Source: Martinezella lusitana
Lineage (GTDB): Bacteria; Pseudomonadota; Alphaproteobacteria; Rhizobiales; Rhizobiaceae
Direction: 5' to 3'
Length of the DNA: 64,000 nucleotides
Assembly (NCBI RefSeq): GCF_010668395.1
Contig: NZ_WUEY01000002.1
Location: forward strand, 310,001-374,000
Both the position numbers and the translations under genes were made by a program. This document shows, one piece after another, positions 1 through 64,000 of the stretch. Each line of letters begins with the position of its first letter. The first letter of the stretch is position 1. A model generated the notes under the pieces. That model was not told the DNA's origin and made no database searches. It saw nothing but the letters and a program-made list of their open reading frames with translations.

Positions 1-1
1 G

Positions 2-628
2 TCGAGCTATGCATCGGAAGTCACAGCCGGCATGGCCGGTAATCCGGACGGCCTCTATCTCGTCAGCACGCCGGTCGACGGCGCGACCATCGCCCGCACC
101 TGGATTTCGCAGGGCGGCCCGCAGAAATTCCTGCTCAACGACGGCATGAACAGCCCGGACTTCATCGATTCCGTCGGGGCCGACTATCTGAAAGACGCCT
201 ACGGCACCTCGTCGGGCACCACGCCGACGCCGTCGACCGATTACTTCAACAAGAACTACAAGGATTTCTCGGGCATCGAGCCGTCCAATCCGGCTGCCGA
301 CCGCGCCTATGATGCCGGCGCGATCGTCGGCCTCGCGCTTGCGATCGCCGGCGACGACACATCGAAGCTGAAGGATGCCATGTTCAAGGTCGTCGATCCG
401 AATGGCACGCCGATCTACGCCGGCAAGGAGGAATTCGCCAAGGCCCTCGGCCTGATCAAGGAAGGCAAGCCGATCCGCTACGAAGGCGTCATCGGACCGG
501 TCTCCTTCGATCAGTATGGCGACATCACCGGCCCCTTCCGCCTTTGGAAGATCGCCGACGGCAAGGTCGCGACCGATGGCGAATTGTCGATGGAAGACGT
601 CTCGGCCCTCAAGGACAAGATCAAGTAG
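2..628 (+). CDS. ABC transporter substrate-binding protein, amino-acid type (3' part only)
   Basis: The reading frame is open from the first bases of the window, so the gene starts upstream and only about 208 C-terminal residues are visible. The sequence has the look of the C-terminal lobe of leucine/isoleucine/valine-type periplasmic binding proteins (Peripla_BP_6). It reads a new-lobe start, a DRAYDAGAIVGLAL helix typical of that family, and a final PFRLWKIADGKV strand. Such proteins bind amino acids or related small molecules in the periplasm and hand them to an ABC permease, which must lie outside the window. A strong hairpin follows the stop. The substrate cannot be told from this fragment; the flavin oxidase downstream might act on it, but they are separated by 133 bases. 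Confidence 0.75.
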   Translation, partial: SSYASEVTAGMAGNPDGLYLVSTPVDGATIARTWISQGGPQKFLLNDGMNSPDFIDSVGADYLKDAYGTSSGTTPTPSTDYFNKNYKDFSGIEPSNPAADRAYDAGAIVGLALAIAGDDTSKLKDAMFKVVDPNGTPIYAGKEEFAKALGLIKEGKPIRYEGVIGPVSFDQYGDITGPFRLWKIADGKVATDGELSMEDVSALKDKIK

Positions 629-651
629 GCCACCAATCCATTCAGGAGAAC

Positions 652-675
652 GAGGCGCTCCGGTCGGAGCGCCTC
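652..675 (+). terminator. Hairpin after the binding-protein gene
   Basis: A perfect 10-bp inverted repeat (GAGGCGCTCC, loop GGTC, GGAGCGCCTC) lies 24 bases after the stop codon at 628. No T-run follows, so it may be a weak terminator or an mRNA 3'-end stabiliser rather than a classical intrinsic terminator. Confidence 0.5.
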
Positions 676-761
676 GTGCGAAGAAAATCCCTGCGCAATC
701 CCTTCAGCGGCTGACCGGTCGAGACCGCTCCCTGGCATAGTTATTGAGAGATCCTCCGCTG

Positions 762-2060
762 ATGCCCAGCCACGTTGCTCGCCCCATCAATCCGACCTTG
801 TGGACGCTGACGGCCAGCCGCGCTCCCGAGCTTTCAAGCGAGGCTCCCTCGCGTTGCGACGTCGTCGTGATCGGCGCCGGCTTCACCGGTCTGACCGCGG
901 CCCTTCATCTTACCCGTGCCGGCCGCTCGGTCACCGTTCTCGAGGCCGGACAATTGGGAGCCGGCGCGAGCGGCATGAATGCCGGCTTCGTCGTCCCGAA
1001 TTTCGCCAAGGCCGATCCGGCCACGGTGCGCCAGAAGCTGCCGAGCGCCGAGGCGGATGCGCTGCTGTCGCTTGTTGGCTCCGGTGCCGACCAGGTTTTC
1101 GCGATCATTGCAGAGGAGCAGATCGCCTGCGACGCCGCGCAGACCGGCTGGCTACAGCCAGCCTATGGCGACGACATGGCGCAGATCCTGCGCCGGCGGG
1201 CAAAGGATTGGACGGAGCTCGGCCGTCCCGTCGACTTTCTCGACGCGCGCGCCATCCGCAACGAAACGGGCATGGACATCTATTCCGGAGGATTGATCGA
1301 CCGTTCCGGCGGCACCATCCATCCGTTGAACTATCTCTACGGACTTGCGCGCGCGGTAACGCGGCGTGGCGGCGTGATCCGCGAGAACAGCCGGGTTGAA
1401 AGCGTCGAACGAGACGGCGGAACCTGGCGCATCGGTTTCGCGGATCATGAGATCGAAGCGGAAGCCGTCATTCTCGCCACCAATGCCTTTACCGACGGCA
1501 TAGCCTCGCGCATGGGGCGAACCGGCGTGCCACTCAAGGTCTATCAGGTAGCGACCAAGCCAATCGACACCGAGACCGTTGCGCGCATCGCACCGAACCG
1601 CCGCCCCGTCGGCGATACGCGTTCCAACCTTTTCACCTACCGGCTCGACCGCGACAACAGGCTGATCAGCGGCGGCATGGCGATCAATCCGATCGGCGCC
1701 TTCGAGCGCGTCGGCCGTGCCGTCGTCGACCGGCTCGTCTCCGAGCTTCGCCTGCCGCGCCATCCGGGTATCGAGATCGTCTGGACCGGCACCGCCGTCA
1801 TGACGCCGGATTTCCTGCCGCGCCTCTACCGCTTCGGCGAGGGCTTTTTCGGGGGCATCGGCTGCAATGGCCGCGGCATCGCCATGACGGCGCAGCTCGG
1901 CCGGACGCTTGCGAGGCTGGCGCTCGGCGAACCGGCGGAATCCCTGCCGATCCCGCTCCAATCCAGCCGCCCGCTGCCCTTTCACGCGCTCACGCCCATG
2001 GTCGCTTCGCTGGCGTTGGCGCATGCGCGCTTTCAAGATTGGCGAAGCAGCCGCCCATAA
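762..2060 (+). CDS. FAD-dependent oxidoreductase, DAO family
   Basis: This 432-residue flavoenzyme has an N-terminal dinucleotide-binding motif (DVVVIGAGFTGLTAALHL, about residues 33-50) followed by the GxGASGMNAGFV segment typical of D-amino-acid/gamma-glutamylputrescine oxidase relatives (DAO family). The C-terminal part carries the GGIGCNGRGIAMTAQLG motif that closes around FAD in this family. Such enzymes oxidise secondary or primary amines of amino acids or polyamines, giving H2O2 or reducing a quinone. The ATG at 762 is preferred because GAGAG lies about 11 bases upstream; an in-frame TTG at 744 lacks that support. The preceding binding-protein gene could supply an amino-acid-type substrate, which is inference. 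The exact substrate is unknown. Confidence 0.8.
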   Translation: MPSHVARPINPTLWTLTASRAPELSSEAPSRCDVVVIGAGFTGLTAALHLTRAGRSVTVLEAGQLGAGASGMNAGFVVPNFAKADPATVRQKLPSAEADALLSLVGSGADQVFAIIAEEQIACDAAQTGWLQPAYGDDMAQILRRRAKDWTELGRPVDFLDARAIRNETGMDIYSGGLIDRSGGTIHPLNYLYGLARAVTRRGGVIRENSRVESVERDGGTWRIGFADHEIEAEAVILATNAFTDGIASRMGRTGVPLKVYQVATKPIDTETVARIAPNRRPVGDTRSNLFTYRLDRDNRLISGGMAINPIGAFERVGRAVVDRLVSELRLPRHPGIEIVWTGTAVMTPDFLPRLYRFGEGFFGGIGCNGRGIAMTAQLGRTLARLALGEPAESLPIPLQSSRPLPFHALTPMVASLALAHARFQDWRSSRP

Positions 2061-2233
2061 GAGCCGACATCACGGTCGTCAGAAATAGAAGCGCGACAAC
2101 AGGCAGTAATTAACCAGCAATTCTATAGATAAAGAAACGAAGAAGCGACCGCGTCCGCAAAAACGAAATGCCTTTTCTCGAAGCCCGGCTTCGAATGCTG
2201 CATCGTGGCGCCGAATGAAATCGGAGTCCGCCT

Positions 2234-3451
2234 ATGAACGCGCAACTGCATCATCTCACCTCCAAGCACCCCGAGGCCACATTGCTTGAGAGCGAGCAAC
2301 ATGCATTGGCCGTGGCACAGGAGCTTGCCAAGCTCTTCGCTGCTACCGCCTCGGAACGTGACGGCGAGCGGCTGCTTCCCTTCGCCGAGATGGATGCCCT
2401 GTCGCAATCGGGACTATTGGCGATCACCGTTCCGGAAGAGTATGGCGGCCTGGATGTCTCGAATGCAACTCTGGCCGAGATCACGGCGACCCTCGCCCAG
2501 GCGGACGGCTCGATCGGGCAGATCCCGCAGAATCATTTTTACATCCTCGAGGCCTTGCGCATCGACGGTTCCGAAGACCAGAAGCGCTACTTCTTCAGCC
2601 GCGCATTGGCCGGCGACCGCTTCGGCAATGCCCTGTCCGAGAGGGGCACGAAGACGGTCGGGCACTACAATACCCGTATTGTCCGCGACGGCCCGGGCTA
2701 TCGCATCAATGGCCGCAAGTTCTATTCGACAGGCGTTCTTTTCGCCGATTGGATAACGGTATTCGCGCTGGATGAAGCCGACAAGCTCGTGATGGCCTTC
2801 GTTCCGAAAGGCACCGAGGGCGTCGAAATCATCGATGATTGGGATGGCTTCGGGCAGCGCACGACAGGCAGCGGCACCACGGTCCTCAACAATGTCTATG
2901 TGAATGCGGATCATGTCGTCCTCCATCACAAGGGTTTCGAACGGCCGACGACCATCGGCTCCGTCGGCCAGATCATCCATGCCGGCATCGATCTCGGTAT
3001 CGCCAGGGCCGCCTTCGCCGAGACGCTTGATTTCGTGAAGACCAGATCCCGCCCCTGGATGGATAGCGGCGTCGAGCGCGCCAGCGACGACCCGCTGACA
3101 ATCGCCAGGATCGGCCAGATCGCCATCCGGCTGGAAGCAGCAGCCGCGACCATCGAGCGCGCCGGCCGCAAGGTCGATGCCGCGCAGGTCGAGACCACCG
3201 AAAAAAGAGTGGTCGAGGCAACCCTCGCCGTTGCGGCGGCCAAGGTATTGACGACGGAAATTGCCATCGAGGCAACGAATACGCTATTCGAACTGGCCGG
3301 AACGGCATCGGTCAAGCTCGACCTCAATCTCGACCGTCACTGGCGCAACGCCCGCACGCATACGCTCCACGACCCGGTTCGCTGGAAATATCACGTCGTC
3401 GGCAACTACCACCTCAACGACGTCCTTCCGCCGAAGAACGGCGCGCTCTGA
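2234..3451 (+). CDS. SfnB/DszC-like acyl-CoA-dehydrogenase-fold flavin monooxygenase
   Basis: A 405-residue protein of the acyl-CoA dehydrogenase fold. It matches the SfnB/DszC branch, which uses reduced FMN and O2 to oxygenate sulfur compounds rather than dehydrogenating acyl-CoA. Visible marks are the N-terminal helical domain with VPEEYGGL (about residues 66-73), a central beta domain (ALSERGTKTVGHYNT; NGRKFYSTG) and the C-terminal HWRNARTHTLHDP motif, which is also present in the neighbouring paralogue at 3522-4727. GGAG precedes the ATG by about 8 bases. It lies convergent to that paralogue with a shared terminator. No flavin reductase is encoded nearby, so FMNH2 must come from elsewhere. 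The substrate is unknown; sulfone- or sulfoxide-type oxygenation is inferred from the family. Confidence 0.8.
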   Translation: MNAQLHHLTSKHPEATLLESEQHALAVAQELAKLFAATASERDGERLLPFAEMDALSQSGLLAITVPEEYGGLDVSNATLAEITATLAQADGSIGQIPQNHFYILEALRIDGSEDQKRYFFSRALAGDRFGNALSERGTKTVGHYNTRIVRDGPGYRINGRKFYSTGVLFADWITVFALDEADKLVMAFVPKGTEGVEIIDDWDGFGQRTTGSGTTVLNNVYVNADHVVLHHKGFERPTTIGSVGQIIHAGIDLGIARAAFAETLDFVKTRSRPWMDSGVERASDDPLTIARIGQIAIRLEAAAATIERAGRKVDAAQVETTEKRVVEATLAVAAAKVLTTEIAIEATNTLFELAGTASVKLDLNLDRHWRNARTHTLHDPVRWKYHVVGNYHLNDVLPPKNGAL

Positions 3452-3469
3452 CAAAAGCTCAAACAAAAG

Positions 3470-3501
3470 CCCCGTTGCCGATGTCCGGCAACGGGGTTTT
3501 T
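3470..3501. terminator. Bidirectional intrinsic terminator
   Basis: An 11-bp perfect stem (CCCCGTTGCCG / CGGCAACGGGG, loop ATGTC) is followed by five Ts on the plus strand. The minus strand leaves the hairpin into a T-rich CTTTTGTTT. It sits between two convergent genes ending at 3451 and 3522 and should end both transcripts. Confidence 0.85.
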
Positions 3502-3521
3502 GCATGGCCGGCGATATCAGA

Positions 3522-4727
3522 TCAACTATAGAGGCTGATCTCGGGAATCCTGTCGTTCAGAACGAACTCCCCGACCTCCTTGGCTTTGTAGAAAACCGGG
3601 TCGTGCAGGGTATGAGTCCGCACATTGCGCCAGAAGCGATCGAAGCGATATTTCTCGGCGGTCGAGCGCGCTCCGGTGAGCTCGAAGACGCGTGATGTTA
3701 TGTCCAGGGACGTGTGCGTGGCATTGACCTTTGCCGCATAGGCTTCAGCCGCCGCTTCTCCGCGTTCACGCGCCGTCGCCTTGTGCCCTTTGGCAAGGGC
3801 CTTCTGGACCGCTGCTGCAGCATTGTCGGCCAGCGCAGCCGACGCCTTCAGAGCGGCGGTGAATTCGCCGACACGCTCCAGAATATACGGATCGTCCGAT
3901 GCGCGCTCGACGCCGGAGGTTACCCAGGGGCGCGTCGTGGTGCGGACATAATCGAGAGCCTCGCGCAGCGCTCCTTCGGCCGTACCGAGATAGAAGTTCA
4001 CGAAGACCAGCTGAATGAGCGGCGTGTTGAACGTGGCAAGAACCGGTGCCTCGCCGCCGGTCGATGCCGCCCTGTCCAGATCCTCTTCATAGACCGGAAA
4101 ATCGTGGAACTCGACGCTGCCGCTGTCGGACACGCGCTGGCCGAAATTGTCCCAGTCGTCATTGGCCTTGTAGCCCGCGCGGTTGGTTGGGACGGCAAAG
4201 CCCACGATCTTGTCGTCGAGCGCCGCATTGGCGTTGATGTAATCGGAAACATGGGCGGCCGTGGAGAAGGATTTGCGGCCATTCAAAACATAGCCGTTGC
4301 CGCGGCGCGTCAGCACGAGGCCGGGATCGCGGGGATTGACGGCGGCACCCCAGTAAAGGCTGTTGGCAACCGTCTTGCCGCCGAGTTCCTGCGCACGCCC
4401 CTCGTCGAAGGCCCAATAGACATATTGGCTGTTGACGTAATGATAGCCGAGAAGCTGTCCGATGGAGCTTTCTCCGCGCGCGAGGATGCGAACCAGCCGC
4501 AAGCCATCCACCCAATCGAGACCACCGCCGCCGATCTGCGACGCATGCAGGGCGTTCAGCAATCCCGCATTCTTTAACTTGACGATTTCGCCGAGCGGCG
4601 GACGACCTTCACGATCGAGCTCCGCGGCGCGCTTGGAAAGATCCGCGGCAATCTCTTCCGCTCTGGCAAAGAGGTCTTCCCGCGTGGCGTTTCTGTTGCT
4701 GGCGAAGACGACGTTGGACTGGCTCAT
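3522..4727 (-). CDS. DszC/SfnB-like flavin monooxygenase (second copy)
   Basis: A 401-residue protein of the same acyl-CoA dehydrogenase-fold monooxygenase family as the gene at 2234-3451. It shares the DRFWRNVRTHTLHDP motif near the C-terminus, WDNFGQRVSDSGSVEF in the middle domain and RPWVTSGVERASDDPY in the helical domain. The family oxygenates organosulfur compounds using FMNH2 delivered by a separate reductase. It lies 73 bases downstream of the binding-protein gene at 4800-5843 on the same strand, so the two are probably co-transcribed. CCGGAG lies about 10 bases before the ATG. The two copies are clearly divergent, suggesting different steps or substrates rather than a recent duplication. 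Confidence 0.8.
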   Translation of the reverse strand: MSQSNVVFASNRNATREDLFARAEEIAADLSKRAAELDREGRPPLGEIVKLKNAGLLNALHASQIGGGGLDWVDGLRLVRILARGESSIGQLLGYHYVNSQYVYWAFDEGRAQELGGKTVANSLYWGAAVNPRDPGLVLTRRGNGYVLNGRKSFSTAAHVSDYINANAALDDKIVGFAVPTNRAGYKANDDWDNFGQRVSDSGSVEFHDFPVYEEDLDRAASTGGEAPVLATFNTPLIQLVFVNFYLGTAEGALREALDYVRTTTRPWVTSGVERASDDPYILERVGEFTAALKASAALADNAAAAVQKALAKGHKATARERGEAAAEAYAAKVNATHTSLDITSRVFELTGARSTAEKYRFDRFWRNVRTHTLHDPVFYKAKEVGEFVLNDRIPEISLYS

Positions 4728-4799
4728 GATGTGAACTCCGGTTCATGGACGTAATCCGGCGGGATCGAGGGATCCCGCCGGCGGATCGAGGTCGGCTGC

Positions 4800-5843
4800 C
4801 TAGAAAAGCTTGTCCGGAATCCAGCTGGCGGTCACCGCATCGCTCGTGCTGAAGGCCGGGATTTTCTGCGCCAGTTCCTCGATCGTCTTGACGCCGGCGG
4901 CGCGAAGCCCGTCCTGCGTCAGCAGCGTCGGCTTGACCGTGATCTGGTGCGGCACCTCCTGCCCTGCCACCTGCAGCGCGGCAGCACGGATGGACACGGC
5001 GCCGACGACGGCCGGATTGGTCGCAACCGTCGCGACCCAAGGGCTGCCCGGCTCGGTGATTTCCTGAATGTCGGCCGTCGACACATCAGCCGAATAGATC
5101 TTCAGCTTGTTGGCGATGCCGAGGTCGGTGGCGGCGAGCTTCACGCCGCGGGCGAATTCGTCATAAGGAGCGAAGACGACGGTGATATCGGGATTGGCCG
5201 TCAGCGCCGCCTTCGCCTGGTCGGCCGTCGACGTCGCCGTGGTATCGCTGACATTGCCGAAGCGGGCTTTTTCGACGACCCCGGCATTCTGCTTCTTGAA
5301 GCTGTCCCAGACCTCGTTGCGGCGGTCGAGCGGCGCAAAGCCGGCGACATAGACATAGCCCGCCTTGAAGCTGTCGCCATTCTCCTTGACGACCTGCTTC
5401 AGGGCGAGATCGGCAAGCTCGTGATCGCTCTGTTCGACCTGCGGAATCTTCGGATTGTTGAGATTGACGTCGAAAGCGACGACCTTAATGCCCTTGTCGA
5501 GCGCCTGCTGGACGACATCGCCAAGCGATTCCGGCAGGCCGTGGTCGATGACGATGGCCGAGACGCCGAGATTGATCGCCTGGAGGATCTGCTCGCGCTG
5601 GGCGGCAGCGTCCTGACGGCCCGGGAAGACGCGGAGATCGATGGCAAGCGCCTTGGCCTGCGCTTCGGCGCCGGCCTGATAGGCCTGGAAGAAGTCGCCG
5701 GCGGAGATATAGCTGATGAGAGCAACCTTCACGCCACCCTTGTCGAAGGGAGCAGGCGCGCCGCTCACGCCATCGGCCAGCGCAGCCTGTGTAACAAGAA
5801 GAGGGGCAACGGCCGACAAGGCAAGCCGTGTGATAAATTTCAT
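4800..5843 (-). CDS. Sugar-type ABC transporter substrate-binding protein (Sec exported)
   Basis: A 347-residue periplasmic binding protein of the ribose/LacI-like type (Peripla_BP_4). The start at 5843 gives a clear Sec signal peptide (MKFITRLALSAVAPLLVTQAAL, cleavage near ALADG) and has GTGAGGA just upstream; an upstream in-frame start at 5864 would spoil the signal. The first lobe begins VKVALISYISAGDFFQAYQ and contains the IVIDHGLPESL and VVAFDVNL strands of this fold. It is the first gene of a minus-strand pair with the DszC-like monooxygenase. It is divergent from a second binding protein of the same class, yet only one membrane transporter is encoded (7313-10852). Sharing that transporter is inference. 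Confidence 0.82.
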   Translation of the reverse strand: MKFITRLALSAVAPLLVTQAALADGVSGAPAPFDKGGVKVALISYISAGDFFQAYQAGAEAQAKALAIDLRVFPGRQDAAAQREQILQAINLGVSAIVIDHGLPESLGDVVQQALDKGIKVVAFDVNLNNPKIPQVEQSDHELADLALKQVVKENGDSFKAGYVYVAGFAPLDRRNEVWDSFKKQNAGVVEKARFGNVSDTTATSTADQAKAALTANPDITVVFAPYDEFARGVKLAATDLGIANKLKIYSADVSTADIQEITEPGSPWVATVATNPAVVGAVSIRAAALQVAGQEVPHQITVKPTLLTQDGLRAAGVKTIEELAQKIPAFSTSDAVTASWIPDKLF

Positions 5844-6248
5844 CGTCGCGATCCTCACGATCAATCGGAAGCGTCGTCTGACGGAACGATGACCTGCGAC
5901 GCATACAATTATTAGATATAAACTCTATGTTTTTAGTAGATTTAATCATTCGATTTTGCCGGCCTTCGGAGATTCTTTGTTCGCCGGCCGAATGGATGGC
6001 GGCAAGGACATGCCTCGCGAATGGGCCCCTGTTCGACGCACAATCCCGATACCCGCCCGGATTCCGCGAGCACCGATTGAACACGACCAGCCTCTATGGC
6101 CGCAAAAACCCGATATGCCTGATATCGAGATGGCATCATGGAAATTTCCACATGCGCGCCGGTTTTGGAAAAACGTTTCTCCGTAATTATTTAAATCTAT
6201 CTATTTTGTAATCTATTGGCATTTTTGGATTGCTGGAAAGGTACTTTC
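5844..6248. promoter_or_regulatory. Divergent promoter region of the organosulfur-type module
   Basis: This 405-base gap between two divergent binding-protein genes has no convincing gene. Both ends are AT-rich (for example around 5905-5950 and 6180-6220), unlike the surrounding GC-rich coding DNA, as expected of two outward-facing promoters. A dyad CGATAT-GCCTG-ATATCG lies at 6111-6127. No regulator gene is encoded inside the module, so control is presumably by a regulator located elsewhere. Confidence 0.5.
6111..6127. promoter_or_regulatory. Candidate operator dyad
   Basis: A perfect 6-bp inverted repeat, CGATAT and ATATCG, separated by 5 bases, in the divergent intergenic region about 120 bases before the plus-strand binding-protein gene. 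The size fits a transcription-factor site, but one short dyad in 400 bases could be chance. Confidence 0.3.
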
Positions 6249-7256
6249 ATGACCAATGAGAAAACGACCGGACTTGGACGCCGGGATATTCTGAAGCTGA
6301 CCGCCGCTGCCGGGACCGCGCTCGCCGCTTCGAGCCTCCTGTCGAAGACCGCCGCGGCTGCCGACGACGCCCTGTCGTTGAAAGGCAAGCGCGTTGCGAT
6401 CAGCGCGACCGGAACGGATCACTATTTCGACCTTCAGGCCTACAATGCGCAGATCGAAGAGGTGAAGCGGCTGGGCGGCACGCCAATCGCCGTCGATGCC
6501 GGCCGCAACGACGGCAAGCTGGTCTCGCAGCTGCAGACGCTGATCGCACAGAAGCCGGACGCCATCGTCCAGATCCTCGGCACGCTGAGCGTCATCGATC
6601 CCTGGCTGAAAAAGGCGCGCGATGCCGGCATTCCCGTTTTGACCGTCGACGTCGGCTCGACCAACTCGGTCAACAACACCACGTCGGACAATTGGGGCAT
6701 CGGCAAGGACCTGGCGCTGCAGCTCGTCTCCGACATCGGCGGCGAAGGCAATATCGTCGTCTTCAACGGCTTCTATGGCGTGACGCCCTGCGCAATCCGC
6801 TACGATCAGCTCGTCAACGTCGTCAAATACTTCCCGAAGGTGAAGATCATCCAGCCGGAGCTTCGGGATGTCATTCCGAACACGGTCCAGGACGCCTTTG
6901 CCCAGATCACCGCGATCCTCAACAAGTATCCGGAGAAGGGGTCGATCAAGGCGATCTGGTCCGCCTGGGACATTCCGCAGCTCGGCGCCACGCAGGCCCT
7001 CGCCGCCGCCGGCCGCACCGAAATCCGCACCTACGGCGTCGATGGCAGCCCGGAAGTTCTGCAGCTCATCGCCGATCCCAATTCACCGGCAGGTGCCGAT
7101 GCGGCCCAGCAGCCGGCCGAAATCGGCCGCACCGCCATCCGCAATGTCGCCAAGCTGCTTTCAGGACAGACGCTGCCGCGCGAAACCTATGTCCCTGCCC
7201 TTCTGGCGAACAAGAGCAACGTCTCTGACGTGATCAAGAAGCTCGGCATCGGCTGA
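6249..7256 (+). CDS. Sugar-type ABC transporter substrate-binding protein (Tat-like signal)
   Basis: A 335-residue periplasmic binding protein of the Peripla_BP_4 class and the first gene of the importer operon. The N-terminus carries a twin-arginine-like signal (GLGRRDILKLTAAAG, then a hydrophobic stretch and TAAAADD), implying export in folded form; the divergent partner at 4800-5843 has an ordinary Sec signal. The ATG at 6249 has GGAAAGG about 9 bases upstream. The two-lobe fold is visible in RVAISATGTDHYFDLQAYN, PDAIVQILGTL and VLTVDVGSTNSVNN. It is followed after 56 bases by the ATPase gene. The ligand is unknown; the flanking monooxygenases suggest a sulfur-containing or glycoside-like compound. 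Confidence 0.85.
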   Translation: MTNEKTTGLGRRDILKLTAAAGTALAASSLLSKTAAAADDALSLKGKRVAISATGTDHYFDLQAYNAQIEEVKRLGGTPIAVDAGRNDGKLVSQLQTLIAQKPDAIVQILGTLSVIDPWLKKARDAGIPVLTVDVGSTNSVNNTTSDNWGIGKDLALQLVSDIGGEGNIVVFNGFYGVTPCAIRYDQLVNVVKYFPKVKIIQPELRDVIPNTVQDAFAQITAILNKYPEKGSIKAIWSAWDIPQLGATQALAAAGRTEIRTYGVDGSPEVLQLIADPNSPAGADAAQQPAEIGRTAIRNVAKLLSGQTLPRETYVPALLANKSNVSDVIKKLGIG

Positions 7257-7312
7257 TCTGCAAACAGGCGATGCGGATGCTCCGCATCGCCCCTCATGCG
7301 AAGGGCATTTTC

Positions 7313-8863
7313 ATGACCGCACCAGAGCAGGCGAATACGGCGGAGAGTGCGCCGCATATCCTGCGTTTCGATGGCATCGTCAAGCGCTTCGGCGGCGCAA
7401 CGGCGCTCGCCGGAGCCTCTCTTGCCATCAGGCCTGGCACCGTCCACGGGCTTGTCGGGCAAAACGGCGCCGGCAAATCGACGCTGATCAAGCTTCTGGC
7501 AGGCTTGCACACTCCGGACGAGGGCAGCATCGAGATCGAAGGGCGGGCCCACGATCGCCTGACGCCGCATCTGTGCGAAGATCTCGGCATTCACTTCATC
7601 CATCAGGATCGGCTGCTCGTTCCGACATTCACCGTCGGAGAGTCCCTCTTTCTCGGCCGGGAAATTCGCCTCGGCAAAACGCCCTTCCTCGACCGCAGCG
7701 CCATGCAACGCCGCGCCAGCGAACTCCTTGCCAATTATTTCGGCGTGGATCTGCCGAAGAATGCCCTCATCGGCGAGCTTTCGACAGCGGAACGGCAAAT
7801 CGTCCAGATCACCCGCGCTCTGCTGCACAAGCCGAAGATCCTCGTCTTCGACGAGCCGACGGCGGCGCTGGTGCGGCAGGAAGCGGAGATCTTGTTCCGT
7901 CTCATCCGCCGTCTGCGCAGCGAAGGCGTGACCATCATCTACGTCTCGCATTATCTCAACGAAATCGAGGCGTTGTGCGACGATGTTACCGTGTTGCGCA
8001 ATGGTGTCGACGTTGCTTCCCTGACTGAAAACGAGATATCCGCCGGACGGATCGCGAGCCTGATGGTCGAGCGCGATATCGCAGACATGTTTCCCAAGCG
8101 GAAAGTGGAACTGTGCGGGGAAATCCTCAAGGTTCGCAATCTCTCGGCAACGGGCCGTTTCCATGATGTCAGCTTCTCGCTGCGGCGCGGCGAAATCCTC
8201 GGCATTACCGGATTGCTCGGCTCCGGGGCGAAAGATCTCGTGCGCACCCTGTTCGGACTGCAGACGACAACATCCGGGACGATCGATATCGACACGCGCG
8301 GCCTGAAGCCGTGCAACCCGGTCGAAGCCGTCGATCGCCAGATCGCACTGGTGCCGGAGGACCGGCGCGGCCACGGCGTGGGGCTGGATCTCAGCGTCCG
8401 CGAGAACATCACATTGTCGAGCCTTGGCCGCTATACGCGCTTCGGCTTTCTCGACCGCAAACGGGAGAGCGACGATACCGACGAGCTGATCAGGCGGCTG
8501 CAGATCAAGACTTCCGGTCGCGAAGCGCTGGTGCGCACGCTCTCGGGCGGCAACCAGCAGAAAGTGGCGATTGCCAAATGGCTGAGCCGCCGATCGGAGA
8601 TCTATCTGCTGGACGAGCCGACGGTCGGCGTCGATATCGGTTCGAAAGTCGAGATCTATTCGCTGATCGGCGAGCTTGCCGCGCGCGGCGCCGGCGTGAT
8701 CGTGCTGTCTTCGGACCTACCGGAATTGGTGGGCATCACGGACAGGATTCTGGTCCTGTTCCGCGGCCGCGTCACCCGCGAATTGATTTCCTCACAAACC
8801 ACAACGGACGAAGTTCTGTCGGCATCCACCGGTGCTTCGGAAGGATTGCGCCATGTCGGCTGA
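7313..8863 (+). CDS. Ribose-type ABC transporter ATP-binding protein (duplicated ATPase)
   Basis: A 516-residue fusion of two ABC ATPase domains, as in RbsA/MglA. The first domain has an intact Walker A (GLVGQNGAGKSTLIK), Q-loop (IHQDRLL) and Walker B (ILVFDEPTAAL). Its signature is weak (GELSTAERQ rather than LSGGQ), which is normal for this family. The second domain has a non-canonical Walker A (GLLGSGAKDLVRT), a full LSGGNQQK signature and LLDEPTVGVDIG. It powers import through the two permeases encoded next. The ATG at 7313 has GAAGGG upstream. The last 11 bases overlap the first permease gene, indicating translational coupling. Confidence 0.93.
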   Translation: MTAPEQANTAESAPHILRFDGIVKRFGGATALAGASLAIRPGTVHGLVGQNGAGKSTLIKLLAGLHTPDEGSIEIEGRAHDRLTPHLCEDLGIHFIHQDRLLVPTFTVGESLFLGREIRLGKTPFLDRSAMQRRASELLANYFGVDLPKNALIGELSTAERQIVQITRALLHKPKILVFDEPTAALVRQEAEILFRLIRRLRSEGVTIIYVSHYLNEIEALCDDVTVLRNGVDVASLTENEISAGRIASLMVERDIADMFPKRKVELCGEILKVRNLSATGRFHDVSFSLRRGEILGITGLLGSGAKDLVRTLFGLQTTTSGTIDIDTRGLKPCNPVEAVDRQIALVPEDRRGHGVGLDLSVRENITLSSLGRYTRFGFLDRKRESDDTDELIRRLQIKTSGREALVRTLSGGNQQKVAIAKWLSRRSEIYLLDEPTVGVDIGSKVEIYSLIGELAARGAGVIVLSSDLPELVGITDRILVLFRGRVTRELISSQTTTDEVLSASTGASEGLRHVG

Positions 8864-9872
8864 TGTCCAGTTTGCCTCCCTCCCCGACAATCCGGCGGCA
8901 CAGGCGTTGCCCGCCGGTGGAAAGCTTGCGGCTACGGCCCTGCGGTTCGGTTCGCTGCTTGCCTTTGTCGCGATCCTGGTGATTTTCGCGCTGACTGCGC
9001 CCTACTTCCTGACGGTCGGCAATATCGGCAATGTGCTGGGGCAATCGGCTATTTCGGGCGTGCTCGCCATCGGCCTGACGATCGTCCTGATCGCCGGCGG
9101 CTCCAATGTCGTCACCGGAGGCATAGACCTCTCGCTTGCGGCCAATATGGGCCTGAGCGCCGCCGTCTATGCAACCCTTATCCAGCTCGGCTTCGGCGAT
9201 GCGGCCGCCATAGCCGGCGCGCTCGTCACTGGGCTGGCAATCGGCGCCGTCAATGCCTTGGCGATCGTTTTTGCCGGCATCGTGCCGTTGCTGGCGACGC
9301 TTGCCGTGATGAACGTCGTCGCCGGGCTGGAACTGGTCCTGACGCAGAACACGGTGCTGCCCGCCTCGACCGACCTGCTGACCGTTCTTTCCTCTTCGGA
9401 CGGCTTTGGCATCCCCATCCTTGCCTACGTGCTGATCGGCTTCACCGTCATCGTCGCGGCTATCGTGCAATTCACCCCGCTCGGTCTGAGGCTCTATGCC
9501 GTCGGCGAGTTTCCCGAGGCAGCCCGCGCCGCCGGATTGCCGTTGAGAAGCCTGGTTGCGGGCGCCTTCGTCGCCAGCGGCCTTTGCGGCGGGATCGCCG
9601 GCATTTTGTCGGTCGCCTATCTCAGCGGCAGCACCACCGGCTCGGGCGAGATGCTGCTTCCGGTGGTCGTGACCGCCCTGCTCGGTTCGGTCTTTTCGCG
9701 CCGTCTGGTTCCAACGATCGGCGGCACGCTGATCTCGACGCTATTCGTCGGCTTCCTCATCAACGGCTTCCAGCTGCTCAACCTGCCCAGCACGCTGGTC
9801 AGCGGCGTTCAGGGCCTGCTGATCCTAATCGTGGTGTCGGCAACCACCCTGCTGCGCAAAAGGGAGATCTGA
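8853..9872 (+). CDS. Ribose-type ABC transporter permease 1 (RbsC family)
   Basis: A 339-residue polytopic inner-membrane protein of the RbsC/branched-chain permease superfamily. It has roughly nine or ten hydrophobic segments and the family motif VVTGGIDLSLAANMGLSA (about residues 87-104). The ATG at 8853 overlaps the ATPase gene by 11 bases, and its stop at 9872 lies 2 bases before the next permease. With that second permease it should form a heterodimeric channel energised by the duplicated ATPase, rather than the homodimer usual for RbsC. Confidence 0.9.
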   Translation: MSADVQFASLPDNPAAQALPAGGKLAATALRFGSLLAFVAILVIFALTAPYFLTVGNIGNVLGQSAISGVLAIGLTIVLIAGGSNVVTGGIDLSLAANMGLSAAVYATLIQLGFGDAAAIAGALVTGLAIGAVNALAIVFAGIVPLLATLAVMNVVAGLELVLTQNTVLPASTDLLTVLSSSDGFGIPILAYVLIGFTVIVAAIVQFTPLGLRLYAVGEFPEAARAAGLPLRSLVAGAFVASGLCGGIAGILSVAYLSGSTTGSGEMLLPVVVTALLGSVFSRRLVPTIGGTLISTLFVGFLINGFQLLNLPSTLVSGVQGLLILIVVSATTLLRKREI

Positions 9873-9874
9873 CC

Positions 9875-10852
9875 ATGTCCGCTTCCATTGCATCGGGACG
9901 GCCGCTGGCGAGTGTCGCACGCTACGGGCTCATCGTCGCCCTCATCGCCGTCTTTTCACTGTTTTCGGCAGTCGCGCCGACGTTCCTGAGCGTCGGCAAC
10001 CTGCAGAGCATTCTCGTCAACAACTTCACGCTGCTCGCCATCGTCTCGATCGCCATGACCTTTGCCGTCGCTGCCGGCGGCATCGACCTTTCGGTCGGGA
10101 CGGCCGTCGACTTTGCGAGCTTCGCGTTCGTCTCTGGCATACTGGCTGGCCTGCCCGTGCCGCTTGCCGCTCTCGCGGGCCTTGGCGCGGGCGCTTTGGT
10201 CGGCGCATTCAATGCGGTGCTGATTTCGGCGATCGGCGTATCGCCATTCCTGGCAACGCTCGGAACGCTGTTCATCGGCCGCAGCATACAACAGCTGCTG
10301 ACGGATGGCGGCAACCCGGTCTATCTGCCGCCATCGGGCGTACCGGAGGCTTTTCGCTTTATCGGGCATGGAACGCTCGGCAACATCCCCGTGCCGCTTC
10401 TGATCGCCGCCATTATCATCGCGGGCACGGCCCTTTTGTTCGCACGCATGCGTTTCGGCCGCGTCGTGCTTGCCATCGGCATCCAGCCGCGCACGGTGCG
10501 CTATTCGGGGATCGGCCTGGCAAAGCATGTGGCCGTGACTTTCATTCTCGCCAGCACGATTGCCGCCTTTGCCGGGCTGATCCTGACGGCGACGGTCACG
10601 GTCTATATCCCCTCCTCCGGCAACGGCTTCATGCTCAACGCCATCGGCGCCACCTTCATCGGCACGACCTTTTCGCCGCTGGGCCGGCCGAACGTGGCCG
10701 GCACGGTGCTCGGCGTCCTGCTTCTGAGCATCGTCGCCAATGGCCTGCTGCTGACAGGCCTGAACTTCTACTGGCAGCAGGTCGGCACCGGCCTCCTGAT
10801 CTTCGCCGTGCTCGCCTTCAGCTTCGTCAACAAGAAAGCCGTCGGCGCCTGA
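9875..10852 (+). CDS. Ribose-type ABC transporter permease 2 (RbsC family)
   Basis: A 325-residue polytopic membrane protein homologous to the preceding permease. It has the same VAAGGIDLSVGTAVDF family motif (about residues 66-81) and multiple hydrophobic helices through FVNKKAVGA at the end. The ATG at 9875 follows the previous stop by 2 bases and has AGGGAG about 9 bases upstream; the open frame extends further upstream inside the previous gene but without support. It is the last transporter gene of the operon. The DszA-like monooxygenase follows after 36 bases. Confidence 0.9.
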   Translation: MSASIASGRPLASVARYGLIVALIAVFSLFSAVAPTFLSVGNLQSILVNNFTLLAIVSIAMTFAVAAGGIDLSVGTAVDFASFAFVSGILAGLPVPLAALAGLGAGALVGAFNAVLISAIGVSPFLATLGTLFIGRSIQQLLTDGGNPVYLPPSGVPEAFRFIGHGTLGNIPVPLLIAAIIIAGTALLFARMRFGRVVLAIGIQPRTVRYSGIGLAKHVAVTFILASTIAAFAGLILTATVTVYIPSSGNGFMLNAIGATFIGTTFSPLGRPNVAGTVLGVLLLSIVANGLLLTGLNFYWQQVGTGLLIFAVLAFSFVNKKAVGA

Positions 10853-10888
10853 GCGCCGGCCGAACGATACAATCGCAGGAACAGCAAT

Positions 10889-12286
10889 ATGACACGCGAA
10901 ATCAGGCTCAACGCCTTCGACATGAATTGCGTCGGACACCAGTCACCGGGCCTTTGGCGCCATCCGCGCGACAAATCCTGGACCTACAAGGACCTCGATT
11001 ATTGGGTCCATCTGGCAAAGACGCTGGAGCGCGGCAAATTCGACGGCCTGTTCATCGCAGACGTGCTCGGAGTCTATGATGTGCTGAACGGCAATGTCGA
11101 TGCGGCCCTGCGCCATTCCGCACAAGTGCCGGTCAACGATCCGCTGCAGCTCATTCCGACCATGGCCTACGAGACCGAGCATCTCGGCTTTGGGTTGACC
11201 GCGTCGCTGTCCTTCGAACATCCCTATACGTTCGCCCGGCGCATTTCGACCCTCGACCACCTGACGAAGGGCCGCGTCGGTTGGAACATCGTCACTTCCT
11301 ATCTGAACAGCGGCGCCCTGAACATCGGCCAGACTGGCCAGACGCAGCATGACGACCGCTATGCGCTGGCGGAGGAATATCTCGAAGTCTGCTACAAGCT
11401 CTGGGAAGGCAGCTGGGAAGACGACGCCGTCATCCGCGATCGCGAAAAGGGTATTTTCACGCGGCCGGAGAAGGTGCATCCGATCCGCCATTCCGGCACG
11501 CATTTCAACGTCCCCGGCATTCATCTCAGCGAGCCGTCGCCGCAGCGTACCCCCGTGCTCTATCAGGCGGGAGCATCCAGCCGCGGCAAGGATTTTGCCG
11601 GCGCGCATGCCGAGTGCATCTTCGTCGCCGCGCCCTCCAAGGCAGTGCTGAAGCGCTATGTCGCCAATGTTCGCGAGGCGGCCGAGCGTGTCGGCCGCAA
11701 TCCCCGCGAAATCCTGTCCTTCAACCTCCAGACCGTGATCCTCGGCGAGACCGATGCCGAGGCACAGCGCAAGTTCAACGAATACCGCCAATATGTTTCC
11801 CTCGAAGGGGCGCAGACGCTGATCTCCGGCTGGACGGGCATCGATTTCGGCCAGTTCTCCCCCGACGAGGTGCTTCGCCACCGCTACACCAACGCGGTGC
11901 AATCCGCCGTCGAGACCTTCACCACGATCGACCCGGACAAGGAATGGACCGTGCGCGAAATGGCCGATTGGGTCGGCATCGGCGGCTTCGGCCCGGTGTT
12001 CGTCGGCTCGCCGCAGACCGTCGCCGATCTCATGCAGGAGTGGATCGAGGATACTGATGTCGACGGCTTCAATCTGGCCTATGCCGTGACGCCCGAAAGC
12101 TTCGAGGATGCCGTCGATCTCCTGGTGCCGGAATTGCAGAAGCGCGGCGTCTACAAGACCGAGTATCGCACAGGCACGCTGCGGGAAAAGCTTGGCGGCA
12201 GCGGCCCGAGGCTTGCCGCGCCGCATCCGGCGAGCGGCTATCGCAACCTTGGCGAAACCACGAGCGCTTCTCGACGGGTCGGGTAG
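10889..12286 (+). CDS. DszA/NtaA-like LLM-class flavin-dependent monooxygenase
   Basis: A 465-residue bacterial luciferase-like enzyme of the NtaA/SnaA/DszA/SoxA branch, which uses FMNH2 and O2. Typical segments are an N-terminal barrel start (IRLNAFDMNCVGHQSPGLW), HPYTFARRISTLDHLTKGR, GWNIVTSY (the family's signature near residue 133) and SPQRTPVLYQAGASSRGKDFA. DszA cleaves the C-S bond of a sulfone made by DszC, and relatives cleave aminopolycarboxylates. With two DszC-like enzymes in the same module, a sequential S-oxygenation then C-S cleavage pathway is the natural inference. It follows the importer genes by 36 bases and is convergent with the TetR gene, whose stop lies 3 bases away. The in vivo substrate is unknown. 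Confidence 0.88.
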   Translation: MTREIRLNAFDMNCVGHQSPGLWRHPRDKSWTYKDLDYWVHLAKTLERGKFDGLFIADVLGVYDVLNGNVDAALRHSAQVPVNDPLQLIPTMAYETEHLGFGLTASLSFEHPYTFARRISTLDHLTKGRVGWNIVTSYLNSGALNIGQTGQTQHDDRYALAEEYLEVCYKLWEGSWEDDAVIRDREKGIFTRPEKVHPIRHSGTHFNVPGIHLSEPSPQRTPVLYQAGASSRGKDFAGAHAECIFVAAPSKAVLKRYVANVREAAERVGRNPREILSFNLQTVILGETDAEAQRKFNEYRQYVSLEGAQTLISGWTGIDFGQFSPDEVLRHRYTNAVQSAVETFTTIDPDKEWTVREMADWVGIGGFGPVFVGSPQTVADLMQEWIEDTDVDGFNLAYAVTPESFEDAVDLLVPELQKRGVYKTEYRTGTLREKLGGSGPRLAAPHPASGYRNLGETTSASRRVG

Positions 12287-12289
12287 ACC

Positions 12290-12961
12290 TCAGGCAAAGG
12301 GCTCCGCCAGCATCGCCTCCAGATCCGCCTTCGCCTCGGCCGAAAGATAGGGGCGCAACAGGCTTGCGACCTGGCAGAGCCCCCAATGCACATGCCGGGG
12401 CGTCAGGTCGCGCACCCCTTCCTGAAGGCCGAGATAGACGGCAAAATAGGTCGAAACGATCCACATATTGGTCATCAGCGGCTTGCGCTCGTCCGCCGCG
12501 ACACGGATCAGGCCGGCATCCTCCATTCGCTGAAAGATGACATCGACGGACAGGCGCATACCGGCGCTGACCATCAGGATGGGCGTTCGCAAGCCGGGGG
12601 CGATTGCCAGCAGGCCCGGAATGTCGCGAAACAGGAAGCGGTGGGTCCAGACGAGGGAGAACCATTTACGCAGAAAGCCGGCATAGGCTTTCGAATCCGC
12701 GCCTGCGACGGCACCGGCCTGCTCGACCAGCGCCAGCGCATCGGCTTCGAAGCGCGAAAACAGGGCCAGCACCAGCGATTCCTTGGTGCGGAAGTGATAG
12801 TAGAGATTGCCCTGGTTGATATGCACGGACTTTGCGATTTCCGCGGTCGTCACCGCCTCCGGGCCCTTGTGGTTGAAGAGCGACAAGGTCGAGGCGAGGA
12901 TCCGTTCGCGCGTATCGGACCCGGCCGCAACCCCTGTCTTTTTGCCTTTGTTTGCCGGCAT
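12290..12961 (-). CDS. TetR/AcrR-family transcriptional regulator
   Basis: A 223-residue regulator. The N-terminal DNA-binding domain spans about residues 17-64 (DTRERILASTLSLFNHKG, then TTAEIAKSVHINQGNLYYHF, the standard TetR helix-turn-helix). The rest is an all-helical ligand-binding domain (TetR_C type). It is transcribed away from the cytochrome P450 gene, with a 107-base gap that holds two identical-architecture palindromes. The simplest reading is a repressor of itself and of the P450, released by a small hydrophobic ligand related to the P450 substrate. The last point is inference from family behaviour. Confidence 0.9.
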   Translation of the reverse strand: MPANKGKKTGVAAGSDTRERILASTLSLFNHKGPEAVTTAEIAKSVHINQGNLYYHFRTKESLVLALFSRFEADALALVEQAGAVAGADSKAYAGFLRKWFSLVWTHRFLFRDIPGLLAIAPGLRTPILMVSAGMRLSVDVIFQRMEDAGLIRVAADERKPLMTNMWIVSTYFAVYLGLQEGVRDLTPRHVHWGLCQVASLLRPYLSAEAKADLEAMLAEPFA

Positions 12962-12983
12962 GCTCTTTCCCCACTTGAAGCCC

Positions 12984-12999
12984 TAAGGTATCCACCTTA
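12984..12999. promoter_or_regulatory. Probable TetR operator, site 1
   Basis: The palindrome TAAGG-TATCCA-CCTTA, with six-base arms if extended (TAAGGT/ACCTTA), lies in the gap between the divergent TetR and P450 genes. Its partner has the same geometry and starts exactly 23 bases later. Confidence 0.65.
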
Positions 13000-13006
13000 T
13001 TCTTTG

Positions 13007-13022
13007 TAAGGCAAATACCTTA
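13007..13022. promoter_or_regulatory. Probable TetR operator, site 2
   Basis: The palindrome TAAGG-CAAATA-CCTTA repeats the arms and spacing of the site at 12984-12999. The start-to-start distance of 23 bases is close to two helical turns, so both sites would face nearly the same side of the DNA. It lies 46 bases before the P450 start codon. Confidence 0.65.
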
Positions 13023-13068
13023 ATCCTGATCTACAGGCATCCGCCGGGGCGAACAAGGAGATAGAAGG

Positions 13069-14433
13069 ATGAATGCAAGCGTGAACGCTGCCGATCTCTC
13101 GCAGACGTTCCCCCTCACCCCGCGCTCGATGCCGCATGTCCTGCTTTCGCTGATCCGCAATCCGCTCGATGCGCTGCCGCCGGAAGTCTTCACCGAGCCC
13201 GTCGTCTTCACCAAAGTCGGGGGAAAGCTTAGGGTCTATCTCACCGACCCCGAACTCATCTATCAGGCGCTGGTCCGCAATTCCGATGCGCTCGGCAAGG
13301 GTGAGGATGTCCGTCGTGTTCTGGGGCCTGCGCTCGGAAACGGCATCCTGACCTCGGACGGCGCGCACTGGAAATGGCAGCGCCAATCGGTGGCCGGCGC
13401 CTTTCGCCACGAAAAGCTTCTGGAGCTGCAGCCGGCGATGATCGCAGCTGCCGGGCGCAGGCGCGATCTCTGGCTCGCCGACAAGAATGGCCCCATCGAC
13501 CTATGCCCGGAGATGATGCGCACGACCTTCGATATTATCGTCGGGACGATGATGTCGGGCGGCGATGGCATCGATGTCGACAAGGTCGAGCGCAATATCA
13601 CCAACTACCTCAAGCCGACCGGCTGGAAATTCGCGCTCGGGCTGCTCGGCCTACCGGAGTGGATGCCTCATCCCGGCAAGGAAAAGGCACGATCGGCCGT
13701 TGCCTTCCTGCGGGCAACTCTCGGGGCCGTGATTGCCGAGCGGCGGCGGAGCGGCGAGGAAAGGAGCGATCTGGTCTCCATGCTCCTCGGCGCCGCCGAC
13801 CCCGAAACCGGCCGTCAAATGAATGACGAGGAGGTCATTGATAACCTCATGACCTTCATCACCGCCGGACATGAAACGACGGCGCTCGGTCTTGCCTGGA
13901 CCTTCCATCTGCTCGCCCGCCATCCCGACTGCCAGGCGAGACTCTTCGAAGAGATCACCACGGTGACGGGCGGAGGCCCTCTTCTTGGCGAGCATGTCGC
14001 CAGGCTCACCTATGCCAGGCAGGTCTTTTCCGAGGCCATGCGGCTTTATCCGCCGGCGCCGATCATCTCGCGCGCGGTGGTGCGCGAATTCACCATCGGC
14101 GCGCATACCATTCCGGCCGGCACCATCATCTATGTGCCGATCTACGCCGTGCATCGCCATGCTGACCTGTGGGAAGAGCCGCAGCTCTTCGATCCCGACC
14201 GCTTCGAGCCGGAAACGGCGCGCAATCGCCATCGCTATGCCTTCATGCCCTTCGGCGCCGGGCCCCGCGTCTGCATCGGCAATGCCTTTGCGATGATGGA
14301 GGCGGTGGCGATCCTCGCCGTCCTGCTGCAGACCTTCCGCGTGACCGGCTCGAACGAGCCCTCGCCGAAGCCGGTCATGAAGGTCACATTGCGGCCGATG
14401 CATCCGCTAACGCTCAATCTCATCGAGCGCTAG
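13069..14433 (+). CDS. Cytochrome P450
   Basis: A 454-residue P450. It has the I-helix oxygen-activation motif AGHETTALG (about residues 265-273), the ExxR helix in SEAMRLYPPAP, a meander PxRF-like DRFEPE, and the haem loop FGAGPRVCIGN with the thiolate cysteine near residue 402. The sequence resembles the CYP102/CYP4-like bacterial class with a long substrate channel rather than camphor-type P450s, so fatty-acid or hydrophobic substrates are plausible. It has no fused reductase and no ferredoxin or ferredoxin reductase gene nearby, so electrons must come from elsewhere. AAGGAGA lies upstream of the ATG. Regulation by the divergent TetR protein is likely. Confidence 0.92.
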   Translation: MNASVNAADLSQTFPLTPRSMPHVLLSLIRNPLDALPPEVFTEPVVFTKVGGKLRVYLTDPELIYQALVRNSDALGKGEDVRRVLGPALGNGILTSDGAHWKWQRQSVAGAFRHEKLLELQPAMIAAAGRRRDLWLADKNGPIDLCPEMMRTTFDIIVGTMMSGGDGIDVDKVERNITNYLKPTGWKFALGLLGLPEWMPHPGKEKARSAVAFLRATLGAVIAERRRSGEERSDLVSMLLGAADPETGRQMNDEEVIDNLMTFITAGHETTALGLAWTFHLLARHPDCQARLFEEITTVTGGGPLLGEHVARLTYARQVFSEAMRLYPPAPIISRAVVREFTIGAHTIPAGTIIYVPIYAVHRHADLWEEPQLFDPDRFEPETARNRHRYAFMPFGAGPRVCIGNAFAMMEAVAILAVLLQTFRVTGSNEPSPKPVMKVTLRPMHPLTLNLIER

Positions 14434-14464
14434 ACGAAGGCATCGCCGGCACTGCCTCCAGTAA

Positions 14465-14489
14465 AAAGGGGCTGCCTCAGCCGCCCCAT
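14465..14489 (-). terminator. Imperfect terminator of the dipeptidase gene
   Basis: Read on the minus strand, GGGGCggCTG, AGG, CAGCCCC and then TTTTTA form a hairpin with a two-base bulge followed by a T-run. It overlaps the dipeptidase stop codon. It also lies 31 bases after the convergent P450 stop. Confidence 0.5.
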
Positions 14490-15514
14490 GTCTGTTCGAG
14501 GACACGAACCCAGTTCTGGTGGGCGATCTTTGCGAGCGCCTCGTCGTCGAAGCCATGCGCCCGCAGGGCGTCGATCAGCTTCGGCAGGCCGCTCGCGTCG
14601 CCAAGCGATGCCGGAATGGTCGTGCCATCGAAATCGGAACCGAGCGCCACATGCTCGATACCGATCCGCTCTGCGATATAGGCGGCGTGCCGGACGAGCA
14701 CCTCGAGCGGCGTATCCGCATTCCTCACGCCGTCGTCACGCAGGAAGAGCACGCCGAAATTGATGCCGACCAGACCGCCGGTATCGCGGATCGCGTCGAG
14801 CTGCCTGTCGGTCAGATTGCGGCTATGCGGGCTGAGCGCATATGCGTTGGAATGCGAGGCAACCAGCGGCGCATTCGACAGTTTCGCGATATCCCAAAAG
14901 CCCTGCTCGTTCATGTGCGACAAGTCGATCATGATCCTGAGTTCGTTGCAGGCGCGGATCAGATCCTTGCCGGCATCGGTCAGGCCGGGGCCGATATCCG
15001 GCGGCGAGGGAAAACGGAAAGGCACGCCATAGGCAAAGACGTTCGGGCGGCTCCAGACGGGTCCAAGCGAGCGCAGGCCGGCCTGATGCAGGACGTAAAG
15101 AGCATCGAGATCCGCCGCCACCGCTTCCGCGCCCTCGATGTGGAACACCGCCGCGAATTGGCCCTCGGAGATCGACCGCCTGATGTCCGCGGCCGAGCGA
15201 CAAACCTTAACCGCTCCCTCGGAGCGGGCCTCGATCGCGAAAAGAAGACGGGCCATGGCCAGGGTTTCGTTCAGCGCGTCGGGCTGAGCTGGCGCCGCGA
15301 AATCGGCGTTGTCGGTTCGCGGCTGATCCGGCGAGGGTATGAATATCGCGCAGAGCCCGCCGGCCAAGCCGCCACGGCGGGCGCGGGGCAAATCGATATG
15401 CCCGGCGGACTCGCCGTTCAGGAACGCATTGACGGAATTCAGGCCGCCGCGACGCAACCGGAGCAGCACGTCGTTGTGGCCGTCAAAGACGGGGATTATC
15501 GAGGATTCAGTCAT
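14477..15514 (-). CDS. Membrane-dipeptidase-type (M19) zinc dipeptidase
   Basis: A 345-residue amidohydrolase-fold enzyme of peptidase family M19. The N-terminal FDGHNDVLLRL (His13, Asp15) supplies metal ligands. Other family marks are FHIEGAEAV (bridging Glu), the IDLSHMNEQGFWDI strand, LVASHSNAYAL and HVALGSDFDG near the end. No signal peptide is present, so it is cytoplasmic. M19 enzymes split dipeptides and often prefer a D-residue at the C-terminal position. The neighbouring D-amino-acid transaminase and the aminopeptidase remnant support a role in using D-amino-acid-containing peptides. It is divergent from the LysR gene across 381 bases. Confidence 0.88.
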   Translation of the reverse strand: MTESSIIPVFDGHNDVLLRLRRGGLNSVNAFLNGESAGHIDLPRARRGGLAGGLCAIFIPSPDQPRTDNADFAAPAQPDALNETLAMARLLFAIEARSEGAVKVCRSAADIRRSISEGQFAAVFHIEGAEAVAADLDALYVLHQAGLRSLGPVWSRPNVFAYGVPFRFPSPPDIGPGLTDAGKDLIRACNELRIMIDLSHMNEQGFWDIAKLSNAPLVASHSNAYALSPHSRNLTDRQLDAIRDTGGLVGINFGVLFLRDDGVRNADTPLEVLVRHAAYIAERIGIEHVALGSDFDGTTIPASLGDASGLPKLIDALRAHGFDDEALAKIAHQNWVRVLEQTWGG

Positions 15515-15895
15515 GTTTCATTCCAAAAACTGCAGTTGATATCTGCGTAGGTAGGCTTGGCGGGATGGGCAAATGCAAACCACGCATAGGGTCTGCGAAA
15601 AACGGAAATAGTCGCTCGCAGGACGCGCTGCTAGAAACTCTCGCGACGATACGATAGCGGCTGGGCCGTGCCAAGCCTTGTCGGCTTGCCATTGGATCAC
15701 CGCCGCAAGAGCGGATGGGAATTTCGTATGGTTTTCAAGCGCGGCTGCCGCGATCTTCCATGATCGGAAAGGCTGGAATTGGTGCTCGGCCGTGCATGAA
15801 TGATCGAATATTGCCCCGCAAGCTGATTGCATTCCCGGCTCATTCAGGCCAAGGAGAGGCCGGTTTTGACAGCCGGTTTCTTTCGGGAGCTTCGA
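15515..15895. promoter_or_regulatory. Divergent gap between dipeptidase and LysR genes
   Basis: A 381-base stretch with no convincing gene; the small open frames in it lack recognisable sequence and a good ribosome-binding site. By position it should hold the promoters of both genes and the LysR binding site, but no single T-N11-A motif stands out enough to name. Confidence 0.35.
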
Positions 15896-16780
15896 GTGGA
15901 AGTTAAATGGCTTGAAGATTTTCTGGCGCTGGCGCGCACGCTGAACTTTTCAAAGGCCGCCGATGAGCGCCATGTGACGCAATCCGCCTTCAGCCGGCGC
16001 ATCCGGCAGCTGGAAGGATGGGTCGGAGCGAGCCTGATCGATAGGGCGACCTATCCGTCGCGGCTGACGGCCGCCGGCGAACGTTTCGTGCCCGTCGCGG
16101 AACAGGCGTTGCAGGCGCTCTATCAGGCGCGGCGCAATCTCCAGCATGAGGACGGCACGGATGCGCGCACCGTAACCCTGACGGCGCTGCACACACTGTC
16201 CTTCACCTTCTTTCCGGATTGGCTCAGCCGGCTCAATGCCCGCATAGGTCCAGTCGTCTCGCATCTGCGCCCCGATTCCGGCAGCATGGAAGAAAACCTG
16301 AACTCCCTGATTGACGGAGAGAGCGACTTTCTTCTCACTTACCAGCATCTTCATGTGCCGATGCTGCTCGATCCACAGTTCGAACACCATACGCTCGGCC
16401 GCGAAACGATCATCCCCGTCAGCGCAACAGGCTCCGATGGCACGCCACTCCATGGGATCGAGCCGGGCTTCTCGCATGTCAGCTACCAGAAGACGTCCTT
16501 CTTCGGGCAATTGGTGGCCGGCGCCTTCGGCGAGCGCCTGCCCGCCGAAAACCGCGTGCATGTCGGCAGCATGTCGGTCGGCTTGAAGGGAATGGTCGCC
16601 GCCGGCTTCGGGCTCGCCTGGATTCCGGAAAGCCTCGTCACCTCGGAGCTTGCCGATGGCCGTCTCGCGCGCGCGGCGGATGCGGAGTGGAATATCGAAG
16701 TTGAAATCCGCCTCTATCGCTCGCGCGAGAATCGCCGTCCGATCGTCGGGCGAATCTGGTCGATGCTCGACAAGCCCTGA
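15896..16780 (+). CDS. LysR-family transcriptional regulator
   Basis: A 294-residue regulator with the winged helix-turn-helix at the very N-terminus (EVKWLEDFLALARTLNFSKA, then HVTQSAFSRRIRQLE). A periplasmic-binding-like effector domain follows. The GTG at 15896 is chosen because the LysR domain begins right there and CGGGAG precedes it; the frame stays open upstream but adds unrelated residues. It lies between the divergent dipeptidase gene and the convergent D-amino-acid transaminase gene, and probably controls one or both. Its effector is unknown, though a D-amino acid or a peptide is a reasonable guess from context. Confidence 0.9.
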   Translation: MEVKWLEDFLALARTLNFSKAADERHVTQSAFSRRIRQLEGWVGASLIDRATYPSRLTAAGERFVPVAEQALQALYQARRNLQHEDGTDARTVTLTALHTLSFTFFPDWLSRLNARIGPVVSHLRPDSGSMEENLNSLIDGESDFLLTYQHLHVPMLLDPQFEHHTLGRETIIPVSATGSDGTPLHGIEPGFSHVSYQKTSFFGQLVAGAFGERLPAENRVHVGSMSVGLKGMVAAGFGLAWIPESLVTSELADGRLARAADAEWNIEVEIRLYRSRENRRPIVGRIWSMLDKP

Positions 16781-16807
16781 CGATCGATATCGGCCGTCGC
16801 AACGGGT

Positions 16808-17674
16808 TCAGATTGCGGTGCGCCGGGCATTTTCCATATAGAGTGTGCGCAGGCGCCGGAACATCGGACCCGGCGTGCCATCGCCGATGACAGTGCCATC
16901 GACATTGGTGACGGAGACGATGAAGTTGGAAGCGCTCGTCAGCCACGCTTCCGCGGCGGCTTGCGCCTCCTCGACGGAGAAAGGCCGCTCTTCGAGCACC
17001 AGCCCCTCTTCGCGCGCAAGCTCCAGAACGGCAAGCCGCGTGCAGCCGGGCAAGGTCGCCTGGCTGTTGGCGCGGGTCACGATGCGTCCGTCACGCGTGA
17101 CGATATAGGCCGTGGACGACGCACCCTCGGTCACCACGCCGTTCTCCAACAGCCATGCCTCGTCGAAACCTTCCGCCTTGGCCGCACGCTTCGCCAGCAC
17201 CTGCGACAACAGGCAGACGGACTTGATGTCGCGCCGCGCCCAGCGCTGGTCCGGCATGGACCTGACCTTGAGACCCTTTTCGACGGCGGCGACATGTTCG
17301 AGCGTCTTTGCCTGCGTGAACAGAACCAGGGTCGGCTGCAGGTTCTCGGAATAGAGGAAGTTGCGATCCTCGGCCCCGCGCGTGTACTGGAGATAGACAA
17401 GCCCTTCGGTCAGCTGGTTTTCTTCCACCAGGCGCTTCTCGATCGCGACGATCTCGTCCGTCGTAATGGGCAAGCGGCCGCCGATCTCTCCCACGCTGCG
17501 CTCCAGGCGCGCCATGTGCAGGGCGCTGTCGATCAGCTTGCCGTCAAGAACTGCGGTCACCTCATAAATCCCGTCCCCGAAGAGAAAGCCACGGTCGAAG
17601 ATGGATAGATGCGCCTCATTCTCAGGCAGGAATGCACCGTTGAGATAGACGGTGCGGATCGTCGCGGCAGTCAT
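16808..17674 (-). CDS. dat: D-amino-acid transaminase (class IV PLP enzyme)
   Basis: A 288-residue fold-type IV aminotransferase. It has the N-terminal VYLNGAFLPENEAHLSIFDRGFLFGDG block, the PLP-binding lysine near residue 151 in RRDIKSVCLL, and the cofactor phosphate loop around ENGVVTEGASSTAY. These match D-amino-acid transaminases more closely than branched-chain aminotransferases. The reaction swaps the amino group between D-alanine (or another D-amino acid) and a 2-oxo acid. The ATG at 17674 follows CGGAG; a longer frame to 17773 adds unsupported residues. It lies directly downstream of a decayed peptidase fragment on the same strand and convergent to the LysR gene. Confidence 0.85.
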   Translation of the reverse strand: MTAATIRTVYLNGAFLPENEAHLSIFDRGFLFGDGIYEVTAVLDGKLIDSALHMARLERSVGEIGGRLPITTDEIVAIEKRLVEENQLTEGLVYLQYTRGAEDRNFLYSENLQPTLVLFTQAKTLEHVAAVEKGLKVRSMPDQRWARRDIKSVCLLSQVLAKRAAKAEGFDEAWLLENGVVTEGASSTAYIVTRDGRIVTRANSQATLPGCTRLAVLELAREEGLVLEERPFSVEEAQAAAEAWLTSASNFIVSVTNVDGTVIGDGTPGPMFRRLRTLYMENARRTAI

Positions 17675-17689
17675 GAAAACTCCGTATGA

Positions 17690-17964
17690 TTGGGGCTGAA
17701 ATCTGATATTGGCGATGCGCCTGCAAAGGCAGGCCGATGGGCCGGGCCGTTGAGCCCTTGCCTGTTGCGGCATTGAAACTTTCGGCTCTTATGGCCACGG
17801 CGAATAAGATGAGGTCGTTGCCCGATGCGGTCGGAGCGATCGCGGCAAGTCGTATGACCGACGCGCGGAGCGACGATATCGGCAATCCCGTTCAAGGAGC
17901 CGGGCTCGAAATGACCGGGTGCGAATCCAAGTTCGCGTGTTCTGCGCCGCTTCTGGTCCATCAT
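17690..17964 (-). pseudogene. Probable remnant of a P1-family (DmpA-type) aminopeptidase
   Basis: On the minus strand the frame starting at 17964 reads RELGFAPGHFEPGSLNGIAD and then VAPRVGHTT. This closely resembles the N-terminus of DmpA-type D-aminopeptidases (GPLNAITDVxGVxVGHTT). After that the frame stops resembling the family, and a neighbouring minus frame shows a possible continuation (ESFNAATGKGS). That suggests at least one frameshift, and the remaining roughly 250 residues of the family are absent before the transaminase gene begins. Loss of a D-peptide-cleaving enzyme upstream of dat makes functional sense. The match is by eye and short. Confidence 0.45.
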
Positions 17965-18426
17965 CGATGCCTCATCAAGATCGGCGCGACATTACTCTGC
18001 CGTACAGCCGGAAGGCATAACAAAAACGGAATAGTTTCAGACCGCCTTTGCAAAAGCGCACAGCTTCTATGGGTTCCGTTTGCGCGCGCGAGGTTTCGAC
18101 TGAGCCTCGCTCCACGAACGCAAATGTCCCAGCACGATACGGGTCAGCGCGGATCTGCTGCCATATTTTAGGGCAATTGCTGCCCGAATATGATGTTGGT
18201 GACCCGCAAGACTTGCCTTTTCGGATTAGCGCCGCAAATGAAAGTGTTGGCGTCATCAAAGAGCCGGAGATACGGCGAGAGTTGCAACATCCCGTTTCGC
18301 TGGAGAAGACAGCCCGAAACAGGCTTGGGACCTTATCCAGTTGAACCAGAGGACGGCCTTCCGCCGAAATCGTGGGTTAAGATGTGACGGCGATGCTCTG
18401 TCCTGGCGGTATTCGAGGAGACCGGA
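17965..18426. other. No recognisable gene
   Basis: These 462 bases upstream of the AraC gene contain only short open frames in several phases, none with a recognisable family or a convincing start. They may be further decayed sequence plus the AraC promoter. GAGGAG at about 18416 serves the AraC gene. Confidence 0.4.
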
Positions 18427-19614
18427 TTGCCTGATTTGCGACGCGAAGAACAATCCGCATCTGCGGTCATCGAGGCGAACGAACAGCCGCCGCGCAAGGA
18501 CAGGAAGTCCTCGCCCTCGGAGCGGCGACGCTTTCCACGACCGGAACGAGCGGCTTCCGACGAAGCATTGCAGCCCCCGGCCTTGCAGCCGTTACGGTTT
18601 TCCACGCGCGACCTGGAGCCGGCGGCACAATTTGCCGCCTGGCAGGCCTATGTCGCGCCCCTGGTCGATGTCCGCCTGCCGGACAACACCCCGCAGGACG
18701 CCAGCTTCCCTGCCGATCATATTGCCTGGAATCTCGGCGGCATGCTGATCGTCCAGCAAGATACGCCCCCTCACAGCTACATGCGCTCGCAGGCGAAAGT
18801 GAAAGCCAATCTCATCGATCACTGGCATATTTCCGTGCTGCGCGACGGCCGAACATGGACGGAGGTCGATGGACACGTCCTCGAAGGCGAGCCGGGCAAG
18901 GTGGAGTTGCGCTCTCTCGGGCATCCTTTTCGGGGGCGTTCGACCGAGGCGACGAGCCTCTCGCTGTTCCTGCCGCGAGAACTGCTGTTCGATGTTCCAA
19001 CCCCAGTCGAAATCGAAAACAACATCGCCCTTTCCGGGGTCTTCACCAGCATGCTGATCGAATATCTCGATAGCGTCGAAGACAATCTTTCTCGCTTTGC
19101 GGCCACGGATCTACCGCATGTCGTCCAGACGGTGCGCAACATGATCGTGGCGTCCGTTTCGACGTCCGCGGCGCAATCGACGGGAGTGGAACAGCACAGC
19201 GCCCTCGCGGTAACGGAACGCGTTCGGCGGTTCGTCGAAAGCAATCTCACTTCGGGCGAGCTGACAGTGGAGCAGATATGCCGGGAACTCGGCATATCCC
19301 GCACCAGGCTTTACCAGATTTTCGAGCAATATGGCGGCGTACATCACTATATTCAGCGCCGCCGTCTCTTGTCGGCCCATGCCGCGCTCAGCGACCCCGC
19401 CAACCGGGAGCAGATCATCGACATCGCCTTTGCGGTCGGATTTTCCTCGGCGGCACACTTCAGTCGCGCGTTCAGCAAGGAATTCGGCTACAGCCCGCGT
19501 GAGGCGAGAAACCTCACCATTCCGCGCTACGTTGGGCAAGTTGCCTCGCCGACATCGCCCGGCGGCAACCACTCCTTTGAAGAGTGGCTGAAAACTCTCG
19601 GCTACTATCACTAG
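18427..19614 (+). CDS. AraC-family transcriptional regulator
   Basis: A 395-residue regulator. The N-terminal half starts its recognisable part at FSTRDLEPAAQFAAWQAYVA (about residue 58) and resembles the AraC_binding_2 sensor domain. The C-terminal 100 residues are the double helix-turn-helix (TVEQICRELGISRTRLYQIF, then IDIAFAVGFSSAAHFSRAFS). The start is a TTG at 18427 with GAGGAG 5-10 bases upstream; no suitable ATG exists before the sensor domain. The first 55 residues are charged and probably disordered. Its target is not evident from the neighbours. Confidence 0.85.
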   Translation: MPDLRREEQSASAVIEANEQPPRKDRKSSPSERRRFPRPERAASDEALQPPALQPLRFSTRDLEPAAQFAAWQAYVAPLVDVRLPDNTPQDASFPADHIAWNLGGMLIVQQDTPPHSYMRSQAKVKANLIDHWHISVLRDGRTWTEVDGHVLEGEPGKVELRSLGHPFRGRSTEATSLSLFLPRELLFDVPTPVEIENNIALSGVFTSMLIEYLDSVEDNLSRFAATDLPHVVQTVRNMIVASVSTSAAQSTGVEQHSALAVTERVRRFVESNLTSGELTVEQICRELGISRTRLYQIFEQYGGVHHYIQRRRLLSAHAALSDPANREQIIDIAFAVGFSSAAHFSRAFSKEFGYSPREARNLTIPRYVGQVASPTSPGGNHSFEEWLKTLGYYH

Positions 19615-19885
19615 AGACGGTGATTTCAGCATCCGCGCAAGCGCAAAGCGGTCGCTTCGCGCGAGGCGAAGGCCTATCCCCTCAGCAACTCCATGGACAG
19701 GATTACGCGATTGCACTTCAGCGATGGCGAAAATGGACGCTGCTGCAAGTTTCCGGATGCACGGCTAACGACACACGGCACGTAACCCATTAAAAATGAA
19801 GGGGAATAGTCGTTTTGACACCAAAGTCCCGGCGCGTGGCAAATGTACCCTGCGTCCGCCTGGGCAAGCTTTAGGGAACATAGCA

Positions 19886-20107
19886 ATGGTATCGACCCGT
19901 CAGACCATACAGATCAGCAAGCCGCAGCACCCCTCCAGCGATGCCTACCGCGCAGTCGAGCGCGAGGAAGTCCTTGAGGTCGCCTTTCGCGATTTCGTGC
20001 AAATGGTGCTTGCTGCCGGCTGGAACGAGCCGGAAGTCGCTCTGACCCTCGCCGATATCGCAGATGATTATGTCATGGCTCTCGCTGGGAGAGTTGCCGA
20101 AAAGTAG
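19886..20107 (+). CDS. Small conserved-looking hypothetical protein
   Basis: A 73-residue acidic protein. The ATG at 19886 has TAGGGA upstream; an in-frame extension to 19796 is less likely. After a polar N-terminal tail it is amphipathic and helical (EVLEVAFRDFVQMVLAAGW, then EVALTLADIADDYVMAL). It looks like a small soluble regulator-sized protein. No family name can be given. It stands alone between the AraC gene and a non-coding stretch. Confidence 0.6.
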   Translation: MVSTRQTIQISKPQHPSSDAYRAVEREEVLEVAFRDFVQMVLAAGWNEPEVALTLADIADDYVMALAGRVAEK

Positions 20108-20781
20108 TGTCGCGTAAGCGTAGGTGCTCCGCAGGGGTGAGCACCGACGCCATCAGCAACTCTTCACAGCATGCCGTCGGCGCTACCGCCCAACAAGAAG
20201 GCGGCTCGCCGGCGGCATGAGTTCTTTGCGATAGCTGGAAGCATGCCTACTTCAAGCCGCGCCTCGGCCGGGCGAGACCTGAAGAAAGTGAGTAACGTTG
20301 AAGGTCAGGCAGCGTCTCCGGTTTTGCCACGATATGGAAGCGGCGATCGAGTTCCATCCGACGCCCATTCCCGGTACGGCAGCTGGAGAGTTTCGAACGG
20401 TGTAACCGACAATCGGAATGGGTCTGCCGGCAGCGCTAAGTTCGCAGGTTTCACGCTCGGCGACCGCCGCTATGTGGGTTTCAAGGCAGGCTGTTCGGCT
20501 GCCCGGATCACAGCTCCTGCATCCTCCTGGAATGCGCGACGCACAACGAGGCAAACCGCCTGCGAAATACGCAGGAAGCGGCATGCGCGAAATCTGAACA
20601 TGCGGGCGGCTGCGCCCTTGTGAAAACGAAATTGGCCCTCGCCTGGAAACAAGCGAACGGGCCACGACAAAACTAGAAAGTAGCGGCAGCGCATCCCTTT
20701 CAGCCAGTCGAAAGGATACGCTGTCGTGAAGGTAAGCGGGAGCCGATCCGCACTCGGCTTCCGCTTACGCCATATCGGGCA
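20108..20781. other. Stretch without a convincing gene
   Basis: About 670 bases with short open frames on both strands, none with a recognisable motif, an ordered start or expected codon-position bias. The only clear structure is the hairpin at 20732-20768 beside the next gene's stop. It may be decayed coding sequence. Confidence 0.4.
20732..20768 (-). terminator. Long hairpin downstream of the RD-repeat protein gene
   Basis: A 15-bp stem with a single mismatch (GTAAGCGGGAGCCGA / TCGGCTTCCGCTTAC) and a 7-base loop begins 13 bases beyond the stop of the minus-strand gene at 20782. No T-run follows, so it may act as a weak terminator or a 3' stabiliser. Confidence 0.5.
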
Positions 20782-21165
20782 TCAATCGATAACCGGGCAG
20801 CCGCGCCGGTTGGCGAAGACCATGCGGTCCGGGCCACCATCATTCCAGCCGCGAACGACGATGCGCCGCCCGTTGCTGTCGACAGAATCGATACGCCGGA
20901 AGCCTTCCGCGCGGGCAGCCCGCATAAGCTCACGCCGGCCGCAGCCCCGATCGCGATCCCAGTCCCGGTCTCGGTCTCGGTCTCGATCACGGTCCCAACC
21001 GCGCGGCGGACCTCGCCAGTCCCGTCCCTGATCGCGCTGCCAGGGCGGCGGTGCGTAGCCGTCATCGCCACCATAATATTGTGCCGAAGCGACCGACGTC
21101 ATCAGCTGCAGAGCAGCCAGTCCAATCAGCGCGACACGCGAAACCCGTACCAAACGTTCAAACAT
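20782..21165 (-). CDS. Secreted Arg/Asp-repeat hypothetical protein
   Basis: A 127-residue protein with a Sec signal peptide (hydrophobic VALIGLAALQLMTSVASAQ, cleavage after ASA). A low-complexity middle of alternating Asp-Arg pairs (about residues 55-73) follows, then a C-terminal part (CGRRELMRAARAEGFRRI to RRGCPVID) with two cysteines that could form a disulfide. The C-terminal half looks folded and conserved. The middle is encoded by a hexanucleotide repeat. Probably periplasmic or envelope-associated; the function is unknown. Confidence 0.75.
   Translation of the reverse strand: MFERLVRVSRVALIGLAALQLMTSVASAQYYGGDDGYAPPPWQRDQGRDWRGPPRGWDRDRDRDRDRDWDRDRGCGRRELMRAARAEGFRRIDSVDSNGRRIVVRGWNDGGPDRMVFANRRGCPVID
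20966..20995. repeat. Hexanucleotide repeat inside the RD-repeat gene
   Basis: Five tandem units based on CGGTCT (three perfect, then CGATCA and CGGTCC) encode the alternating Arg-Asp tract on the minus strand. In-frame unit number changes would alter the tract length by Asp-Arg pairs without a frameshift. Confidence 0.7.
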
Positions 21166-21304
21166 TCCCTACCCCCATTTCCTGTCTTGTGGACAAAGGG
21201 AGAGATACGTCGAGCCGCCTGAACTCAGTGTGAATGCGACGGCCGACCCCGTTTGCACGCAGGAGCCTGGGATTCGTTCACGGTCGGCGTCGAGCGCATT
21301 TGGA

Positions 21305-21919
21305 TCAACTGAAGGGAAAGGCGCGAAACTCCTCGGTTGCCTCGCCGCGTGCCGAAAGTGCTTCAAGGCGCGGATAGATTCCGGCATTGACGACATCGGG
21401 GAGCATCTCCCGTGTGAAGCGAAACGAAACCGCGACGGTGATATCCGCTTGCAGTGGGCGCTCTGCGAAGATCCAGCGACCGGGCCCCGGCATTTCCTCT
21501 TCCAGCAGGCGATATGCGGCATCGAGCTGGCGCCGCACCCGATCGAGCCAGGGCTGGTGCCGCTTCTCCGAAGGTCTGAGATTGTGCTCATAGACAATCT
21601 GAACCGTCTTTTCACACGCCGCGAGCGCAAGCCCGATAATTCGCAGCGACCGCGCATGAGCCGACGGATCGGCGGGCAGGAGACTGCGTTCCGGCGCCGA
21701 TATCCGCTCGACATGCTCAAGTATCAGGCTCGACTCCATCAATACGGTCCCGTCGTCCGTCACAAGTGACGGCGCTTTCACGACCGGATTGATATCGGCG
21801 AACGCATCGAACGTGCTGAAGACCGAAAGCGGCTCATGCTCGAATGCGATATCGAGCGCGCGCAATGATATCGCCACCCGCCGGACAAAGGGCGAGTCCA
21901 ACATTCCGATCAGTTTCAT
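21305..21919 (-). CDS. Glutathione S-transferase family protein
   Basis: A 204-residue GST. The thioredoxin-like N-terminal domain begins MKLIGMLDSPFVRRVAISL and includes the cis-proline and Glu-Ser glutathione-binding motif (VKAPSLVTDDGTVLMESSLI). The C-terminal domain is helical with LQADITVAVSFRF. The ATG at 21919 is preferred because the fold begins exactly there; the upstream extension to 22048 overlaps the divergent regulator. It is transcribed away from the GlxA-type regulator with a 97-base gap, suggesting but not proving regulation by it. Confidence 0.85.
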   Translation of the reverse strand: MKLIGMLDSPFVRRVAISLRALDIAFEHEPLSVFSTFDAFADINPVVKAPSLVTDDGTVLMESSLILEHVERISAPERSLLPADPSAHARSLRIIGLALAACEKTVQIVYEHNLRPSEKRHQPWLDRVRRQLDAAYRLLEEEMPGPGRWIFAERPLQADITVAVSFRFTREMLPDVVNAGIYPRLEALSARGEATEEFRAFPFS

Positions 21920-22016
21920 ATCGCCACCGCCATTTCGCTGCATGATCCTGCGGCGGATAGTAGCGAGGCGTGCATCGCTCTTGCCAGTGGCCAAAATGGC
22001 CATTATCGCAAGGATC

Positions 22017-23057
22017 ATGCCAAAGCACACCAACCCGCTCGTCGTCATTGCCGCCTATGACAACCTTTGCACGTTCGAATTCGGATGCGCGTTCGAGGTG
22101 TTCGGATTGTCGCGGCCTGAAATGGGCGCTGGCTGGTATCGCTGCATGACGGCAGGGGTGGAGCCAGGACCCATCCGGGGTGCCGGCGGCCTCCTCGTCA
22201 GTCCCGACGGCGGCCTCGAGCTGTTCGAACAGGCCGATACGGTGGTCATCCCCGGCTGGCGCGGACCGAAGACCAAGGCGCCCAGGCTGTTTCTCGAAGC
22301 GCTGCAAAAGGCGCATGCCAACGGCACGCGCCTGGTATCGATCTGCGGCGGCGCCTTCGTGCTGGCCGAAGCCGGCCTGCTCGCCGGCAGGCGCGCGACG
22401 ACCCATTGGCACCATGCCGGGAAGCTTGCCGCAACTTACCCGGACATCGATGTCGAACCGCATTCGCTCTATACCGACGAAGACGACATACTCACATCGG
22501 CCGGCAGTGCTGCCGGGCTCGATCTTTGCATTCATGTCGTGCGCAAGGATTTCGGCGCTAAGGCAGCCAACAGCGTGGCCCGGCGTCTCGTGGTCGCCGC
22601 CCACCGAGAGGGCGGCCAAAAACAGTTCATCGAACGGCCGGTCGCGCCACATGCGACGACACGGCTATCCGTGTTGCTGGATATGATCCGGGGCAACCTC
22701 GCCCAGCGATGGACCATCCAACGCATGGCGCAGGAAGCCTCCATGAGCGTCCGCAGCCTGCATCGGCACATTCGCGAAGCGACAGGGGCAGCACCGGGAG
22801 AATGGCTTCAGAAGGAGCGGCTTGCCAGAGCGCGGGAACTCCTGGAAGAAACCACCCTGCCGATATCGATCATCGCTGCAAATGTCGGCCTGGGAACCGC
22901 GACCAACTTCCGCAACCATTTCGGCGCGGCGATGGGACTGTCACCGGCCGCCTACCGGTCGAAGTTTCGCAGCGCTGGGATCGTGCAACAGTCCGAACAT
23001 TCCGCCCGCAAGCTCAAGGGCAATCCGATCCCCGGCCCGCATCCTGACTTCGAATGA
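22017..23057 (+). CDS. GlxA/FtrA-type transcriptional regulator (DJ-1/PfpI + AraC HTH)
   Basis: A 346-residue regulator with an N-terminal DJ-1/PfpI amidotransferase-like domain (about residues 5-180). It includes the nucleophile-elbow-like segment LVSICGGAFVLAEAGLLAGR and the RRATTHWHH strand. An AraC-type double helix-turn-helix follows (WTIQRMAQEASMSVRSLHRH, then ISIIAANVGLGTATNFRNHF). This architecture is that of FtrA/GlxA regulators, which are non-enzymatic sensors. The ATG at 22017 has AAGG upstream and matches the domain start. It is divergent from the GST gene and convergent with a small membrane protein gene. Confidence 0.88.
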   Translation: MPKHTNPLVVIAAYDNLCTFEFGCAFEVFGLSRPEMGAGWYRCMTAGVEPGPIRGAGGLLVSPDGGLELFEQADTVVIPGWRGPKTKAPRLFLEALQKAHANGTRLVSICGGAFVLAEAGLLAGRRATTHWHHAGKLAATYPDIDVEPHSLYTDEDDILTSAGSAAGLDLCIHVVRKDFGAKAANSVARRLVVAAHREGGQKQFIERPVAPHATTRLSVLLDMIRGNLAQRWTIQRMAQEASMSVRSLHRHIREATGAAPGEWLQKERLARARELLEETTLPISIIAANVGLGTATNFRNHFGAAMGLSPAAYRSKFRSAGIVQQSEHSARKLKGNPIPGPHPDFE

Positions 23058-23064
23058 CCTTACG

Positions 23065-23478
23065 CTATCGCGATCTCGGCATCTTGGAGACGTAACCCTG
23101 TCCTCGCGAGCGGGCGGCCACCCGCAAGAACTGGTTCCCCTGATGCCAGTCGGCAACAGTCGAGTGGATCGACTTTGACAGGAACATCGCGCCGGCAAGG
23201 CAATAGAGCAGCGCGATGATCGTAGTTTCGACGACCAACGGTAAAAATGCAAAGCGGGCTTCCGCGCTTTCCTCTTCCTCGGGAAGCAGCTCAGGCAGGC
23301 CAAGCATCATGGCCACGAGCGGCGAAGCGAGAATGACGACGAATGCCATCCCATGAAACCAGAGACGCAATCGAGGCAGCCGCGCCGCCGCCCAAAAGGC
23401 CAGAAGCGGAGCACCGATATTGCATATCAGGCCAAGCGAAACGGCAATCTCCGTCGGCAGGATCGAATTGTCGTACAT
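23065..23478 (-). CDS. Small membrane protein of unknown function
   Basis: A 137-residue protein with about four hydrophobic segments: SLGLICNIGAPLLAFWAAA, FHGMAFVVILASPLVAMML, FLPLVVETTIIALLYCLAGA and a short hydrophobic N-terminus. There is an acidic loop (LLPEEEESAEA) between segments. The ATG at 23478 is chosen because the membrane domain starts there and GGGGA lies just upstream. The C-terminal tail is basic. No family is recognised. It is convergent with the FtrA-type gene, whose stop is only 7 bases away. Confidence 0.6.
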   Translation of the reverse strand: MYDNSILPTEIAVSLGLICNIGAPLLAFWAAARLPRLRLWFHGMAFVVILASPLVAMMLGLPELLPEEEESAEARFAFLPLVVETTIIALLYCLAGAMFLSKSIHSTVADWHQGNQFLRVAARSRGQGYVSKMPRSR

Positions 23479-23901
23479 GAGTTCCCCAATCCCTTTTTCT
23501 ACCGAGATTAGTACCGCGCGCACGGAATGACAACTTGGTCATATTTGGTAATTGCCGGCGCCATTCGGGAACTTTGTCGACGCCGAGCCGCAGGGAATAT
23601 TGGCGATCGGACCCGATGAACCGCATACATGCCGCATTGATCCGGCACTATGGAGCGAGCTACGGGAACCCGACGAGCGCCAACGTTACCGCACGCTGCG
23701 TTCACGCACAGCGCGACGGAGCCGCTGATCGTCGTAAGCCTGGTGCCCGAGGGATCGAACGCATCCGGACAGACACGGTTCGCGACGGTAGCGTAGGTGG
23801 CATTTCCGTTTTCGTCGACCTTATCGAAGTCCTGTTTTACATAATCGCAGTTGCAACAGGCCGCACAACATATAGTCTGGCGGGCATCGTGGGAGAGATA
23901 A
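23479..23901. other. Intergenic region upstream of the NYN gene
   Basis: These 423 bases hold only shadow-type open frames. They separate the divergent membrane-protein and NYN-protein genes and must contain both promoters. GGGAGAGATAA immediately before 23902 is the NYN gene ribosome-binding region. Confidence 0.4.
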
Positions 23902-24672
23902 ATGGCAGCAGAAAACTCCGGAACCTTAGCGCTGCTGATTGATGGCGACAACGCTTCGCCAAAGATCGTCGTCGGTCTCATGGCTGAGATTGCCAACTAC
24001 GGAACGGCTAGCGTCAAACGCATCTACGGTGACTGGACCGGCCCCAACCTCAAGGGCTGGAAAGAATGCCTGCTCGAACATTCAATCCAGCCAATTCAGC
24101 AATTCGCCTATACGACCGGAAAGAACGCGACCGACGGCGCAATGATCATCGACGCCATGGACTTGTTGTATACTGGCCGCTTTTCGGGATTCTGCATTAT
24201 CTCCAGTGACAGCGATTTTGCGCGGCTGGCGGCGAGAATCCGAGAACAGGGCGTTACCGTCTATGGGTTCGGCGAGCGGAAGACGCCTCGCCCCTTCATC
24301 ACCGCCTGCGACAAGTTCGTCTATTTCGACGTGCTCAATGCTCAGGCTGCAGAGCTGGAGGAAGCAGCGGCCCCCGCCCAAAACCCAGTCCAGGCCAAAC
24401 CTGCCGCCGTAAAGGCGACGCCTAAAAAGGTGGGATTGGATAAAGCGGCACGAAACATGTTGACCAAAGCGATTATCGCAACTGCTGATGAAGACGGTCG
24501 AGCCAATCTGGCTCAAGTGGGAGGGCATCTGGCGAAGCAGGCGCCCGACTTCGATGCGCGCAACTACGGCTTCCCGAGGTTAAGCGATCTCGTGAAGTCG
24601 TCCGGGATCGTCGATGTGGAGCGGGCGCCGGATAACGCCAAAACAATCCTGGTTCGCCTCAAGAAAGCTTAA
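23902..24672 (+). CDS. NYN-domain (PIN-like) putative RNase with C-terminal OST-HTH domain
   Basis: A 256-residue protein. The N-terminal 150 residues form a NYN domain of the LabA/DUF88 type with the metal-binding acidic set visible: LLIDGDNA (Asp14, Asp16), KNATDGAMIIDAMDLL (around residue 78) and ISSDSDFARL (around 101-106). That set points to a Mg-dependent ribonuclease. An Ala/Pro/Lys-rich linker (about 148-172) leads to an OST-HTH/LOTUS-like domain (about 173-254), containing NLAQVGGHLAKQAPDFDARN and YGFPRLSDLVKSSG. LOTUS domains bind RNA or protein partners. The gene stands alone with GGGAGAG before the ATG. Its targets are unknown. Confidence 0.88.
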   Translation: MAAENSGTLALLIDGDNASPKIVVGLMAEIANYGTASVKRIYGDWTGPNLKGWKECLLEHSIQPIQQFAYTTGKNATDGAMIIDAMDLLYTGRFSGFCIISSDSDFARLAARIREQGVTVYGFGERKTPRPFITACDKFVYFDVLNAQAAELEEAAAPAQNPVQAKPAAVKATPKKVGLDKAARNMLTKAIIATADEDGRANLAQVGGHLAKQAPDFDARNYGFPRLSDLVKSSGIVDVERAPDNAKTILVRLKKA

Positions 24673-24931
24673 GCCGGCAACACGAACGCAAGACGAGGAT
24701 TGCCCCGCACCGGCCGATCGGGCAGCGCATCGCGGAAACGGGTGCGCCCGCGGCATGTCGTGGCATTTGCTACATAGTGCAGCATCGATCCATACGGCAG
24801 TCTCGCCCTGCAGGCTTCCGAATTTAGCCTACCCCAAAATTTGCGGGAGGTCTTGTTGCCGAACGCAGGACCGCCGCTCTGTCCTCCCGTAGCCGCTGGG
24901 TATCATGGCTCCATGGTGCGGATGTCGGCGC

Positions 24932-25930
24932 CTAATCCCCGATTCCGGTAATGGTCGGCTTGAACTTGATGGTTCGCTCGCCGACATCCCCTTCATCGGC
25001 GACGGCGCGGCGGACCAACTGCGCGGCAATTTCGCCGATGGCGCGTCGCGGCGAACGGGACGTCGCGATCGGCGCCGGCAGGGAATTGATCAGATCCAGC
25101 CCGTTGAACCCGGCGATCAGGACCTGCCGGGGAACTGCGACGCCCAGCTCCATGCAGGCGAACAATCCGCCGCTCGCCATGTCGTCATTGGAGTAATAGA
25201 TGCAGTCAAGATCCGGCACGGCCGCAAGCAGGGCCGTTGTCAGCTGCTTTCCGAGTGCGATCGAGGAAAAGGCATCATCGATCCGTTGCTCCGTGAAGCC
25301 CAGGCCATGGGCGCGCAGGACGCGCTCGAAGCCGGCCTTGCGCTTGCCCGCGCGCTGGTCCTTTGCCAGCGCACTGCCGACATAACCGAACCGGCTGCGC
25401 CCAGCCGCGATCAGCGCTTCAGCCATGTCCTCGCCCGCCGCCCCGTGGGAAAGCCCGACATTGAAATCGATCGGCGTGCCGTCGAGATCCATGAGCTGGA
25501 TGACCGGAATATCGGCATGGCGAAGCAGGCCCACCGTCTCTTCCGGCTGGTCGAGACCGGTGACGATGATCGCGCAAGGCTGCCAGGAGAGCATGTCACG
25601 GATGATCTCGCGCTCCTTGTTCACGTCATAGTCGGATATGCCGAACACGGCCTGCATCCCGGAACCGTCCAGACCGGCGGAGATACCGGCCAGCACCTCG
25701 GGAAAGACGATGTTCGACATGCTGGGAACGACGACGGCGACCAGATTGGTGCGTTGCGAGGACAGCGAGAGCGCAAGCCGGTTACCGACATAGTTCATCC
25801 GCGTCGCTGCCGCGAGGACCCTGCCGCGCGTCTCGCTGGAGACGTCCACAGCGCCGCGCAGGGCGCGCGATGCCGTCATCTTGCTGACGCCCGCTTCGAT
25901 CGCGACTTCTTCCAGAGTGGGTTTGCGCAT
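24932..25930 (-). CDS. LacI-family regulator of the tetronate operon
   Basis: A 332-residue regulator with a LacI helix-turn-helix at the N-terminus (TLEEVAIEAGVSKMTASRAL) and hinge helix (NRLALSLSSQRTNLVAVVVP). A periplasmic-binding-like effector domain follows, ending with the FNGLDLINSLPAPIATSRSP strand typical of GntR-type members. The ATG at 25930 is preferred; an upstream in-frame TTG at 25936 adds only two residues. It is divergent from the threonate/erythronate operon, and the 166-base gap holds a near-perfect 24-bp palindrome. It is most probably a repressor relieved by a four-carbon sugar acid or intermediate. Confidence 0.9.
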   Translation of the reverse strand: MRKPTLEEVAIEAGVSKMTASRALRGAVDVSSETRGRVLAAATRMNYVGNRLALSLSSQRTNLVAVVVPSMSNIVFPEVLAGISAGLDGSGMQAVFGISDYDVNKEREIIRDMLSWQPCAIIVTGLDQPEETVGLLRHADIPVIQLMDLDGTPIDFNVGLSHGAAGEDMAEALIAAGRSRFGYVGSALAKDQRAGKRKAGFERVLRAHGLGFTEQRIDDAFSSIALGKQLTTALLAAVPDLDCIYYSNDDMASGGLFACMELGVAVPRQVLIAGFNGLDLINSLPAPIATSRSPRRAIGEIAAQLVRRAVADEGDVGERTIKFKPTITGIGD

Positions 25931-26046
25931 CCCCAAGCAACCCTCGATGAACCATGGCGGCCGGCACGCGGCCGCTCTTCTTCATAGAAGGTTTCCTCGA
26001 AAAGGCAAACATCCGCCACTTGACAATTCGTGGGGAATTGGGGCTT

Positions 26047-26070
26047 GTTACCGATACCGGTATCGATAAC
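26047..26070. promoter_or_regulatory. Probable LacI-family operator of the tetronate operon
   Basis: A 24-bp palindrome with arms GTTACCGATACC and GGTATCGATAAC (one mismatching position) has a central CCGG, the usual hallmark of LacI-type operators centred on CG. It lies 27 bases before the GTG of ltnD, where bound repressor would block transcription initiation or elongation. Confidence 0.75.
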
Positions 26071-26096
26071 ATGGCTAAAATCACCGAGGTAACACC

Positions 26097-27005
26097 GTGC
26101 AGCACACGACAAAGGCCGCCGTCATCGGCCTGGGATCCATGGGTTGGGGCGCGGCCCTCTCCCTTCTCAAGGCGGGCTTTGCCGTCCGCGGCTGCGATGT
26201 TCGCGGCGAGGTCCTCGCCCGCTTTGCCGAAAACGGCGGCACGCCCTGCACGACGCCCGCTTCCGCGGCGGAAGATGCCGACGTGATTCTTGTCTATGTC
26301 GTCAACAGCAAGCAGGTCGAAGACGTCCTCTTCGGTGAGAACGGTGCGCTCGAAACCGCGCGGCCCGCGACGGTATTCCTGCTCTGCACCACCATGGCCC
26401 CGAGCGCCACGACGGCCATCGCCGAAAAGCTGGAATCATCGGGCATGCTCGTTGTCGATGCCCCCGTTTCCGGAGGGCATGTTCGCGCGCTTTCGGGCGA
26501 GATTACCGTCATGGCATCCGGCACGCCCGAGGCCTTCGACCGGGCATCCGCGGTGCTCGACGCCATCTCTGCCAAGGTGTTCCGGCTGGGCGATCGCCCC
26601 GGCCCCGGCTCGCAGGTCAAGATGATCAACCAGTTGCTCGCCGGCGTGCATATCGCCGCGACGGCCGAAGCCATGACGCTCGCCGCCAAGGCCGGCATCG
26701 ACCTGAAGACGCTTTATGACGTGATCCGCGTTTCCGCCGGCTCGTCCTGGATGTTCGAAAATCGTGGCGAGCACATCGTATCCGGCGATTATACGCCACG
26801 CTCGGCCGTGAACATCTTCGTCAAGGATCTCGGCATCGTGACGGCGGAGGCCAACAGCGTTGGCGCCCTCACGCCGCTTGCCGCTACGGCGCTCGACCTC
26901 TTCATGGAAGCATCGCAGGCCGGCCTGGGCCTGGAAGACGATGCAGCCGTCGCAAAAATCCTGGCCGCCAAGAGCGGCACCATCCTGCCGGGCGTAAAGG
27001 GCTAG
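26097..27005 (+). CDS. ltnD: L-threonate dehydrogenase (LtnD family)
   Basis: A 302-residue beta-hydroxyacid dehydrogenase. It has an N-terminal NAD-binding Rossmann motif (AVIGLGSMGWGAAL), the substrate-binding segment VVDAPVSGGHVRALSGE and the catalytic-lysine helix GPGSQVKMINQLLAG. The position, first in an otnK-otnC-otnI-denD operon, identifies it as LtnD, which oxidises L-threonate to 2-oxo-tetronate with NAD+. The start is a GTG at 26097 preceded by GAGG about 8 bases upstream. Three bases separate it from otnK. It acts in the cytoplasm. Assignment between LtnD and the related tartronate semialdehyde reductases rests on context. Confidence 0.85.
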   Translation: MQHTTKAAVIGLGSMGWGAALSLLKAGFAVRGCDVRGEVLARFAENGGTPCTTPASAAEDADVILVYVVNSKQVEDVLFGENGALETARPATVFLLCTTMAPSATTAIAEKLESSGMLVVDAPVSGGHVRALSGEITVMASGTPEAFDRASAVLDAISAKVFRLGDRPGPGSQVKMINQLLAGVHIAATAEAMTLAAKAGIDLKTLYDVIRVSAGSSWMFENRGEHIVSGDYTPRSAVNIFVKDLGIVTAEANSVGALTPLAATALDLFMEASQAGLGLEDDAAVAKILAAKSGTILPGVKG

Positions 27006-27008
27006 ACA

Positions 27009-28283
27009 ATGACGCTTCTGCTTGGCTGCATCGCGGACGACTTTACCGGCGCGACCGATCTTGCCGCGCTGCTGGCGCGGAGCGGATTGCCCGTTTCGCT
27101 GCGGATCGGCGTACCGCGGGAAAAGCGCGCCCGGAGCGAGACGTCGGCCTTCGAGGTCATCGCCTTGAAATGCCGGACATCGCCGGTCGAAACTGCCGTC
27201 GAGCAGACCGGGCAGGCGCTGGAGTGGCTGAGGCAAGCCGGGGCGAGCCGCTTCTTCTGGAAATATTGCTCCACATTCGACAGCACGGCCGAGGGCAATA
27301 TCGGCCCGGTCGCGGAGATGCTGATGGCGAAGACGGGCGCGGCCCAGACGATCTATTGCCCGGCCTTTCCGGAGAATGGCCGCAGCGTCTTCATGGGCCA
27401 TCTGTTCGTCGGAGAGCAGCTATTGTCCGAAAGCCCGATGAAGGACCATCCGCTGACGCCGATGCGCGATTCGAGCCTCGTCCGGCTTCTGGCGCCGCAG
27501 GTGATCGGGGCCGTCGGCCTCGCCAACCGCAATATCGTCTCGAAAGGCCCGACAGCGCTCAGGGCAAAATTGGCGGAACTCAGCGACGACGCTATTCGGC
27601 ATGTGATCGTCGATGCTGTCTGCGACGATGATCTCGGCACCATCGCCGCCGCATCGTTCGACATGCCCCTGCTGACGGGCGGCAGCGCGATCGCCGGCCA
27701 GCTGCCGCGACTTTACCTGGAACAAGGGCTGGCAACGCTGCCCCGGCAACGACAAGCGCTGCCGAAGGTCGCGGGCAGCCCGATCGTCCTGTCGGGCAGC
27801 TGCTCCGCCATGACGCGCAGGCAGGTCGCGAGCTATGCGGGACAGGTCGCGAGCTTGCGGCTGGATCCGGTCGCGCTCGCCGAAGGCGGCACGGCGGCCG
27901 CCTGCGAATGGCTGCGTCGGCAACCGGCCGATGCGCCGAAACTCATCTACGCCACCGCCGAACCCGAGGAGGTGCGGCGTGCGCAGGAACGGTTGGGCCG
28001 GGAAAGGGCGGGCCAGGTGGTCGAGGAGGCTCTGTCCGAGATCGCCCGCGAGGCTTTCCATCACGGCGCACGCCGGTTCGTCGTTGCCGGCGGCGAGACC
28101 TCCGGCGCAATCACCCAGGCGCTCGGCGTAACGCATCTGACCATCGGGCCGGAAATAGCGCCCGGCGTGCCCTGGACCTTCACGACAGCTGGAGGGGAGG
28201 CAATCGCGCTCGCGCTCAAATCGGGCAATTTCGGCGACGAGACCTTCTTCACCGATGCCTTCCACCGATTGGAGACCGCATGA
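27009..28283 (+). CDS. otnK: 3-oxo-tetronate 4-kinase (four-carbon acid sugar kinase, DUF1537)
   Basis: A 424-residue DUF1537/Four-carbon acid sugar kinase. The N-terminal domain opens with LGCIADDFTGATDLAALLAR (substrate-binding Asp-Asp) and contains FFWKYCSTFDSTAEGNIGPV. The C-terminal nucleotide-binding domain shows VLSGSCSAMTRRQV and the glycine-rich FVVAGGETSGAITQAL. The enzyme phosphorylates 3-oxo-tetronate at C4, feeding the decarboxylase encoded next. It starts 3 bases after ltnD, and its TGA overlaps the ATG of otnC (ATGA). Confidence 0.93.
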   Translation: MTLLLGCIADDFTGATDLAALLARSGLPVSLRIGVPREKRARSETSAFEVIALKCRTSPVETAVEQTGQALEWLRQAGASRFFWKYCSTFDSTAEGNIGPVAEMLMAKTGAAQTIYCPAFPENGRSVFMGHLFVGEQLLSESPMKDHPLTPMRDSSLVRLLAPQVIGAVGLANRNIVSKGPTALRAKLAELSDDAIRHVIVDAVCDDDLGTIAAASFDMPLLTGGSAIAGQLPRLYLEQGLATLPRQRQALPKVAGSPIVLSGSCSAMTRRQVASYAGQVASLRLDPVALAEGGTAAACEWLRRQPADAPKLIYATAEPEEVRRAQERLGRERAGQVVEEALSEIAREAFHHGARRFVVAGGETSGAITQALGVTHLTIGPEIAPGVPWTFTTAGGEAIALALKSGNFGDETFFTDAFHRLETA

Positions 28284-28930
28284 GCGAAGAAGCCGACCTG
28301 CGCGAACAAATCTGCACGATGGCCAAATCGCTTTACGATCGCGGCCTGACCGCCGGCTCCTCAGGCAACATTTCCGCCCGTCTCAGCGACGGCCGCCTTC
28401 TGGTCACGCCAACGGGCAGCTCCTTCGGGCGCCTCGATCCCGCCCGCCTGTCGTTGTTCGACGGTGAGGGCCGGCTGATCGGCGGGGACAAGCCGACGAA
28501 GGAAATGCCGCTGCACGCGGCCTTCTATGAGACCCGGCCGAAAAAGACGGGGGCCGTGGTGCATCTTCATTCCAGCCATTCGGTTGCGCTCTCGATATTG
28601 CCCGGCGTCGATGCGGAGAACATGCTGCCGCCGCTGACGGCCTATTCGATCATGAAGCTCGGCAAGGTGAAGCTGCTGCCCTATTTCATGCCGGGTGACC
28701 CGGCCATGGGCGACGCCATCCGCGGCCTTGCCGGCAAGCGCAGCGCCGTGATGCTGGCAGCGCACGGACCCGTGGTCTCGGCCAAGGATCTGGAAGCGGC
28801 GGTCTATGCGATAGAGGAACTGGAAGAGACGGCCAAGCTTGCCATGCTGACGCGCGGAGCCAATCCCTCGCTGCTGACCGATGCGCAGATCGCCGATCTC
28901 GTTCGAACCTATGATGTGGAGTGGGACTGA
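28280..28930 (+). CDS. otnC: 3-oxo-tetronate 4-phosphate decarboxylase (class II aldolase fold)
   Basis: A 216-residue enzyme of the class II aldolase/adducin family. It carries the phosphate-binding GLTAGSSGNISARL loop, acidic TKEMPLHAAFY, and zinc-binding histidines in VVHLHSSHSVAL and in AAHGPVVS. In the tetronate pathway it decarboxylates 3-oxo-tetronate 4-phosphate to dihydroxyacetone phosphate. The ATG overlaps the otnK stop by 4 bases, giving translational coupling. The next gene starts 2 bases after its stop. Confidence 0.9.
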   Translation: MSEEADLREQICTMAKSLYDRGLTAGSSGNISARLSDGRLLVTPTGSSFGRLDPARLSLFDGEGRLIGGDKPTKEMPLHAAFYETRPKKTGAVVHLHSSHSVALSILPGVDAENMLPPLTAYSIMKLGKVKLLPYFMPGDPAMGDAIRGLAGKRSAVMLAAHGPVVSAKDLEAAVYAIEELEETAKLAMLTRGANPSLLTDAQIADLVRTYDVEWD

Positions 28931-28932
28931 AC

Positions 28933-29697
28933 ATGCCGCGCTTTTCCGCCAATATGGGATTTCTCTGGCAGGAACTCTCCCTTCCCGACGCGATCCATGC
29001 CGCCAAAACGGCCGGCTTCGATGCCGTGGAATGCCACTATCCGTATGACACCCCGCCCGAAGCCGTGCGTCAGGCCCTGAGCGAAACCGGCCTCGCCATG
29101 CTCGGCCTCAATACCGCGCGCGGCGATGTCGCGGCTGGCGACAACGGCCTCGCCGCCATTCCCGGACGGCAGCACGAAGCCCGCGGCGCTATCGATCAGG
29201 CAATCGACTATGCCGTCGCCATCGGCGCGCAAAACGTCCATGTGATGGCCGGCAAGGCCAATGGCGAAGAGGCGCGAACCACTTTCGTCGCCAATCTTCG
29301 CTATGCCTGCGAACGCGCCGATACGGCAGGCGTGACCGTGCTGATAGAGCCGCTGAACCAGCGCGACGCGCCGGGCTATTTCCTGCAGACGGCGGACCAG
29401 GCGCTCGATATCATTTCCGCAGTGGGTGCGCGGAACCTCAAACTGATGTTCGATTGCTATCACATCCAGATCATGCAGGGCGACCTGACGCACAGGCTGC
29501 AAGCGCATATGGCGGCAATCGGCCATATCCAGATTGCGGCCGTTCCGGATCGGCGCGAACCGGATCACGGAGAGATCGACTATCGTCATATCCTGCGCTT
29601 TCTGGAAACGCTCGGCTATGACAAGCCGATCGGCGCGGAATATCGGCCGGCAACCACGACGGACGCCGGTCTCGGCTGGCTGCAGGCCTATAGATGA
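28933..29697 (+). CDS. otnI: 2-oxo-tetronate isomerase (hydroxypyruvate isomerase family)
   Basis: A 254-residue TIM-barrel isomerase of the Hyi/xylose-isomerase-like family. It starts PRFSANMGFLWQELSLPDAI and has the metal-ligand glutamates in TVLIEPLNQRDAPGYFL and in the final GAEYRP, and the NLKLMFDCYHIQIMQGDL strand. In this operon it should interconvert 2-oxo- and 3-oxo-tetronate, linking LtnD and DenD products to the kinase. The ATG at 28933 follows the otnC stop by 2 bases. An inverted repeat lies between it and denD. Confidence 0.9.
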   Translation: MPRFSANMGFLWQELSLPDAIHAAKTAGFDAVECHYPYDTPPEAVRQALSETGLAMLGLNTARGDVAAGDNGLAAIPGRQHEARGAIDQAIDYAVAIGAQNVHVMAGKANGEEARTTFVANLRYACERADTAGVTVLIEPLNQRDAPGYFLQTADQALDIISAVGARNLKLMFDCYHIQIMQGDLTHRLQAHMAAIGHIQIAAVPDRREPDHGEIDYRHILRFLETLGYDKPIGAEYRPATTTDAGLGWLQAYR

Positions 29698-29707
29698 AAA
29701 GGCCGCC

Positions 29708-29722
29708 GGCATTCCGAATGCC
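29708..29722. repeat. Short intra-operon inverted repeat
   Basis: GGCATTC-C-GAATGCC is a perfect 7-bp inverted repeat with a one-base centre, flanked by GGCC on both sides. It sits in the 99-base gap between otnI and denD, the only real gap in the operon, and may be an mRNA processing or stabilising hairpin or a second binding site. Confidence 0.4.
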
Positions 29723-29796
29723 CGATGGCCGCCAGAGAGATTCGCTCGGGAATTATCCCGAAGACTGATATCAGCCCGTTGGGAGGAAAATCCGAT

Positions 29797-30783
29797 ATGC
29801 ATGTTTTGATCCTTGGCGCTGCGGGCATGATCGGCCGCAAGCTCGTGACCCGCATTGCCACCGAGCCGAAAATCCTCGGACGGGCCATCGATCGCCTGAC
29901 GCTGGTCGATGCCTTTCAGCCGCCAGTGCCGGAATCCCTCGCATCCGTATCGAAGGCCTTGACGGTGGACCTTGCGACATCAGGCGTGGCCGAGAGGCTC
30001 ATCGAAGACCGTCCCGATATGATCTTTCACCTCGCCGCCATCGTCTCCGGCGAGGCGGAGGCCGACTTCGACAAGGGTTATAGCGTCAATCTCGACGGCA
30101 CGCGGGCGCTCTTCGACGCCATCAGGCAGCAAGGCCTGAAATCCACCTATGCACCGCGCGTCATTTTCGCCTCCTCCATCGCCGTGTTCGGAACGCCCTT
30201 CCCCGAAACCATCGGCGATGAATTCCTGACCGCGCCGCTGACGAGCTACGGCACTCAGAAAGCGATTGCGGAGCTTCTGCTTGCCGATTATTCGCGACGC
30301 GGCATTTTTGACGGCATCGGCATCCGGCTGCCGACCATCTGCGTGCGGCCCGGCGCGCCGAACAAGGCTGCTTCCGGCTTCTTTTCCAACATCCTGCGTG
30401 AACCGCTGGTCGGCAAAGAGGCCATTCTGCCGGTCAGCGACACGGTGCGCCACTGGTTCGCAAGCCCCCGCTCCGCAGTCGGCTTCTTCGTCCATGCCGC
30501 AACGCTCGACACAGCAAAAGTGGGGGTCAGGCGCAATCTCACCATGCCCGGCCTCTCGGCACTCGTCTCGGATGAAATCGACGCATTGCGCCGTGTCGGC
30601 GGCGACAAGGCCGTTGCTCTCATCCGGCGCGAGCCGGACCCGGTGATCGAACGAATTGTCGCCGGCTGGCCGACACAGTTCGATGCTGAGCGCGCGCGCG
30701 ATCTCGGCTTCAGGGCAGAACAGAGCTTTGAAGAAATATTGCAGGTGCATATCGAGGACGAATTGGGCGGGAGGCTTGCATGA
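29797..30783 (+). CDS. denD: D-erythronate dehydrogenase (DenD family)
   Basis: A 328-residue extended short-chain dehydrogenase with an N-terminal Rossmann motif ([15 protein letters not shown]). The catalytic Tyr-Lys is in [14 protein letters not shown], and [17 protein letters not shown] is typical of the DenD group. The enzyme oxidises D-erythronate to 2-oxo-tetronate. The ATG at 29797 has a strong GGGAGGA 9-15 bases upstream; the open frame reaches further up but without support. The final codons overlap the next SDR gene (ATGA). Having both LtnD and DenD means one operon can accept L-threonate and D-erythronate. Confidence 0.88.
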
Positions 30784-31556
30784 CGGAGATATCGTCGAAC
30801 ACACAGAACGCGATCGCGCTGGTGACCGGCGGCGGCACCGGCATCGGCCGCGCCATCGCGAAGGCACTCGGCTCGGCCGGTTTCAAGGTGGTTATCTCCG
30901 GACGCCGGGCTGATATTCTCGAAAAAGCCGCCCGCGAGCTGTCGGAGGAAACCGGCGCGGAATTTTTCGCGGTCGCAGCCGATGTCAGCGATCCGATATC
31001 GGTCAAAAGCCTGTTCGATGCCATCGCCGACCGATATGGCCGCCTCGACCTTCTCGTCAACAATGCCGGTATCGGCCTGCCGGCCGTGCCGATGGAGGAA
31101 CTGACCATCGAGCAATGGAACGCGATCGTCGGCGCCAACCTGACCGGCGCATTCCTCTGCACGCAGCAGGCGTTCCGCCTGATGAAGGCCCAGCTGCCAC
31201 AGGGTGGCCGTATCATCAACAACGGTTCGATCTCGGCGACGACGCCGCGGCCGCATTCGGCGCCTTATACGGCCACGAAGCACGCCATCACCGGGCTGAC
31301 AAAATCGACGGCGCTCGATGGCCGCCCCTTCGACATTGCCTGCGGCCAGATCGATATCGGCAATGCCGCGACCGACATGACGGCGAGGATGAGCGCCGGC
31401 GTGCTGCAGGCCAACGGTGAGACCGCAACCGAACCGACGATCTCGGCCGAGCATGTCGCGCGCGCCGTCGTCTACATGGCAAGCCTGCCGCTCGATGCCA
31501 ACGTCCTGTCGATGACCGTCATGGCAACGAAAATGCCGCTCGTCGGCAGAGGATAG
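30780..31556 (+). CDS. SDR-family oxidoreductase at the end of the tetronate operon
   Basis: A 258-residue classical short-chain dehydrogenase. It has the [15 protein letters not shown] cofactor loop, NNAG, a catalytic Ser ([12 protein letters not shown]) and YTATK (Tyr-xxx-Lys). An Arg pair in SGRRADIL suggests NADP preference. It overlaps denD by 4 bases, so it is translationally coupled and belongs to the pathway, but it is not part of the described minimal LtnD/DenD-OtnI-OtnK-OtnC scheme. It may oxidise or epimerise a precursor such as a lactone or aldose; that is inference. A hairpin follows its stop. Confidence 0.82.
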
Positions 31557-31567
31557 TGAACAGCAAT

Positions 31568-31595
31568 CGGCAGCGTCGGATTTCCGGCGCTGCCG
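31568..31595. terminator. Hairpin between convergent tetronate operon and protease gene
   Basis: CGGCAGCG and CGCTGCCG form an 8-bp stem that can extend inward (CGG/CCG after one mismatch). It begins 12 bases after the last operon stop and before the convergent protease stop at 31620. No T-run is seen on either side. Confidence 0.5.
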
Positions 31596-31619
31596 ACAGC
31601 ATAGCGACAGCGTTTCGGC

Positions 31620-32582
31620 TCAGATAGCCGGTCGCGCCGAAGGCTTCACTTGCCTGCGCTCGATCAGGCCGCCGACGCTGAAGATCAGCACCTCGATCTC
31701 CGTGTCGATCTTGTCGCCGTCGAGCAGCCTGACGACGTCGTCTATGCCTGATACGGCCTGACCGTCGATGGCAAGCAGGTAATCCCCCTCCTGCAAGCCG
31801 CCTTTTTCCGCGGGACTATCCTTTTCGACACGACGCAGACGCACAGCCGTCGAATGCGTGACGCCAGCCTCCAGCGCGATGCGCCGATGCAGCTCGACCG
31901 TATCGGCGGCAATGCCGATATAGGCACGCCTGACATGGCCGAAGCGCAGGATTTCGGACACCACATGCTTGGCGGTGTTGGAGGCCACCGAAAATGCGAT
32001 GCTCTGCGCGCCCTGGATCACGGCGGTGTTGACGCCGATCACCTCGCCGGCGGACGAGACCAGCGGACCGCCGGAATTGCCCGGATTGAGTGCGGCATCC
32101 GTCTGGATGATATCGTCCATCAACCGCCCGCTGGCCGCGCGCATCGACCTGCCGAGCGCCGAGACGATACCGGCCGTGACGGTCCATTCGAAGCCGAGCG
32201 GATTGCCGATGGCAATCGCGATGTGACCGCGCTTGAGCGATTTGGAATCCCCGAGCCTTGCCCAGTTTCCGGGCCAGTCATTGGCGCGGATGAGCGCAAG
32301 GTCGGTATCCGGATCGCGCCCGAGCACCCTTCCCTCGACGGTTGCCCCTTCCGGGGTCTTGATGCGCACGGCTTTCGCATCGTCCACGACATGATTGTTG
32401 GTGACGACGAGACCATCCGGCGAGATGGCAAAGCCGGAACCATGCCCGGCGCGGCCGCCCAATCGCTCGATCCGGCTGACCGCCGGCCCGACGAGATCGA
32501 CGGCACTCGATACCGATTGGGAATAGGCATCCAGCAGCCCGGTATCGGATGACGGCTGGATGTCACGATCAATGAAGCCCAT
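31620..32582 (-). CDS. HtrA-like (S1C) serine protease with PDZ domain, no signal peptide
   Basis: A 320-residue trypsin-like protease. The catalytic triad is visible: His64 in TNNHVVDD, Asp94 in DPDTDLAL and Ser170 in NPGNSGGPL. A single PDZ domain (about residues 220-310) includes KGGLQEGDYLLAIDGQAV. Unlike DegP/DegQ it starts directly with a polar N-terminus (GFIDRDIQPSSDTG) and has no signal or membrane anchor, so it should act in the cytoplasm. It is a single gene facing the tetronate operon, with the diguanylate cyclase gene upstream on the same strand after 160 bases. Substrates are unknown. Confidence 0.88.
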   Translation of the reverse strand: MGFIDRDIQPSSDTGLLDAYSQSVSSAVDLVGPAVSRIERLGGRAGHGSGFAISPDGLVVTNNHVVDDAKAVRIKTPEGATVEGRVLGRDPDTDLALIRANDWPGNWARLGDSKSLKRGHIAIAIGNPLGFEWTVTAGIVSALGRSMRAASGRLMDDIIQTDAALNPGNSGGPLVSSAGEVIGVNTAVIQGAQSIAFSVASNTAKHVVSEILRFGHVRRAYIGIAADTVELHRRIALEAGVTHSTAVRLRRVEKDSPAEKGGLQEGDYLLAIDGQAVSGIDDVVRLLDGDKIDTEIEVLIFSVGGLIERRQVKPSARPAI

Positions 32583-32742
32583 GAAAACTCCTCGGACGCG
32601 AAGCGTCGCATAGAGGAACGGCAGCGACTGAAGAAAGCAGGAGGCTGTCGGTTCGACAGATTGAAATGGTAACCATTCAGATGAGGAGGCGTCATCTGAA
32701 GTTCAAGAGCCGGCCGGTTGCGCCGTCCCAGGTGGCGAAGCC

Positions 32743-34419
32743 CTATCTCGACCGTCTCGAAACAGTCTGATGGCGTCGGCCGGCGCTCGCGGTGCGCCAG
32801 GTATTCCGCCCATTGGCCTTGGCGCGATAAAGAGCGCGATCGGCCTCCTGAACGAGCGTTTCCCCGTTCTGGCCATTTTCCGGAGCCGCCGAAACGCCGA
32901 TGCTGATGCCGATATCGACCATGGCGCCTCCGATGTGGAATGAAGACTTGAACGCCGCGATGCAACCTCTCGCCACCTCGCCGACGTCTGCCTCCTCCCC
33001 CCCTATCATCAGGATGGCGAACTCATCGCCGCCCAGGCGCGCGACCATGTGTCCTCTTGCCGCGCCGCGCAGCCGTTCGGCCACCATCTTGAGAACCTCG
33101 TCACCTGCGGCGTGGCCGAAGGTATCGTTCACCGGCTTGAACCCGTCGAGGTCGAGGCAGAAAACGGCGACGCCCTTGCCGCCGCTCTCCTTCAGCGCAT
33201 CGCCGAGAGCCTTGTAGAAGCACATGCGGTTCGGCAAGCCGGTCAGCATGTCGTGTTGCGCGAGGCGATTGGCCTCAGCCTCGGCGAGAATCCGATCGCT
33301 GACGTCGGCGATGGTCAGCAGGAAGCGACGTTCGAGCCCTTCATGCAGCAACCGGACATAGATGAGGACGTGGCGCTCCGTGCCATCGGCTATTCTTTGC
33401 CGCCAGACCGTCCTGGCCTCGCAGTCACCTTCAAGTCTGACCAGCGCCTTGGCAAATCGATCGGTCTCGCTTTCGACATGCATGTCGCCTGCTCTCATCG
33501 ACAGCAATTGCGCTTTTCCGAGACCGTAGAAGTCCAAGGCTGCCCGGTTGGCCTGGAGAATCTGGAGGCTGCCGCCATCGCACAGGAGCATCGGCATCGG
33601 ATTGGCGTCGAAGAGCTGGCTTAGCCACTCTTCACGCTGCTTCAACTCGCTGATGTCTATCCGCATACCGATCGCGCCGCCATCGGGGGTGCGCCGATCG
33701 TCATGGCGAAGCCACCGGCCGTCACGAAGCTGCTGCTCTTCCTGCGAGACCGGCTGACGGAATTTTCGCATGCGCTGCTGCAGCCAGCGATCCTGGTCTC
33801 CGACGACTTCCGGCATGCGGCCGCTAGCGAGGCTGATCTTCAGGATATCCTCAAAGGCGATGCCCGGTTTGAGGTGATCCGCGATATCGGGATAGAGCTC
33901 CGCATATTTCTCGTTCCAGAGAACATAGCGATCGTTCGCATCGAAGACGCAAACGGCTTCGGGCAACATTTCGATCACGTATCGGAGACGCAGATTGGCC
34001 TCCCGCGCCGCCATGGCCGCCCGGCGCTCCTCGTTTTCCGGTTCGACCAGAACCGCGCTCAGCGTCCCGGACGTCGAGGGCCACGTCATGATCCGCACCT
34101 GACAATCCCGCCTCTGACCGTCGCGGGTTACGATCAATGCCGGCGCGGCGGCCGAAGACAGCGGCCAGTCCGGCACCAGATCGCCTATGACGGAGGGTGC
34201 GTCTCCAAGAGCAAAAAGGTCACGCGCCTCGGCATTGGCAAAGACGATCGTGCCTGCGGCATCGAGCACGAGCGCCGCTATTGGACATGCTTCGAGAAAT
34301 GCGACGATTTCCGTCTCCAGCATTTGATCCCAGTATGGCCTTTCAAAGGTGTCCCTGAGTTCAAGTATAGCATTCGATGGTAAAGGAATGCCGTAAACCG
34401 GGATCCTGAGTTCGATCAC
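32743..34419 (-). CDS. Diguanylate cyclase with three PAS-like sensor domains
   Basis: A 558-residue soluble signalling protein. Three PAS-like regions precede the catalytic domain: about residues 35-125 (CPIAALVLDAAGTIVFANA), 145-260 (PEAVCVFDANDRYVLWNEKY) and 265-385 (ANPMPMLLCDGGSLQILQAN). A GGDEF domain covers about 392-540, with the active-site LGGDEFAIL intact, so it should make cyclic-di-GMP. The residues where the RxxD product-inhibition site normally sits read ARGH, so the canonical inhibitory site is absent. There is no EAL domain and no membrane segment. The listed start is a GTG; an ATG at codon 34 is an alternative that would still keep all PAS domains. Confidence 0.9.
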   Translation of the reverse strand: MIELRIPVYGIPLPSNAILELRDTFERPYWDQMLETEIVAFLEACPIAALVLDAAGTIVFANAEARDLFALGDAPSVIGDLVPDWPLSSAAAPALIVTRDGQRRDCQVRIMTWPSTSGTLSAVLVEPENEERRAAMAAREANLRLRYVIEMLPEAVCVFDANDRYVLWNEKYAELYPDIADHLKPGIAFEDILKISLASGRMPEVVGDQDRWLQQRMRKFRQPVSQEEQQLRDGRWLRHDDRRTPDGGAIGMRIDISELKQREEWLSQLFDANPMPMLLCDGGSLQILQANRAALDFYGLGKAQLLSMRAGDMHVESETDRFAKALVRLEGDCEARTVWRQRIADGTERHVLIYVRLLHEGLERRFLLTIADVSDRILAEAEANRLAQHDMLTGLPNRMCFYKALGDALKESGGKGVAVFCLDLDGFKPVNDTFGHAAGDEVLKMVAERLRGAARGHMVARLGGDEFAILMIGGEEADVGEVARGCIAAFKSSFHIGGAMVDIGISIGVSAAPENGQNGETLVQEADRALYRAKANGRNTWRTASAGRRHQTVSRRSR

Positions 34420-34875
34420 GGTTTCACATCCGAAGGATGGGGCCCTGCATCACCACGACATGGAGAGGATCCGGCTTTCCCACCACCGATCCACATGCCG
34501 CATGGCCGGATAGGTTCGCTGAAAAGCACCGGTTTATTCGGCGCTTCCGCCCCCGCGCCCGCAAGGCTGGAACTGTTTTCGCGGCCAGTTCAGCCTGCTC
34601 CAATCTGTCATGTAGAAATCGCGGCCGTTAAACTCCGGCTCAATGCTTGCCGCAATAAAGATCCGCTGCGAGCATCCACGGAAAAGAAAAAAACCTATGT
34701 ATTATCCTCCGCCATGGCCAACCGGACCGTTCGCGACTTGAACCAGCCGGCAAAAGCATGGAAAGTAACGATACAGAGGCAAGCAACGGCAGGCAGCCGC
34801 CCTCCCTCACGCAATGGCAAAGCGTGACAAGCAATAACACAAACGAATGCTGATCCAGCAATCCCCAAGCATCTC
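34420..34875. promoter_or_regulatory. Divergent gap between cyclase and ROK regulator genes
   Basis: A 456-base region with no recognisable gene. It should hold the promoters of the minus-strand cyclase and the plus-strand ROK gene. An AT-rich stretch near 34682-34715 is the most promoter-like part for the ROK gene. Confidence 0.35.
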
Positions 34876-36093
34876 ATGAAGACAATTTCCGGCACGAATC
34901 TCGAACAGGCCAAATCGCATAACCGGCGTGTCGTGATCGAAGCCATACGCACCAACGGACCGATGTCGCGCGCGGCCATTGCCCGCATGACCGCACTGAC
35001 CACGCAGACGGTTTCGAACATCGTGGAGGAATTGTCGCGCTCGCATCTGCTGATCCCGATGGAGGCGCAGAAGATCGCGCGCGGCCAGCCGATCATTCCC
35101 TACACCATCAACCCCACCGGCGCCTATTCCATCGGCCTCGAACTGGGCCGCCGGCGCGCGGTCGGCGTGCTCACGGATCTGTCGGGCACAGTCCGCGCCC
35201 GCATCGAGCGCCATGTCGACCGGCCGGGGCCGGCCGAGGCGATGCCGATCTTTGCCGCGATCGTCGGAGATCTGCAACAGGCCTTTACCTTCGATCGTGA
35301 CCGGCTGCTCGGGGCCGGCATCGCCCTGCCCGGACGTTATGCGGATGGCGGCGTGACGTCGCTCAGCCCGCTCAACCTGCCGGGCTGGCAGGATTTCCCG
35401 GTCGCAAGCGAACTGGAACGGCTTATCGACCTGCCCGTGCTGGTCGAAAACGATGCGACGGCCGCGGCGATCGGCGAGCGGCTCTACGGCGTTGCCCGCG
35501 GTCTTGGAAGCTTCGTCTATCTTTTCCTGGCGGGAGATGGCGGCATCGGCGCCGGCATGTTCCTCGACGGCCATCTCTACAAGGGCAGCCGCGCCAATGC
35601 CGGCGAAATCGGTCACATCATCGTCGAGCCGCACGGCAGGCTCTGCACCTGCGGCAAACGCGGCTGTCTCGATCGCTATGTATCGCCATCCGTCGCCTAT
35701 GAATGTCTCGGCATCGAGGATGCCCAGGAGCGGGACCCCGACGATCTCGATGCCATGATCGCCGCAAACAGCCGTGGTCTGGAGGTCTGGCTGGAACAGG
35801 CGGTGCAGCCGCTGCGTCAGACGATCGATTTTCTCGAGCTTGCTTTCGATCCGCAGACGATCGTGCTTGGCGGCAGCGCACCGACATCCTTGATGACCGG
35901 CCTGGCCGAGCACGTCGAGCCGCTCCATATTCCGGTAAATCCGACCGAAAGACGCACCATTCCCCGCTTGATGATCGGCGCAACAGGCAAGGACACCGCC
36001 ATCCTCGGCGCTGCGGCCCTGCCCATTTTCTCGGAAACGAACCCGCAGTTCGATGTCCTGCAGAAACCGCTCACGCACCGTAACGCCGTGTAA
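34876..36093 (+). CDS. ROK-family transcriptional regulator (NagC/Mlc type)
   Basis: A 405-residue protein with an N-terminal winged helix-turn-helix (NRRVVIEAIRTNGPMSRAAI, then RMTALTTQTVSNIVEELSR). A ROK sugar-kinase-fold domain follows with ENDATAAAIGERL and the zinc motif CTCGKRGCLDRY (about residues 256-267). The family senses amino sugars or glucose phosphate and represses their uptake genes. It ends face to face with the GH20/ABC operon, whose products process N-acetylglucosamine oligomers, so it is the obvious regulator of that operon. The kinase-like catalytic Asp segment (LPVLVENDAT) is retained, as in many ROK regulators, but kinase activity is not implied. Confidence 0.88.
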   Translation: MKTISGTNLEQAKSHNRRVVIEAIRTNGPMSRAAIARMTALTTQTVSNIVEELSRSHLLIPMEAQKIARGQPIIPYTINPTGAYSIGLELGRRRAVGVLTDLSGTVRARIERHVDRPGPAEAMPIFAAIVGDLQQAFTFDRDRLLGAGIALPGRYADGGVTSLSPLNLPGWQDFPVASELERLIDLPVLVENDATAAAIGERLYGVARGLGSFVYLFLAGDGGIGAGMFLDGHLYKGSRANAGEIGHIIVEPHGRLCTCGKRGCLDRYVSPSVAYECLGIEDAQERDPDDLDAMIAANSRGLEVWLEQAVQPLRQTIDFLELAFDPQTIVLGGSAPTSLMTGLAEHVEPLHIPVNPTERRTIPRLMIGATGKDTAILGAAALPIFSETNPQFDVLQKPLTHRNAV

Positions 36094-36139
36094 CGGCGCA
36101 GGCTCCGCAGACCCTCCGAACTGCGTTTTATCAATGTCG

Positions 36140-36171
36140 CTCAGGCGCGACCGACATGGGCCGCGCCTGAG
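36140..36171. terminator. Hairpin between convergent ROK and GH20 genes
   Basis: A perfect 10-bp inverted repeat (CTCAGGCGCG / CGCGCCTGAG) with a 12-base loop lies between the stops at 36093 and 36189. No T-run follows on the plus strand. It probably ends or stabilises both transcripts. Confidence 0.55.
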
Positions 36172-36188
36172 AGCCATGCATCAGGCTG

Positions 36189-38216
36189 TCAGAATTGATG
36201 CAGGCCGTAGAGTAGCGGCATGGTGCCGGCCAGCGCCTTGAACCGTTCCCAGGATTTCGCCGAGGGCTTCGTCCAGCCGGTTTCCGCCAATGCCGAGAGA
36301 CGCGGGAAGACCAGCCGGTCGAAGATGGCGCGATCAGTCATCGACTCCGACCAGATGCAGGCCTGAATGCCACGAAGCTTTTCCTTCTGGGCATCCGTCC
36401 AGCCACCGACGGGATCGAAGGTGTAGAGTTTTTCCGGATCCGAATGGCCTGCCCAGCTAGCGCCAGGCTCGTCCCAATCCGGACGCATCGCCATGTCGAG
36501 ATAATAGACCTGCCCCGGGCAGACGACGATCTCGTATCCGCGACCGGCAAGCTCGGCCGCGACCTCGACGTTACGCCAGCTGCAGAGATAGCTCTTGTCC
36601 TTGTCGATCCTGTCACCGTGGGCGGCTTCTTCCCAACCGCCCGTCACGCAGCCCTTCGAGGCAAGAAACGCCTGGATGCGCTCCAGGAATTCCGCCTGCA
36701 GGTAGGCCGCGCCCGAGCCATGAATATCGTCGGCGCCATGCGTGTTGGTGATGACGTTCAAACGCTTGGCATGGGCGTCCGCCACGTCGTTGCCGGCGAG
36801 TTCGCGCAGCCGCGCCAGCGCTTCCGGCGAGCCGGACCAGGCACCGAGCGGAACCTCGTCGGCACCGATATGGATCGTCTTGAACGGGAAGAGCTCGATC
36901 AGCTCCGAGAGGATCGTTTCGATCACCTCATAGGTCTTCTCGCGCGCCGGGTTGATGCAGTTGTCCGGGAAACCCTGGACCGAATAATAGCTGCCGGCTT
37001 CGTTGGGATCGCGCAGCTCGGGAATTGCCTGGAGCATGGCGTAGCAATGACCGGGTATGTCGATCTCCGGCAGAACCTCGATGCCAAGACCCTTGGCATA
37101 GGAAACGATATCGCGCACGACGGCCTTGGTATAATAGCCGCCGGTGCGAGCCGGGCTGGAGCCGAGAAGCGGCGGCATCGGCAGGCCGTGACCGCGCCAT
37201 GCGCCGATCTCCGTCAGTGCCGGATAGGCATCGATCTCGACGCGCCAGGCTTCATCATCAGACAGATGCCAATGGAAGCGGTTGAGCTTGTTCCAGGCAA
37301 GCACCGCCATCAGCTTCTTGATTTCAGCCGAACCGTAGAATTGCCGTGCGACATCAAGGTGCAGGCCGCGCCAGCTCATGACAGGCTCGTCGACGATTTC
37401 GCCACCCGCCGGGAAATGGAATGCCTGTGGATATAGACGCGCGCCGCGCCAGATCTGGCCAACGGTAACGAGACCGTAGACAAAGCCGGTCTGCGCGCTT
37501 GCTTCGACGGTTACGGTCTCAGGCGAAAAGGCGAGCCTGTAGGCCTCGGCGCCGAGACCTTCAACCTGGCGCAATTCCACCGGCACGGCACCTTCCGCCT
37601 CGGAACGGATGAGACCTTCAGCCGAAAAAAGGTGCTCGACAAGGCTCGTGAAACTTGCAGCGGCAGCCTGCGCTTCCGGCGCTGTAGCCTTCAGGGCAAA
37701 GCCTGCCGGCAGCGGGCGGCGGGACGATACGGCTACGCGGTTCGGCCAGGGAATGATCGACAGCGGCACCGGCGGATTGGCTGGCACCGGATAGATCTCC
37801 GCGCCGCGCTTCAACGGCGCATTGCTCGCCGATGTGCGCGTCGGCTCGGTGCCAAGCGAAATCGTGGTGCCGTCGCGCAAAGCGAGATAGGCGCTGTTGG
37901 CGCCATCGTTCCAATGGCGAAACTGCCAGCTCAAAGCACGAACCGTGATGGTCCAGGTTTCGCCTGCCCCCAGCACGAAACCTTCCGGCGGCTGGAACTC
38001 GGTGAAGTTGGAAAGCCGCTTCGTAACCGTCGCGCCTTCGACGATGCCGGCCGGATCGACGCGCCCGGGGCCGCTGACGCAGAGCGAAAAGCCCGAAAGC
38101 GGCTCCGACGAAAGGTTCTTCAGCCGCAGGACGTAGGAAAACTCCTTGTCGTCGGTCGGCGGGTTCCAGGTGGTTTCAAGCCGCAGAGCCAGGGATCGCG
38201 GTGTGGACATGAGCAT
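36189..38216 (-). CDS. Beta-N-acetylhexosaminidase, GH20, cytoplasmic
   Basis: A 675-residue glycoside hydrolase. The C-terminal two thirds is the GH20 barrel with SWRGLHLDVARQFY, FHWHLSDDEAWR and the catalytic Asp-Glu pair in HIGADEVPLG. It is preceded by a chitobiase-type small domain (about residues 130-260). The first 110 residues resemble a carbohydrate-binding or beta-sandwich domain. There is no signal peptide, so it should cut imported GlcNAc oligomers inside the cell. The ATG at 38216 (or 38210) has AGGAAGAG upstream. It is the last gene of the importer operon, 22 bases after the GNAT gene. Confidence 0.92.
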   Translation of the reverse strand: MLMSTPRSLALRLETTWNPPTDDKEFSYVLRLKNLSSEPLSGFSLCVSGPGRVDPAGIVEGATVTKRLSNFTEFQPPEGFVLGAGETWTITVRALSWQFRHWNDGANSAYLALRDGTTISLGTEPTRTSASNAPLKRGAEIYPVPANPPVPLSIIPWPNRVAVSSRRPLPAGFALKATAPEAQAAAASFTSLVEHLFSAEGLIRSEAEGAVPVELRQVEGLGAEAYRLAFSPETVTVEASAQTGFVYGLVTVGQIWRGARLYPQAFHFPAGGEIVDEPVMSWRGLHLDVARQFYGSAEIKKLMAVLAWNKLNRFHWHLSDDEAWRVEIDAYPALTEIGAWRGHGLPMPPLLGSSPARTGGYYTKAVVRDIVSYAKGLGIEVLPEIDIPGHCYAMLQAIPELRDPNEAGSYYSVQGFPDNCINPAREKTYEVIETILSELIELFPFKTIHIGADEVPLGAWSGSPEALARLRELAGNDVADAHAKRLNVITNTHGADDIHGSGAAYLQAEFLERIQAFLASKGCVTGGWEEAAHGDRIDKDKSYLCSWRNVEVAAELAGRGYEIVVCPGQVYYLDMAMRPDWDEPGASWAGHSDPEKLYTFDPVGGWTDAQKEKLRGIQACIWSESMTDRAIFDRLVFPRLSALAETGWTKPSAKSWERFKALAGTMPLLYGLHQF

Positions 38217-38238
38217 TCTCTCTTCCTGAAGGGATTGT

Positions 38239-38709
38239 TCAAAGCTTGAGCATGCCGGCATAGATGCCGGGAGCGGAATTGGGGATCATTATGGCGCCGA
38301 CCGTCTTCTCGTAGAATTCCGAAGGGCCGACATCGCCGATAACGGTATAGCCGTAGCCCATGGCCTTCTGATCGTTGAGGCATGCAAACAGCAGCGCGCG
38401 GCCGATGCCGAGACCGCGTACGCTTTCATCGACACCCGTTGGGCCGAAAAAGCCGCGCGCCGTCGCCTCGTGGCAGGCAAAGCCGACAAGCTCGCGATCA
38501 AGCGTGGCGATAAAGCATGTCGGCGGCTGGCGCGTCATCGCCACCGTCGTCTCGCTTGCCCATCCCTCGCTGAAGTGCTTGCCGACCCAGCCGACGATGA
38601 GCCTAAGTTCCGGCGGCAGCGCGCGCCGGATGGTGACGCCGGCCTTCGCCATGCGTTCGGGCGACTGCGTGTCTGCCGGCAGGGTCGATAGATTGACCAG
38701 GTAATCCAA
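38239..38709 (-). CDS. GNAT-family N-acetyltransferase
   Basis: A 156-residue acetyltransferase with the acetyl-CoA pyrophosphate loop ESVRGLGIGRALLFACL (about residues 97-113). The flanking strands (TCFIATLDRELVGFACHEA; GYGYTVIGDVGPSEFYEK) are those of the GNAT fold. Its place between the importer ATPase genes and the GH20 gene suggests it acetylates a product of oligomer breakdown, such as glucosamine, so that partly deacetylated chitin fragments could be used. That is inference. It lies 23 bases downstream of the second ATPase gene. Confidence 0.82.
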   Translation of the reverse strand: MDYLVNLSTLPADTQSPERMAKAGVTIRRALPPELRLIVGWVGKHFSEGWASETTVAMTRQPPTCFIATLDRELVGFACHEATARGFFGPTGVDESVRGLGIGRALLFACLNDQKAMGYGYTVIGDVGPSEFYEKTVGAIMIPNSAPGIYAGMLKL

Positions 38710-38732
38710 GGGAAAAATCCTTCTAGTTCGAT

Positions 38733-39659
38733 CTAGTTCGATGCGACGAGCGCACGCATGAAATGATTGGGGCCGAGCTGTTCCACCTCGGTCGAGATCG
38801 GCCGGCTGAGCGAGCGGATCTTCTCCGCCTGTTCAAGAAACCGGGCGCTGCCGCCGGTCACGAACCTGCGGCCGCCATCCGGCACCGCCGAAAGCAGCAA
38901 CTGCGTATAGGGATGCTTCGGATTGGCAAGGACGGCATTGGAATCCCCCCACTCGACCATCTGGCCGGCAAACATCACCACGATCTCTTCCGCGACATGG
39001 GCCGCCGTCGCGATATCGTGGGTAATGTAGAGCATGGCGAGATCGTTTTCCCGTTTTACCCGCGCCAGCAGATCGAGAATGTCCTTGCGGATCGATACGT
39101 CCAGCATCGACGTCGGCTCATCCGCCACCAGCACGCTCGGCGCGACCGCCAGCGCGCGAGCGATGTTGACGCGCTGACGCTGGCCGCCGGAGAGCTCGTG
39201 TGGAAACTTCTGCCGCGTTACCGCTGGATCAAGCCCGACGCTTTCGAGCAGCTTCGATATGTCATCGTCCCGCTCGGCCTTCGGCTTGTCCTGCCCATGC
39301 AGTTGCAGCGGCCGGGCGATGTGGTGGTTGATGGTGAAAGCCGGGTTGAGCGAGGAGAACGGATCCTGGAAAACCATCTGGACGTCCTTGCGGTACATCC
39401 GCTCCTCCTTGCCCGAACCGCGTGCCGTGCGGTCCTGCCCACGGAACAGCAGCCTGCCGGCCGTCGGCTTGTCCAGCCGGGCGATGATGCGGGCGCATGT
39501 GGTCTTGCCGCAGCCGGATTCACCGACCAGCGCGAGCGCCTTGCCTGCAAAGAGGGAGAAGGAGACGCTCTTCAAGGCATGCACGGTGCCGAAGTGGCGC
39601 TGGATATCATCGAGCCGGATGACGGGTTCTGCAGTCACGGCCTGTATCTGCGGTTTCAT
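38733..39659 (-). CDS. Peptide-type ABC transporter ATPase 2 (DppF-like)
   Basis: A 308-residue ABC ATPase with Walker [15 protein letters not shown]-loop VFQDPFSSLNP, signature [16 protein letters not shown], and Walker B VLVADEPTSMLDV. The C-terminal extension of oligopeptide ATPases (NPKHPYTQLLLSAVP) is present. The ATG at 39659 overlaps the stop of the preceding ATPase gene by 4 bases; upstream in-frame sequence belongs to that gene. It pairs with the upstream ATPase to drive the DppBC-like permease. In this context the cargo is more likely a chitooligosaccharide than a peptide. Confidence 0.92.
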   Translation of the reverse strand: MKPQIQAVTAEPVIRLDDIQRHFGTVHALKSVSFSLFAGKALALVGESGCGKTTCARIIARLDKPTAGRLLFRGQDRTARGSGKEERMYRKDVQMVFQDPFSSLNPAFTINHHIARPLQLHGQDKPKAERDDDISKLLESVGLDPAVTRQKFPHELSGGQRQRVNIARALAVAPSVLVADEPTSMLDVSIRKDILDLLARVKRENDLAMLYITHDIATAAHVAEEIVVMFAGQMVEWGDSNAVLANPKHPYTQLLLSAVPDGGRRFVTGGSARFLEQAEKIRSLSRPISTEVEQLGPNHFMRALVASN

Positions 39660-40471
39660 GCGAAAACTCCGGAAAGGTGAGCGCTGGCCGGAAGCTGCGG
39701 GATGGCGTTCCAGAGCTTGCGCGTATAGTCGTGAACGGGCGATTGGCTGACCTGCGTGACATCGCCGACCTCGACCAGTTCGCCTTTCAGCATGACGCCG
39801 ATGCGGTGGCACAACTGCGCCATCAGGTGCAGATCATGAGTGATGAAGAGTACCGAGAACCCGTAGGTCTGCTGCAGGTCGAGAACCTGTTCCAGGATCT
39901 CCCGCTGCACGACGACGTCCAGAGCCGTCGTCGGTTCGTCCATGATGATGAGTTCGGGACGCAGCGCCAGGCAGATGGCAATGACGATGCGCTGGCGCAT
40001 GCCGCCGGAAAACTGGTGCGGATAGTCGCCGACGCGATGCGCGGGAATACCCACCAGCTTGAACATTTCTTCGGCACGCGCACGCGATTCCTGGCGCGAG
40101 CACCCGGTATGGCGATGCAGGACGTCATGGAACTGCGCTTCCACCCGCATCAGCGGATTGAGCGAATTCATGGCGCTCTGGAACACCATGCCGATGCGCT
40201 TCCAGCGGATCCTCTGCAGCTCGTTTTCCGGCATCTTCAACAGATCCCGGCCATCCAGGCGAATGCTGCCGCCGCTGATCCAGGCAGGCGCCTTGGAGAG
40301 CCGCGTGATCGCATAGGCGATCGTGCTCTTGCCGCAGCCGGACTCGCCGGCGAGACCGAAGATCTCGCCGCGACCGATATTGAAGGACACGTCCTTCACC
40401 GCCCGGAAATCGCCCTTGTCGAGCAGGTAGTCGATATTGAGGTGCTCGATCTCAAGCAGGTTGTCGCTCAT
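39656..40471 (-). CDS. Peptide-type ABC transporter ATPase 1 (DppD-like)
   Basis: A 271-residue ABC ATPase with Walker [15 protein letters not shown]-loop [11 protein letters not shown], signature [18 protein letters not shown] and Walker [14 protein letters not shown], followed by VHDYTRKLW. The serine in [12 protein letters not shown] is the usual DppD-type variant. The start at 40471 overlaps the permease stop by 4 bases, and its stop overlaps the next ATPase start by 4, so the set is tightly coupled. No iron-sulfur cysteine cluster is apparent near the C-terminus. Confidence 0.92.
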
Positions 40472-41370
40472 TGCTCGGTCCTCATCATGCGGTTGCGGGC
40501 GCGGGTCAGACGGAACCAGCGGGTCAATGCCGGCCCGGAGCGCAATTGCGGATTGGCGATTTCGTCGAAGGTGAAGTTGATCAGCGCGAGGCCAAGTCCC
40601 GTCAGCGCGATGCCGATGGCCGGCACGCCGATATCCCACCAGGCGCCGACCATGATGGCCGATGCGTTCTGCGCGTTGTAGAGCATGGTGCCCCAGGTGA
40701 CCTTCAGCGGATCGCCGAAGCCGAGATATTCGAGCGTGGTCTGGGCGACGATCGCGTAGATGATGCTGCCGACCAGGTTGATGCCGATCAGCGGCGTCAG
40801 GTTGGGCAGGATCTCGACAAAGATGATACGCCAGGCCGGCTCGCCGATCATCTTGGCGGCGGTGACGAAATCGCGGTTGCGGAGCGCCATCGTCTGCGAG
40901 CGCGTCATGCGAGCGCCCCACGGCCACGACGTCAACGCGATGATAATCATGATCGTCATGGGGCCGACTGTGCCCGCGAAAGAGGCAAGCAGGATAAGCA
41001 GCGGCATGTTCGGTATGACCAGCACGGCATTGGTGGCAAGGTCGAGTACGGCATCGGTCTTGCCGCCGGCATAGCCGGCGATAAGACCGATCGCGGTGCC
41101 GATCACGGTAATGACGATGCCTGTCGCAAAGCCGACGGAAAGCGAGCTTCTGGCGCCCCAGACGAACTGCTTGTAGACATCCCGGCCCATCTTGGTGGTG
41201 CCGAATACATGCTCGACCGATGGCGGCTGATGCGAACGGCCTACGCGAGCGCCGGGCTCGCCCGGAGCGATGACCGGAGCGAAGATCGCCATCAGGCACA
41301 GCGCGGCGACGATGACGAAGCCGACGAGCGCCTTCTTCTGACTGAAAATGGATCGCGGAGAAAAGCTCAT
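40468..41370 (-). CDS. Peptide-type ABC transporter permease 2 (DppC-like)
   Basis: A 300-residue membrane protein. The N-terminal helix (ALVGFVIVAALCLMAIFAPVIA) is followed by HVFGTTKMGRDVYKQFVWGARSSL, the normal DppC entry motif. The cytoplasmic EAA-type loop reads AAKMIGEPAWRIIFVEILPNL. Six membrane segments are expected. It overlaps its neighbours by 4 bases on each side. The C-terminal 40 residues are basic and extend beyond the usual DppC end, which is a minor oddity. Confidence 0.92.
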   Translation of the reverse strand: MSFSPRSIFSQKKALVGFVIVAALCLMAIFAPVIAPGEPGARVGRSHQPPSVEHVFGTTKMGRDVYKQFVWGARSSLSVGFATGIVITVIGTAIGLIAGYAGGKTDAVLDLATNAVLVIPNMPLLILLASFAGTVGPMTIMIIIALTSWPWGARMTRSQTMALRNRDFVTAAKMIGEPAWRIIFVEILPNLTPLIGINLVGSIIYAIVAQTTLEYLGFGDPLKVTWGTMLYNAQNASAIMVGAWWDIGVPAIGIALTGLGLALINFTFDEIANPQLRSGPALTRWFRLTRARNRMMRTEQ

Positions 41371-42350
41371 CGTCCTGCCTCCCTCAATCGCGGATCGACG
41401 AGACCGTAGATGATGTCGACGAGGAAATTGGCGCCGAGGGTCGCGAGCGTCATCAGCAGCAATTGCCCCTGAATGACGGGATAGTCTCGCGCCACGCTGG
41501 CGGTAAACAGCGTCAGACCGAGCCCCGGATAGTTGAAGACGATCTCGGTGACGATCGAACCACCGAAGACGGCGCCGAGTATCAGCGCAAGGTTGGTCAG
41601 GACAGGCAACAGGGCATTGCGGGCGCCATAGCTGAACATGACCGCGAGGTTGCTGAGCCCCTTTGCCCGGCCCATCGTCACATAATCTTCTCCGAGCACG
41701 ACGATCATGGACGAGCGCATGGTCGTCTGGAATTCACCGACGAGAAAGGGCGAAAGCGTCAGGACCGGCAGGATCGCATGCATGAAAACGCTGCCGAAGA
41801 AGGTGAAGTTGAAGCCCGGATCGAGGTTGGGATCATAGGCATATCCCACAGGGAACCAGCGCAGCGACACGGCGAAAACGAACAGGCTGGTGAGAGCCAC
41901 GATGACGGGCGGTATCGAAAACAGGATCACGGCGAAGGGCGATACGATCGTATCGAACCGCCCGCCGCGCCTCCAGGCCGAGATGGCGCCGAGTACGACG
42001 CCGACGCACAACGAAAAGATGATCGCTGTCACGACCAGGAAGACGGTCCACAGCGTGGCCCGGCTCAATACCTGGACCACCGTCTGCGGATAATATTTGA
42101 CCGAAACGCCCAGATCGAAGGTGGCGAGCCCTTTGAGATAGTCGAGGAACTGCAGCATGATCGGCTGATCGATCTCGCCGAAACGGGCCTTGATCGCCTC
42201 CACGGCCGCAGGCGTGGCCCGCGGCCCGAGCTGGGCGACCATGGCGTCGACGGGGCTCCCCGGCATAAGCCGGGGAAGGATGAAGTTCACGACGATCGCG
42301 AAGGCCAGGGCCACCGCATAGACGCCGAGGCGCCGGCTTGAAACACGCAT
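41367..42350 (-). CDS. Peptide-type ABC transporter permease 1 (DppB-like)
   Basis: A 327-residue membrane protein with the DppB-type N-terminus (VALAFAIVVNFILPRLMPGSP) and the periplasmic loop before FDYLKGLATFDLG-like sequence (here QFLDYLKGLATFDLGVS). The cytoplasmic coupling loop is AKGLSNLAVMFSYGARNALLP. It forms the channel with the DppC-like protein. It starts 22 bases after the binding-protein gene and ends in a 4-base overlap with the next permease. Confidence 0.92.
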   Translation of the reverse strand: MRVSSRRLGVYAVALAFAIVVNFILPRLMPGSPVDAMVAQLGPRATPAAVEAIKARFGEIDQPIMLQFLDYLKGLATFDLGVSVKYYPQTVVQVLSRATLWTVFLVVTAIIFSLCVGVVLGAISAWRRGGRFDTIVSPFAVILFSIPPVIVALTSLFVFAVSLRWFPVGYAYDPNLDPGFNFTFFGSVFMHAILPVLTLSPFLVGEFQTTMRSSMIVVLGEDYVTMGRAKGLSNLAVMFSYGARNALLPVLTNLALILGAVFGGSIVTEIVFNYPGLGLTLFTASVARDYPVIQGQLLLMTLATLGANFLVDIIYGLVDPRLREAGR

Positions 42351-42372
42351 CTCTGCTTCCTTCGCTGTGGTC

Positions 42373-44064
42373 TTATTGGACCGGCTTCAGACGCAGCAGA
42401 TGCATGAGACGCATGCGATTGTTGTCGTGGTTTTCCGGGTTCATCACCGGATCCTTGTCGGTGACCCAGCCGGTGAAGCGCTTGCTGGAATACTGATACC
42501 AGGTCGGTCCGTTGAAGACCGGAACGACCGGGAAATCATCGGCGATCAGAACCTGGATATCGTTGAAGATCTTCTTGTGATCGCCATCGGAAGACGACTT
42601 CAGATATTGATCGAAGAGCGCATCGAGCTTCGGGTTGGAGTACCGTGGCGCGGAGACGGTGAGCTTTCCGGCATAGGCCGTCGACAGGCTCTGATAGTAG
42701 CCCTGGAACGGCGTGGCGCTATCGGCTCGCGAGTTCATCACGACATCGAAGCTGCCGTCCAGCAGCTGCTTGCGCCACTGCTCGTATTCGGGCGTGGCAA
42801 CAGAGGCGTTGATGCCTGCAGCACGCAGCCCTTCGACGGCGATCTGCACGGCGTCGATCCAGTCGGTCCAGCCATTCGGCACGATGATAGCGAAGGTGAT
42901 CGGCTTGCCGCTCGGCGTGGTGCGGAAGCCATCGGCGCCCTTCTTGTAGCCGGCATCGTCGAGGATCTTGCTCGCCTTGTCGGTGTCAAAGCCCATGAAG
43001 GCGTCCTTGTCGCCTTCGGCAGCCTTGTTGCGCCAGCTTTCGAAGCGCGGCGGCAGGCCGCTGGCATGCAGGTTGACGACCGGATAGCCGAAGCCGGCGA
43101 TGTCGACCATCGACTGGCGGTCCATCGCCAGGCTGAAGGCGTGGCGGAAATTGAGATCCTTGAAAGCCTCGAGATTGCCGGCATTCGAAGACTTGAAGTT
43201 CATCTGGAAGGCCACGGTTTCAGCCGGCGGCTGCCAGTAGCCATTATGCTCGGGGTCGAGTGCGACGAAGGTCTTGTCGATCTGCGGCAGGAACGAACCG
43301 ATCCAGTCGACGGTGCCTTCCGGCAACAGCGCCAGCATCTGGTCGTTGCCCGAAATCTGCGGCAGGCGCAGGCAATCGACATGCAGCGAGGCGGCATCCC
43401 AGTAGTTCGGATTGCGGCACTGCTCGTAGACCTGCGGCGTGAAGCGGCGGACCTCGGTCATCGGACCGGAGCCGACGGGCTTTTCGTTCTTGTAGGCGAC
43501 CGGATCGGCAATGTCTTTCCAGATATGCTCCGGCACGACGGCGAGATCGGCCAGGGATTCGGGGAATTCCGAATTCACGGCCTTGAGGTTGATTTTCACC
43601 TGTGTCGGCGAAGGCGCCTCGACGGAAGCGACTGTCTGGCCGACGCCGACCGTATCGACGGCCGGGTTCTTCAGCATCAGGTCGATGGTGTACTTCACGT
43701 CGGCCGAGGTCAGCGGCTGTCCGTCGGACCACTTCACGCCGGGGCGGAGATCATAGGTGATCGACAAGAGATCGTCGGAGAACTTGTAGCTCGTCGCCAA
43801 ACGCCAGACCGGCTTGCCGCCATCATTGGCGTTGAAGATAACCAGCGGCTCATAGATGAAATCCATCGTGCTCTGGCGACGACCGGCCAGATCGAAAGGA
43901 TTGAAGTTGCTGACCCAGCTGGTCTGCTCTTCGATGTGCATCGTCAGCACGGCCTCGGCCGCCGAGGCGATGCCGGAGCCGAAAGCCAGCGAGGCTCCGA
44001 GTGCCGCCGCTGCCCAAGACGTCCGATGGAAGAGATTTCGCAATGCTCTTTTCTTCATTCCCAT
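42373..44064 (-). CDS. Peptide-type ABC substrate-binding protein (SBP family 5), probable chitooligosaccharide binder
   Basis: A 563-residue periplasmic protein. The signal peptide is MKKRALRNLFHRTSWAAAAL and onward, with cleavage near IASAAEA. The mature part has the SBP_bac_5 layout (FIYEPLVIFN; YDLRPGVKWSDGQPLTSADV, the family signature; FRHAFSLAMDRQSMV). Members bind oligopeptides, nickel or oligosaccharides, and a group of them binds chitin oligosaccharides. The downstream cytoplasmic GH20 enzyme and ROK regulator point to GlcNAc oligomers here. It is the first gene of the operon; two dyads lie upstream of its start. Confidence 0.88.
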   Translation of the reverse strand: MGMKKRALRNLFHRTSWAAAALGASLAFGSGIASAAEAVLTMHIEEQTSWVSNFNPFDLAGRRQSTMDFIYEPLVIFNANDGGKPVWRLATSYKFSDDLLSITYDLRPGVKWSDGQPLTSADVKYTIDLMLKNPAVDTVGVGQTVASVEAPSPTQVKINLKAVNSEFPESLADLAVVPEHIWKDIADPVAYKNEKPVGSGPMTEVRRFTPQVYEQCRNPNYWDAASLHVDCLRLPQISGNDQMLALLPEGTVDWIGSFLPQIDKTFVALDPEHNGYWQPPAETVAFQMNFKSSNAGNLEAFKDLNFRHAFSLAMDRQSMVDIAGFGYPVVNLHASGLPPRFESWRNKAAEGDKDAFMGFDTDKASKILDDAGYKKGADGFRTTPSGKPITFAIIVPNGWTDWIDAVQIAVEGLRAAGINASVATPEYEQWRKQLLDGSFDVVMNSRADSATPFQGYYQSLSTAYAGKLTVSAPRYSNPKLDALFDQYLKSSSDGDHKKIFNDIQVLIADDFPVVPVFNGPTWYQYSSKRFTGWVTDKDPVMNPENHDNNRMRLMHLLRLKPVQ

Positions 44065-44096
44065 TTGCAGTTCCCTCTCGTTGTTTTCGAGTAGTC

Positions 44097-44109
44097 AATC
44101 AAATTGATT
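44097..44109. promoter_or_regulatory. Candidate ROK operator dyad A
   Basis: AATCAA-A-TTGATT is a perfect 13-bp palindrome lying 33 bases before the binding-protein start, in an AT-rich promoter-like stretch. Its base composition fits the AT-rich sites of NagC/Mlc-type regulators. Confidence 0.4.
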
Positions 44110-44115
44110 TAATAT

Positions 44116-44131
44116 CGAGTTTCGAGACTCG
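44116..44131. promoter_or_regulatory. Candidate operator dyad B
   Basis: CGAGT-TTCGAG-ACTCG is an inverted repeat with 5-base arms and a 6-base centre, lying next to dyad A and about 52 bases before the binding-protein start. One of the two dyads may be the ROK site. Confidence 0.35.
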
Positions 44132-44504
44132 TCAATCGCAGATTGGAAATCAACAGGGGACGGCTTCGGCATTGGCAAAGGGCGCCGCCGGACGGGCAAT
44201 CGCTTGCCGCAATCGGGTTCTGGACGAAAATCAGGGATGTGTGTGCCGCAGCGCTTCCACGATATCGAGACCGAGCCACGGCTCGAACGCGCCGATCGGC
44301 GGCGCGAAAAGTGCCGTGAGAAACGGCCGGGAAGCTATGTCCTCGATACCGGCGCGAGCCGTGGCATCGAGGACATAAAATCAGATGTGCGGGAAATCAG
44401 TCATCCGATCGGCAGCCCCCGAGACTTGGGGCGGAGCTGCCGGATATGTGGATTGCGGTGCGGCAATGGCAAGATCGCAATCAGCGCAGTAAAGATGCTC
44501 TCGC
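44132..44504. other. Intergenic region without a gene
   Basis: About 370 bases between the RidA gene stop and the chitooligosaccharide operon promoter region. Small open frames here show no recognisable sequence. No terminator-like hairpin with a T-run was found. Confidence 0.35.
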
Positions 44505-44900
44505 TCACTCGACGGGCTTGTAGGCAACCACGTCCATCTCGACCTTCACGTCGACCATCATCGGCGACTGGACGGTCGAGCGCGCCGGCGGGTGATCGAT
44601 GAAGTGCTTTTCGAAAACGGCATTGAAGCTCGAGAAGTCGCGCGCATCGTCCAGCCAGACATTGACCTTCACCACATGCTCGAGCGTGCAATCGGCGAGC
44701 GCAAGCACGTCCTTGATGTTGGCGATGACCTGCTCGGTCTGCGTCACGATATTGCCGCTGACGATCTCGCCGTTGCGCGTCGGAACCTGACCCGAAACAT
44801 AGACGAAATCTCCGGCCCTGACAGCCTTGGCGAAGGGGCGGCGCTGGCCGCCGGCCTGGTTGTCGGCGACATTAAAACGGATCAGCTTGTTCTTGCTCAT
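44505..44900 (-). CDS. RidA/YjgF-family protein
   Basis: A 131-residue RidA-fold protein. It has the ligand-pocket segment GDFVYVSGQVPTRNGEIV, NVWLDDARDFSSFNAVFEKHF, and the conserved arginine in PPARSTVQS that binds the substrate carboxylate in deaminating members. RidA proteins hydrolyse reactive enamine/imine intermediates, or act in specific catabolic paths. It lies 243 bases downstream of the flavin monooxygenase gene on the same strand and may be a late member of that transcript or independent. GAGAGA-like sequence precedes the ATG weakly. Confidence 0.88.
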   Translation of the reverse strand: MSKNKLIRFNVADNQAGGQRRPFAKAVRAGDFVYVSGQVPTRNGEIVSGNIVTQTEQVIANIKDVLALADCTLEHVVKVNVWLDDARDFSSFNAVFEKHFIDHPPARSTVQSPMMVDVKVEMDVVAYKPVE

Positions 44901-45143
44901 GATGTGTTCGGTCTCTCTCTGTTGTCGAAATCCGCAGCCGCCATCGCTTCATCGCAAAGAGGCTCGGCGCGCGGCTCCCCTGGCACCTTCATTAGCGGCG
45001 GTAGCGCCGCCACGCCAGATCGTTTCGTTCGATTCAGAGATCCATGTCGACCAGATTTGCCGCGGCTTCAACCGATACATTAACTTTGGCATTTGTTGAA
45101 GCCGCAGCGATTTCAGAGCATTACAATCATATCCTCCAGCTAT

Positions 45144-46943
45144 CTAGCGCTTGTGATGGACAGCCTGCAAGCCGTAGACGGGTGTCGGAATGCCCTCCAT
45201 GCGCGCCTTCAATTGCAGGGAAAGATACTGGGAATAGTGCCGCGACTGATGCAGATTGCCGCCATGGAACCATAATGCTTCCTGCTGCGTCGGCTTCCAC
45301 ATATTGCGCTGTTCGCCCTCCCATGGACCCGGATCCTTCGGCGTATCGGAACCCAATCCCCAGACCTTGCCGACACTGTCGGCGGTTTCCTGGTTGATCA
45401 GATCGGCGACCCAGCCATTCATCGAACCATAGCCCGTGGCATAGACGATGACATCCGCCGGAATCTCCTGGCCATTGGCAAGCTTCACGGAGTTTTCCGT
45501 AATCTCGTCAACCTGGCCTGCCGCGAGCTTGACCTTTCCGTCGATAATCAGCTGAGATGCGCCGATGTCGATATAGTAGCCCGAACCGCGCCGCAGATAT
45601 TTCATGAACAGGCCCGATCCGTCCGCACCCCAGTCCAATTGGAAGCCGGCCTTCTCCAGTGCCGCGTAGAAATCGGCGTCCCGTTCACGCATCTGGTTGT
45701 AGAGCGGAATCTGGAATTCGTGCATGATCCTGTATGGCAGCGAGGCAAAGATCAGGTCGGCCTTTGCCGTCGTCACGCCGTTTGCCAGCGCCTGTTCCGA
45801 ATAGAGCGCGCCGAGCCCGATATCCATCAGCGTTTCGGACCGCACGATATGGGTGGTCGAGCGCTGGATCATGGTCACATCGATACCGGCTTCGTGCAGC
45901 GCTGCGCAAATGTCGTGGGCCGAATTGTTCGAGCCGATGACCACCACTTTCTTTCCCTTGTAGCCGTCCGGCCCGGGATGCTGAGAGGAATGGTGCTGCT
46001 CACCCTTGAAATTCTCCCGCCCCTTGAAGTCCGGGATATTCGCCTTGCCGGACATGCCCGTGGCGAAGACCAGCTGCTTCGGCCGGAGAATGACTTCCTC
46101 GCCGTCGCGATCGACGACGATGGTCCATTCCTTCGCCGCCTCATCCCACTTTGCCGACTTCGCCGTGGCGCGGGTCCAGTAGTTCAGCTCCATGACCTTC
46201 GTATAGAATTCCAGCCAGTCGCCGATCTTGTCCTTCGGTGCGAAGACGGGCCAGTTCTTCGGGAAATCGATGTAAGGCAGGTGATCGTACCAGACGGGGT
46301 CGTGCAGGCAGAGCGACTTGTAGCGCTTGCGCCAGGAGTCGCCCGGCCTGTCGTTCTTTTCGAGGATGATGGTGGGAACGCCGAGTTGGCGCAGCCGGGC
46401 GCCGAGGGCGATGCCGCCCTGCCCGCCACCGATGATGACGACGTAGGGCTGCTTATCGTAGCCGAGCGTTCGGGCTTCTTCCTCGCGCTCCTCCTTCCAG
46501 GTCTTGGCGCCGATATTCTGGCCATGCTTGGCGCCCAGCGGGCGCGTGAAACCGGCCTTTTCCTCATGCCCCTTCAATTCGACCAGGGCAGTCAGCAAGG
46601 TCCAGATGAGCCCGTTCTTGAAACGGATGAGGCCGTAGCCGCGCCCGACGCCGGTTTCGAACGAAATCCAGCTCTCGAGCACGCCGTCCGCCTCCGTGGC
46701 CTCCTCGCCGGCGGAGACCCGAAAATTCGAGGGCTTCGTGCCGGCAAGCTGGGCCTGCAGCATGTCGCGGACCTGATCGCGGCCTTCGACCGTCTTGATG
46801 TTCCAGGTGAAGGCGACGAGATCGCGCCAGTAGCATTCCTCCGCAAACATGGACACGGCCTCATCGATCTGGCCGGCCGCAAGCGCGTCGCTGAATTTAT
46901 CGAGAAGCGCCTGAATACGGGTGGTCGGGGTTTTGTCGAGCAT
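45144..46943 (-). CDS. Flavin-containing monooxygenase with N-terminal NTF2/SnoaL-like domain
   Basis: A 599-residue protein. Residues about 8-130 look like an NTF2/SnoaL-type cone (LLDKFSDALAAGQIDEAVSM; CYWRDLVAFTWNIKTVEG). The rest is a flavoprotein monooxygenase with the FAD Rossmann motif VVIIGGGQGGIALGARL (about 168-184), an FMO-like FKGEQHHSSQH and the NADPH motif VVVIGSNNSAHDICAAL. Such enzymes oxygenate N, S or C=O centres. The ATG at 46943 has an AGGAGGAG site; a longer in-frame reading through the upstream dehydrogenase gene is rejected. It follows the alcohol dehydrogenase by 65 bases, so alcohol to ketone or aldehyde to oxygenated product is a plausible two-step route. Confidence 0.9.
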   Translation of the reverse strand: MLDKTPTTRIQALLDKFSDALAAGQIDEAVSMFAEECYWRDLVAFTWNIKTVEGRDQVRDMLQAQLAGTKPSNFRVSAGEEATEADGVLESWISFETGVGRGYGLIRFKNGLIWTLLTALVELKGHEEKAGFTRPLGAKHGQNIGAKTWKEEREEEARTLGYDKQPYVVIIGGGQGGIALGARLRQLGVPTIILEKNDRPGDSWRKRYKSLCLHDPVWYDHLPYIDFPKNWPVFAPKDKIGDWLEFYTKVMELNYWTRATAKSAKWDEAAKEWTIVVDRDGEEVILRPKQLVFATGMSGKANIPDFKGRENFKGEQHHSSQHPGPDGYKGKKVVVIGSNNSAHDICAALHEAGIDVTMIQRSTTHIVRSETLMDIGLGALYSEQALANGVTTAKADLIFASLPYRIMHEFQIPLYNQMRERDADFYAALEKAGFQLDWGADGSGLFMKYLRRGSGYYIDIGASQLIIDGKVKLAAGQVDEITENSVKLANGQEIPADVIVYATGYGSMNGWVADLINQETADSVGKVWGLGSDTPKDPGPWEGEQRNMWKPTQQEALWFHGGNLHQSRHYSQYLSLQLKARMEGIPTPVYGLQAVHHKR

Positions 46944-47008
46944 TTCATCTCCTCCTGCTCTTTGAAGATTTTCGGGGCGGCTCCTCAACCGCTCCTGTGG
47001 ATCGGCGG

Positions 47009-48082
47009 TTATCGCGACAGATCGATCAAGATCTTGAGGTGCTTGCCGGTGGGATCGAGCAACTGGTCGAAGCCCTCGGTGACGGCTTCGGCGAGCGACA
47101 CGAACTTGGTGACGATCCGCAGGGCCGGAATCTGGCCGCTGGCAATCAGCCTGGCAACGCGCGGCCAGTAATGGGTCGGGTAGGCCCAGGAGCCGCGGAT
47201 ATCGATGTCCTTGAAGGTGACGTCGAACCAGTTCAACGGGTTCTCGTGAGGGTGCAGGCCTGTCTGGATGACGACGCCCTGCTTGCGCACGGCATCGGCG
47301 CAATTCTTCAGGGCGTGCTCGTTGCCGACGCATTCGATGGCGATATCGCAGCCCACGCCGCCTTCCGTCTCGCGGCGGATGACATCTCCGACATTCGCCG
47401 ATTTCGGGTTTATGGTCCGCACGTCCCTGAGCGCCTCTCTTGCGAGCGCCAGCCGCGTATCGTTGAGATCGGACATGAAGAGCTGCGTCGCGCCGGCTGC
47501 GCGCGCCGCCATTGCCGTCAGGATGCCGATCGGCCCCGCCCCGGTAATCAGCACGCTGTTGCCGGCCGTCACGCCGGCCCTGTCGCAGGCATAGACGGCG
47601 ACGGCCGTGGGTTCGATGAGGGCGGCCTCTTCGTCGCTCAGGCTCTCGGGGATAGGCTGCACGTTGTAGTCGTTGAGCAACGCCGCCCCCGCCATGCCGC
47701 CGGACTGCCACGACAGGCCGGCAAGCGCGAGCTGTGAACTTAAGTGAAACAATCCGCGATCCGCATAGTAATCACCCTCGCGGGGCATGATGAGCGGCTG
47801 GACCGAGACGCGATCGCCAACCTTCACATGGCTGACGCCCTCGCCTATGGCCTTCACCACTCCGCCGAATTCGTGGCCGAGAACCTGCGGCCCATGCGCC
47901 TTGGTAAAGGGATGCGGCTCCTTCGGCACGAAGATCGGGCCGTAGGCATATTCATGCAGATCAGTGCCGCAAATGCCGCAGAAGCGATTTTCGATCAACA
48001 CCTGGCCCGGCCCTGGTTTAGCCGGCGCCGGAATATCTTCGATACGCAGATCCTTGGCGGCATGGAAGCGGAGAGCTTTCAT
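47009..48082 (-). CDS. Zinc-dependent alcohol dehydrogenase, butanediol-dehydrogenase-like (MDR)
   Basis: A 357-residue medium-chain dehydrogenase. The catalytic zinc ligands are visible as Cys38 (FCGICGTDLHEY) and His70-Glu71 (VLGHEFGG). The NAD Rossmann motif is LITGAGPIGILTAMAARAAGA, and the protein ends KHLKILIDLSR. The lobe that normally carries four structural-zinc cysteines (after RVSVQP) has none, so only the catalytic zinc is expected. The closest look is to (R,R)-butanediol dehydrogenases. It is the first gene after a sigma-54 promoter whose activator gene lies upstream; the flavin monooxygenase follows. The substrate is probably a secondary alcohol or diol. Confidence 0.88.
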   Translation of the reverse strand: MKALRFHAAKDLRIEDIPAPAKPGPGQVLIENRFCGICGTDLHEYAYGPIFVPKEPHPFTKAHGPQVLGHEFGGVVKAIGEGVSHVKVGDRVSVQPLIMPREGDYYADRGLFHLSSQLALAGLSWQSGGMAGAALLNDYNVQPIPESLSDEEAALIEPTAVAVYACDRAGVTAGNSVLITGAGPIGILTAMAARAAGATQLFMSDLNDTRLALAREALRDVRTINPKSANVGDVIRRETEGGVGCDIAIECVGNEHALKNCADAVRKQGVVIQTGLHPHENPLNWFDVTFKDIDIRGSWAYPTHYWPRVARLIASGQIPALRIVTKFVSLAEAVTEGFDQLLDPTGKHLKILIDLSR

Positions 48083-48120
48083 TCCTGTTTCCTCCTCGTT
48101 TGCTCTTGCAACAAGAAGAC

Positions 48121-48136
48121 AGCAAGCGGCATGCCA
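48121..48136 (-). promoter_or_regulatory. Sigma-54 promoter (-24/-12)
   Basis: Read on the minus strand the bases are TGGCATG-CCGC-TTGCT. This fits the TGGCAYR-N4-TTGCW consensus with GG and GC exactly 10 bases apart. It ends 38 bases before the dehydrogenase start codon at 48082, leaving room for transcription to begin near 48110. Confidence 0.8.
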
Positions 48137-48207
48137 GACAGCGGCAGGACCGGAAACCTCAATTTTTCAATGGCTTATATTTCAACCCGAAGGCCATGCT
48201 TCGAACA

Positions 48208-48237
48208 TGCAACACCTTCGCTGCAACAGGTGTTGCA
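48208..48237. promoter_or_regulatory. Enhancer-like binding repeats for the sigma-54 activator
   Basis: TGCAACACC and GGTGTTGCA form a 9-bp inverted repeat spanning 30 bases. The inner right half is itself a palindrome, TGCAACA-GG-TGTTGCA at 48222-48237, giving three half-sites. It is 72-101 bases upstream of the -24 element, the usual distance for an enhancer-binding protein site. A further TGCAACA lies at 48107-48113 near the expected start of transcription. Confidence 0.7.
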
Positions 48238-48246
48238 ATGATTGCG

Positions 48247-50124
48247 TCAGTTGAGGCGCTTCAGCCGGCGATGGATCGTGGAGCGATTGACGCCGAGTTT
48301 GCGGGCGAGCGCCGAAACGTTCTTGCCGCATTCGTCGAGCGCCTTGCGGAGATCGTCCGCCGGCTGCTCGCCGCGCGGCAGGGGCTCGTCCTTACAGAGC
48401 GCATCCGGCAAACACTCCATGGTGATGACGCCGCTTTCCGAAAGCGCGGCCGCTACGCGCAACGCATTGGAAAGTTCGCGAATATTCCCTGGCCAGCCAT
48501 GGTGCAGCAAAGCCGCGCGGGCAGATGCGTCCAGCCGGTAGAAGTGTCCGTTGTCTCGACCGATACGCTGCAGAAGATGATCGATCATGGCCGAAAGATC
48601 CTGCCGCGCGCGCAGCGGCGGCAGCGCCAGGGTGACGGCATTGAGCCGATAGTAAAGATCCTGCCGGAATTGCCCGAGCGCGACCAGCTCCGCCAGATCC
48701 CGATGCGAAGCCGAGAGCAGACGCAGATGCACCGGCCGCGCCTTCAATGCACCGACGGGCAGAACCTCGTTTTCAGAAAGCACCCGCAACAGGCGGCTTT
48801 GCAGCGCAAGCGGCATGTCGCCGATTTCATCCAGGAACAATGTTCCGCCATCGGCCTCTTCGATCAGGCCGCGCTTGCCCTTCTGATTGGCGCCGGTAAA
48901 CGCGCCGGGCGCATAGCCGAACAGCTCCGATTCCATCAGTTGCTCGGGGATCGCCGCGCAATTGACCGCAACGAATTTTCCGGCAGCATCACCGCTGTCA
49001 TGGATCGCGCGCGCCAGATATTCCTTGCCGCTGCCGGTCTCCCCCTGGATCAGGATCGGAATGCCGCGGCCCGCGAGTTTGGCGGCGCGCGCCTGCAGGC
49101 GCTCCATGGCCGGATCGCCGAAGCTGAGGTCCTTGAAGGGATTGCGAAGTTTCGCGGCGTCCGCGCTCGGCACGCGGCGAAAGCCCGAGGCCGGCGCAAT
49201 GGCGCTGGCAAAGACCGCCAGACCGCTCTTTGCCTTGAGCAGCCTATCGCCATTCGGCTGCCCTCGCATCAGCAGGGGCAGATCGTCGAGCTCGATATCG
49301 AAGAAGCGATCGATCGGCTGACCGATGAACTGGCGGGTCACGATCCCGTGCATGTCCATCGCGCGGGCCAGCGCCCCGAAACCGCCATGCGTCATGCCGG
49401 TAATGCGGCCGCTGCCGTCGAGCGCGATCGCCGCGTCCGGATCGACATCGAGAAATTCGGGCGAGCGCGCCAGGCGCAACACCCAGTCGTTGCGCGTGCG
49501 CGTCATCAGGTTGGCAAGCTCGATGCGACGGGCGGTCGACGCGACAAGATGTGCGGCAAGCTGCTGACTGGCCTTTGCCGTCGGCGAACGAAGCTGTGAA
49601 ATATCGAGCACCGCCGTCAGATCGCCGAGCGTGTCGAAGATCGGCGCTGCCGTGCAGGTCAGCCCGATATGGCTGGTGTCGAAATGGTCGTCCTGATGGA
49701 TGATGACCGGCTCGCCCGAGACGATGCAGGCGCCGACGGCGCAGGTCCCTGCCCGATTCTCCGACCATTCGGAGCCGAGATAGAGCCCCGCCTTGCGCAA
49801 CTGGTTGTCGAAGGTCGGATCGCCCATGAAGTCCACGGTCACGCCGCGGGCATCGGACAGGAGCAGCACGTAATTCTGCTCGACGACCTGGCTGAAGAGC
49901 CGCTCAAGCCCCGAGCGTCCGATGCGGATCAGTTCCTCCGCCTGCTCGCGATGCTCGCGAAGCTTCACCTCCGGCACGATATAGGCTTCCTGCGCGGCGG
50001 CGGGATCCAGCCTGTAATCGTTGAGGCAACGCAGCCAGGACTGCACGACCGGGGCATCGCGCGGGCTCGTGGCCCCCATCGCAACGCGCTCGATCTCCTT
50101 AATGTGCGACAATGTCGACACCAT
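48247..50124 (-). CDS. AcoR-like sigma-54-dependent enhancer-binding activator
   Basis: A 625-residue regulator. The N-terminal sensing region contains a GAF-like domain (about residues 70-190, LLLSDARGVTVDFMGD and ENRAGTCAVGACIVSG). A PAS-like middle is followed by the AAA+ domain with Walker A ILIQGETGSGKEYL, the sigma-54 contact motif GAFTGA (in GYAPGAFTGANQ) and Walker B GTLFLDEIGDM. It ends in a Fis-type helix-turn-helix (NVSALARKLGVNRSTIHRRL). GGAGGAG precedes the ATG at 50124. It lies upstream of, and on the same strand as, the dehydrogenase/monooxygenase pair, with a -24/-12 promoter and enhancer repeats in the gap. The inducer is probably their alcohol or ketone substrate. Confidence 0.93.
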   Translation of the reverse strand: MVSTLSHIKEIERVAMGATSPRDAPVVQSWLRCLNDYRLDPAAAQEAYIVPEVKLREHREQAEELIRIGRSGLERLFSQVVEQNYVLLLSDARGVTVDFMGDPTFDNQLRKAGLYLGSEWSENRAGTCAVGACIVSGEPVIIHQDDHFDTSHIGLTCTAAPIFDTLGDLTAVLDISQLRSPTAKASQQLAAHLVASTARRIELANLMTRTRNDWVLRLARSPEFLDVDPDAAIALDGSGRITGMTHGGFGALARAMDMHGIVTRQFIGQPIDRFFDIELDDLPLLMRGQPNGDRLLKAKSGLAVFASAIAPASGFRRVPSADAAKLRNPFKDLSFGDPAMERLQARAAKLAGRGIPILIQGETGSGKEYLARAIHDSGDAAGKFVAVNCAAIPEQLMESELFGYAPGAFTGANQKGKRGLIEEADGGTLFLDEIGDMPLALQSRLLRVLSENEVLPVGALKARPVHLRLLSASHRDLAELVALGQFRQDLYYRLNAVTLALPPLRARQDLSAMIDHLLQRIGRDNGHFYRLDASARAALLHHGWPGNIRELSNALRVAAALSESGVITMECLPDALCKDEPLPRGEQPADDLRKALDECGKNVSALARKLGVNRSTIHRRLKRLN

Positions 50125-50282
50125 GGATGGCTCCTCCCAAAAGCATGGTCGCATATTCGAGCCCTATCAACAACGTATCATTCCGCCTGCTGGCAGCATC
50201 TGTAAGGCTGCTGTCAGCCGAACGGGACATGTTCGCTTCCGGAAAGCGGCGCTGCCGCTTCGAGATGGAAGTGGATGAAGGC

Positions 50283-51152
50283 ATGAACAATGCAAGGCTG
50301 GCCGCGGCTTCGCTGACAGTGTTTCTGATCAATCTGGACCGGGCGGGCGATCGCCTTGCGGCGATGCAAGCCAAATTGCAGGGAAGCGGCCTCTCGTTCG
50401 AGCGCGTAGCCGCTGTCGATGGCAATTCGATCGATTTTCCAACGCCGAAATTCAGTGAAATTTCCTTTCGTTTCATGCATGGCCGCCGGCGTAATCCGGG
50501 CGAAATCGGCTGCTATCTGAGCCATATAGAATGTGCCCGCCGGCTGCTTGCCTCGCAGAACGAGTTCGCTCTCATTCTCGAGGACGATCTCGAATTTCCG
50601 CCGGATCTTGTCGATATCCTGGAAGCCGCGCTCGAACAGGATGCGCGATGGGATATCCTGCGCCTGTCGAGCGTCAGCGCAGGCAGAAAGTTCGATTTCT
50701 GCAAGCTTACGGAAAGCCGCAGCCTTGCGATCGCGCTGACCCGGGAAAAGGGATCCGGTGCCTATCTCATCAATCGACGGGCAGCGAGATGGTTTGTCGA
50801 GAAACTCCTGCCGATGCGGCTGCCGTTCGATCTTGCCTTCGATCTCGAATTCTTCCGGGGCCTCAAGTCAGCTTTCGTCACTCCGGTTCCCATCAATCAG
50901 CAACTCGGGTTGCCATCACAAATTCAGGGGCTTCGACAGCGGCGGCGCTACCATCGTTCGCGTGCGCACTATCTGACGGTGATACCATGCCGGGCGTTCA
51001 TTGAAGCGAGCAGGCTGCTGACCCGGACTCCGAGGTTGGTGGCCTTGCTTCTTCAAAGCCGGATTGCGGCCACGAGACGCCGCCATCGCGAACTCGGTGC
51101 CGAGATTATGGCTTCGCTCAACGGAACGACGCAACTTGGCGATCCGCAATGA
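50283..51152 (+). CDS. Glycosyltransferase family 25 protein
   Basis: A 289-residue GT25-type transferase. It has the entry strand LTVFLINLDRAGDRLAAM, the segment EIGCYLSHIECARRLL, the metal/donor motif ALILEDDLEFPPDL, and GSGAYLINRRAARWFVEKL with PFDLAFDLEFF. GT25 enzymes add sugars to lipooligosaccharide or other envelope glycans, working at the cytoplasmic face. The ATG at 50283 has GAAGG just upstream; an alternative ATG at 50265 is possible. It is divergent from the activator gene and has no glycan-synthesis neighbours, so its acceptor is unknown. The C-terminus is arginine-rich. Confidence 0.85.
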   Translation: MNNARLAAASLTVFLINLDRAGDRLAAMQAKLQGSGLSFERVAAVDGNSIDFPTPKFSEISFRFMHGRRRNPGEIGCYLSHIECARRLLASQNEFALILEDDLEFPPDLVDILEAALEQDARWDILRLSSVSAGRKFDFCKLTESRSLAIALTREKGSGAYLINRRAARWFVEKLLPMRLPFDLAFDLEFFRGLKSAFVTPVPINQQLGLPSQIQGLRQRRRYHRSRAHYLTVIPCRAFIEASRLLTRTPRLVALLLQSRIAATRRRHRELGAEIMASLNGTTQLGDPQ

Positions 51153-51321
51153 GATGGGGAAGGCCCGAGCCACGTCAGGCTTCGCCGCCCGATTTATTTT
51201 AGCGGCTGCCGGGATATCGCGTCCTTTTGCCAAGCCTGCCATGGTTGCCTTTCCGCCCTTGAGCCTGATAAGACGAGGCATATTTCGTCATATGATTGAT
51301 TGATGTTCAGGAGGATTTGTC

Positions 51322-52116
51322 ATGACAGAACTCGCGCAATCGCTTGCGTCCATTCGTATCCCCGATCTGGCCGGAAAGCGGGTGCTGATAACAGGCGCCT
51401 CGACCGGCATCGGCGCCGCCGTCGCACGCGCCTTTGCCGCCCAGGGCATGAAGATCGGCCTCCACTTCAATGCGAGCCGCGAGCCGGCGGAAAAGCTGGC
51501 GGATGAAATCAAGGCTGCCGGCGGCACGGCGCATCTTATCCAGGGCGATGTCTCGCAGGACGGCGGGACAGAACGCGTCGTCAAGGACGCAGTCGAAGTG
51601 CTGGGTGGCCTCGATGGCCTGGTGAACAATGCCGGCGGCATGCTGGGGAGGATTCCAACGGCCGAGATGACGGACGAGCACTATGAGCGGGTCATGAACC
51701 TCAACGCCCGCTCCGTGCTTGCGGCAACCCGCGCGGCCCATCCCCATCTCAGGCAGCAGGGCGGCTTCATCATCAACACCACCTCGATCGCCGCGCGCAA
51801 TGGCGGCGGCAACGGCGCTATCCTCTATGCAGCCTCCAAGGGGTTCGTCTCGACCATCACCCACGGCCATGCCAAGGAATTCGTCAACGACAAGATCCGC
51901 GTCAATGCGGTCGCGCCAGGCGTCATCGCAACGCCGTTCCATGAACGCTATACCAATGACGAGCAGATGGAGCTGCAGCGCAAGACGATTCCCATGGGCT
52001 TTGTCGGCACGCCGGAAGATTGCGTCGGCGCCTATCTGTTCCTCGCCTCCGCGACGCTTTCCGGCTACATCACCGGCCAGATCATCGAGGTCAATGGCGG
52101 CCAGTTGATGCCATAA
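51322..52116 (+). CDS. SDR-family oxidoreductase (FabG-like)
   Basis: A 264-residue classical short-chain dehydrogenase with the cofactor loop ITGASTGIGAAVARAF, NNAGG, a catalytic Ser (NTTSIAARNGGG), and YAASKG (Tyr-xxx-Lys). The C-terminal end is YITGQIIEVNGGQLMP. The HFNASR turn after the first beta-alpha-beta unit suggests NADP use. GGAGG precedes the ATG. It stands alone, 90 bases before the LigD-type polymerase gene. The substrate cannot be assigned. Confidence 0.88.
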   Translation: MTELAQSLASIRIPDLAGKRVLITGASTGIGAAVARAFAAQGMKIGLHFNASREPAEKLADEIKAAGGTAHLIQGDVSQDGGTERVVKDAVEVLGGLDGLVNNAGGMLGRIPTAEMTDEHYERVMNLNARSVLAATRAAHPHLRQQGGFIINTTSIAARNGGGNGAILYAASKGFVSTITHGHAKEFVNDKIRVNAVAPGVIATPFHERYTNDEQMELQRKTIPMGFVGTPEDCVGAYLFLASATLSGYITGQIIEVNGGQLMP

Positions 52117-52205
52117 ATACGGCTTCCGATCGCTTTGCGCGCCGGGCAATGCTAGTCTGCCCGGCGCGGCGACCTTCACGTCGCAAAAGATGGAGCGCAT
52201 GCAAG

Positions 52206-53093
52206 ATGGCAAAGACGCCCATTCAAGACGGCTTCGAAACGTCCGTGAAATTGACGCATCCGGACCGGATCTACTGGCCCGACGATAAGGTCAGCAAGCA
52301 GGACCTTCTCGATTACTACGCCCTGGCCTGGCAGCGGATGAAACCCTTCGTCGCCAATCGTCCCCTCGCCCTTCTGCGCTGCCCCGACGGCATCGACGGG
52401 CCGCGCTTTTTCCAGAAGCATGCCTGGAAGGGCATCAATCCGCATATCGAGGAAATTGCCGACCCCGAGGACAAGGAGGCTGCAAGGCTTCTGAAGATCG
52501 AAGACTTCGACGGTCTGGCCGCTCTCGTCCAATCGGCGGCGCTGGAAATTCACCCCTGGGGCACGACCATAGATCATTGGGAAGAGCCCGACATGATCAT
52601 CATGGATCTCGATCCCGGCGAGGATGTCGCCTGGAGCAAGGTCGTCACCGCGGCAAAGGAAATAAGGGAACGGTTTTCCAGGCAGGGATTGACCTCCTTC
52701 GTCAAGACATCCGGCGGCAAGGGGCTGCATGTCGTGGCCTCCCTGAAGCCGCAGGCGAATTGGCCGCAAGTGAAGGATGCCGCCGAGGCCATCGCCCATG
52801 CCATGAGCGCCGATAGCCCGGAGACATATCTATCGGTCGCCAGCAAGGCGAAGCGGGAAGGCCATATCTTCATCGACTACCTGCGCAACGGCCGCGGCAA
52901 TACCGCCGTGGCGCCCTATTCGACCCGCGCCAGAAAAGGGGCGGCCGTTTCGATGCCGGTCAGCTGGGAAGAATTGGACGGCAGGATCGGCCCCGCCTCC
53001 TTCACCGTCGGCAATGCCGCCTCGCGCTTGAACCGGTCGAGCGCCGATCCTTGGGCCGATTTTTCCAAAGCCGCTTCGCCGCTGAACCTGTGA
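52206..53093 (+). CDS. Stand-alone LigD-type polymerase/primase domain
   Basis: A 295-residue protein consisting only of the archaeo-eukaryotic primase-like polymerase domain found in bacterial non-homologous end-joining ligase LigD. Visible parts are VKLTHPDRIYWPDDKVSKQD, the catalytic Asp pair in IIMDLDPGEDVAW, SGGKGLHVVASL with the active-site histidine, and NGRGNTAVAPYSTRARKGA with the conserved PVSWEEL. There is no ligase or nuclease domain and no Ku gene in the window. It could fill or extend broken ends together with a ligase and Ku encoded elsewhere. The ATG at 52206 has AGATGG/GGAGCG context upstream; a frame extending to 52020 overlaps the SDR gene. Confidence 0.9.
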   Translation: MAKTPIQDGFETSVKLTHPDRIYWPDDKVSKQDLLDYYALAWQRMKPFVANRPLALLRCPDGIDGPRFFQKHAWKGINPHIEEIADPEDKEAARLLKIEDFDGLAALVQSAALEIHPWGTTIDHWEEPDMIIMDLDPGEDVAWSKVVTAAKEIRERFSRQGLTSFVKTSGGKGLHVVASLKPQANWPQVKDAAEAIAHAMSADSPETYLSVASKAKREGHIFIDYLRNGRGNTAVAPYSTRARKGAAVSMPVSWEELDGRIGPASFTVGNAASRLNRSSADPWADFSKAASPLNL

Positions 53094-53095
53094 TC

Positions 53096-53662
53096 CTATA
53101 CGAGGAACGGGATCAGCGCCGGTGTCCGCGATTTGTAGTCGGCATAATCGCGGCCGAACATCTCGTTCATCCAGCTTTCCTCGATCTGAACGCGCCGCAG
53201 CACGGCATAGAGCACGGCGGCGATGGCAAGTACGGCAGCAACATCGCCACGCGCGATGGCCGAGCCGATGACAGCGAGCATCAAGCCCGAATAGATCGGA
53301 TGGCGGACAAGCGCATAGGGACCGGACCGTATGAGCGCGTGATCTTCCTTGAGCGTAATCACCCCGCTCCAGTTGCGGCCGATGTGATACCTGGCCCACA
53401 CCGCGAAGAGCAGGCCGATAAGCGTCAAGGCCGCACCGATCGCATAGGTCGCCGGATGATGCGGGAGGATGGCAAATCGCAGCGGCCCCAGCCACGAACG
53501 GTCAACCACCAGAAGGAAGGCACCGATCCAGATCGGCAAGGTATTGCCGAGCCGTGATAGCGGATCCTCCTGCCGCACGCTTTTCTTGACGCCGAACGAG
53601 GCAAACAGCCAGATCAGCAGCCAGACGACCCAGCACGCGGGAATAAATTGATAGAGGAGCAT
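53096..53662 (-). CDS. Isoprenylcysteine methyltransferase-like membrane protein (ICMT/PEMT family)
   Basis: A 188-residue membrane protein with about five hydrophobic segments. The C-terminal family motif (ALIRSGPYALVRHPIYSGLM, then EESWMNEMFGRDYADYKSRT) is that of the ICMT/phospholipid methyltransferase group, which uses S-adenosylmethionine at the membrane. It starts 3 bases after the GST gene stop, so the two are co-transcribed. It ends just 2 bases from the convergent LigD-type polymerase gene. Bacterial members rarely have a proven substrate. Confidence 0.82.
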   Translation of the reverse strand: MLLYQFIPACWVVWLLIWLFASFGVKKSVRQEDPLSRLGNTLPIWIGAFLLVVDRSWLGPLRFAILPHHPATYAIGAALTLIGLLFAVWARYHIGRNWSGVITLKEDHALIRSGPYALVRHPIYSGLMLAVIGSAIARGDVAAVLAIAAVLYAVLRRVQIEESWMNEMFGRDYADYKSRTPALIPFLV

Positions 53663-53665
53663 CGC

Positions 53666-54403
53666 TCACGCCGTATCTTTATCCAGCTCCGGATAGTGCC
53701 GGAAAATGCCGTTCTCATTGAAGGGAATGCGGCGATCGGATTCAAGATAGCGAGCAATGTTGGGCCGTTTCATGACGGTTGCATGCAGCGCCGTCAGATG
53801 CGGATAGCGACGACCCAGATGTGCTGTCGCCCGCGGGAAAGCGTAGCGCAGGCCCTCATAGACCTGGAACAGCGACAGATCGACGTAGGTGAGCGCATTG
53901 CCGAAGATATGGCTCGGTCCATGTGGGTTTTGCTGCAGGACGCGTTCGAAATATCCGAGGAATTTCGGAATGCGGTTTTCGATGAATTCGGCGGCGCGGT
54001 CCTTGGCCTCGTCCTTCTGGTCCTCGTAATACTTCGATGTGGCGATGGGGTGGTGCGTATCATGGACCTCGGCGACGAGATCGGTAATCGTCAGTTGCAG
54101 GCCATTCAATACGTGCCGCTCTCCTTCGCCCTTCGGCGCAAGGCCAAGTTTCGGGCCGAGATACATCAATATATTCGCCACATGCGGAATGATGAGGTCT
54201 CCGTCCTTCAGAAACGGCGGAGCAAATGGAATATCGGAGCCAGCTCCGCTTTCCATGATCGCCAGCATGGCCGGCATTCCCTGCCCCTTGCTGGCCGAGC
54301 CCCGGCAGATATCGACATAGTCGGCACCGGCCTCCTCCAGCGCCAGCCGGACGAATTCACCACGCCCCTGGATGCCGTCCCAGTAGTAGAGTTCATAAGG
54401 CAT
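53666..54403 (-). CDS. Glutathione S-transferase family protein
   Basis: A 245-residue GST-like protein. The thioredoxin-type N-terminal domain opens YELYYWDGIQGRGEFVRLAL with the tyrosine typical of Alpha/Mu/Pi/Sigma-like GSTs. The helical C-terminal domain contains FGNALTYVDLSLFQVYEGL. The cis-proline region reads PFAPPFLKDGDLIIPHVANI, where the usual Gln-Ser is replaced by Pro-His, so glutathione binding may differ. It is upstream of, and coupled to, the ICMT-like gene. Confidence 0.82.
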   Translation of the reverse strand: MPYELYYWDGIQGRGEFVRLALEEAGADYVDICRGSASKGQGMPAMLAIMESGAGSDIPFAPPFLKDGDLIIPHVANILMYLGPKLGLAPKGEGERHVLNGLQLTITDLVAEVHDTHHPIATSKYYEDQKDEAKDRAAEFIENRIPKFLGYFERVLQQNPHGPSHIFGNALTYVDLSLFQVYEGLRYAFPRATAHLGRRYPHLTALHATVMKRPNIARYLESDRRIPFNENGIFRHYPELDKDTA

Positions 54404-54433
54404 TCGGCTTTCCCTCTCGAGAATGAAACACGG

Positions 54434-54727
54434 TCACTTGCGGCGATCGCCGTGCAAGTCTCTATGCAACTCCCGTCGCGCTTCCTTCAAGATCTCCCGG
54501 CGTTGCCGGCCAAGCCGGCTTCCGGTGCGGTCAATATAGAAATTCAGCGTCGACAAGGCCGAACGTAGGGGATCGAACTTGCGATGACTACCCATGACGG
54601 CGCGCTTCCTGATGGAGGCGACGATGATCTTTGGATCGTAAGCCGCGAAGATGCCGTCCTTGATGGGCAAGGTCTCGCGCTCGGTGCGCCCCTCGGGCAA
54701 GACCTTCCGACGCAAAGCGCCTTTCAT
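54434..54727 (-). CDS. DUF3175-family protein
   Basis: A 97-residue basic protein. The core LPIKDGIFAAYDPKIIVASI, then SHRKFDPLRSALSTLNFYID and LGRQRREILKEARREL matches the layout of DUF3175, a small family of unknown function often found in rhizobia. The ATG at 54727 is preferred over an upstream in-frame start at 54745. It lies between the GST and the Gly/Lys-rich stress-type gene on the same strand, spaced by about 25-30 bases, so a common transcript is likely. Confidence 0.68.
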   Translation of the reverse strand: MKGALRRKVLPEGRTERETLPIKDGIFAAYDPKIIVASIRKRAVMGSHRKFDPLRSALSTLNFYIDRTGSRLGRQRREILKEARRELHRDLHGDRRK

Positions 54728-54750
54728 GGCGACATCCTCTCGCACACGGA

Positions 54751-55065
54751 TCAGGAATGCGCGTGCCGCTCGTGCCGTCTGCGGGTCGCTGCCGCATTCT
54801 TCGCGGAGGCAGAGCGCTCGGCTGCGGGGCGGTTGGCGGAAGCGCGGCCGCCGATCCTGCCGCCCTTCTCGGACGACTCATGATTTTCAGGATGGCCGCG
54901 ACCCGAGCCGGATTTCTTGCCACCGCCGCTTTCCTTGTTCACGGTCGCCCAGGCGCGTCGCTCGGCTTCGTCATGAGAAACGCCGCGATCCTCGTAGCCT
55001 TCCTCGATATGCTCGGCTTTGCGCTTCTGCTTGTCGGTATAGGCGGATTTGTCTCCTCGTGGCAT
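54751..55065 (-). CDS. Small Gly/Lys-rich hydrophilic protein (annotated elsewhere as plasmid stabilization protein)
   Basis: A 104-residue very hydrophilic protein. It has an N-terminal conserved part (PRGDKSAYTDKQKRKAEHIE, EGYEDRGVSHDEAERRAW, TVNKESGGGKKSG) and a repetitive Gly/Ser/Ala/Lys tail (GGRIGGRASANRPAAERS). Similar proteins in rhizobia carry the name plasmid stabilization protein without evidence, and the composition looks more like a desiccation- or DNA-associated hydrophilin. AGGAGAAAG precedes the ATG. It is upstream of the DUF3175 gene. Confidence 0.72.
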   Translation of the reverse strand: MPRGDKSAYTDKQKRKAEHIEEGYEDRGVSHDEAERRAWATVNKESGGGKKSGSGRGHPENHESSEKGGRIGGRASANRPAAERSASAKNAAATRRRHERHAHS

Positions 55066-55104
55066 GATCTTTCTCCTTGTTGCGGATGAAAGACCAACAC
55101 GTCG

Positions 55105-55299
55105 TTACGGAAAAGGTTCCGAGATGCGACCGGGAGAGTTGCGATCGGCGGCCAGCGGCCACAGGCGCCGATCGCGGCGCGGCGTTGCGCGATTTTTGGC
55201 CGAAGCCGGGAAAAACACGCCGACGGAACGGTCGATGATCAGAATGAGGATCAGCGCCGCCAGGAGATAAAGTGCAGCGAGCACGAGAAGCGACGTCAC
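55105..55299 (-). CDS. Small one-helix membrane protein
   Basis: A 64-residue frame with a GTG start at 55299. One long hydrophobic helix (LLVLAALYLLAALILILIID) is followed by a basic, proline-containing tail that could lie in the cytoplasm. GGAGG lies about 10 bases upstream. The start overlaps the stop of the 33-residue frame at 55296-55397 by 4 bases (GTGA), suggesting translational coupling. No family is recognised. Real coding is plausible but unproven. Confidence 0.45.
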   Translation of the reverse strand: MTSLLVLAALYLLAALILILIIDRSVGVFFPASAKNRATPRRDRRLWPLAADRNSPGRISEPFP

Positions 55300-55397
55300 T
55301 CCACTACCTCCGCGCTGCCGGTAAAGCGTATGGAACAGCGCGCCGCAACGATCGTCGCGACAGTCATTTCCAGATCATCGATATAGTGACGGCGCAT
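55296..55397 (-). CDS. Tiny 33-residue peptide gene coupled to a membrane-protein gene
   Basis: On the minus strand an ATG at 55397 with AAGGGAG 7-13 bases upstream opens a 33-codon frame (MRRHYIDDLEMTVATIVAAR and on to EVVE). The frame ends in a TGA that overlaps the GTG start of the 64-residue membrane protein. It could be a leader peptide controlling the next gene or a small functional peptide. Evidence is the ribosome-binding site and the overlap only. Confidence 0.35.
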   Translation of the reverse strand: MRRHYIDDLEMTVATIVAARCSIRFTGSAEVVE

Positions 55398-55582
55398 TTG
55401 CGAGGCTCCCTTCGCACTCAGTAGCACCGATGTGTGACAACTATTTCGCGATTGGGATCCAAATGACCGAAATTACTGCGAATCTTTCCCCCAGAGGTTC
55501 CTTTAGAGAAGAGAGGCGGCCCGATGTCTGCCATCGGCCCGCCCCCATCTCCGCCACATCTCCAAAATTGCAGTGCCCGATG

Positions 55583-55855
55583 CTACGCCTTTGCGGCTGT
55601 CGCTTTTTTCGATGCCTTCTTTGCTGCCGGCTTGGCTGCAACCTCGTCGGCCGCCGCCGCCGCGGCAATCACCGTCTTGCGCTTGGCCTTGGGCTTGACC
55701 TCGATTTTGCCGGCTGTCGTCACACTTTCCTCGAGTGCGAAGCGCTCGCCGCTCGCACGGTGCCAGTGATCGACATCACGCCCGTAGGGATGGCCTTCTT
55801 CTTCCCATATGGCATATGCGCGCTTCTTGATCCATTCGTCCCGGGATTCCAACAT
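55583..55855 (-). CDS. DUF2934-domain protein with Ala/Lys-rich tail
   Basis: A 90-residue protein. The first 35 residues (MLESRDEWIKKRAYAIWEEE, then GHPYGRDVDHWHRA) form a DUF2934 motif, a short helical unit of unknown function common in rhizobia and other Proteobacteria. From about residue 45 to the end it is an Ala/Lys/Pro-rich tail resembling histone H1-like sequence, which suggests DNA or RNA binding. The ATG at 55855 has GGAGAAC upstream; an in-frame extension to 56017 is rejected as unlike the family. It belongs to the run of small stress-type genes here. Confidence 0.72.
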   Translation of the reverse strand: MLESRDEWIKKRAYAIWEEEGHPYGRDVDHWHRASGERFALEESVTTAGKIEVKPKAKRKTVIAAAAAADEVAAKPAAKKASKKATAAKA

Positions 55856-56091
55856 CTGCCGTTCTCCGTTCGCATCATTGAACAAGGTTTGATGAACAAT
55901 GCCCGTTCTTGAAACGCGGGCTTTCACGCCTCCCCCGAGCAGCCAAGACGCCATGGCTTCAAATTGCCAAGGCTCGTTTTCTTCTGTCTCGACTCTCGAA
56001 CCGCAGTGGCGCTTCAAACAAGAAACACTGGTTACCGTGGGGGACGGTAGCGAAGCAGCCGAAGCGTCCCAACTATGAAGGCGGGAGCAAA

Positions 56092-56208
56092 ATGGTTCAA
56101 TTAAAAATATCTAATACGCTGAGTTTTCGCACTACTATCGACGACATCCCGGTAATCGCGCGCGGGATCATTGCAGCTTTTGCGGGCAAAGATATACTCG
56201 CACCATGA
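56092..56208 (+). CDS. Tiny 38-residue ORF overlapping the cardiolipin synthase start
   Basis: An ATG at 56092 with GCGGGAG about 5-11 bases upstream opens a 38-codon frame (MVQLKISNTLSFRTTIDDIP, then VIARGIIAAFAGKDILAP). Its TGA overlaps the ATG of the cardiolipin synthase gene (ATGA at 56205-56208). The good ribosome-binding site and the exact overlap suggest a translated leader that couples to the downstream gene. The sequence is AT-richer than its neighbours and no family is recognised. It could also be chance. Confidence 0.4.
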   Translation: MVQLKISNTLSFRTTIDDIPVIARGIIAAFAGKDILAP

Positions 56209-57668
56209 TCGACCTGGTGGACGCCCATTGGGGCCAAATTCTTGCCGTCCTGTCCATTGCCATGGGGGCGGCTGCCGCCATTCATGCGGCGATGACCAAA
56301 GAAGACGTCCGCGCCGCGATCGGCTGGGTCGGCGTCGTCATCCTGTCGCCCATCATCGGTGCGCTGCTCTATGCCGTCGCGGGTATCAACCGCATCCGCC
56401 GCGCCTCGCTCAGCTCGCAGCGCGAGGCACTCTTCCGTAAGGATGCGAACGGCGAGCTTGCCAGCTTCGATGCCGATGACGAACAGGTAAGGCGGCTCTT
56501 CGGCGACCGTTTCGGCTCGATGAAGACGCTCGGCGACCGTGTCGTCCGCTATACGATGAGCACCGGCAATACCATCGAAATGCTGACCAGCGGCGATGTC
56601 GCCTATGCGGCGATGAAGGCCGCCATCGACGGCGCCGAGCGCAGCATCCTGATGGAAACCTACATCTTCGATCGGGACCCCATCGGCCTTCGCATCGCCG
56701 ACTCCCTGATCGCCGCCGTCAAGCGCGGCGTCAGCGTGCGCGTGCTGATCGATGCCGTCGGCGCCCGCTATTCCGTGCCGAGCATCATGGGTTATCTGAG
56801 CGAGGGCGGGGTTCACGTCGATGTCTTCAACGGCAACGTCATCATCGGGCTCCGGCTGCCCTATGCCAACTTGCGCACCCACCGCAAGATTCTGACCGTC
56901 GACGGGCGGATAGCCTTTACCGGCGGCATGAACATCCGCCAGGGCTTCACCCGCGAATTTGCCCAGGACCACTGCGCCCGCGACATGCATTTCTGCGTGA
57001 CGGGGCCTGCCGTTGCCGATCTTTTCAACACCTCCGCCGAGGATTGGCGCTTCACCACAGGCGAAATGCTGAGTGGCGCTGAATGGCGGATTGCGACACC
57101 TTCCAACGAACCCGGGGCACCGGTCTTCATGCGCGTCGTCGCCTCCGGCCCCGACCGGAGCGTCGAAACCAATCACAAGATGCTGATCGGCGCGCTGTCG
57201 GTCGCCCACAGATCGATCCGCATCATGTCGCCCTATTTCCTGCCGGACCGGGAGCTCATCAGCGCGCTGGTCACCGCCGCCCGGCGCGGGGTCGAGGTCG
57301 ATATCGTCGTGCCGACGGCCAACAACCTGGTGCTGGTCGATCGTGCCATGACGGCGCAATTCGACCAGATGCTGAAGAACTATTGCCGCATCTGGCGGGC
57401 CGTAGGTCCGTTCAACCATTCCAAGCTGCTCGCTATCGATGGCATCTGGGCCTATGTCGGCTCTTCCAACCTCGATCCCCGCTCGCTGAGGCTCAATTTC
57501 GAGGTAGATCTCGAGGTGCTCGATCGCGGCTTTGCCGGCACGATCGATGCCCATATCGGCGCCATCCTGGAGACGGCGCACCCGGTCGATCTGGAAACGC
57601 TTCAAGCACGGCCTTTTGTCGTGCGGCTCATCGAGAAGATCCTCTGGCTCGGCTCGCCCTATCTCTGA
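56205..57668 (+). CDS. cls: Cardiolipin synthase (phospholipase D family)
   Basis: A 487-residue membrane-associated enzyme. Two N-terminal hydrophobic segments (about residues 9-28 and 36-60) are followed by two HKD catalytic motifs: HRKILTVDGRIAFTGGMN from about residue 226, and NHSKLLAIDGIWAYVGSSNL from about residue 404. It should condense two phosphatidylglycerols, or phosphatidylglycerol with phosphatidylethanolamine, into cardiolipin at the inner membrane. The start overlaps a tiny upstream frame by 4 bases. An EEP-family gene follows after 123 bases on the same strand. Confidence 0.92.
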   Translation: MIDLVDAHWGQILAVLSIAMGAAAAIHAAMTKEDVRAAIGWVGVVILSPIIGALLYAVAGINRIRRASLSSQREALFRKDANGELASFDADDEQVRRLFGDRFGSMKTLGDRVVRYTMSTGNTIEMLTSGDVAYAAMKAAIDGAERSILMETYIFDRDPIGLRIADSLIAAVKRGVSVRVLIDAVGARYSVPSIMGYLSEGGVHVDVFNGNVIIGLRLPYANLRTHRKILTVDGRIAFTGGMNIRQGFTREFAQDHCARDMHFCVTGPAVADLFNTSAEDWRFTTGEMLSGAEWRIATPSNEPGAPVFMRVVASGPDRSVETNHKMLIGALSVAHRSIRIMSPYFLPDRELISALVTAARRGVEVDIVVPTANNLVLVDRAMTAQFDQMLKNYCRIWRAVGPFNHSKLLAIDGIWAYVGSSNLDPRSLRLNFEVDLEVLDRGFAGTIDAHIGAILETAHPVDLETLQARPFVVRLIEKILWLGSPYL

Positions 57669-57791
57669 TGGTCATCGCCATGAACAATCTGTCCTTGTCG
57701 CAGCCTTTTTACATGACAACGCCGACGATCGCTTCCTATACTCCGGTTCATGTACCCGGCATGGTCTGATCAAGGAACGGTCGACGGATAG

Positions 57792-58631
57792 ATGCGGAAA
57801 AAGAAAGAAAGTCTCCGTGCGAGCATTCTGGACAGTCTGAAGAACCGAAAGAAATCGCGGCCCAAGCTGGCCGCAGAGCCGGATCGACCCGAAGGCACAT
57901 TGATCGCCTCGTACAATGTTCATAAATGCGTCGGCGCCGACCGCCGCTTCGATCCGGAAAGAACCAGTCGGGTCATTCACGAAATCGACGCTGATGTCAT
58001 CGGCCTGCAGGAGGCCGATACGCGCTTCGGAGAGCGCACGGGCCTCCTCGACCTGCGCCGGCTGGAACGCGAAACGGGGCTGATCCCCGTCCCCGTCGCC
58101 GGTGTCACGAAGGCGCATGGCTGGCACGGCAATGTCGTACTTTTCAAGCAAGGGACGGTGCGAAACGTCCACCAGATCAATCTGCCGGGGCTCGAGCCGC
58201 GCGGCGCCCTGATTGCCGAACTGGAACTTGCGCGCGGCGGGAGCCTCAGGATCATCGCCGCGCATCTCGGCTTGCTGCACCGCTCGCGGGCCCAGCAGAC
58301 GCGGCTTATCGTCGATCTGATGAACGACGGCAGCGATACGCCCACCATCCTGCTTGGCGATCTCAACGAGTGGCGCCTGGGAGACCGCTCGTCCCTCAAC
58401 ACCTTCCAGAGCGCCTTCGGGCCGCTGCCTCCCGCCGTCCCCAGCTTTCCATCGGCGCTGCCGCTGCTGGCGCTCGATCGCATCATGGCAAACCGTCGCG
58501 GCATGATCTCCGCGGTCGAAGTACACGACTCGCCGCTGGCGCGCATTGCTTCGGACCATCTTCCCATCAAGGCCGTGGTCAGCCTGGAAACGCTCGCCAG
58601 CGACGACAGGGTGCATTCGCATATCGCCTAG
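57792..58631 (+). CDS. Endonuclease/exonuclease/phosphatase (EEP) family protein
   Basis: A 279-residue metal-dependent phosphoesterase. The family motifs are TLIASYNVHKCVG (Asn metal ligand), DVIGLQEADTRFG (Glu), IIAAHLGLLHRSRAQQ (His), ILLGDLNEWRLGD (Asp/Asn) and ASDHLPIKAV (Asp-His pair). The first 35 residues are basic and polar, and there is no signal peptide. EEP genes next to cardiolipin synthase recur in Proteobacteria and suggest a lipid-phosphate substrate, but nuclease activity cannot be excluded. It follows cls on the same strand. Confidence 0.85.
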   Translation: MRKKKESLRASILDSLKNRKKSRPKLAAEPDRPEGTLIASYNVHKCVGADRRFDPERTSRVIHEIDADVIGLQEADTRFGERTGLLDLRRLERETGLIPVPVAGVTKAHGWHGNVVLFKQGTVRNVHQINLPGLEPRGALIAELELARGGSLRIIAAHLGLLHRSRAQQTRLIVDLMNDGSDTPTILLGDLNEWRLGDRSSLNTFQSAFGPLPPAVPSFPSALPLLALDRIMANRRGMISAVEVHDSPLARIASDHLPIKAVVSLETLASDDRVHSHIA

Positions 58632-58669
58632 ACATCATCGACATATTTCATGTTGGCTGTACAGATATA

Positions 58670-58675
58670 TATAAT
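58670..58675 (+). promoter_or_regulatory. Candidate -10 element of the uronate dehydrogenase gene
   Basis: A perfect TATAAT within an AT-rich run lies 60 bases before the ATG at 58736. No good -35 element is correctly spaced, so an activator may be needed. Confidence 0.3.
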
Positions 58676-58735
58676 GACTGCCGAAAGAGCATCTTATAGT
58701 CTGCCGGCCGAAATGATCGATCCGGGAGACAATCC

Positions 58736-59533
58736 ATGCTGAAAACTCTGTTGCTGACCGGGGCCGCCGGTGGCGTCGGGCAGGCGCTCAGGCCGCTTCT
58801 GTCGCAAATTGCCGAGAGCGTCGTATTGTCCGATCTCGCACCGATCAGCGACCTGAGTCCCAACGAGCGTTTCGTCTCCTGCGATCTGGCCGACCGCGCC
58901 GGCGTCGAGGCCCTGCTTGCCGGCGTCGACGGCATCATCCATCTCGGCGGGATATCGGTGGAGAAACCTTTCGATCTCATCCTGCAGGGCAATATTCTCG
59001 GCCTCTACAATCTCTACGAGGCGGCGCGTGCCGCCGGCAAGCCGCGCATCGTCTTCGCAAGCTCGAATCACACGATCGGCTTTTATCGCCGGGACGAGCG
59101 GATCGACAACAAGGCGCCGACGCGGCCGGATTCGCTTTACGGTGTTTCGAAGGTGTTCGGCGAAGCGGTCGCGAGCCTCTACTTCGACAAGTTCGGCCAG
59201 GAAACGCTCTCCGTGCGCATTGGCTCCTGCTTCCCCGAACCGCGCAATACCCGCATGCTCGCCACCTGGTTCAGCGTCAACGATTTTCTCTCACTTTGCG
59301 GCTGTGCTTTCGATGCGCCAAGGCTCGGCCATACCATCGTCTACGGAGTTTCCGACAATGACGAGCAATGGTGGGACAACAGCAATGCTGCTTTCCTCGG
59401 TTGGAAACCGCGCGACAGCGCCGCTCCGTGGCGGGCGGAAATCCTGTCGCGAACACCACGGGAGGATCCCAACGATCCGGCAGTCATCTATCAAGGCGGC
59501 GGCTTCGCCTCGGCGGCCCATCCGGAAGACTGA
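58736..59533 (+). CDS. udh: Uronate dehydrogenase
   Basis: A 265-residue NAD-dependent short-chain dehydrogenase matching the Agrobacterium-type uronate dehydrogenase in length and layout. It has an N-terminal LLLTGAAGGVGQALRPLL, the HLGGISVEKPFDLILQGNIL segment, SSNHTIGFY (catalytic Ser near 110), and SLYGVSKVFGEA with Tyr135 and Lys139. It oxidises glucuronate and galacturonate to the corresponding aldarolactones in the cytoplasm. GGGAGA precedes the ATG. It is a single gene, with no lactonase, aldarate dehydratase or uronate transporter nearby. It is convergent with cysA. Confidence 0.88.
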   Translation: MLKTLLLTGAAGGVGQALRPLLSQIAESVVLSDLAPISDLSPNERFVSCDLADRAGVEALLAGVDGIIHLGGISVEKPFDLILQGNILGLYNLYEAARAAGKPRIVFASSNHTIGFYRRDERIDNKAPTRPDSLYGVSKVFGEAVASLYFDKFGQETLSVRIGSCFPEPRNTRMLATWFSVNDFLSLCGCAFDAPRLGHTIVYGVSDNDEQWWDNSNAAFLGWKPRDSAAPWRAEILSRTPREDPNDPAVIYQGGGFASAAHPED

Positions 59534-59558
59534 TCAGCCCGGGATCGCTGACGACACG

Positions 59559-60599
59559 TCAGCTTCCGTTGCGAAACAGCTTCCAGCGGGTTGGCCGGAA
59601 GGCGACGCGATTGCGGTCCAGCGCATCGGCCTTGTTCGGCGGCAGCTCGATCTCGATGCTTTCGTGGCCTGAGCCGATATCGATCTCGAGATGACGAGTG
59701 CCCGCAACGCGTCGGCTTGCGGCGAGCAGACCGGCGATCGCGCCGCCATCGCAAAGCTCGATATCATGAGGGCGGAAATAAAGATGGGCCTCTCCCTCCG
59801 GCTCGTGCGGCGCGCTCAGCCCCAGCGGCTTGTCGTCGAACCAGATCTCGCCGCTGGCGATGCGTACCTTGATGCGGTTGGACTGGCCAATGAAACCGTA
59901 GACGAAGGGAGAGTTCGGCGTGTCGTAAATTTCGTCCGGCGTGCCGACCTGCTCGATGGCGCCCTTGTTGAGCACGACGACACGATCGGCAAGCTCAAGC
60001 GCTTCTTCCTGATCGTGCGTCACGAAGACGGTGGTGTGGCCGGTCCGGTCATGGATTTCCCGCAGCCATTTGCGCAAGTCCTTGCGGACCTGCGCGTCGA
60101 GGGCGCCGAAAGGCTCGTCCAGAAGCAGGACATTCGGCTCGACCGCCATGGCGCGCGCCAGAGCCACGCGCTGCCTCTGTCCGCCGGATAGCTGGGCCGG
60201 ATAGCGCTTTTCCAGGCCATTGAGCTGCACCAGTTCCAACAATTCCAGCGCACGCCGGCGAATTTCATCGCGCGGCGGGCGGCGCGAAGCCGAGCGCACT
60301 CTCAAGCCGAAGGAAATGTTTTCCAGCACCGTCATGTGCCGGAACAGCGCGTAATGCTGGAACACGAAGCCGATGTTGCGCTGCTGAACGCTCTTTCGCG
60401 AAGCATCGTCCTCGCCGAAGAAGATCCTGCCCTCGGTTGGCGTTTCCAGCCCCGCGATCAGGCGCAGCAGCGTCGTCTTGCCCGAGCCGGACGGACCAAG
60501 AAGCGCGATCAGTTCGCTCGAGCGTATATCCAGTGACACGTCATGCAATGCGGGAAAGCGACCGAATTCCTTGCGCAGGTTTTGAACGCGAACTTCCAT
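59559..60599 (-). CDS. cysA: Sulfate/thiosulfate ABC transporter ATPase
   Basis: A 346-residue ABC ATPase with Walker [17 protein letters not shown], signature [16 protein letters not shown] and Walker [16 protein letters not shown]-terminal TOBE-like regulatory part of about 110 residues contains [15 protein letters not shown] and [12 protein letters not shown], typical of CysA. It sits in the cytoplasm and drives the CysT/CysW permease. The ATG at 60599 is preferred over an adjacent in-frame TTG. It starts 11 bases after the cysW stop and is the last gene of the operon. Confidence 0.93.
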
Positions 60600-60610
60600 C
60601 AAAAATTCCT

Positions 60611-61489
60611 TCAGTGACGCCGGCTGGCTGCGATCTCTTCGCTATAGCGCATTTCCAGCAGCGTCTTCAGTATAAGTGTGACAAGGGCGAGCAGAGCCAG
60701 GAGCGTGGCAACGGCAAAGGCCCCAGAGAAATTATAGTCGTTGTAAAGGATCTCGACCTGCAGCGGCATGGTGTTGGTTTCGCCGCGGATGTGGCCCGAG
60801 ACGACCGAAACGGCGCCGAACTCGCCCATGGCGCGGGCGTTGCAGAGCAACACGCCGTAAAGCAGGCCCCATTTGATGTTTGGCAGCGTGACATACCAGA
60901 AGGTCTGCCAGCCATTGGCTCCGAGCGAAAGCGCCGCCTCCTCGTCCGCATTGCCCTGCTCCTGCATCAGCGGGATCAATTCACGGGCGACGAAGGGGAA
61001 GGTGACGAACATCGTCGCCAGAACGAGCGCCGGAACCGCGAACAGGATCTGTATGCCGTGGCTCTGCAACCAGGGGCCAAGTGTGCTGCTGGAACTGAAT
61101 AGCAGCACGAACACCAGACCGGATATGACCGGCGAGACGGAGAAGGGCAGATCGATCAGGGTCGTCAGGAATGCCTTGCCCTTGAACTCGAACTTGGCGA
61201 TCGCCCAGGCGGCCGCGACGCCGCAGACAAGGTTCAACGGTACGCTGATGCCGGCAACGATCAGCGTCAGCCGGATGGCCGCGAAAGTCTCGTCATCGAC
61301 AAGGGCGTCGAAGAACGCCTCTATGCCTTTGCGGAAAGCCTCGACGAAGACGGCAGCCAAAGGCAAAAGCACCATCAATGTCAGAAAGGCGAGCGAGATC
61401 AACACGAAGGTAATGCGCGCAACCCGGCTCTCGGTGATGACGGATTGACCCGTATCGGCGGCGGCAGAAAGATCATGCGCCATAGCCAT
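60611..61489 (-). CDS. cysW: Sulfate ABC transporter permease CysW
   Basis: A 292-residue inner-membrane protein with six predicted segments, [20 protein letters not shown] at the N-terminus, and a CysW-type [20 protein letters not shown]. The coupling loop is [20 protein letters not shown], and [20 protein letters not shown] is characteristic of the family. Its start overlaps the cysT stop by 17 bases, and a second ATG at 61483 is possible. It forms the sulfate channel with CysT. Confidence 0.93.
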
Positions 61490-62330
61490 ATCTCCTTCTG
61501 CTCCACGACTGTATGAGGTTGATGATCAAAAGCATCGTGAAGGAAATGAACAGCATCACCGTCGCGATCGCCGTCGCGGCGGAGTAATTATATTCCTCCA
61601 GACGGATGACGATGAGCAGTGGCGCGATTTCCGAGACATAAGGCTTGTTGCCGGCGATGAAGATGACCGAGCCGTACTCGCCGGCGGCGCGCGCAAATGC
61701 CAGGGCAAAGCCCGTCAGCGCCGCAGGCGCCAGGCCCGGCAGCAGTACGCGGGTTATCGTCTGGAAACGGGAGGCGCCGAGCGTTGCCGCCGCCTCTTCG
61801 ACCTCGCGATCGATTTCCTCCATCACCGGCTGCGCCGTGCGCACCACGAAGGGCAGGCCGACGAAAATCAGCGCGATGACGATGCCGACCGGCGTGAAGG
61901 CGATCTTGATGCCGAGCGGAGCCAGGAACTGGCCGATCCAGCCGTTCGGTGCGTAAAGCGTCGTCAAAGCAATGCCGGCAACCGCCGTCGGCAGCGCGAA
62001 CGGCAGATCCACCATGGCATCGACGATGCGCTTGCCGGGAAAACGGTAGCGCACCAGCACCCAGGCCAGAATAAGCCCGAGCACCGCATTGACGAGCGCG
62101 GCGATGAAGGCACCGCCAAAGCTCATGCGCAGCGCATAAAGCGTGCGCACATCAAGGGCCAGCGCCCAGAATTTCGACCAGCCGAGAGCGCTGCTTTTCC
62201 ACAGCAATCCCGACAGCGGAATGAGAACGATAAAGATGAGCCAAGCCAAGGTAACGCCGAGCGCCAATCCGAAGCCCGGAATGACGCTCGGCTGCCGTAA
62301 CCGCCACCGTTTGCGGGTTATAGAATGCAT
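61473..62330 (-). CDS. cysT: Sulfate ABC transporter permease CysT
   Basis: A 285-residue membrane protein. It begins with a basic stretch and [20 protein letters not shown], then [20 protein letters not shown], the coupling loop [20 protein letters not shown], and [20 protein letters not shown] typical of CysT/CysU. It follows the binding-protein gene by 6 bases and overlaps cysW by 17, consistent with stoichiometric production of the two permease halves. Confidence 0.93.
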
Positions 62331-62336
62331 TCAGCC

Positions 62337-63365
62337 TTATTGCCCCGGCTTGTAGACCTGATCGAAGATGCCGCCATCGTCGAAGAACTTCGGCTGAGCT
62401 TGAGACCAGCCGCCGAAATCGTCAATGGTTGCCAGCTTCAATGACGGGAAGCGGGCGATATCCTTGGGATCGGCCGCTTCTGGCTTGATCGGCCGGTAGT
62501 AATGCTTGGCCGCGATCTTCTGGCCCTCATCCGAGTAGAGATAGTTCAAATAGGCTTCGGCGATCTTGCGCGTGCCCTTTTTGTCGACATTGCCATCAAC
62601 GACGGCAACCGGAGGATCTGCGCGGATCGAGAAAGACGGGGTCACGACTTCAAATTTGTCGGGGCCGAGCTCGTCGAGCGAGAGATATGCCTCATTCTCC
62701 CAGGCGAGCAGAACATCGCCCAGCCCGCGCTGTACGAACGTCGTCGTCGATCCGCGCGCGCCGGTATCGAGAACCGGCACATGCTTCAGGAGCTGCGTGA
62801 GATATTCCTGCGCCTTGACATCGTCGCCGCCATTGGCCTGCTTGGCCCAGGCCCAGGCCGCCAGGATGTTCCAGCGGGCGCCGCCCGATGTCTTCGGGTT
62901 CGGCGTGATGACTTCAACGCCATCCTTGACCAGATCCGGCCAGTCCTTGATGCCCTTGGGGTTGCCCTTGCGCACCAGGAAGACGATGGTCGAAGTGTAG
63001 GGAACGGAATTGTTCGGGAACTTGGTCTTCCAGTCGGCAGGGATCTTGTGCGTCGCCTTGGCGATCGCGTCGATATCGCCTTCAAGAGCCAGCGTCACGA
63101 CATCGGCGTCGAGACCGTCGATGACCGAGCGGGCCTGCGCGCCCGAGCCACCATGCGACGCCTTGATGTCGATGGTTTCGCCGGTGTCCTTCTTCCACTT
63201 CGCGGCAAATACCGCGTTGAAATCCTTGTATAACTCTCGTGTCGGATCGTAGGAAACATTGAGAAGCGTCTTGTCCGCCGCCCAAGTCGGCGCAATCGCC
63301 GCGACAGAGAAACTGCCGATCAGAACCGCGGTGGCGAGAAGCCGGGAAAGCTTTATCGTCTGCAT
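62337..63365 (-). CDS. sbp: Sulfate-binding periplasmic protein
   Basis: A 342-residue periplasmic protein. The signal peptide is [20 protein letters not shown] and onward, with cleavage near APTWAAD. The mature protein begins with the family signature [13 protein letters not shown]. The anion-binding loop [15 protein letters not shown] and [20 protein letters not shown] are also typical of Sbp/CysP. It captures sulfate for CysTWA and is the first gene of the operon. AGGGGG lies upstream of the ATG. The 160-base gap before it, containing AT-rich AACTTGGTCGTATAAAG, should hold the promoter. Confidence 0.93.
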
Positions 63366-63525
63366 GGATGCACCCCCTTCGTTTGTCCTTAAACCCTACC
63401 AACTTGGTCGTATAAAGTAACGAAGACTGTTCCCGTTTTCAGCAGCCTCGGAGAACAGCATCCCATAGAATCCGGAAAAGTGAAATCACATTCCCGAACA
63501 ACAATCCATGGGCGACAGACCCGAT

Positions 63526-63981
63526 TCAGACAATGGCTTCGGACATGAAGACCGAATAGAGCTCGGCGGCGGTCTTTGCTTGCCGCATCGCCTTAAGGAC
63601 GCCTTCCGTTCGCAATCGTCTGGCGATCGCGGCGAGAACGTTCAGATAGTCGCTCCGGCCGGCTTCGCCGAACAGCAGCACGAACGCCCATTCCGTCGGC
63701 ACGTCGTCGATGGCCTCGAAGTCCACGGCATGCGCGAAGCGTACCATCAATCCCCGCGGCCGAGTCATGCCGGCAATGGCCGCATGCGGAACGGCAACGC
63801 CATTGCCGATCCCCGTGGTGCCGAGCTTCTCCCGCCCTTCGAGGGCGCGCAGGACCGTTGCTTCGTCGATGCCGAAGCAACTGGCAGCCTTGGATGACAG
63901 CATCTGCAGCGCCCGCCATTTGGTCGGCGCCGGAAGACCGACGAAGACGTGTTCGGGAAGAATGATCGTGGAAAGGTCCAT
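63526..63981 (-). CDS. PTS EIIA-like protein, PtsN/fructose type
   Basis: A 151-residue EIIA domain of the PTS EIIA type-2 (nitrogen/fructose) family. The phosphorylatable histidine is His66 in GIGNGVAVPHAAI, preceded by LEGREKLGTTG as in PtsN. Such proteins receive phosphate from NPr and regulate potassium transport, nitrogen or carbon responses rather than sugar uptake. It is transcribed toward the sulfate operon on the same strand with a 160-base gap. Its start at 63981 is close to the window edge, so an upstream operon partner cannot be excluded. It may be a paralogue of a main PtsN encoded elsewhere. Confidence 0.85.
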   Translation of the reverse strand: MDLSTIILPEHVFVGLPAPTKWRALQMLSSKAASCFGIDEATVLRALEGREKLGTTGIGNGVAVPHAAIAGMTRPRGLMVRFAHAVDFEAIDDVPTEWAFVLLFGEAGRSDYLNVLAAIARRLRTEGVLKAMRQAKTAAELYSVFMSEAIV

Positions 63982-64000
63982 GGTCTCACTCAGGGGTCGA

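Follow-up and report, generated by a model that had tools for sequence, protein, structure and literature searches.

What might be the cargo of a sugar-type importer whose genes are interspersed with genes for flavin enzymes related to those of organosulfur metabolism? The question is raised by a cluster of eight genes (2234-12286) in a 64,000-nucleotide stretch of the Martinezella lusitana genome (GCF_010668395.1, NZ_WUEY01000002.1, positions 310,001 to 374,000), which is referred to here as the window. Every ORF of the cluster is open from start codon through stop, and family models agree with the two DszC/SfnB-like enzymes and the sugar-type importer that an initial annotation had described. 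We consider it fairly probable that the cluster is under sulfur regulation and imports a ribo-configured thio-sugar, most likely 5-methylthioribose (MTR) or something close to it such as the sulfoxide, from which flavin monooxygenation releases the sulfur, and equally that such a route bypasses phosphorylation through MtnK/MtnA. MTR arises as a by-product in the metabolism of polyamines, ethylene and quorum signals. The gene content, its conservation, the family of the binding protein SBP2 and a shared operator are established here. The features are as follows; the 80 loci are those related to SBP2.

744..2060, + strand: FAD oxidase, accessory, AmaA-like below the cut-off, in 12 of 80 loci
2113..2129, no strand: operator-like site upstream of SfnB, weak here (13.8 bits)
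2234..3451, + strand: SfnB-family flavin oxidoreductase (TIGR04022, 611.7 bits, cut-off 430.9)
3522..4727, - strand: flavin oxygenase of DszC-like type, below the cut-offs of the named models, adjoining SBP2 on the same strand
4800..5843, - strand: SBP2, binding protein of the 5-methylthioribose importer family by sequence (Peripla_BP_4; best solved relative 4ry8)
5924..5940, no strand: putative palindromic operator TCTATGTTTTTAGTAGA (20.5 bits), 80 bp upstream of the start codon of SBP2
6196..6212, no strand: operator-like site of SBP1 (17.6 bits), 36 bp upstream of its start codon
6249..7256, + strand: SBP1, CUT2 binding protein (Peripla_BP_4; closest solved structure 4wt7)
7271..8863, + strand: CUT2-type double ABC ATPase (two ABC_tran stretches)
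8853..9872, + strand: permease A (BPD_transp_2, 83.6 bits)
9875..10852, + strand: permease B (BPD_transp_2, 101.8 bits)
10889..12286, + strand: LLM1, NtaA/DmoA-family FMN-dependent monooxygenase (TIGR03860, 577.3 bits)
12290..12961, - strand: TetR-type regulator, non-core neighbour (PF13972/PF00440), present in some of the 80 loci

No Rfam match was obtained at gathering thresholds in positions 1-20000 of the window.

Flavin enzymes of the cluster

SfnB, SfnG, MsuC and MsuD constitute a scavenging pathway for sulfones and methanesulfonate. The cluster resembles it in its sulfur-scavenging setting and in an SfnB that scores above the cut-off of its model, but differs in having sugar-type importers of its own as well as a binding protein of MTR type. 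The enzyme at 3522-4727 scores 258.4 bits with the SfnB model TIGR04022, below 430.9, and both DszC-fold proteins miss the 850-bit cut-off of the DszC model NF043015 (287.7 for 3522-4727 and 222.9 for the other); solved relatives of the 3522-4727 enzyme include DszC and a methanesulfinate monooxygenase. The third enzyme had been described as DszA-like. An LLM monooxygenase is indeed present, but it is nearer to DmoA than to DszA (551 versus 240 bits), with 54.0% identity to DmoA (6ak1) across 437 aligned positions; LLM1 surpasses the cut-off of 279.7 of the NtaA/DmoA-family model and remains far below that of the SsuD model (64.6 of 518.2 bits). Like the 4S dibenzothiophene pathway (DszABC), the cluster has a DszC-fold oxygenase alongside an LLM cleavage enzyme; it departs from that pathway in these DszC scores and in the DmoA kinship of LLM1. 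The window encodes no match to the flavin reductase family PF01613, all 14 matches in the genome lying elsewhere.

The CUT2-type importer and SBP1

The single gene run at 6249-10852 encodes the Peripla_BP_4 protein, double ATPase and BPD_transp_2 permeases of a CUT2 (RbsABC-like) importer. Judged by its sequences, the system is CUT2-type and not the RbsABC ribose importer proper. The best named models for the ATPase are XylG, AraG and RbsA, each below its cut-off (444.3 of 745 bits for the RbsA equivalog); the permeases reach 92.9 and 130.7 bits with the RbsC equivalog (cut-off 398), and SBP1 and SBP2 reach 58.3 and 40.5 with that of RbsB (cut-off 337). SBP1 has a Tat-like leader, as read by eye; its AlphaFold model (pLDDT 48.6) was left out of the analysis.

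The closest solved structure, 4wt7 (E 2e-175), is a near-twin of SBP1 that holds allitol, a compound without sulfur, and more distant SBP1 relatives are found in ordinary sugar operons with a kinase and an aldolase. Both observations speak against our reading and would suit an explanation in which, under sulfur regulation, the importers bring in a plain pentose or polyol for use as carbon source, unrelated small diffusible organosulfur compounds (dimethyl sulfide or sulfone, methanesulfinate) are the substrates of the flavin enzymes, and a shared regulator alone accounts for the neighbourhood. The closeness of LLM1 to DmoA would fit as well, as would a genome (G071) that has DszC, LLM1 and SfnB genes and neither SBP1 nor SBP2. 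We nevertheless regard this explanation as unlikely: an operator shared with cysHD makes little sense before importer genes for a carbon sugar, SBP2 belongs to the MTR family with its pocket kept, and the co-occurrence of these genes persists on separate contigs.

SBP2 and the methylthioribose binding family

SBP2 is, from its sequence, a member of the MTR binding family, and MTR or a close relative is its predicted ligand. Kinship with the methylthioribose binding proteins (4ry8 and those of mtn operons) is found in sequence, fold and tree. The record of 4ry8 is titled as a 5-methylthioribose transporter SBP, and SBP2 matches it with E 3e-63, Z 38.6 and 37% identity in sequence and fold comparisons. 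Thirteen pocket positions were transferred from what we take to be the ligand contacts of RbsB, not from ligand coordinates; among these, SBP2 has the majority residue of 20 mtn-type proteins at 12 and is identical to 4ry8 at 9. Support for monophyly of the SBP2 clade in the tree is weak (75/34). The idea of a sugar-like sulfur compound as cargo gains from the family of SBP2, which points to MTR, and the cargo need not be bulky, as had been supposed.

SBP1 is of polyol/pentose type and SBP2 of MTR type, two distinct families. We rejected the reading of SBP2 as another ribose-type protein serving the SBP1 importer because a partner ATPase and/or permease adjoins SBP2 in 62 of 80 relatives; SBP2 is also nearer to the MTR proteins than to SBP1. 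These partners are absent from the 2234-12286 cluster, and an unlinked importer (on C25) that resembles them is preceded by the same operator.

In Shinella, S. meliloti, Pararhizobium, Klebsiella and Priestia, SBP2 relatives are clustered with mtnK/mtnA; the nine plasmid regions compared comprise five with mtnK, two with oxygenases and two with neither. Since MTR-family proteins also occur without mtnK or oxygenases nearby (in Bradyrhizobium and Rahnella; G210 is likewise without mtnK), family membership leaves the ligand unfixed. A narrower form of our explanation, which overlaps with it and seems to us somewhat doubtful, is that SBP2 drifted from an MTR protein and that the cargo is another thio-nucleoside or thio-sugar, for example MTR sulfoxide, 5-methylthioadenosine or other S-alkyl thioriboses. 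D100, the sole mapped pocket position of SBP2 that departs from the mtn-type majority, would be in line with such drift, as would the 27 alignment columns that separate the SBP2 group from mtn-type proteins and the retention of a separate mtn importer in the genome; against it, 4ry8 also has D100, and the other 12 mapped positions conform to the mtn-type majority.

That separate importer accompanies an mtnA-mtnK operon on another contig (C24), which holds the only mtnK of this genome. MTR uptake by the cluster would therefore be redundant, and the cargo may accordingly be a relative of MTR. Alternatively, SBP2 might feed MTR to the C24 enzymes while the oxygenases serve something else, as the family and pocket of SBP2 and the presence of the mtn operon would allow. 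We consider such redundant salvage uptake very unlikely, given that neither mtnK nor mtnA lies near SBP2 or beside an importer in any of the 80 loci, that none of the 10 other genomes carrying an SBP2-clade gene has mtnK (3.6 expected), and that the C24 mtn stretch has no operator site.

Conservation of the gene neighbourhood

In the 80 loci, whose flanks were fetched up to 10 kb, a DszC-like gene is present in 74, SfnB in 70 and a monooxygenase in 63, so that the grouping of SBP2 with oxygenases is not due to chance. Of the six loci that lack DszC, three are short contigs. Together with a survey of 151 genomes, these loci bear out the conservation of the monooxygenases with sugar-type importers. 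A search for co-occurrence of all eight genes had been proposed as a check; the enzymes are kept with SBP2, but a view of the cluster as a single inseparable set of eight genes had to be rejected, with SBP1 inside the fetched flanks of 44 of 80 loci. In R. johnstonii TP25, the SBP1 importer lies elsewhere on the plasmid, behind a 22.6-bit operator site.

SBP1, SBP2, the DszC-like enzyme and the monooxygenase also co-occur genome-wide. In pair counts that exclude the window's own genome, DszC is found with SBP2 in 9 genomes (of 11 and 10; 0.73 expected), with SBP1 in 10 (of 11 and 11) and with LLM1 in 11 (of 11 and 14); in three draft genomes SBP2 and DszC are on different contigs. Within the window's family, 43 of 45 sister (paralogous) matches lie within 5 kb of mtnK, versus 0 of 11 in the SBP2 clade. 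By statistics that ignore kinship, the exclusion between SBP2 and mtnK is modest (p 0.014), and that between DszC and mtnK has p 0.098. Beyond the family, a Methylobacterium plasmid carries SfnB, the SBP1 importer, importer 2, SBP2 and a DszC/SfnB-type gene, and Burkholderia stagnalis has the order importer 2-SfnB-SfnB-LLM-SBP2.

A palindromic operator and the sulfur regulon

The putative operator is a 17-bp palindrome (TCTATA-N5-TATAGA) that lies upstream of SBP2 and SBP1 and, in many cases, of SfnB as well. With a matrix built from seven distant loci, the sites at 5924 and 6196 are the best and second best of the window (18.0 and 13.7 bits), and the site at 2113 scores 12.1, next to 12.0 for an unrelated place. 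Sites are found before SBP2 in 80 of 80 relatives and before SBP1 in 41 of 44, versus 33 of 529 AT-rich control stretches, in counts that include overlapping hits and in which SBP2 and ATP2 are often on one common intergenic stretch. A site of at least 14 bits lies within 300 bp upstream of SfnB in 49 of 70 relatives; the LLM count (0 of 37) covers LLMrl-labelled genes only, and five sites precede LLM1-labelled genes. The motif-search shuffles were weaker than the real run (restarts 5 versus 12, iterations 45 versus 60). No site was found in the Burkholderia, G466 or Methylobacterium loci. The bare pattern shows no genome-wide excess (14 places versus 12 for the reversed control), but its location is unusual, 8 of 13 falling within 4.9% of the genome.

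Other oxygenase clusters of this genome also have the operator upstream, as do cysHD (C19:133712), an ssuA-like gene and a metQN-like pair. This sharing makes it probable that the cluster is part of the genome's sulfur regulon and lends support to the earlier idea of a response to sulfur limitation. An Rrf2 (CymR-like) protein encoded next to the cysHD site is a candidate for the regulator. The accompanying view that such enzymes normally go with sulfonate or taurine importers was too narrow: genes for peptide/glutathione-like and polar amino-acid-like binding proteins share regions and operator with such enzymes in this genome, a MetQ-type importer lies among them in Shinella HZN7, and the sulfo-ASMO pathway has an importer of its own (PMC9594981).

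Proposed pathway and its relation to known systems

We infer the ligand, the reaction order and the products as follows. SBP2 would capture a methylthio-pentose and, in this strain, pass it either to the permease/ATPase of SBP1 or to the unlinked C25 importer, and SBP1 might capture a second ribo-configured form. The DszC-like enzyme and/or SfnB would oxidise the sulfur with reduced flavin from elsewhere, and LLM1 would then break a C-S bond, in the manner of DmoA acting on dimethyl sulfide and CmoJ on alkylcysteine sulfoxide, to yield a C1-sulfur fragment plus ribose aldehyde, or formaldehyde plus thioribose. Further oxidation of the C1-sulfur could give sulfite for cysteine synthesis. It is conceivable, at a little under an even chance, that this represents a second, kinase-free MTR pathway (MTR-type importer, sulfoxidation, oxygenolytic C-S cleavage and sulfur operator, many hosts being without mtnK), in which SBP2 is an MTR protein whose MtnK/MtnA partners were swapped for DszC/SfnB/DmoA-type oxygenases.

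The known system that shares a family with SBP2 and importer 2 is MtnXYZ (named for MTR uptake in PMC4239095), together with MtnK/MtnA. In place of mtnK and mtnA the cluster has DszC-like, SfnB and LLM enzymes; its operator is unseen at mtn loci, and the permease and ATPase of SBP2 are missing. In the sulfo-ASMO pathway (PMC9594981), a sulfoquinovose flavin monooxygenase goes together with an ABC importer whose cargo is a sulfo-sugar glycoside; the cluster differs in the NtaA/DmoA family of LLM1, in its CUT2-type importer, in two extra DszC-fold enzymes and in a target that would be a thioether instead of a sulfonate. Alkylcysteine salvage by CmoO/CmoJ in soil bacteria (PMC10863075) employs two flavoenzymes for sulfoxidation and subsequent DszA/YxeK-type C-S cleavage, whereas the cluster has acyl-CoA-dehydrogenase-fold oxygenases and sugar-type importers, and no acetylase/deacetylase among ten scanned window proteins. 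No description of this cluster or operator was recognised in the open-licence literature searched, nor was one found of the combination of thio-sugar import, oxygen-using flavin enzymes and a sulfur switch.

If the proposed pathway is correct, rhizosphere bacteria would gain the sulfur of MTR without the phosphorylating salvage pathway, and desulfurisation chemistry of the DszC/DmoA type would extend to sugars. Independently, the palindromic operator provides a way into the genome's organosulfur genes, including several uncharacterised oxygenase clusters. Organisms without MtnK, for example E. coli, excrete MTR as a dead end, according to PMC6302742; contrary to that example, a match to the MtnK model was obtained in the E. 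coli control genome.

Composition of the gene cluster

The window corresponds to C33:310001-374000 in a genome of 7.75 Mb whose nearest named relatives are Rhizobium spp. such as R. tropici, R. hainanense and R. lusitanum. The initial annotation had noticed eight genes in which organosulfur-type monooxygenases surround a sugar-type importer; this was confirmed, and all eight genes are intact:

2234-3451, + strand, SfnB, scoring above the curated model
3522-4727, - strand, DszC-like enzyme, scoring below both the SfnB and DszC models
4800-5843, - strand, SBP2, binding protein of the 5-methylthioribose (MTR) family
6249-7256, + strand, SBP1, binding protein
7271-8863, + strand, double ATPase
8853-9872 and 9875-10852, + strand, two permease genes
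10889-12286, + strand, LLM1, NtaA/DmoA-family monooxygenase, scoring above the curated model

In our judgement the cluster very probably serves in sulfur scavenging, and there is a reasonable likelihood that its cargo is a thio-sugar; identification of that cargo with MTR itself is tentative. The enzyme families are already known. In the open-licence literature searched, we found no system in which DszC/SfnB/DmoA-type oxygenases are joined to both MTR-type and CUT2 importers behind a cys operator.

LLM1 is 54% identical to the dimethyl-sulfide monooxygenase DmoA. R. tropici CIAT 899 has orthologues of SBP2 and SBP1 with 94-95% identity. The window encodes no PF01613 flavin reductase; 14 PF01613 matches lie elsewhere in the genome, and reduced flavin would therefore have to be supplied in trans. 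The whole genome has 33 luciferase-like monooxygenase matches and 28 SfnB-model matches (4 above cut-off), with a dense island at C13:121984-148878.

Gene partners of SBP2 in other genomes

An SBP2 profile was used to fetch loci with flanks of up to 10 kb, and among the best 80 of 529 the flanks contained a DszC-like gene in 74, SfnB in 70, LLM1 in 63, importer 2 (SBP2's own ATPase and permease, ATP2 and/or Perm2) in 62, SBP1 in 44 and a second LLM in 17, and mtnK/mtnA, the MTR phosphorylation route of methionine salvage, in 0/80. The pairing of these enzymes with sugar-type importer genes is conserved. Three of the six loci that lack DszC are contigs of <12 kb as fetched. A 339-aa FtsZ-like ORF, identified by eye, lies near DszC in 8 of the same 80 loci (e.g. 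L024:12684-13703+).

Among 151 genomes sampled evenly from the family, the own genome being one of them, the SBP2-family matches that reach E 1e-60 form two sets. The first consists of 11 matches with 76-100% identity, 7 of them lying no more than 15 kb from DszC and none close to mtnK; the second consists of 45 matches with 51-58% identity, 43 of them within 5 kb of mtnK. With the own genome excluded, DszC and SBP2 occur together in 9 genomes (of 11 and 10, respectively; 0.73 expected), DszC and SBP1 in 10 (of 11 and 11) and DszC and LLM1 in 11 (of 11 and 14). Close linkage alone does not explain this co-occurrence, since three drafts (G009, G094 and G113) have DszC and SBP2 on separate contigs. 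With kinship ignored in the p values, mtnK is found in 0/10 SBP2 genomes (3.6 expected, p 0.014) and in 1/11 DszC genomes (p 0.098). Nine plasmid regions around more distant SBP2 homologues were also compared: mtnK and mtnA are present in five (Shinella, S. meliloti, Pararhizobium, Klebsiella and Priestia), oxygenases in two (Agrobacterium leguminum and Burkholderia stagnalis), and neither in the remaining two (Bradyrhizobium and Rahnella). Judged from these sequences, the SBP2 clade may differ from its mtn-type kin by a swap of partners, with oxygenases in place of mtnK/mtnA.

The set is not confined to the family. On a Methylobacterium plasmid, SfnB and a DszC/SfnB-type gene are grouped with SBP2, importer 2 and the SBP1 importer, and both Burkholderia stagnalis and genome G466 (same phylum, other family) have importer 2 with SfnB and SBP2. 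The LLM gene of the B. stagnalis cluster (L012:8465-9834+) is split over two reading frames and has no CDS in the listed annotation. In Shinella HZN7 the gene row is SfnB, LLM, SBP1 importer, SfnB, DszC, LLM. Counter-examples exist as well: genome G071 has the enzymes with neither SBP1 nor SBP2, and two genomes without DszC keep SBP2 (G120) or SBP1 (G017).

Predicted ligands and chemistry

SBP2 belongs to the methylthioribose family. The solved protein closest to it (E 3e-63) is 4ry8, whose title begins 'Crystal structure of 5-methylthioribose transporter solute binding protein TLET_1677', and in structure comparison an AlphaFold model of SBP2 (pLDDT 85.4) matches 4ry8 with a Z of 38.6 and 5ulb with 35.1, as against at most 31.5 for ordinary sugar proteins. 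Of 14 positions that we take to form the ribose pocket of E. coli RbsB, 13 could be mapped by alignment onto SBP2, 4ry8 and 20 mtn-type proteins, for nine of which mtnK was observed to adjoin. SBP2 has the majority residue of the mtn-type proteins at 12/13 positions, the exception being D100 (mtn-type majority Q, 4ry8 D), and agrees with 4ry8 at 9/13. Minority residues occur in four mtn-type rows, all from one other family; for one of these genomes (G210) mtnK was not found in 19.5 kb. SBP2b, a third paralogue in the own genome (contig C25), belongs to a group with the pocket changes F51W, F52L, D100N, Y227W and A252V in 13/13 rows. In the tree, SBP2 and SBP2b together make up a group next to the mtn proteins (support 90/97), and SBP2 alone forms one group with weak support (75/34).

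Allitol and ribose both have an all-same-side hydroxyl pattern. The near-twin of SBP1 is 4wt7 of Agrobacterium vitis, whose structure, by its title as given in PMC10318746, was solved with allitol. Relatives that share 54-57% identity with SBP1 are found in sugar operons alongside a kinase, a class II aldolase and dehydrogenases, a setting that is evidence also for a plain-sugar ligand. The pattern common to allitol and ribose means that SBP1 and SBP2 both point to ribo-configured ligands.

According to PMC10863075, DmoA, DszA, SfnG and CmoJ are C-S bond-breaking flavoenzymes, and with CmoO/CmoJ sulfoxidation comes first and cleavage second. By analogy, the DszC-like enzyme or SfnB would oxidise the methylthio group of a thio-sugar and LLM1 would cleave it, perhaps in this order and on either the methyl or the sugar side, and the remaining C1-sulfur would go to sulfite.

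The importer partner of SBP2

Most relatives keep an ATPase and permease of SBP2's own, divergent from SBP2; these are missing at the window locus and in 18 of the best 80 of 529 loci, although contig ends truncate some of these 18. Sinorhizobium B11 has the fuller order LLM, PermB, PermA, ATP1, SBP1, Perm2, ATP2, then SBP2, DszC, SfnB. In the own genome, C25 carries an ATP2-Perm2-SBP2b operon, unlinked to the cluster, with a 17.3-bit operator site (see below) 44 bp before its ATPase. With importer 2 of SBP2b-linked loci the C25 ATPase shares 63-75% identity and the C25 permease 75-85%, compared with only 42-52% for the mtn importer, and in 12 of the best 80 of 529 loci SBP2b and SBP2 flank a single copy of ATP2; SBP2 may therefore use either the C25 importer or the SBP1 permeases.

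At C25, SBP2b has an aldo/keto reductase and an LVIVD propeller protein for company; that these handle an aldehyde and a thiol product is speculation. LVIVD repeat proteins (L021:7236-8501-, which is C25, and L018:10976-12223+) occur with SBP2b-type binding proteins, in 11 of the best 80 of 529 loci, and in Rahnella one adjoins an MTR-family binding protein. The SBP56 family includes methanethiol oxidase, and the LVIVD protein matches this family weakly (E 2.6e-4, below cut-off).

A palindromic operator and a probable sulfur regulon

Comparison of promoters suggests an AT-rich motif common to those of the cluster. When 41 promoters (SBP1, SBP2 and SfnB) were analysed by Gibbs sampling, the resulting 18-bp motif scored 757 bits, versus 480 bits (SD 7, maximum 496) for 15 dinucleotide shuffles, which were given fewer restarts and iterations; the motif contains the palindrome TCTATA-N5-TATAGA. 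With a 17-bp matrix, some of whose training sites came from the scanned loci, sites of at least 14 bits within 300 bp upstream were found, among the best 80 of 529 loci, before SBP2 in 80/80, SBP1 in 41/44, SfnB in 49/70 and ATP2 in 61/63 (often the same stretch as SBP2's), DszC in 4/75, the LLM labelled LLMrl in 0/37 and PermB in 0/45. AT-matched stretches elsewhere in the loci had a site in 33/529 cases, versus 231/275 targets. A matrix built from seven distant sites alone (Shinella; four from three other genera; L084, genus unassigned; L100, Rhizobium sp.) gave its highest scores in the window at 5924 (18.0 bits) and 6196 (13.7 bits); the SfnB site, at 12.1 bits, does not stand out clearly from the background (12.0 at 56097). 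No site reached 14 bits in five mtn-operon loci (L013, L014, L019, L020 and L130).

Twenty regions of the own genome (375 kb), picked around LLM/SfnB matches before operator scanning, contained 25 hits of at least 14 bits, versus 1.65 in block shuffles (maximum 4 in 20 shuffles), and 17 of at least 18 bits, versus 0.1; the seven-site matrix gave 24 versus 1.8 and 17 versus 0.03, respectively. Among the neighbours of these sites are binding proteins that resemble SsuA (142.9 of 163.5) or are peptide/glutathione-like or polar amino-acid-like, all of them under their model cut-offs, as well as rhodanese, OsmC, GcvA-like LysR proteins and NtaA/DmoA-type and DszC/SfnB-type enzymes; a weaker site (15.9 bits) is near a cysteine-synthase-like protein (316.4 of 344.15).

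Across the whole genome TCTAY-N7-RTAGA occurs at 14 places, hardly above the 12 of the reversed control; 8 of the 13 places outside the window fall within the 20 regions, which make up 4.88% of the genome (binomial p 3e-8). Of the five places outside both, one, at C19:133712, precedes cysH (APS/PAPS reductase) by 106 bp; cysD comes next, both are above cut-off, and an Rrf2 protein (CymR model 77.9 of 195) is encoded on the other side of the site. Another precedes by 97 bp a MetQ-family gene with a MetN-like gene behind it, a third lies 45 bp before another binding-protein gene, and two have no clear target. Operator-marked sulfur genes are spread over contigs C13, C19, C26, C29, C33, C55 and C99 (L138-L157, L172, L174). 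We regard the shared sites as good sequence evidence for joint regulation of the cluster and sulfate assimilation. The Rrf2 (CymR-like) gene next to cysHD and two site-bearing GcvA-like LysR genes (L154, L138) would be candidate regulators. Operator-like sites are also present in Agrobacterium leguminum, ahead of the gene for an SsuA/PhnD-type binding protein (L011:13024, 13.9 bits) and of a fatty-acid desaturase gene (L011:19301, 22.3 bits).
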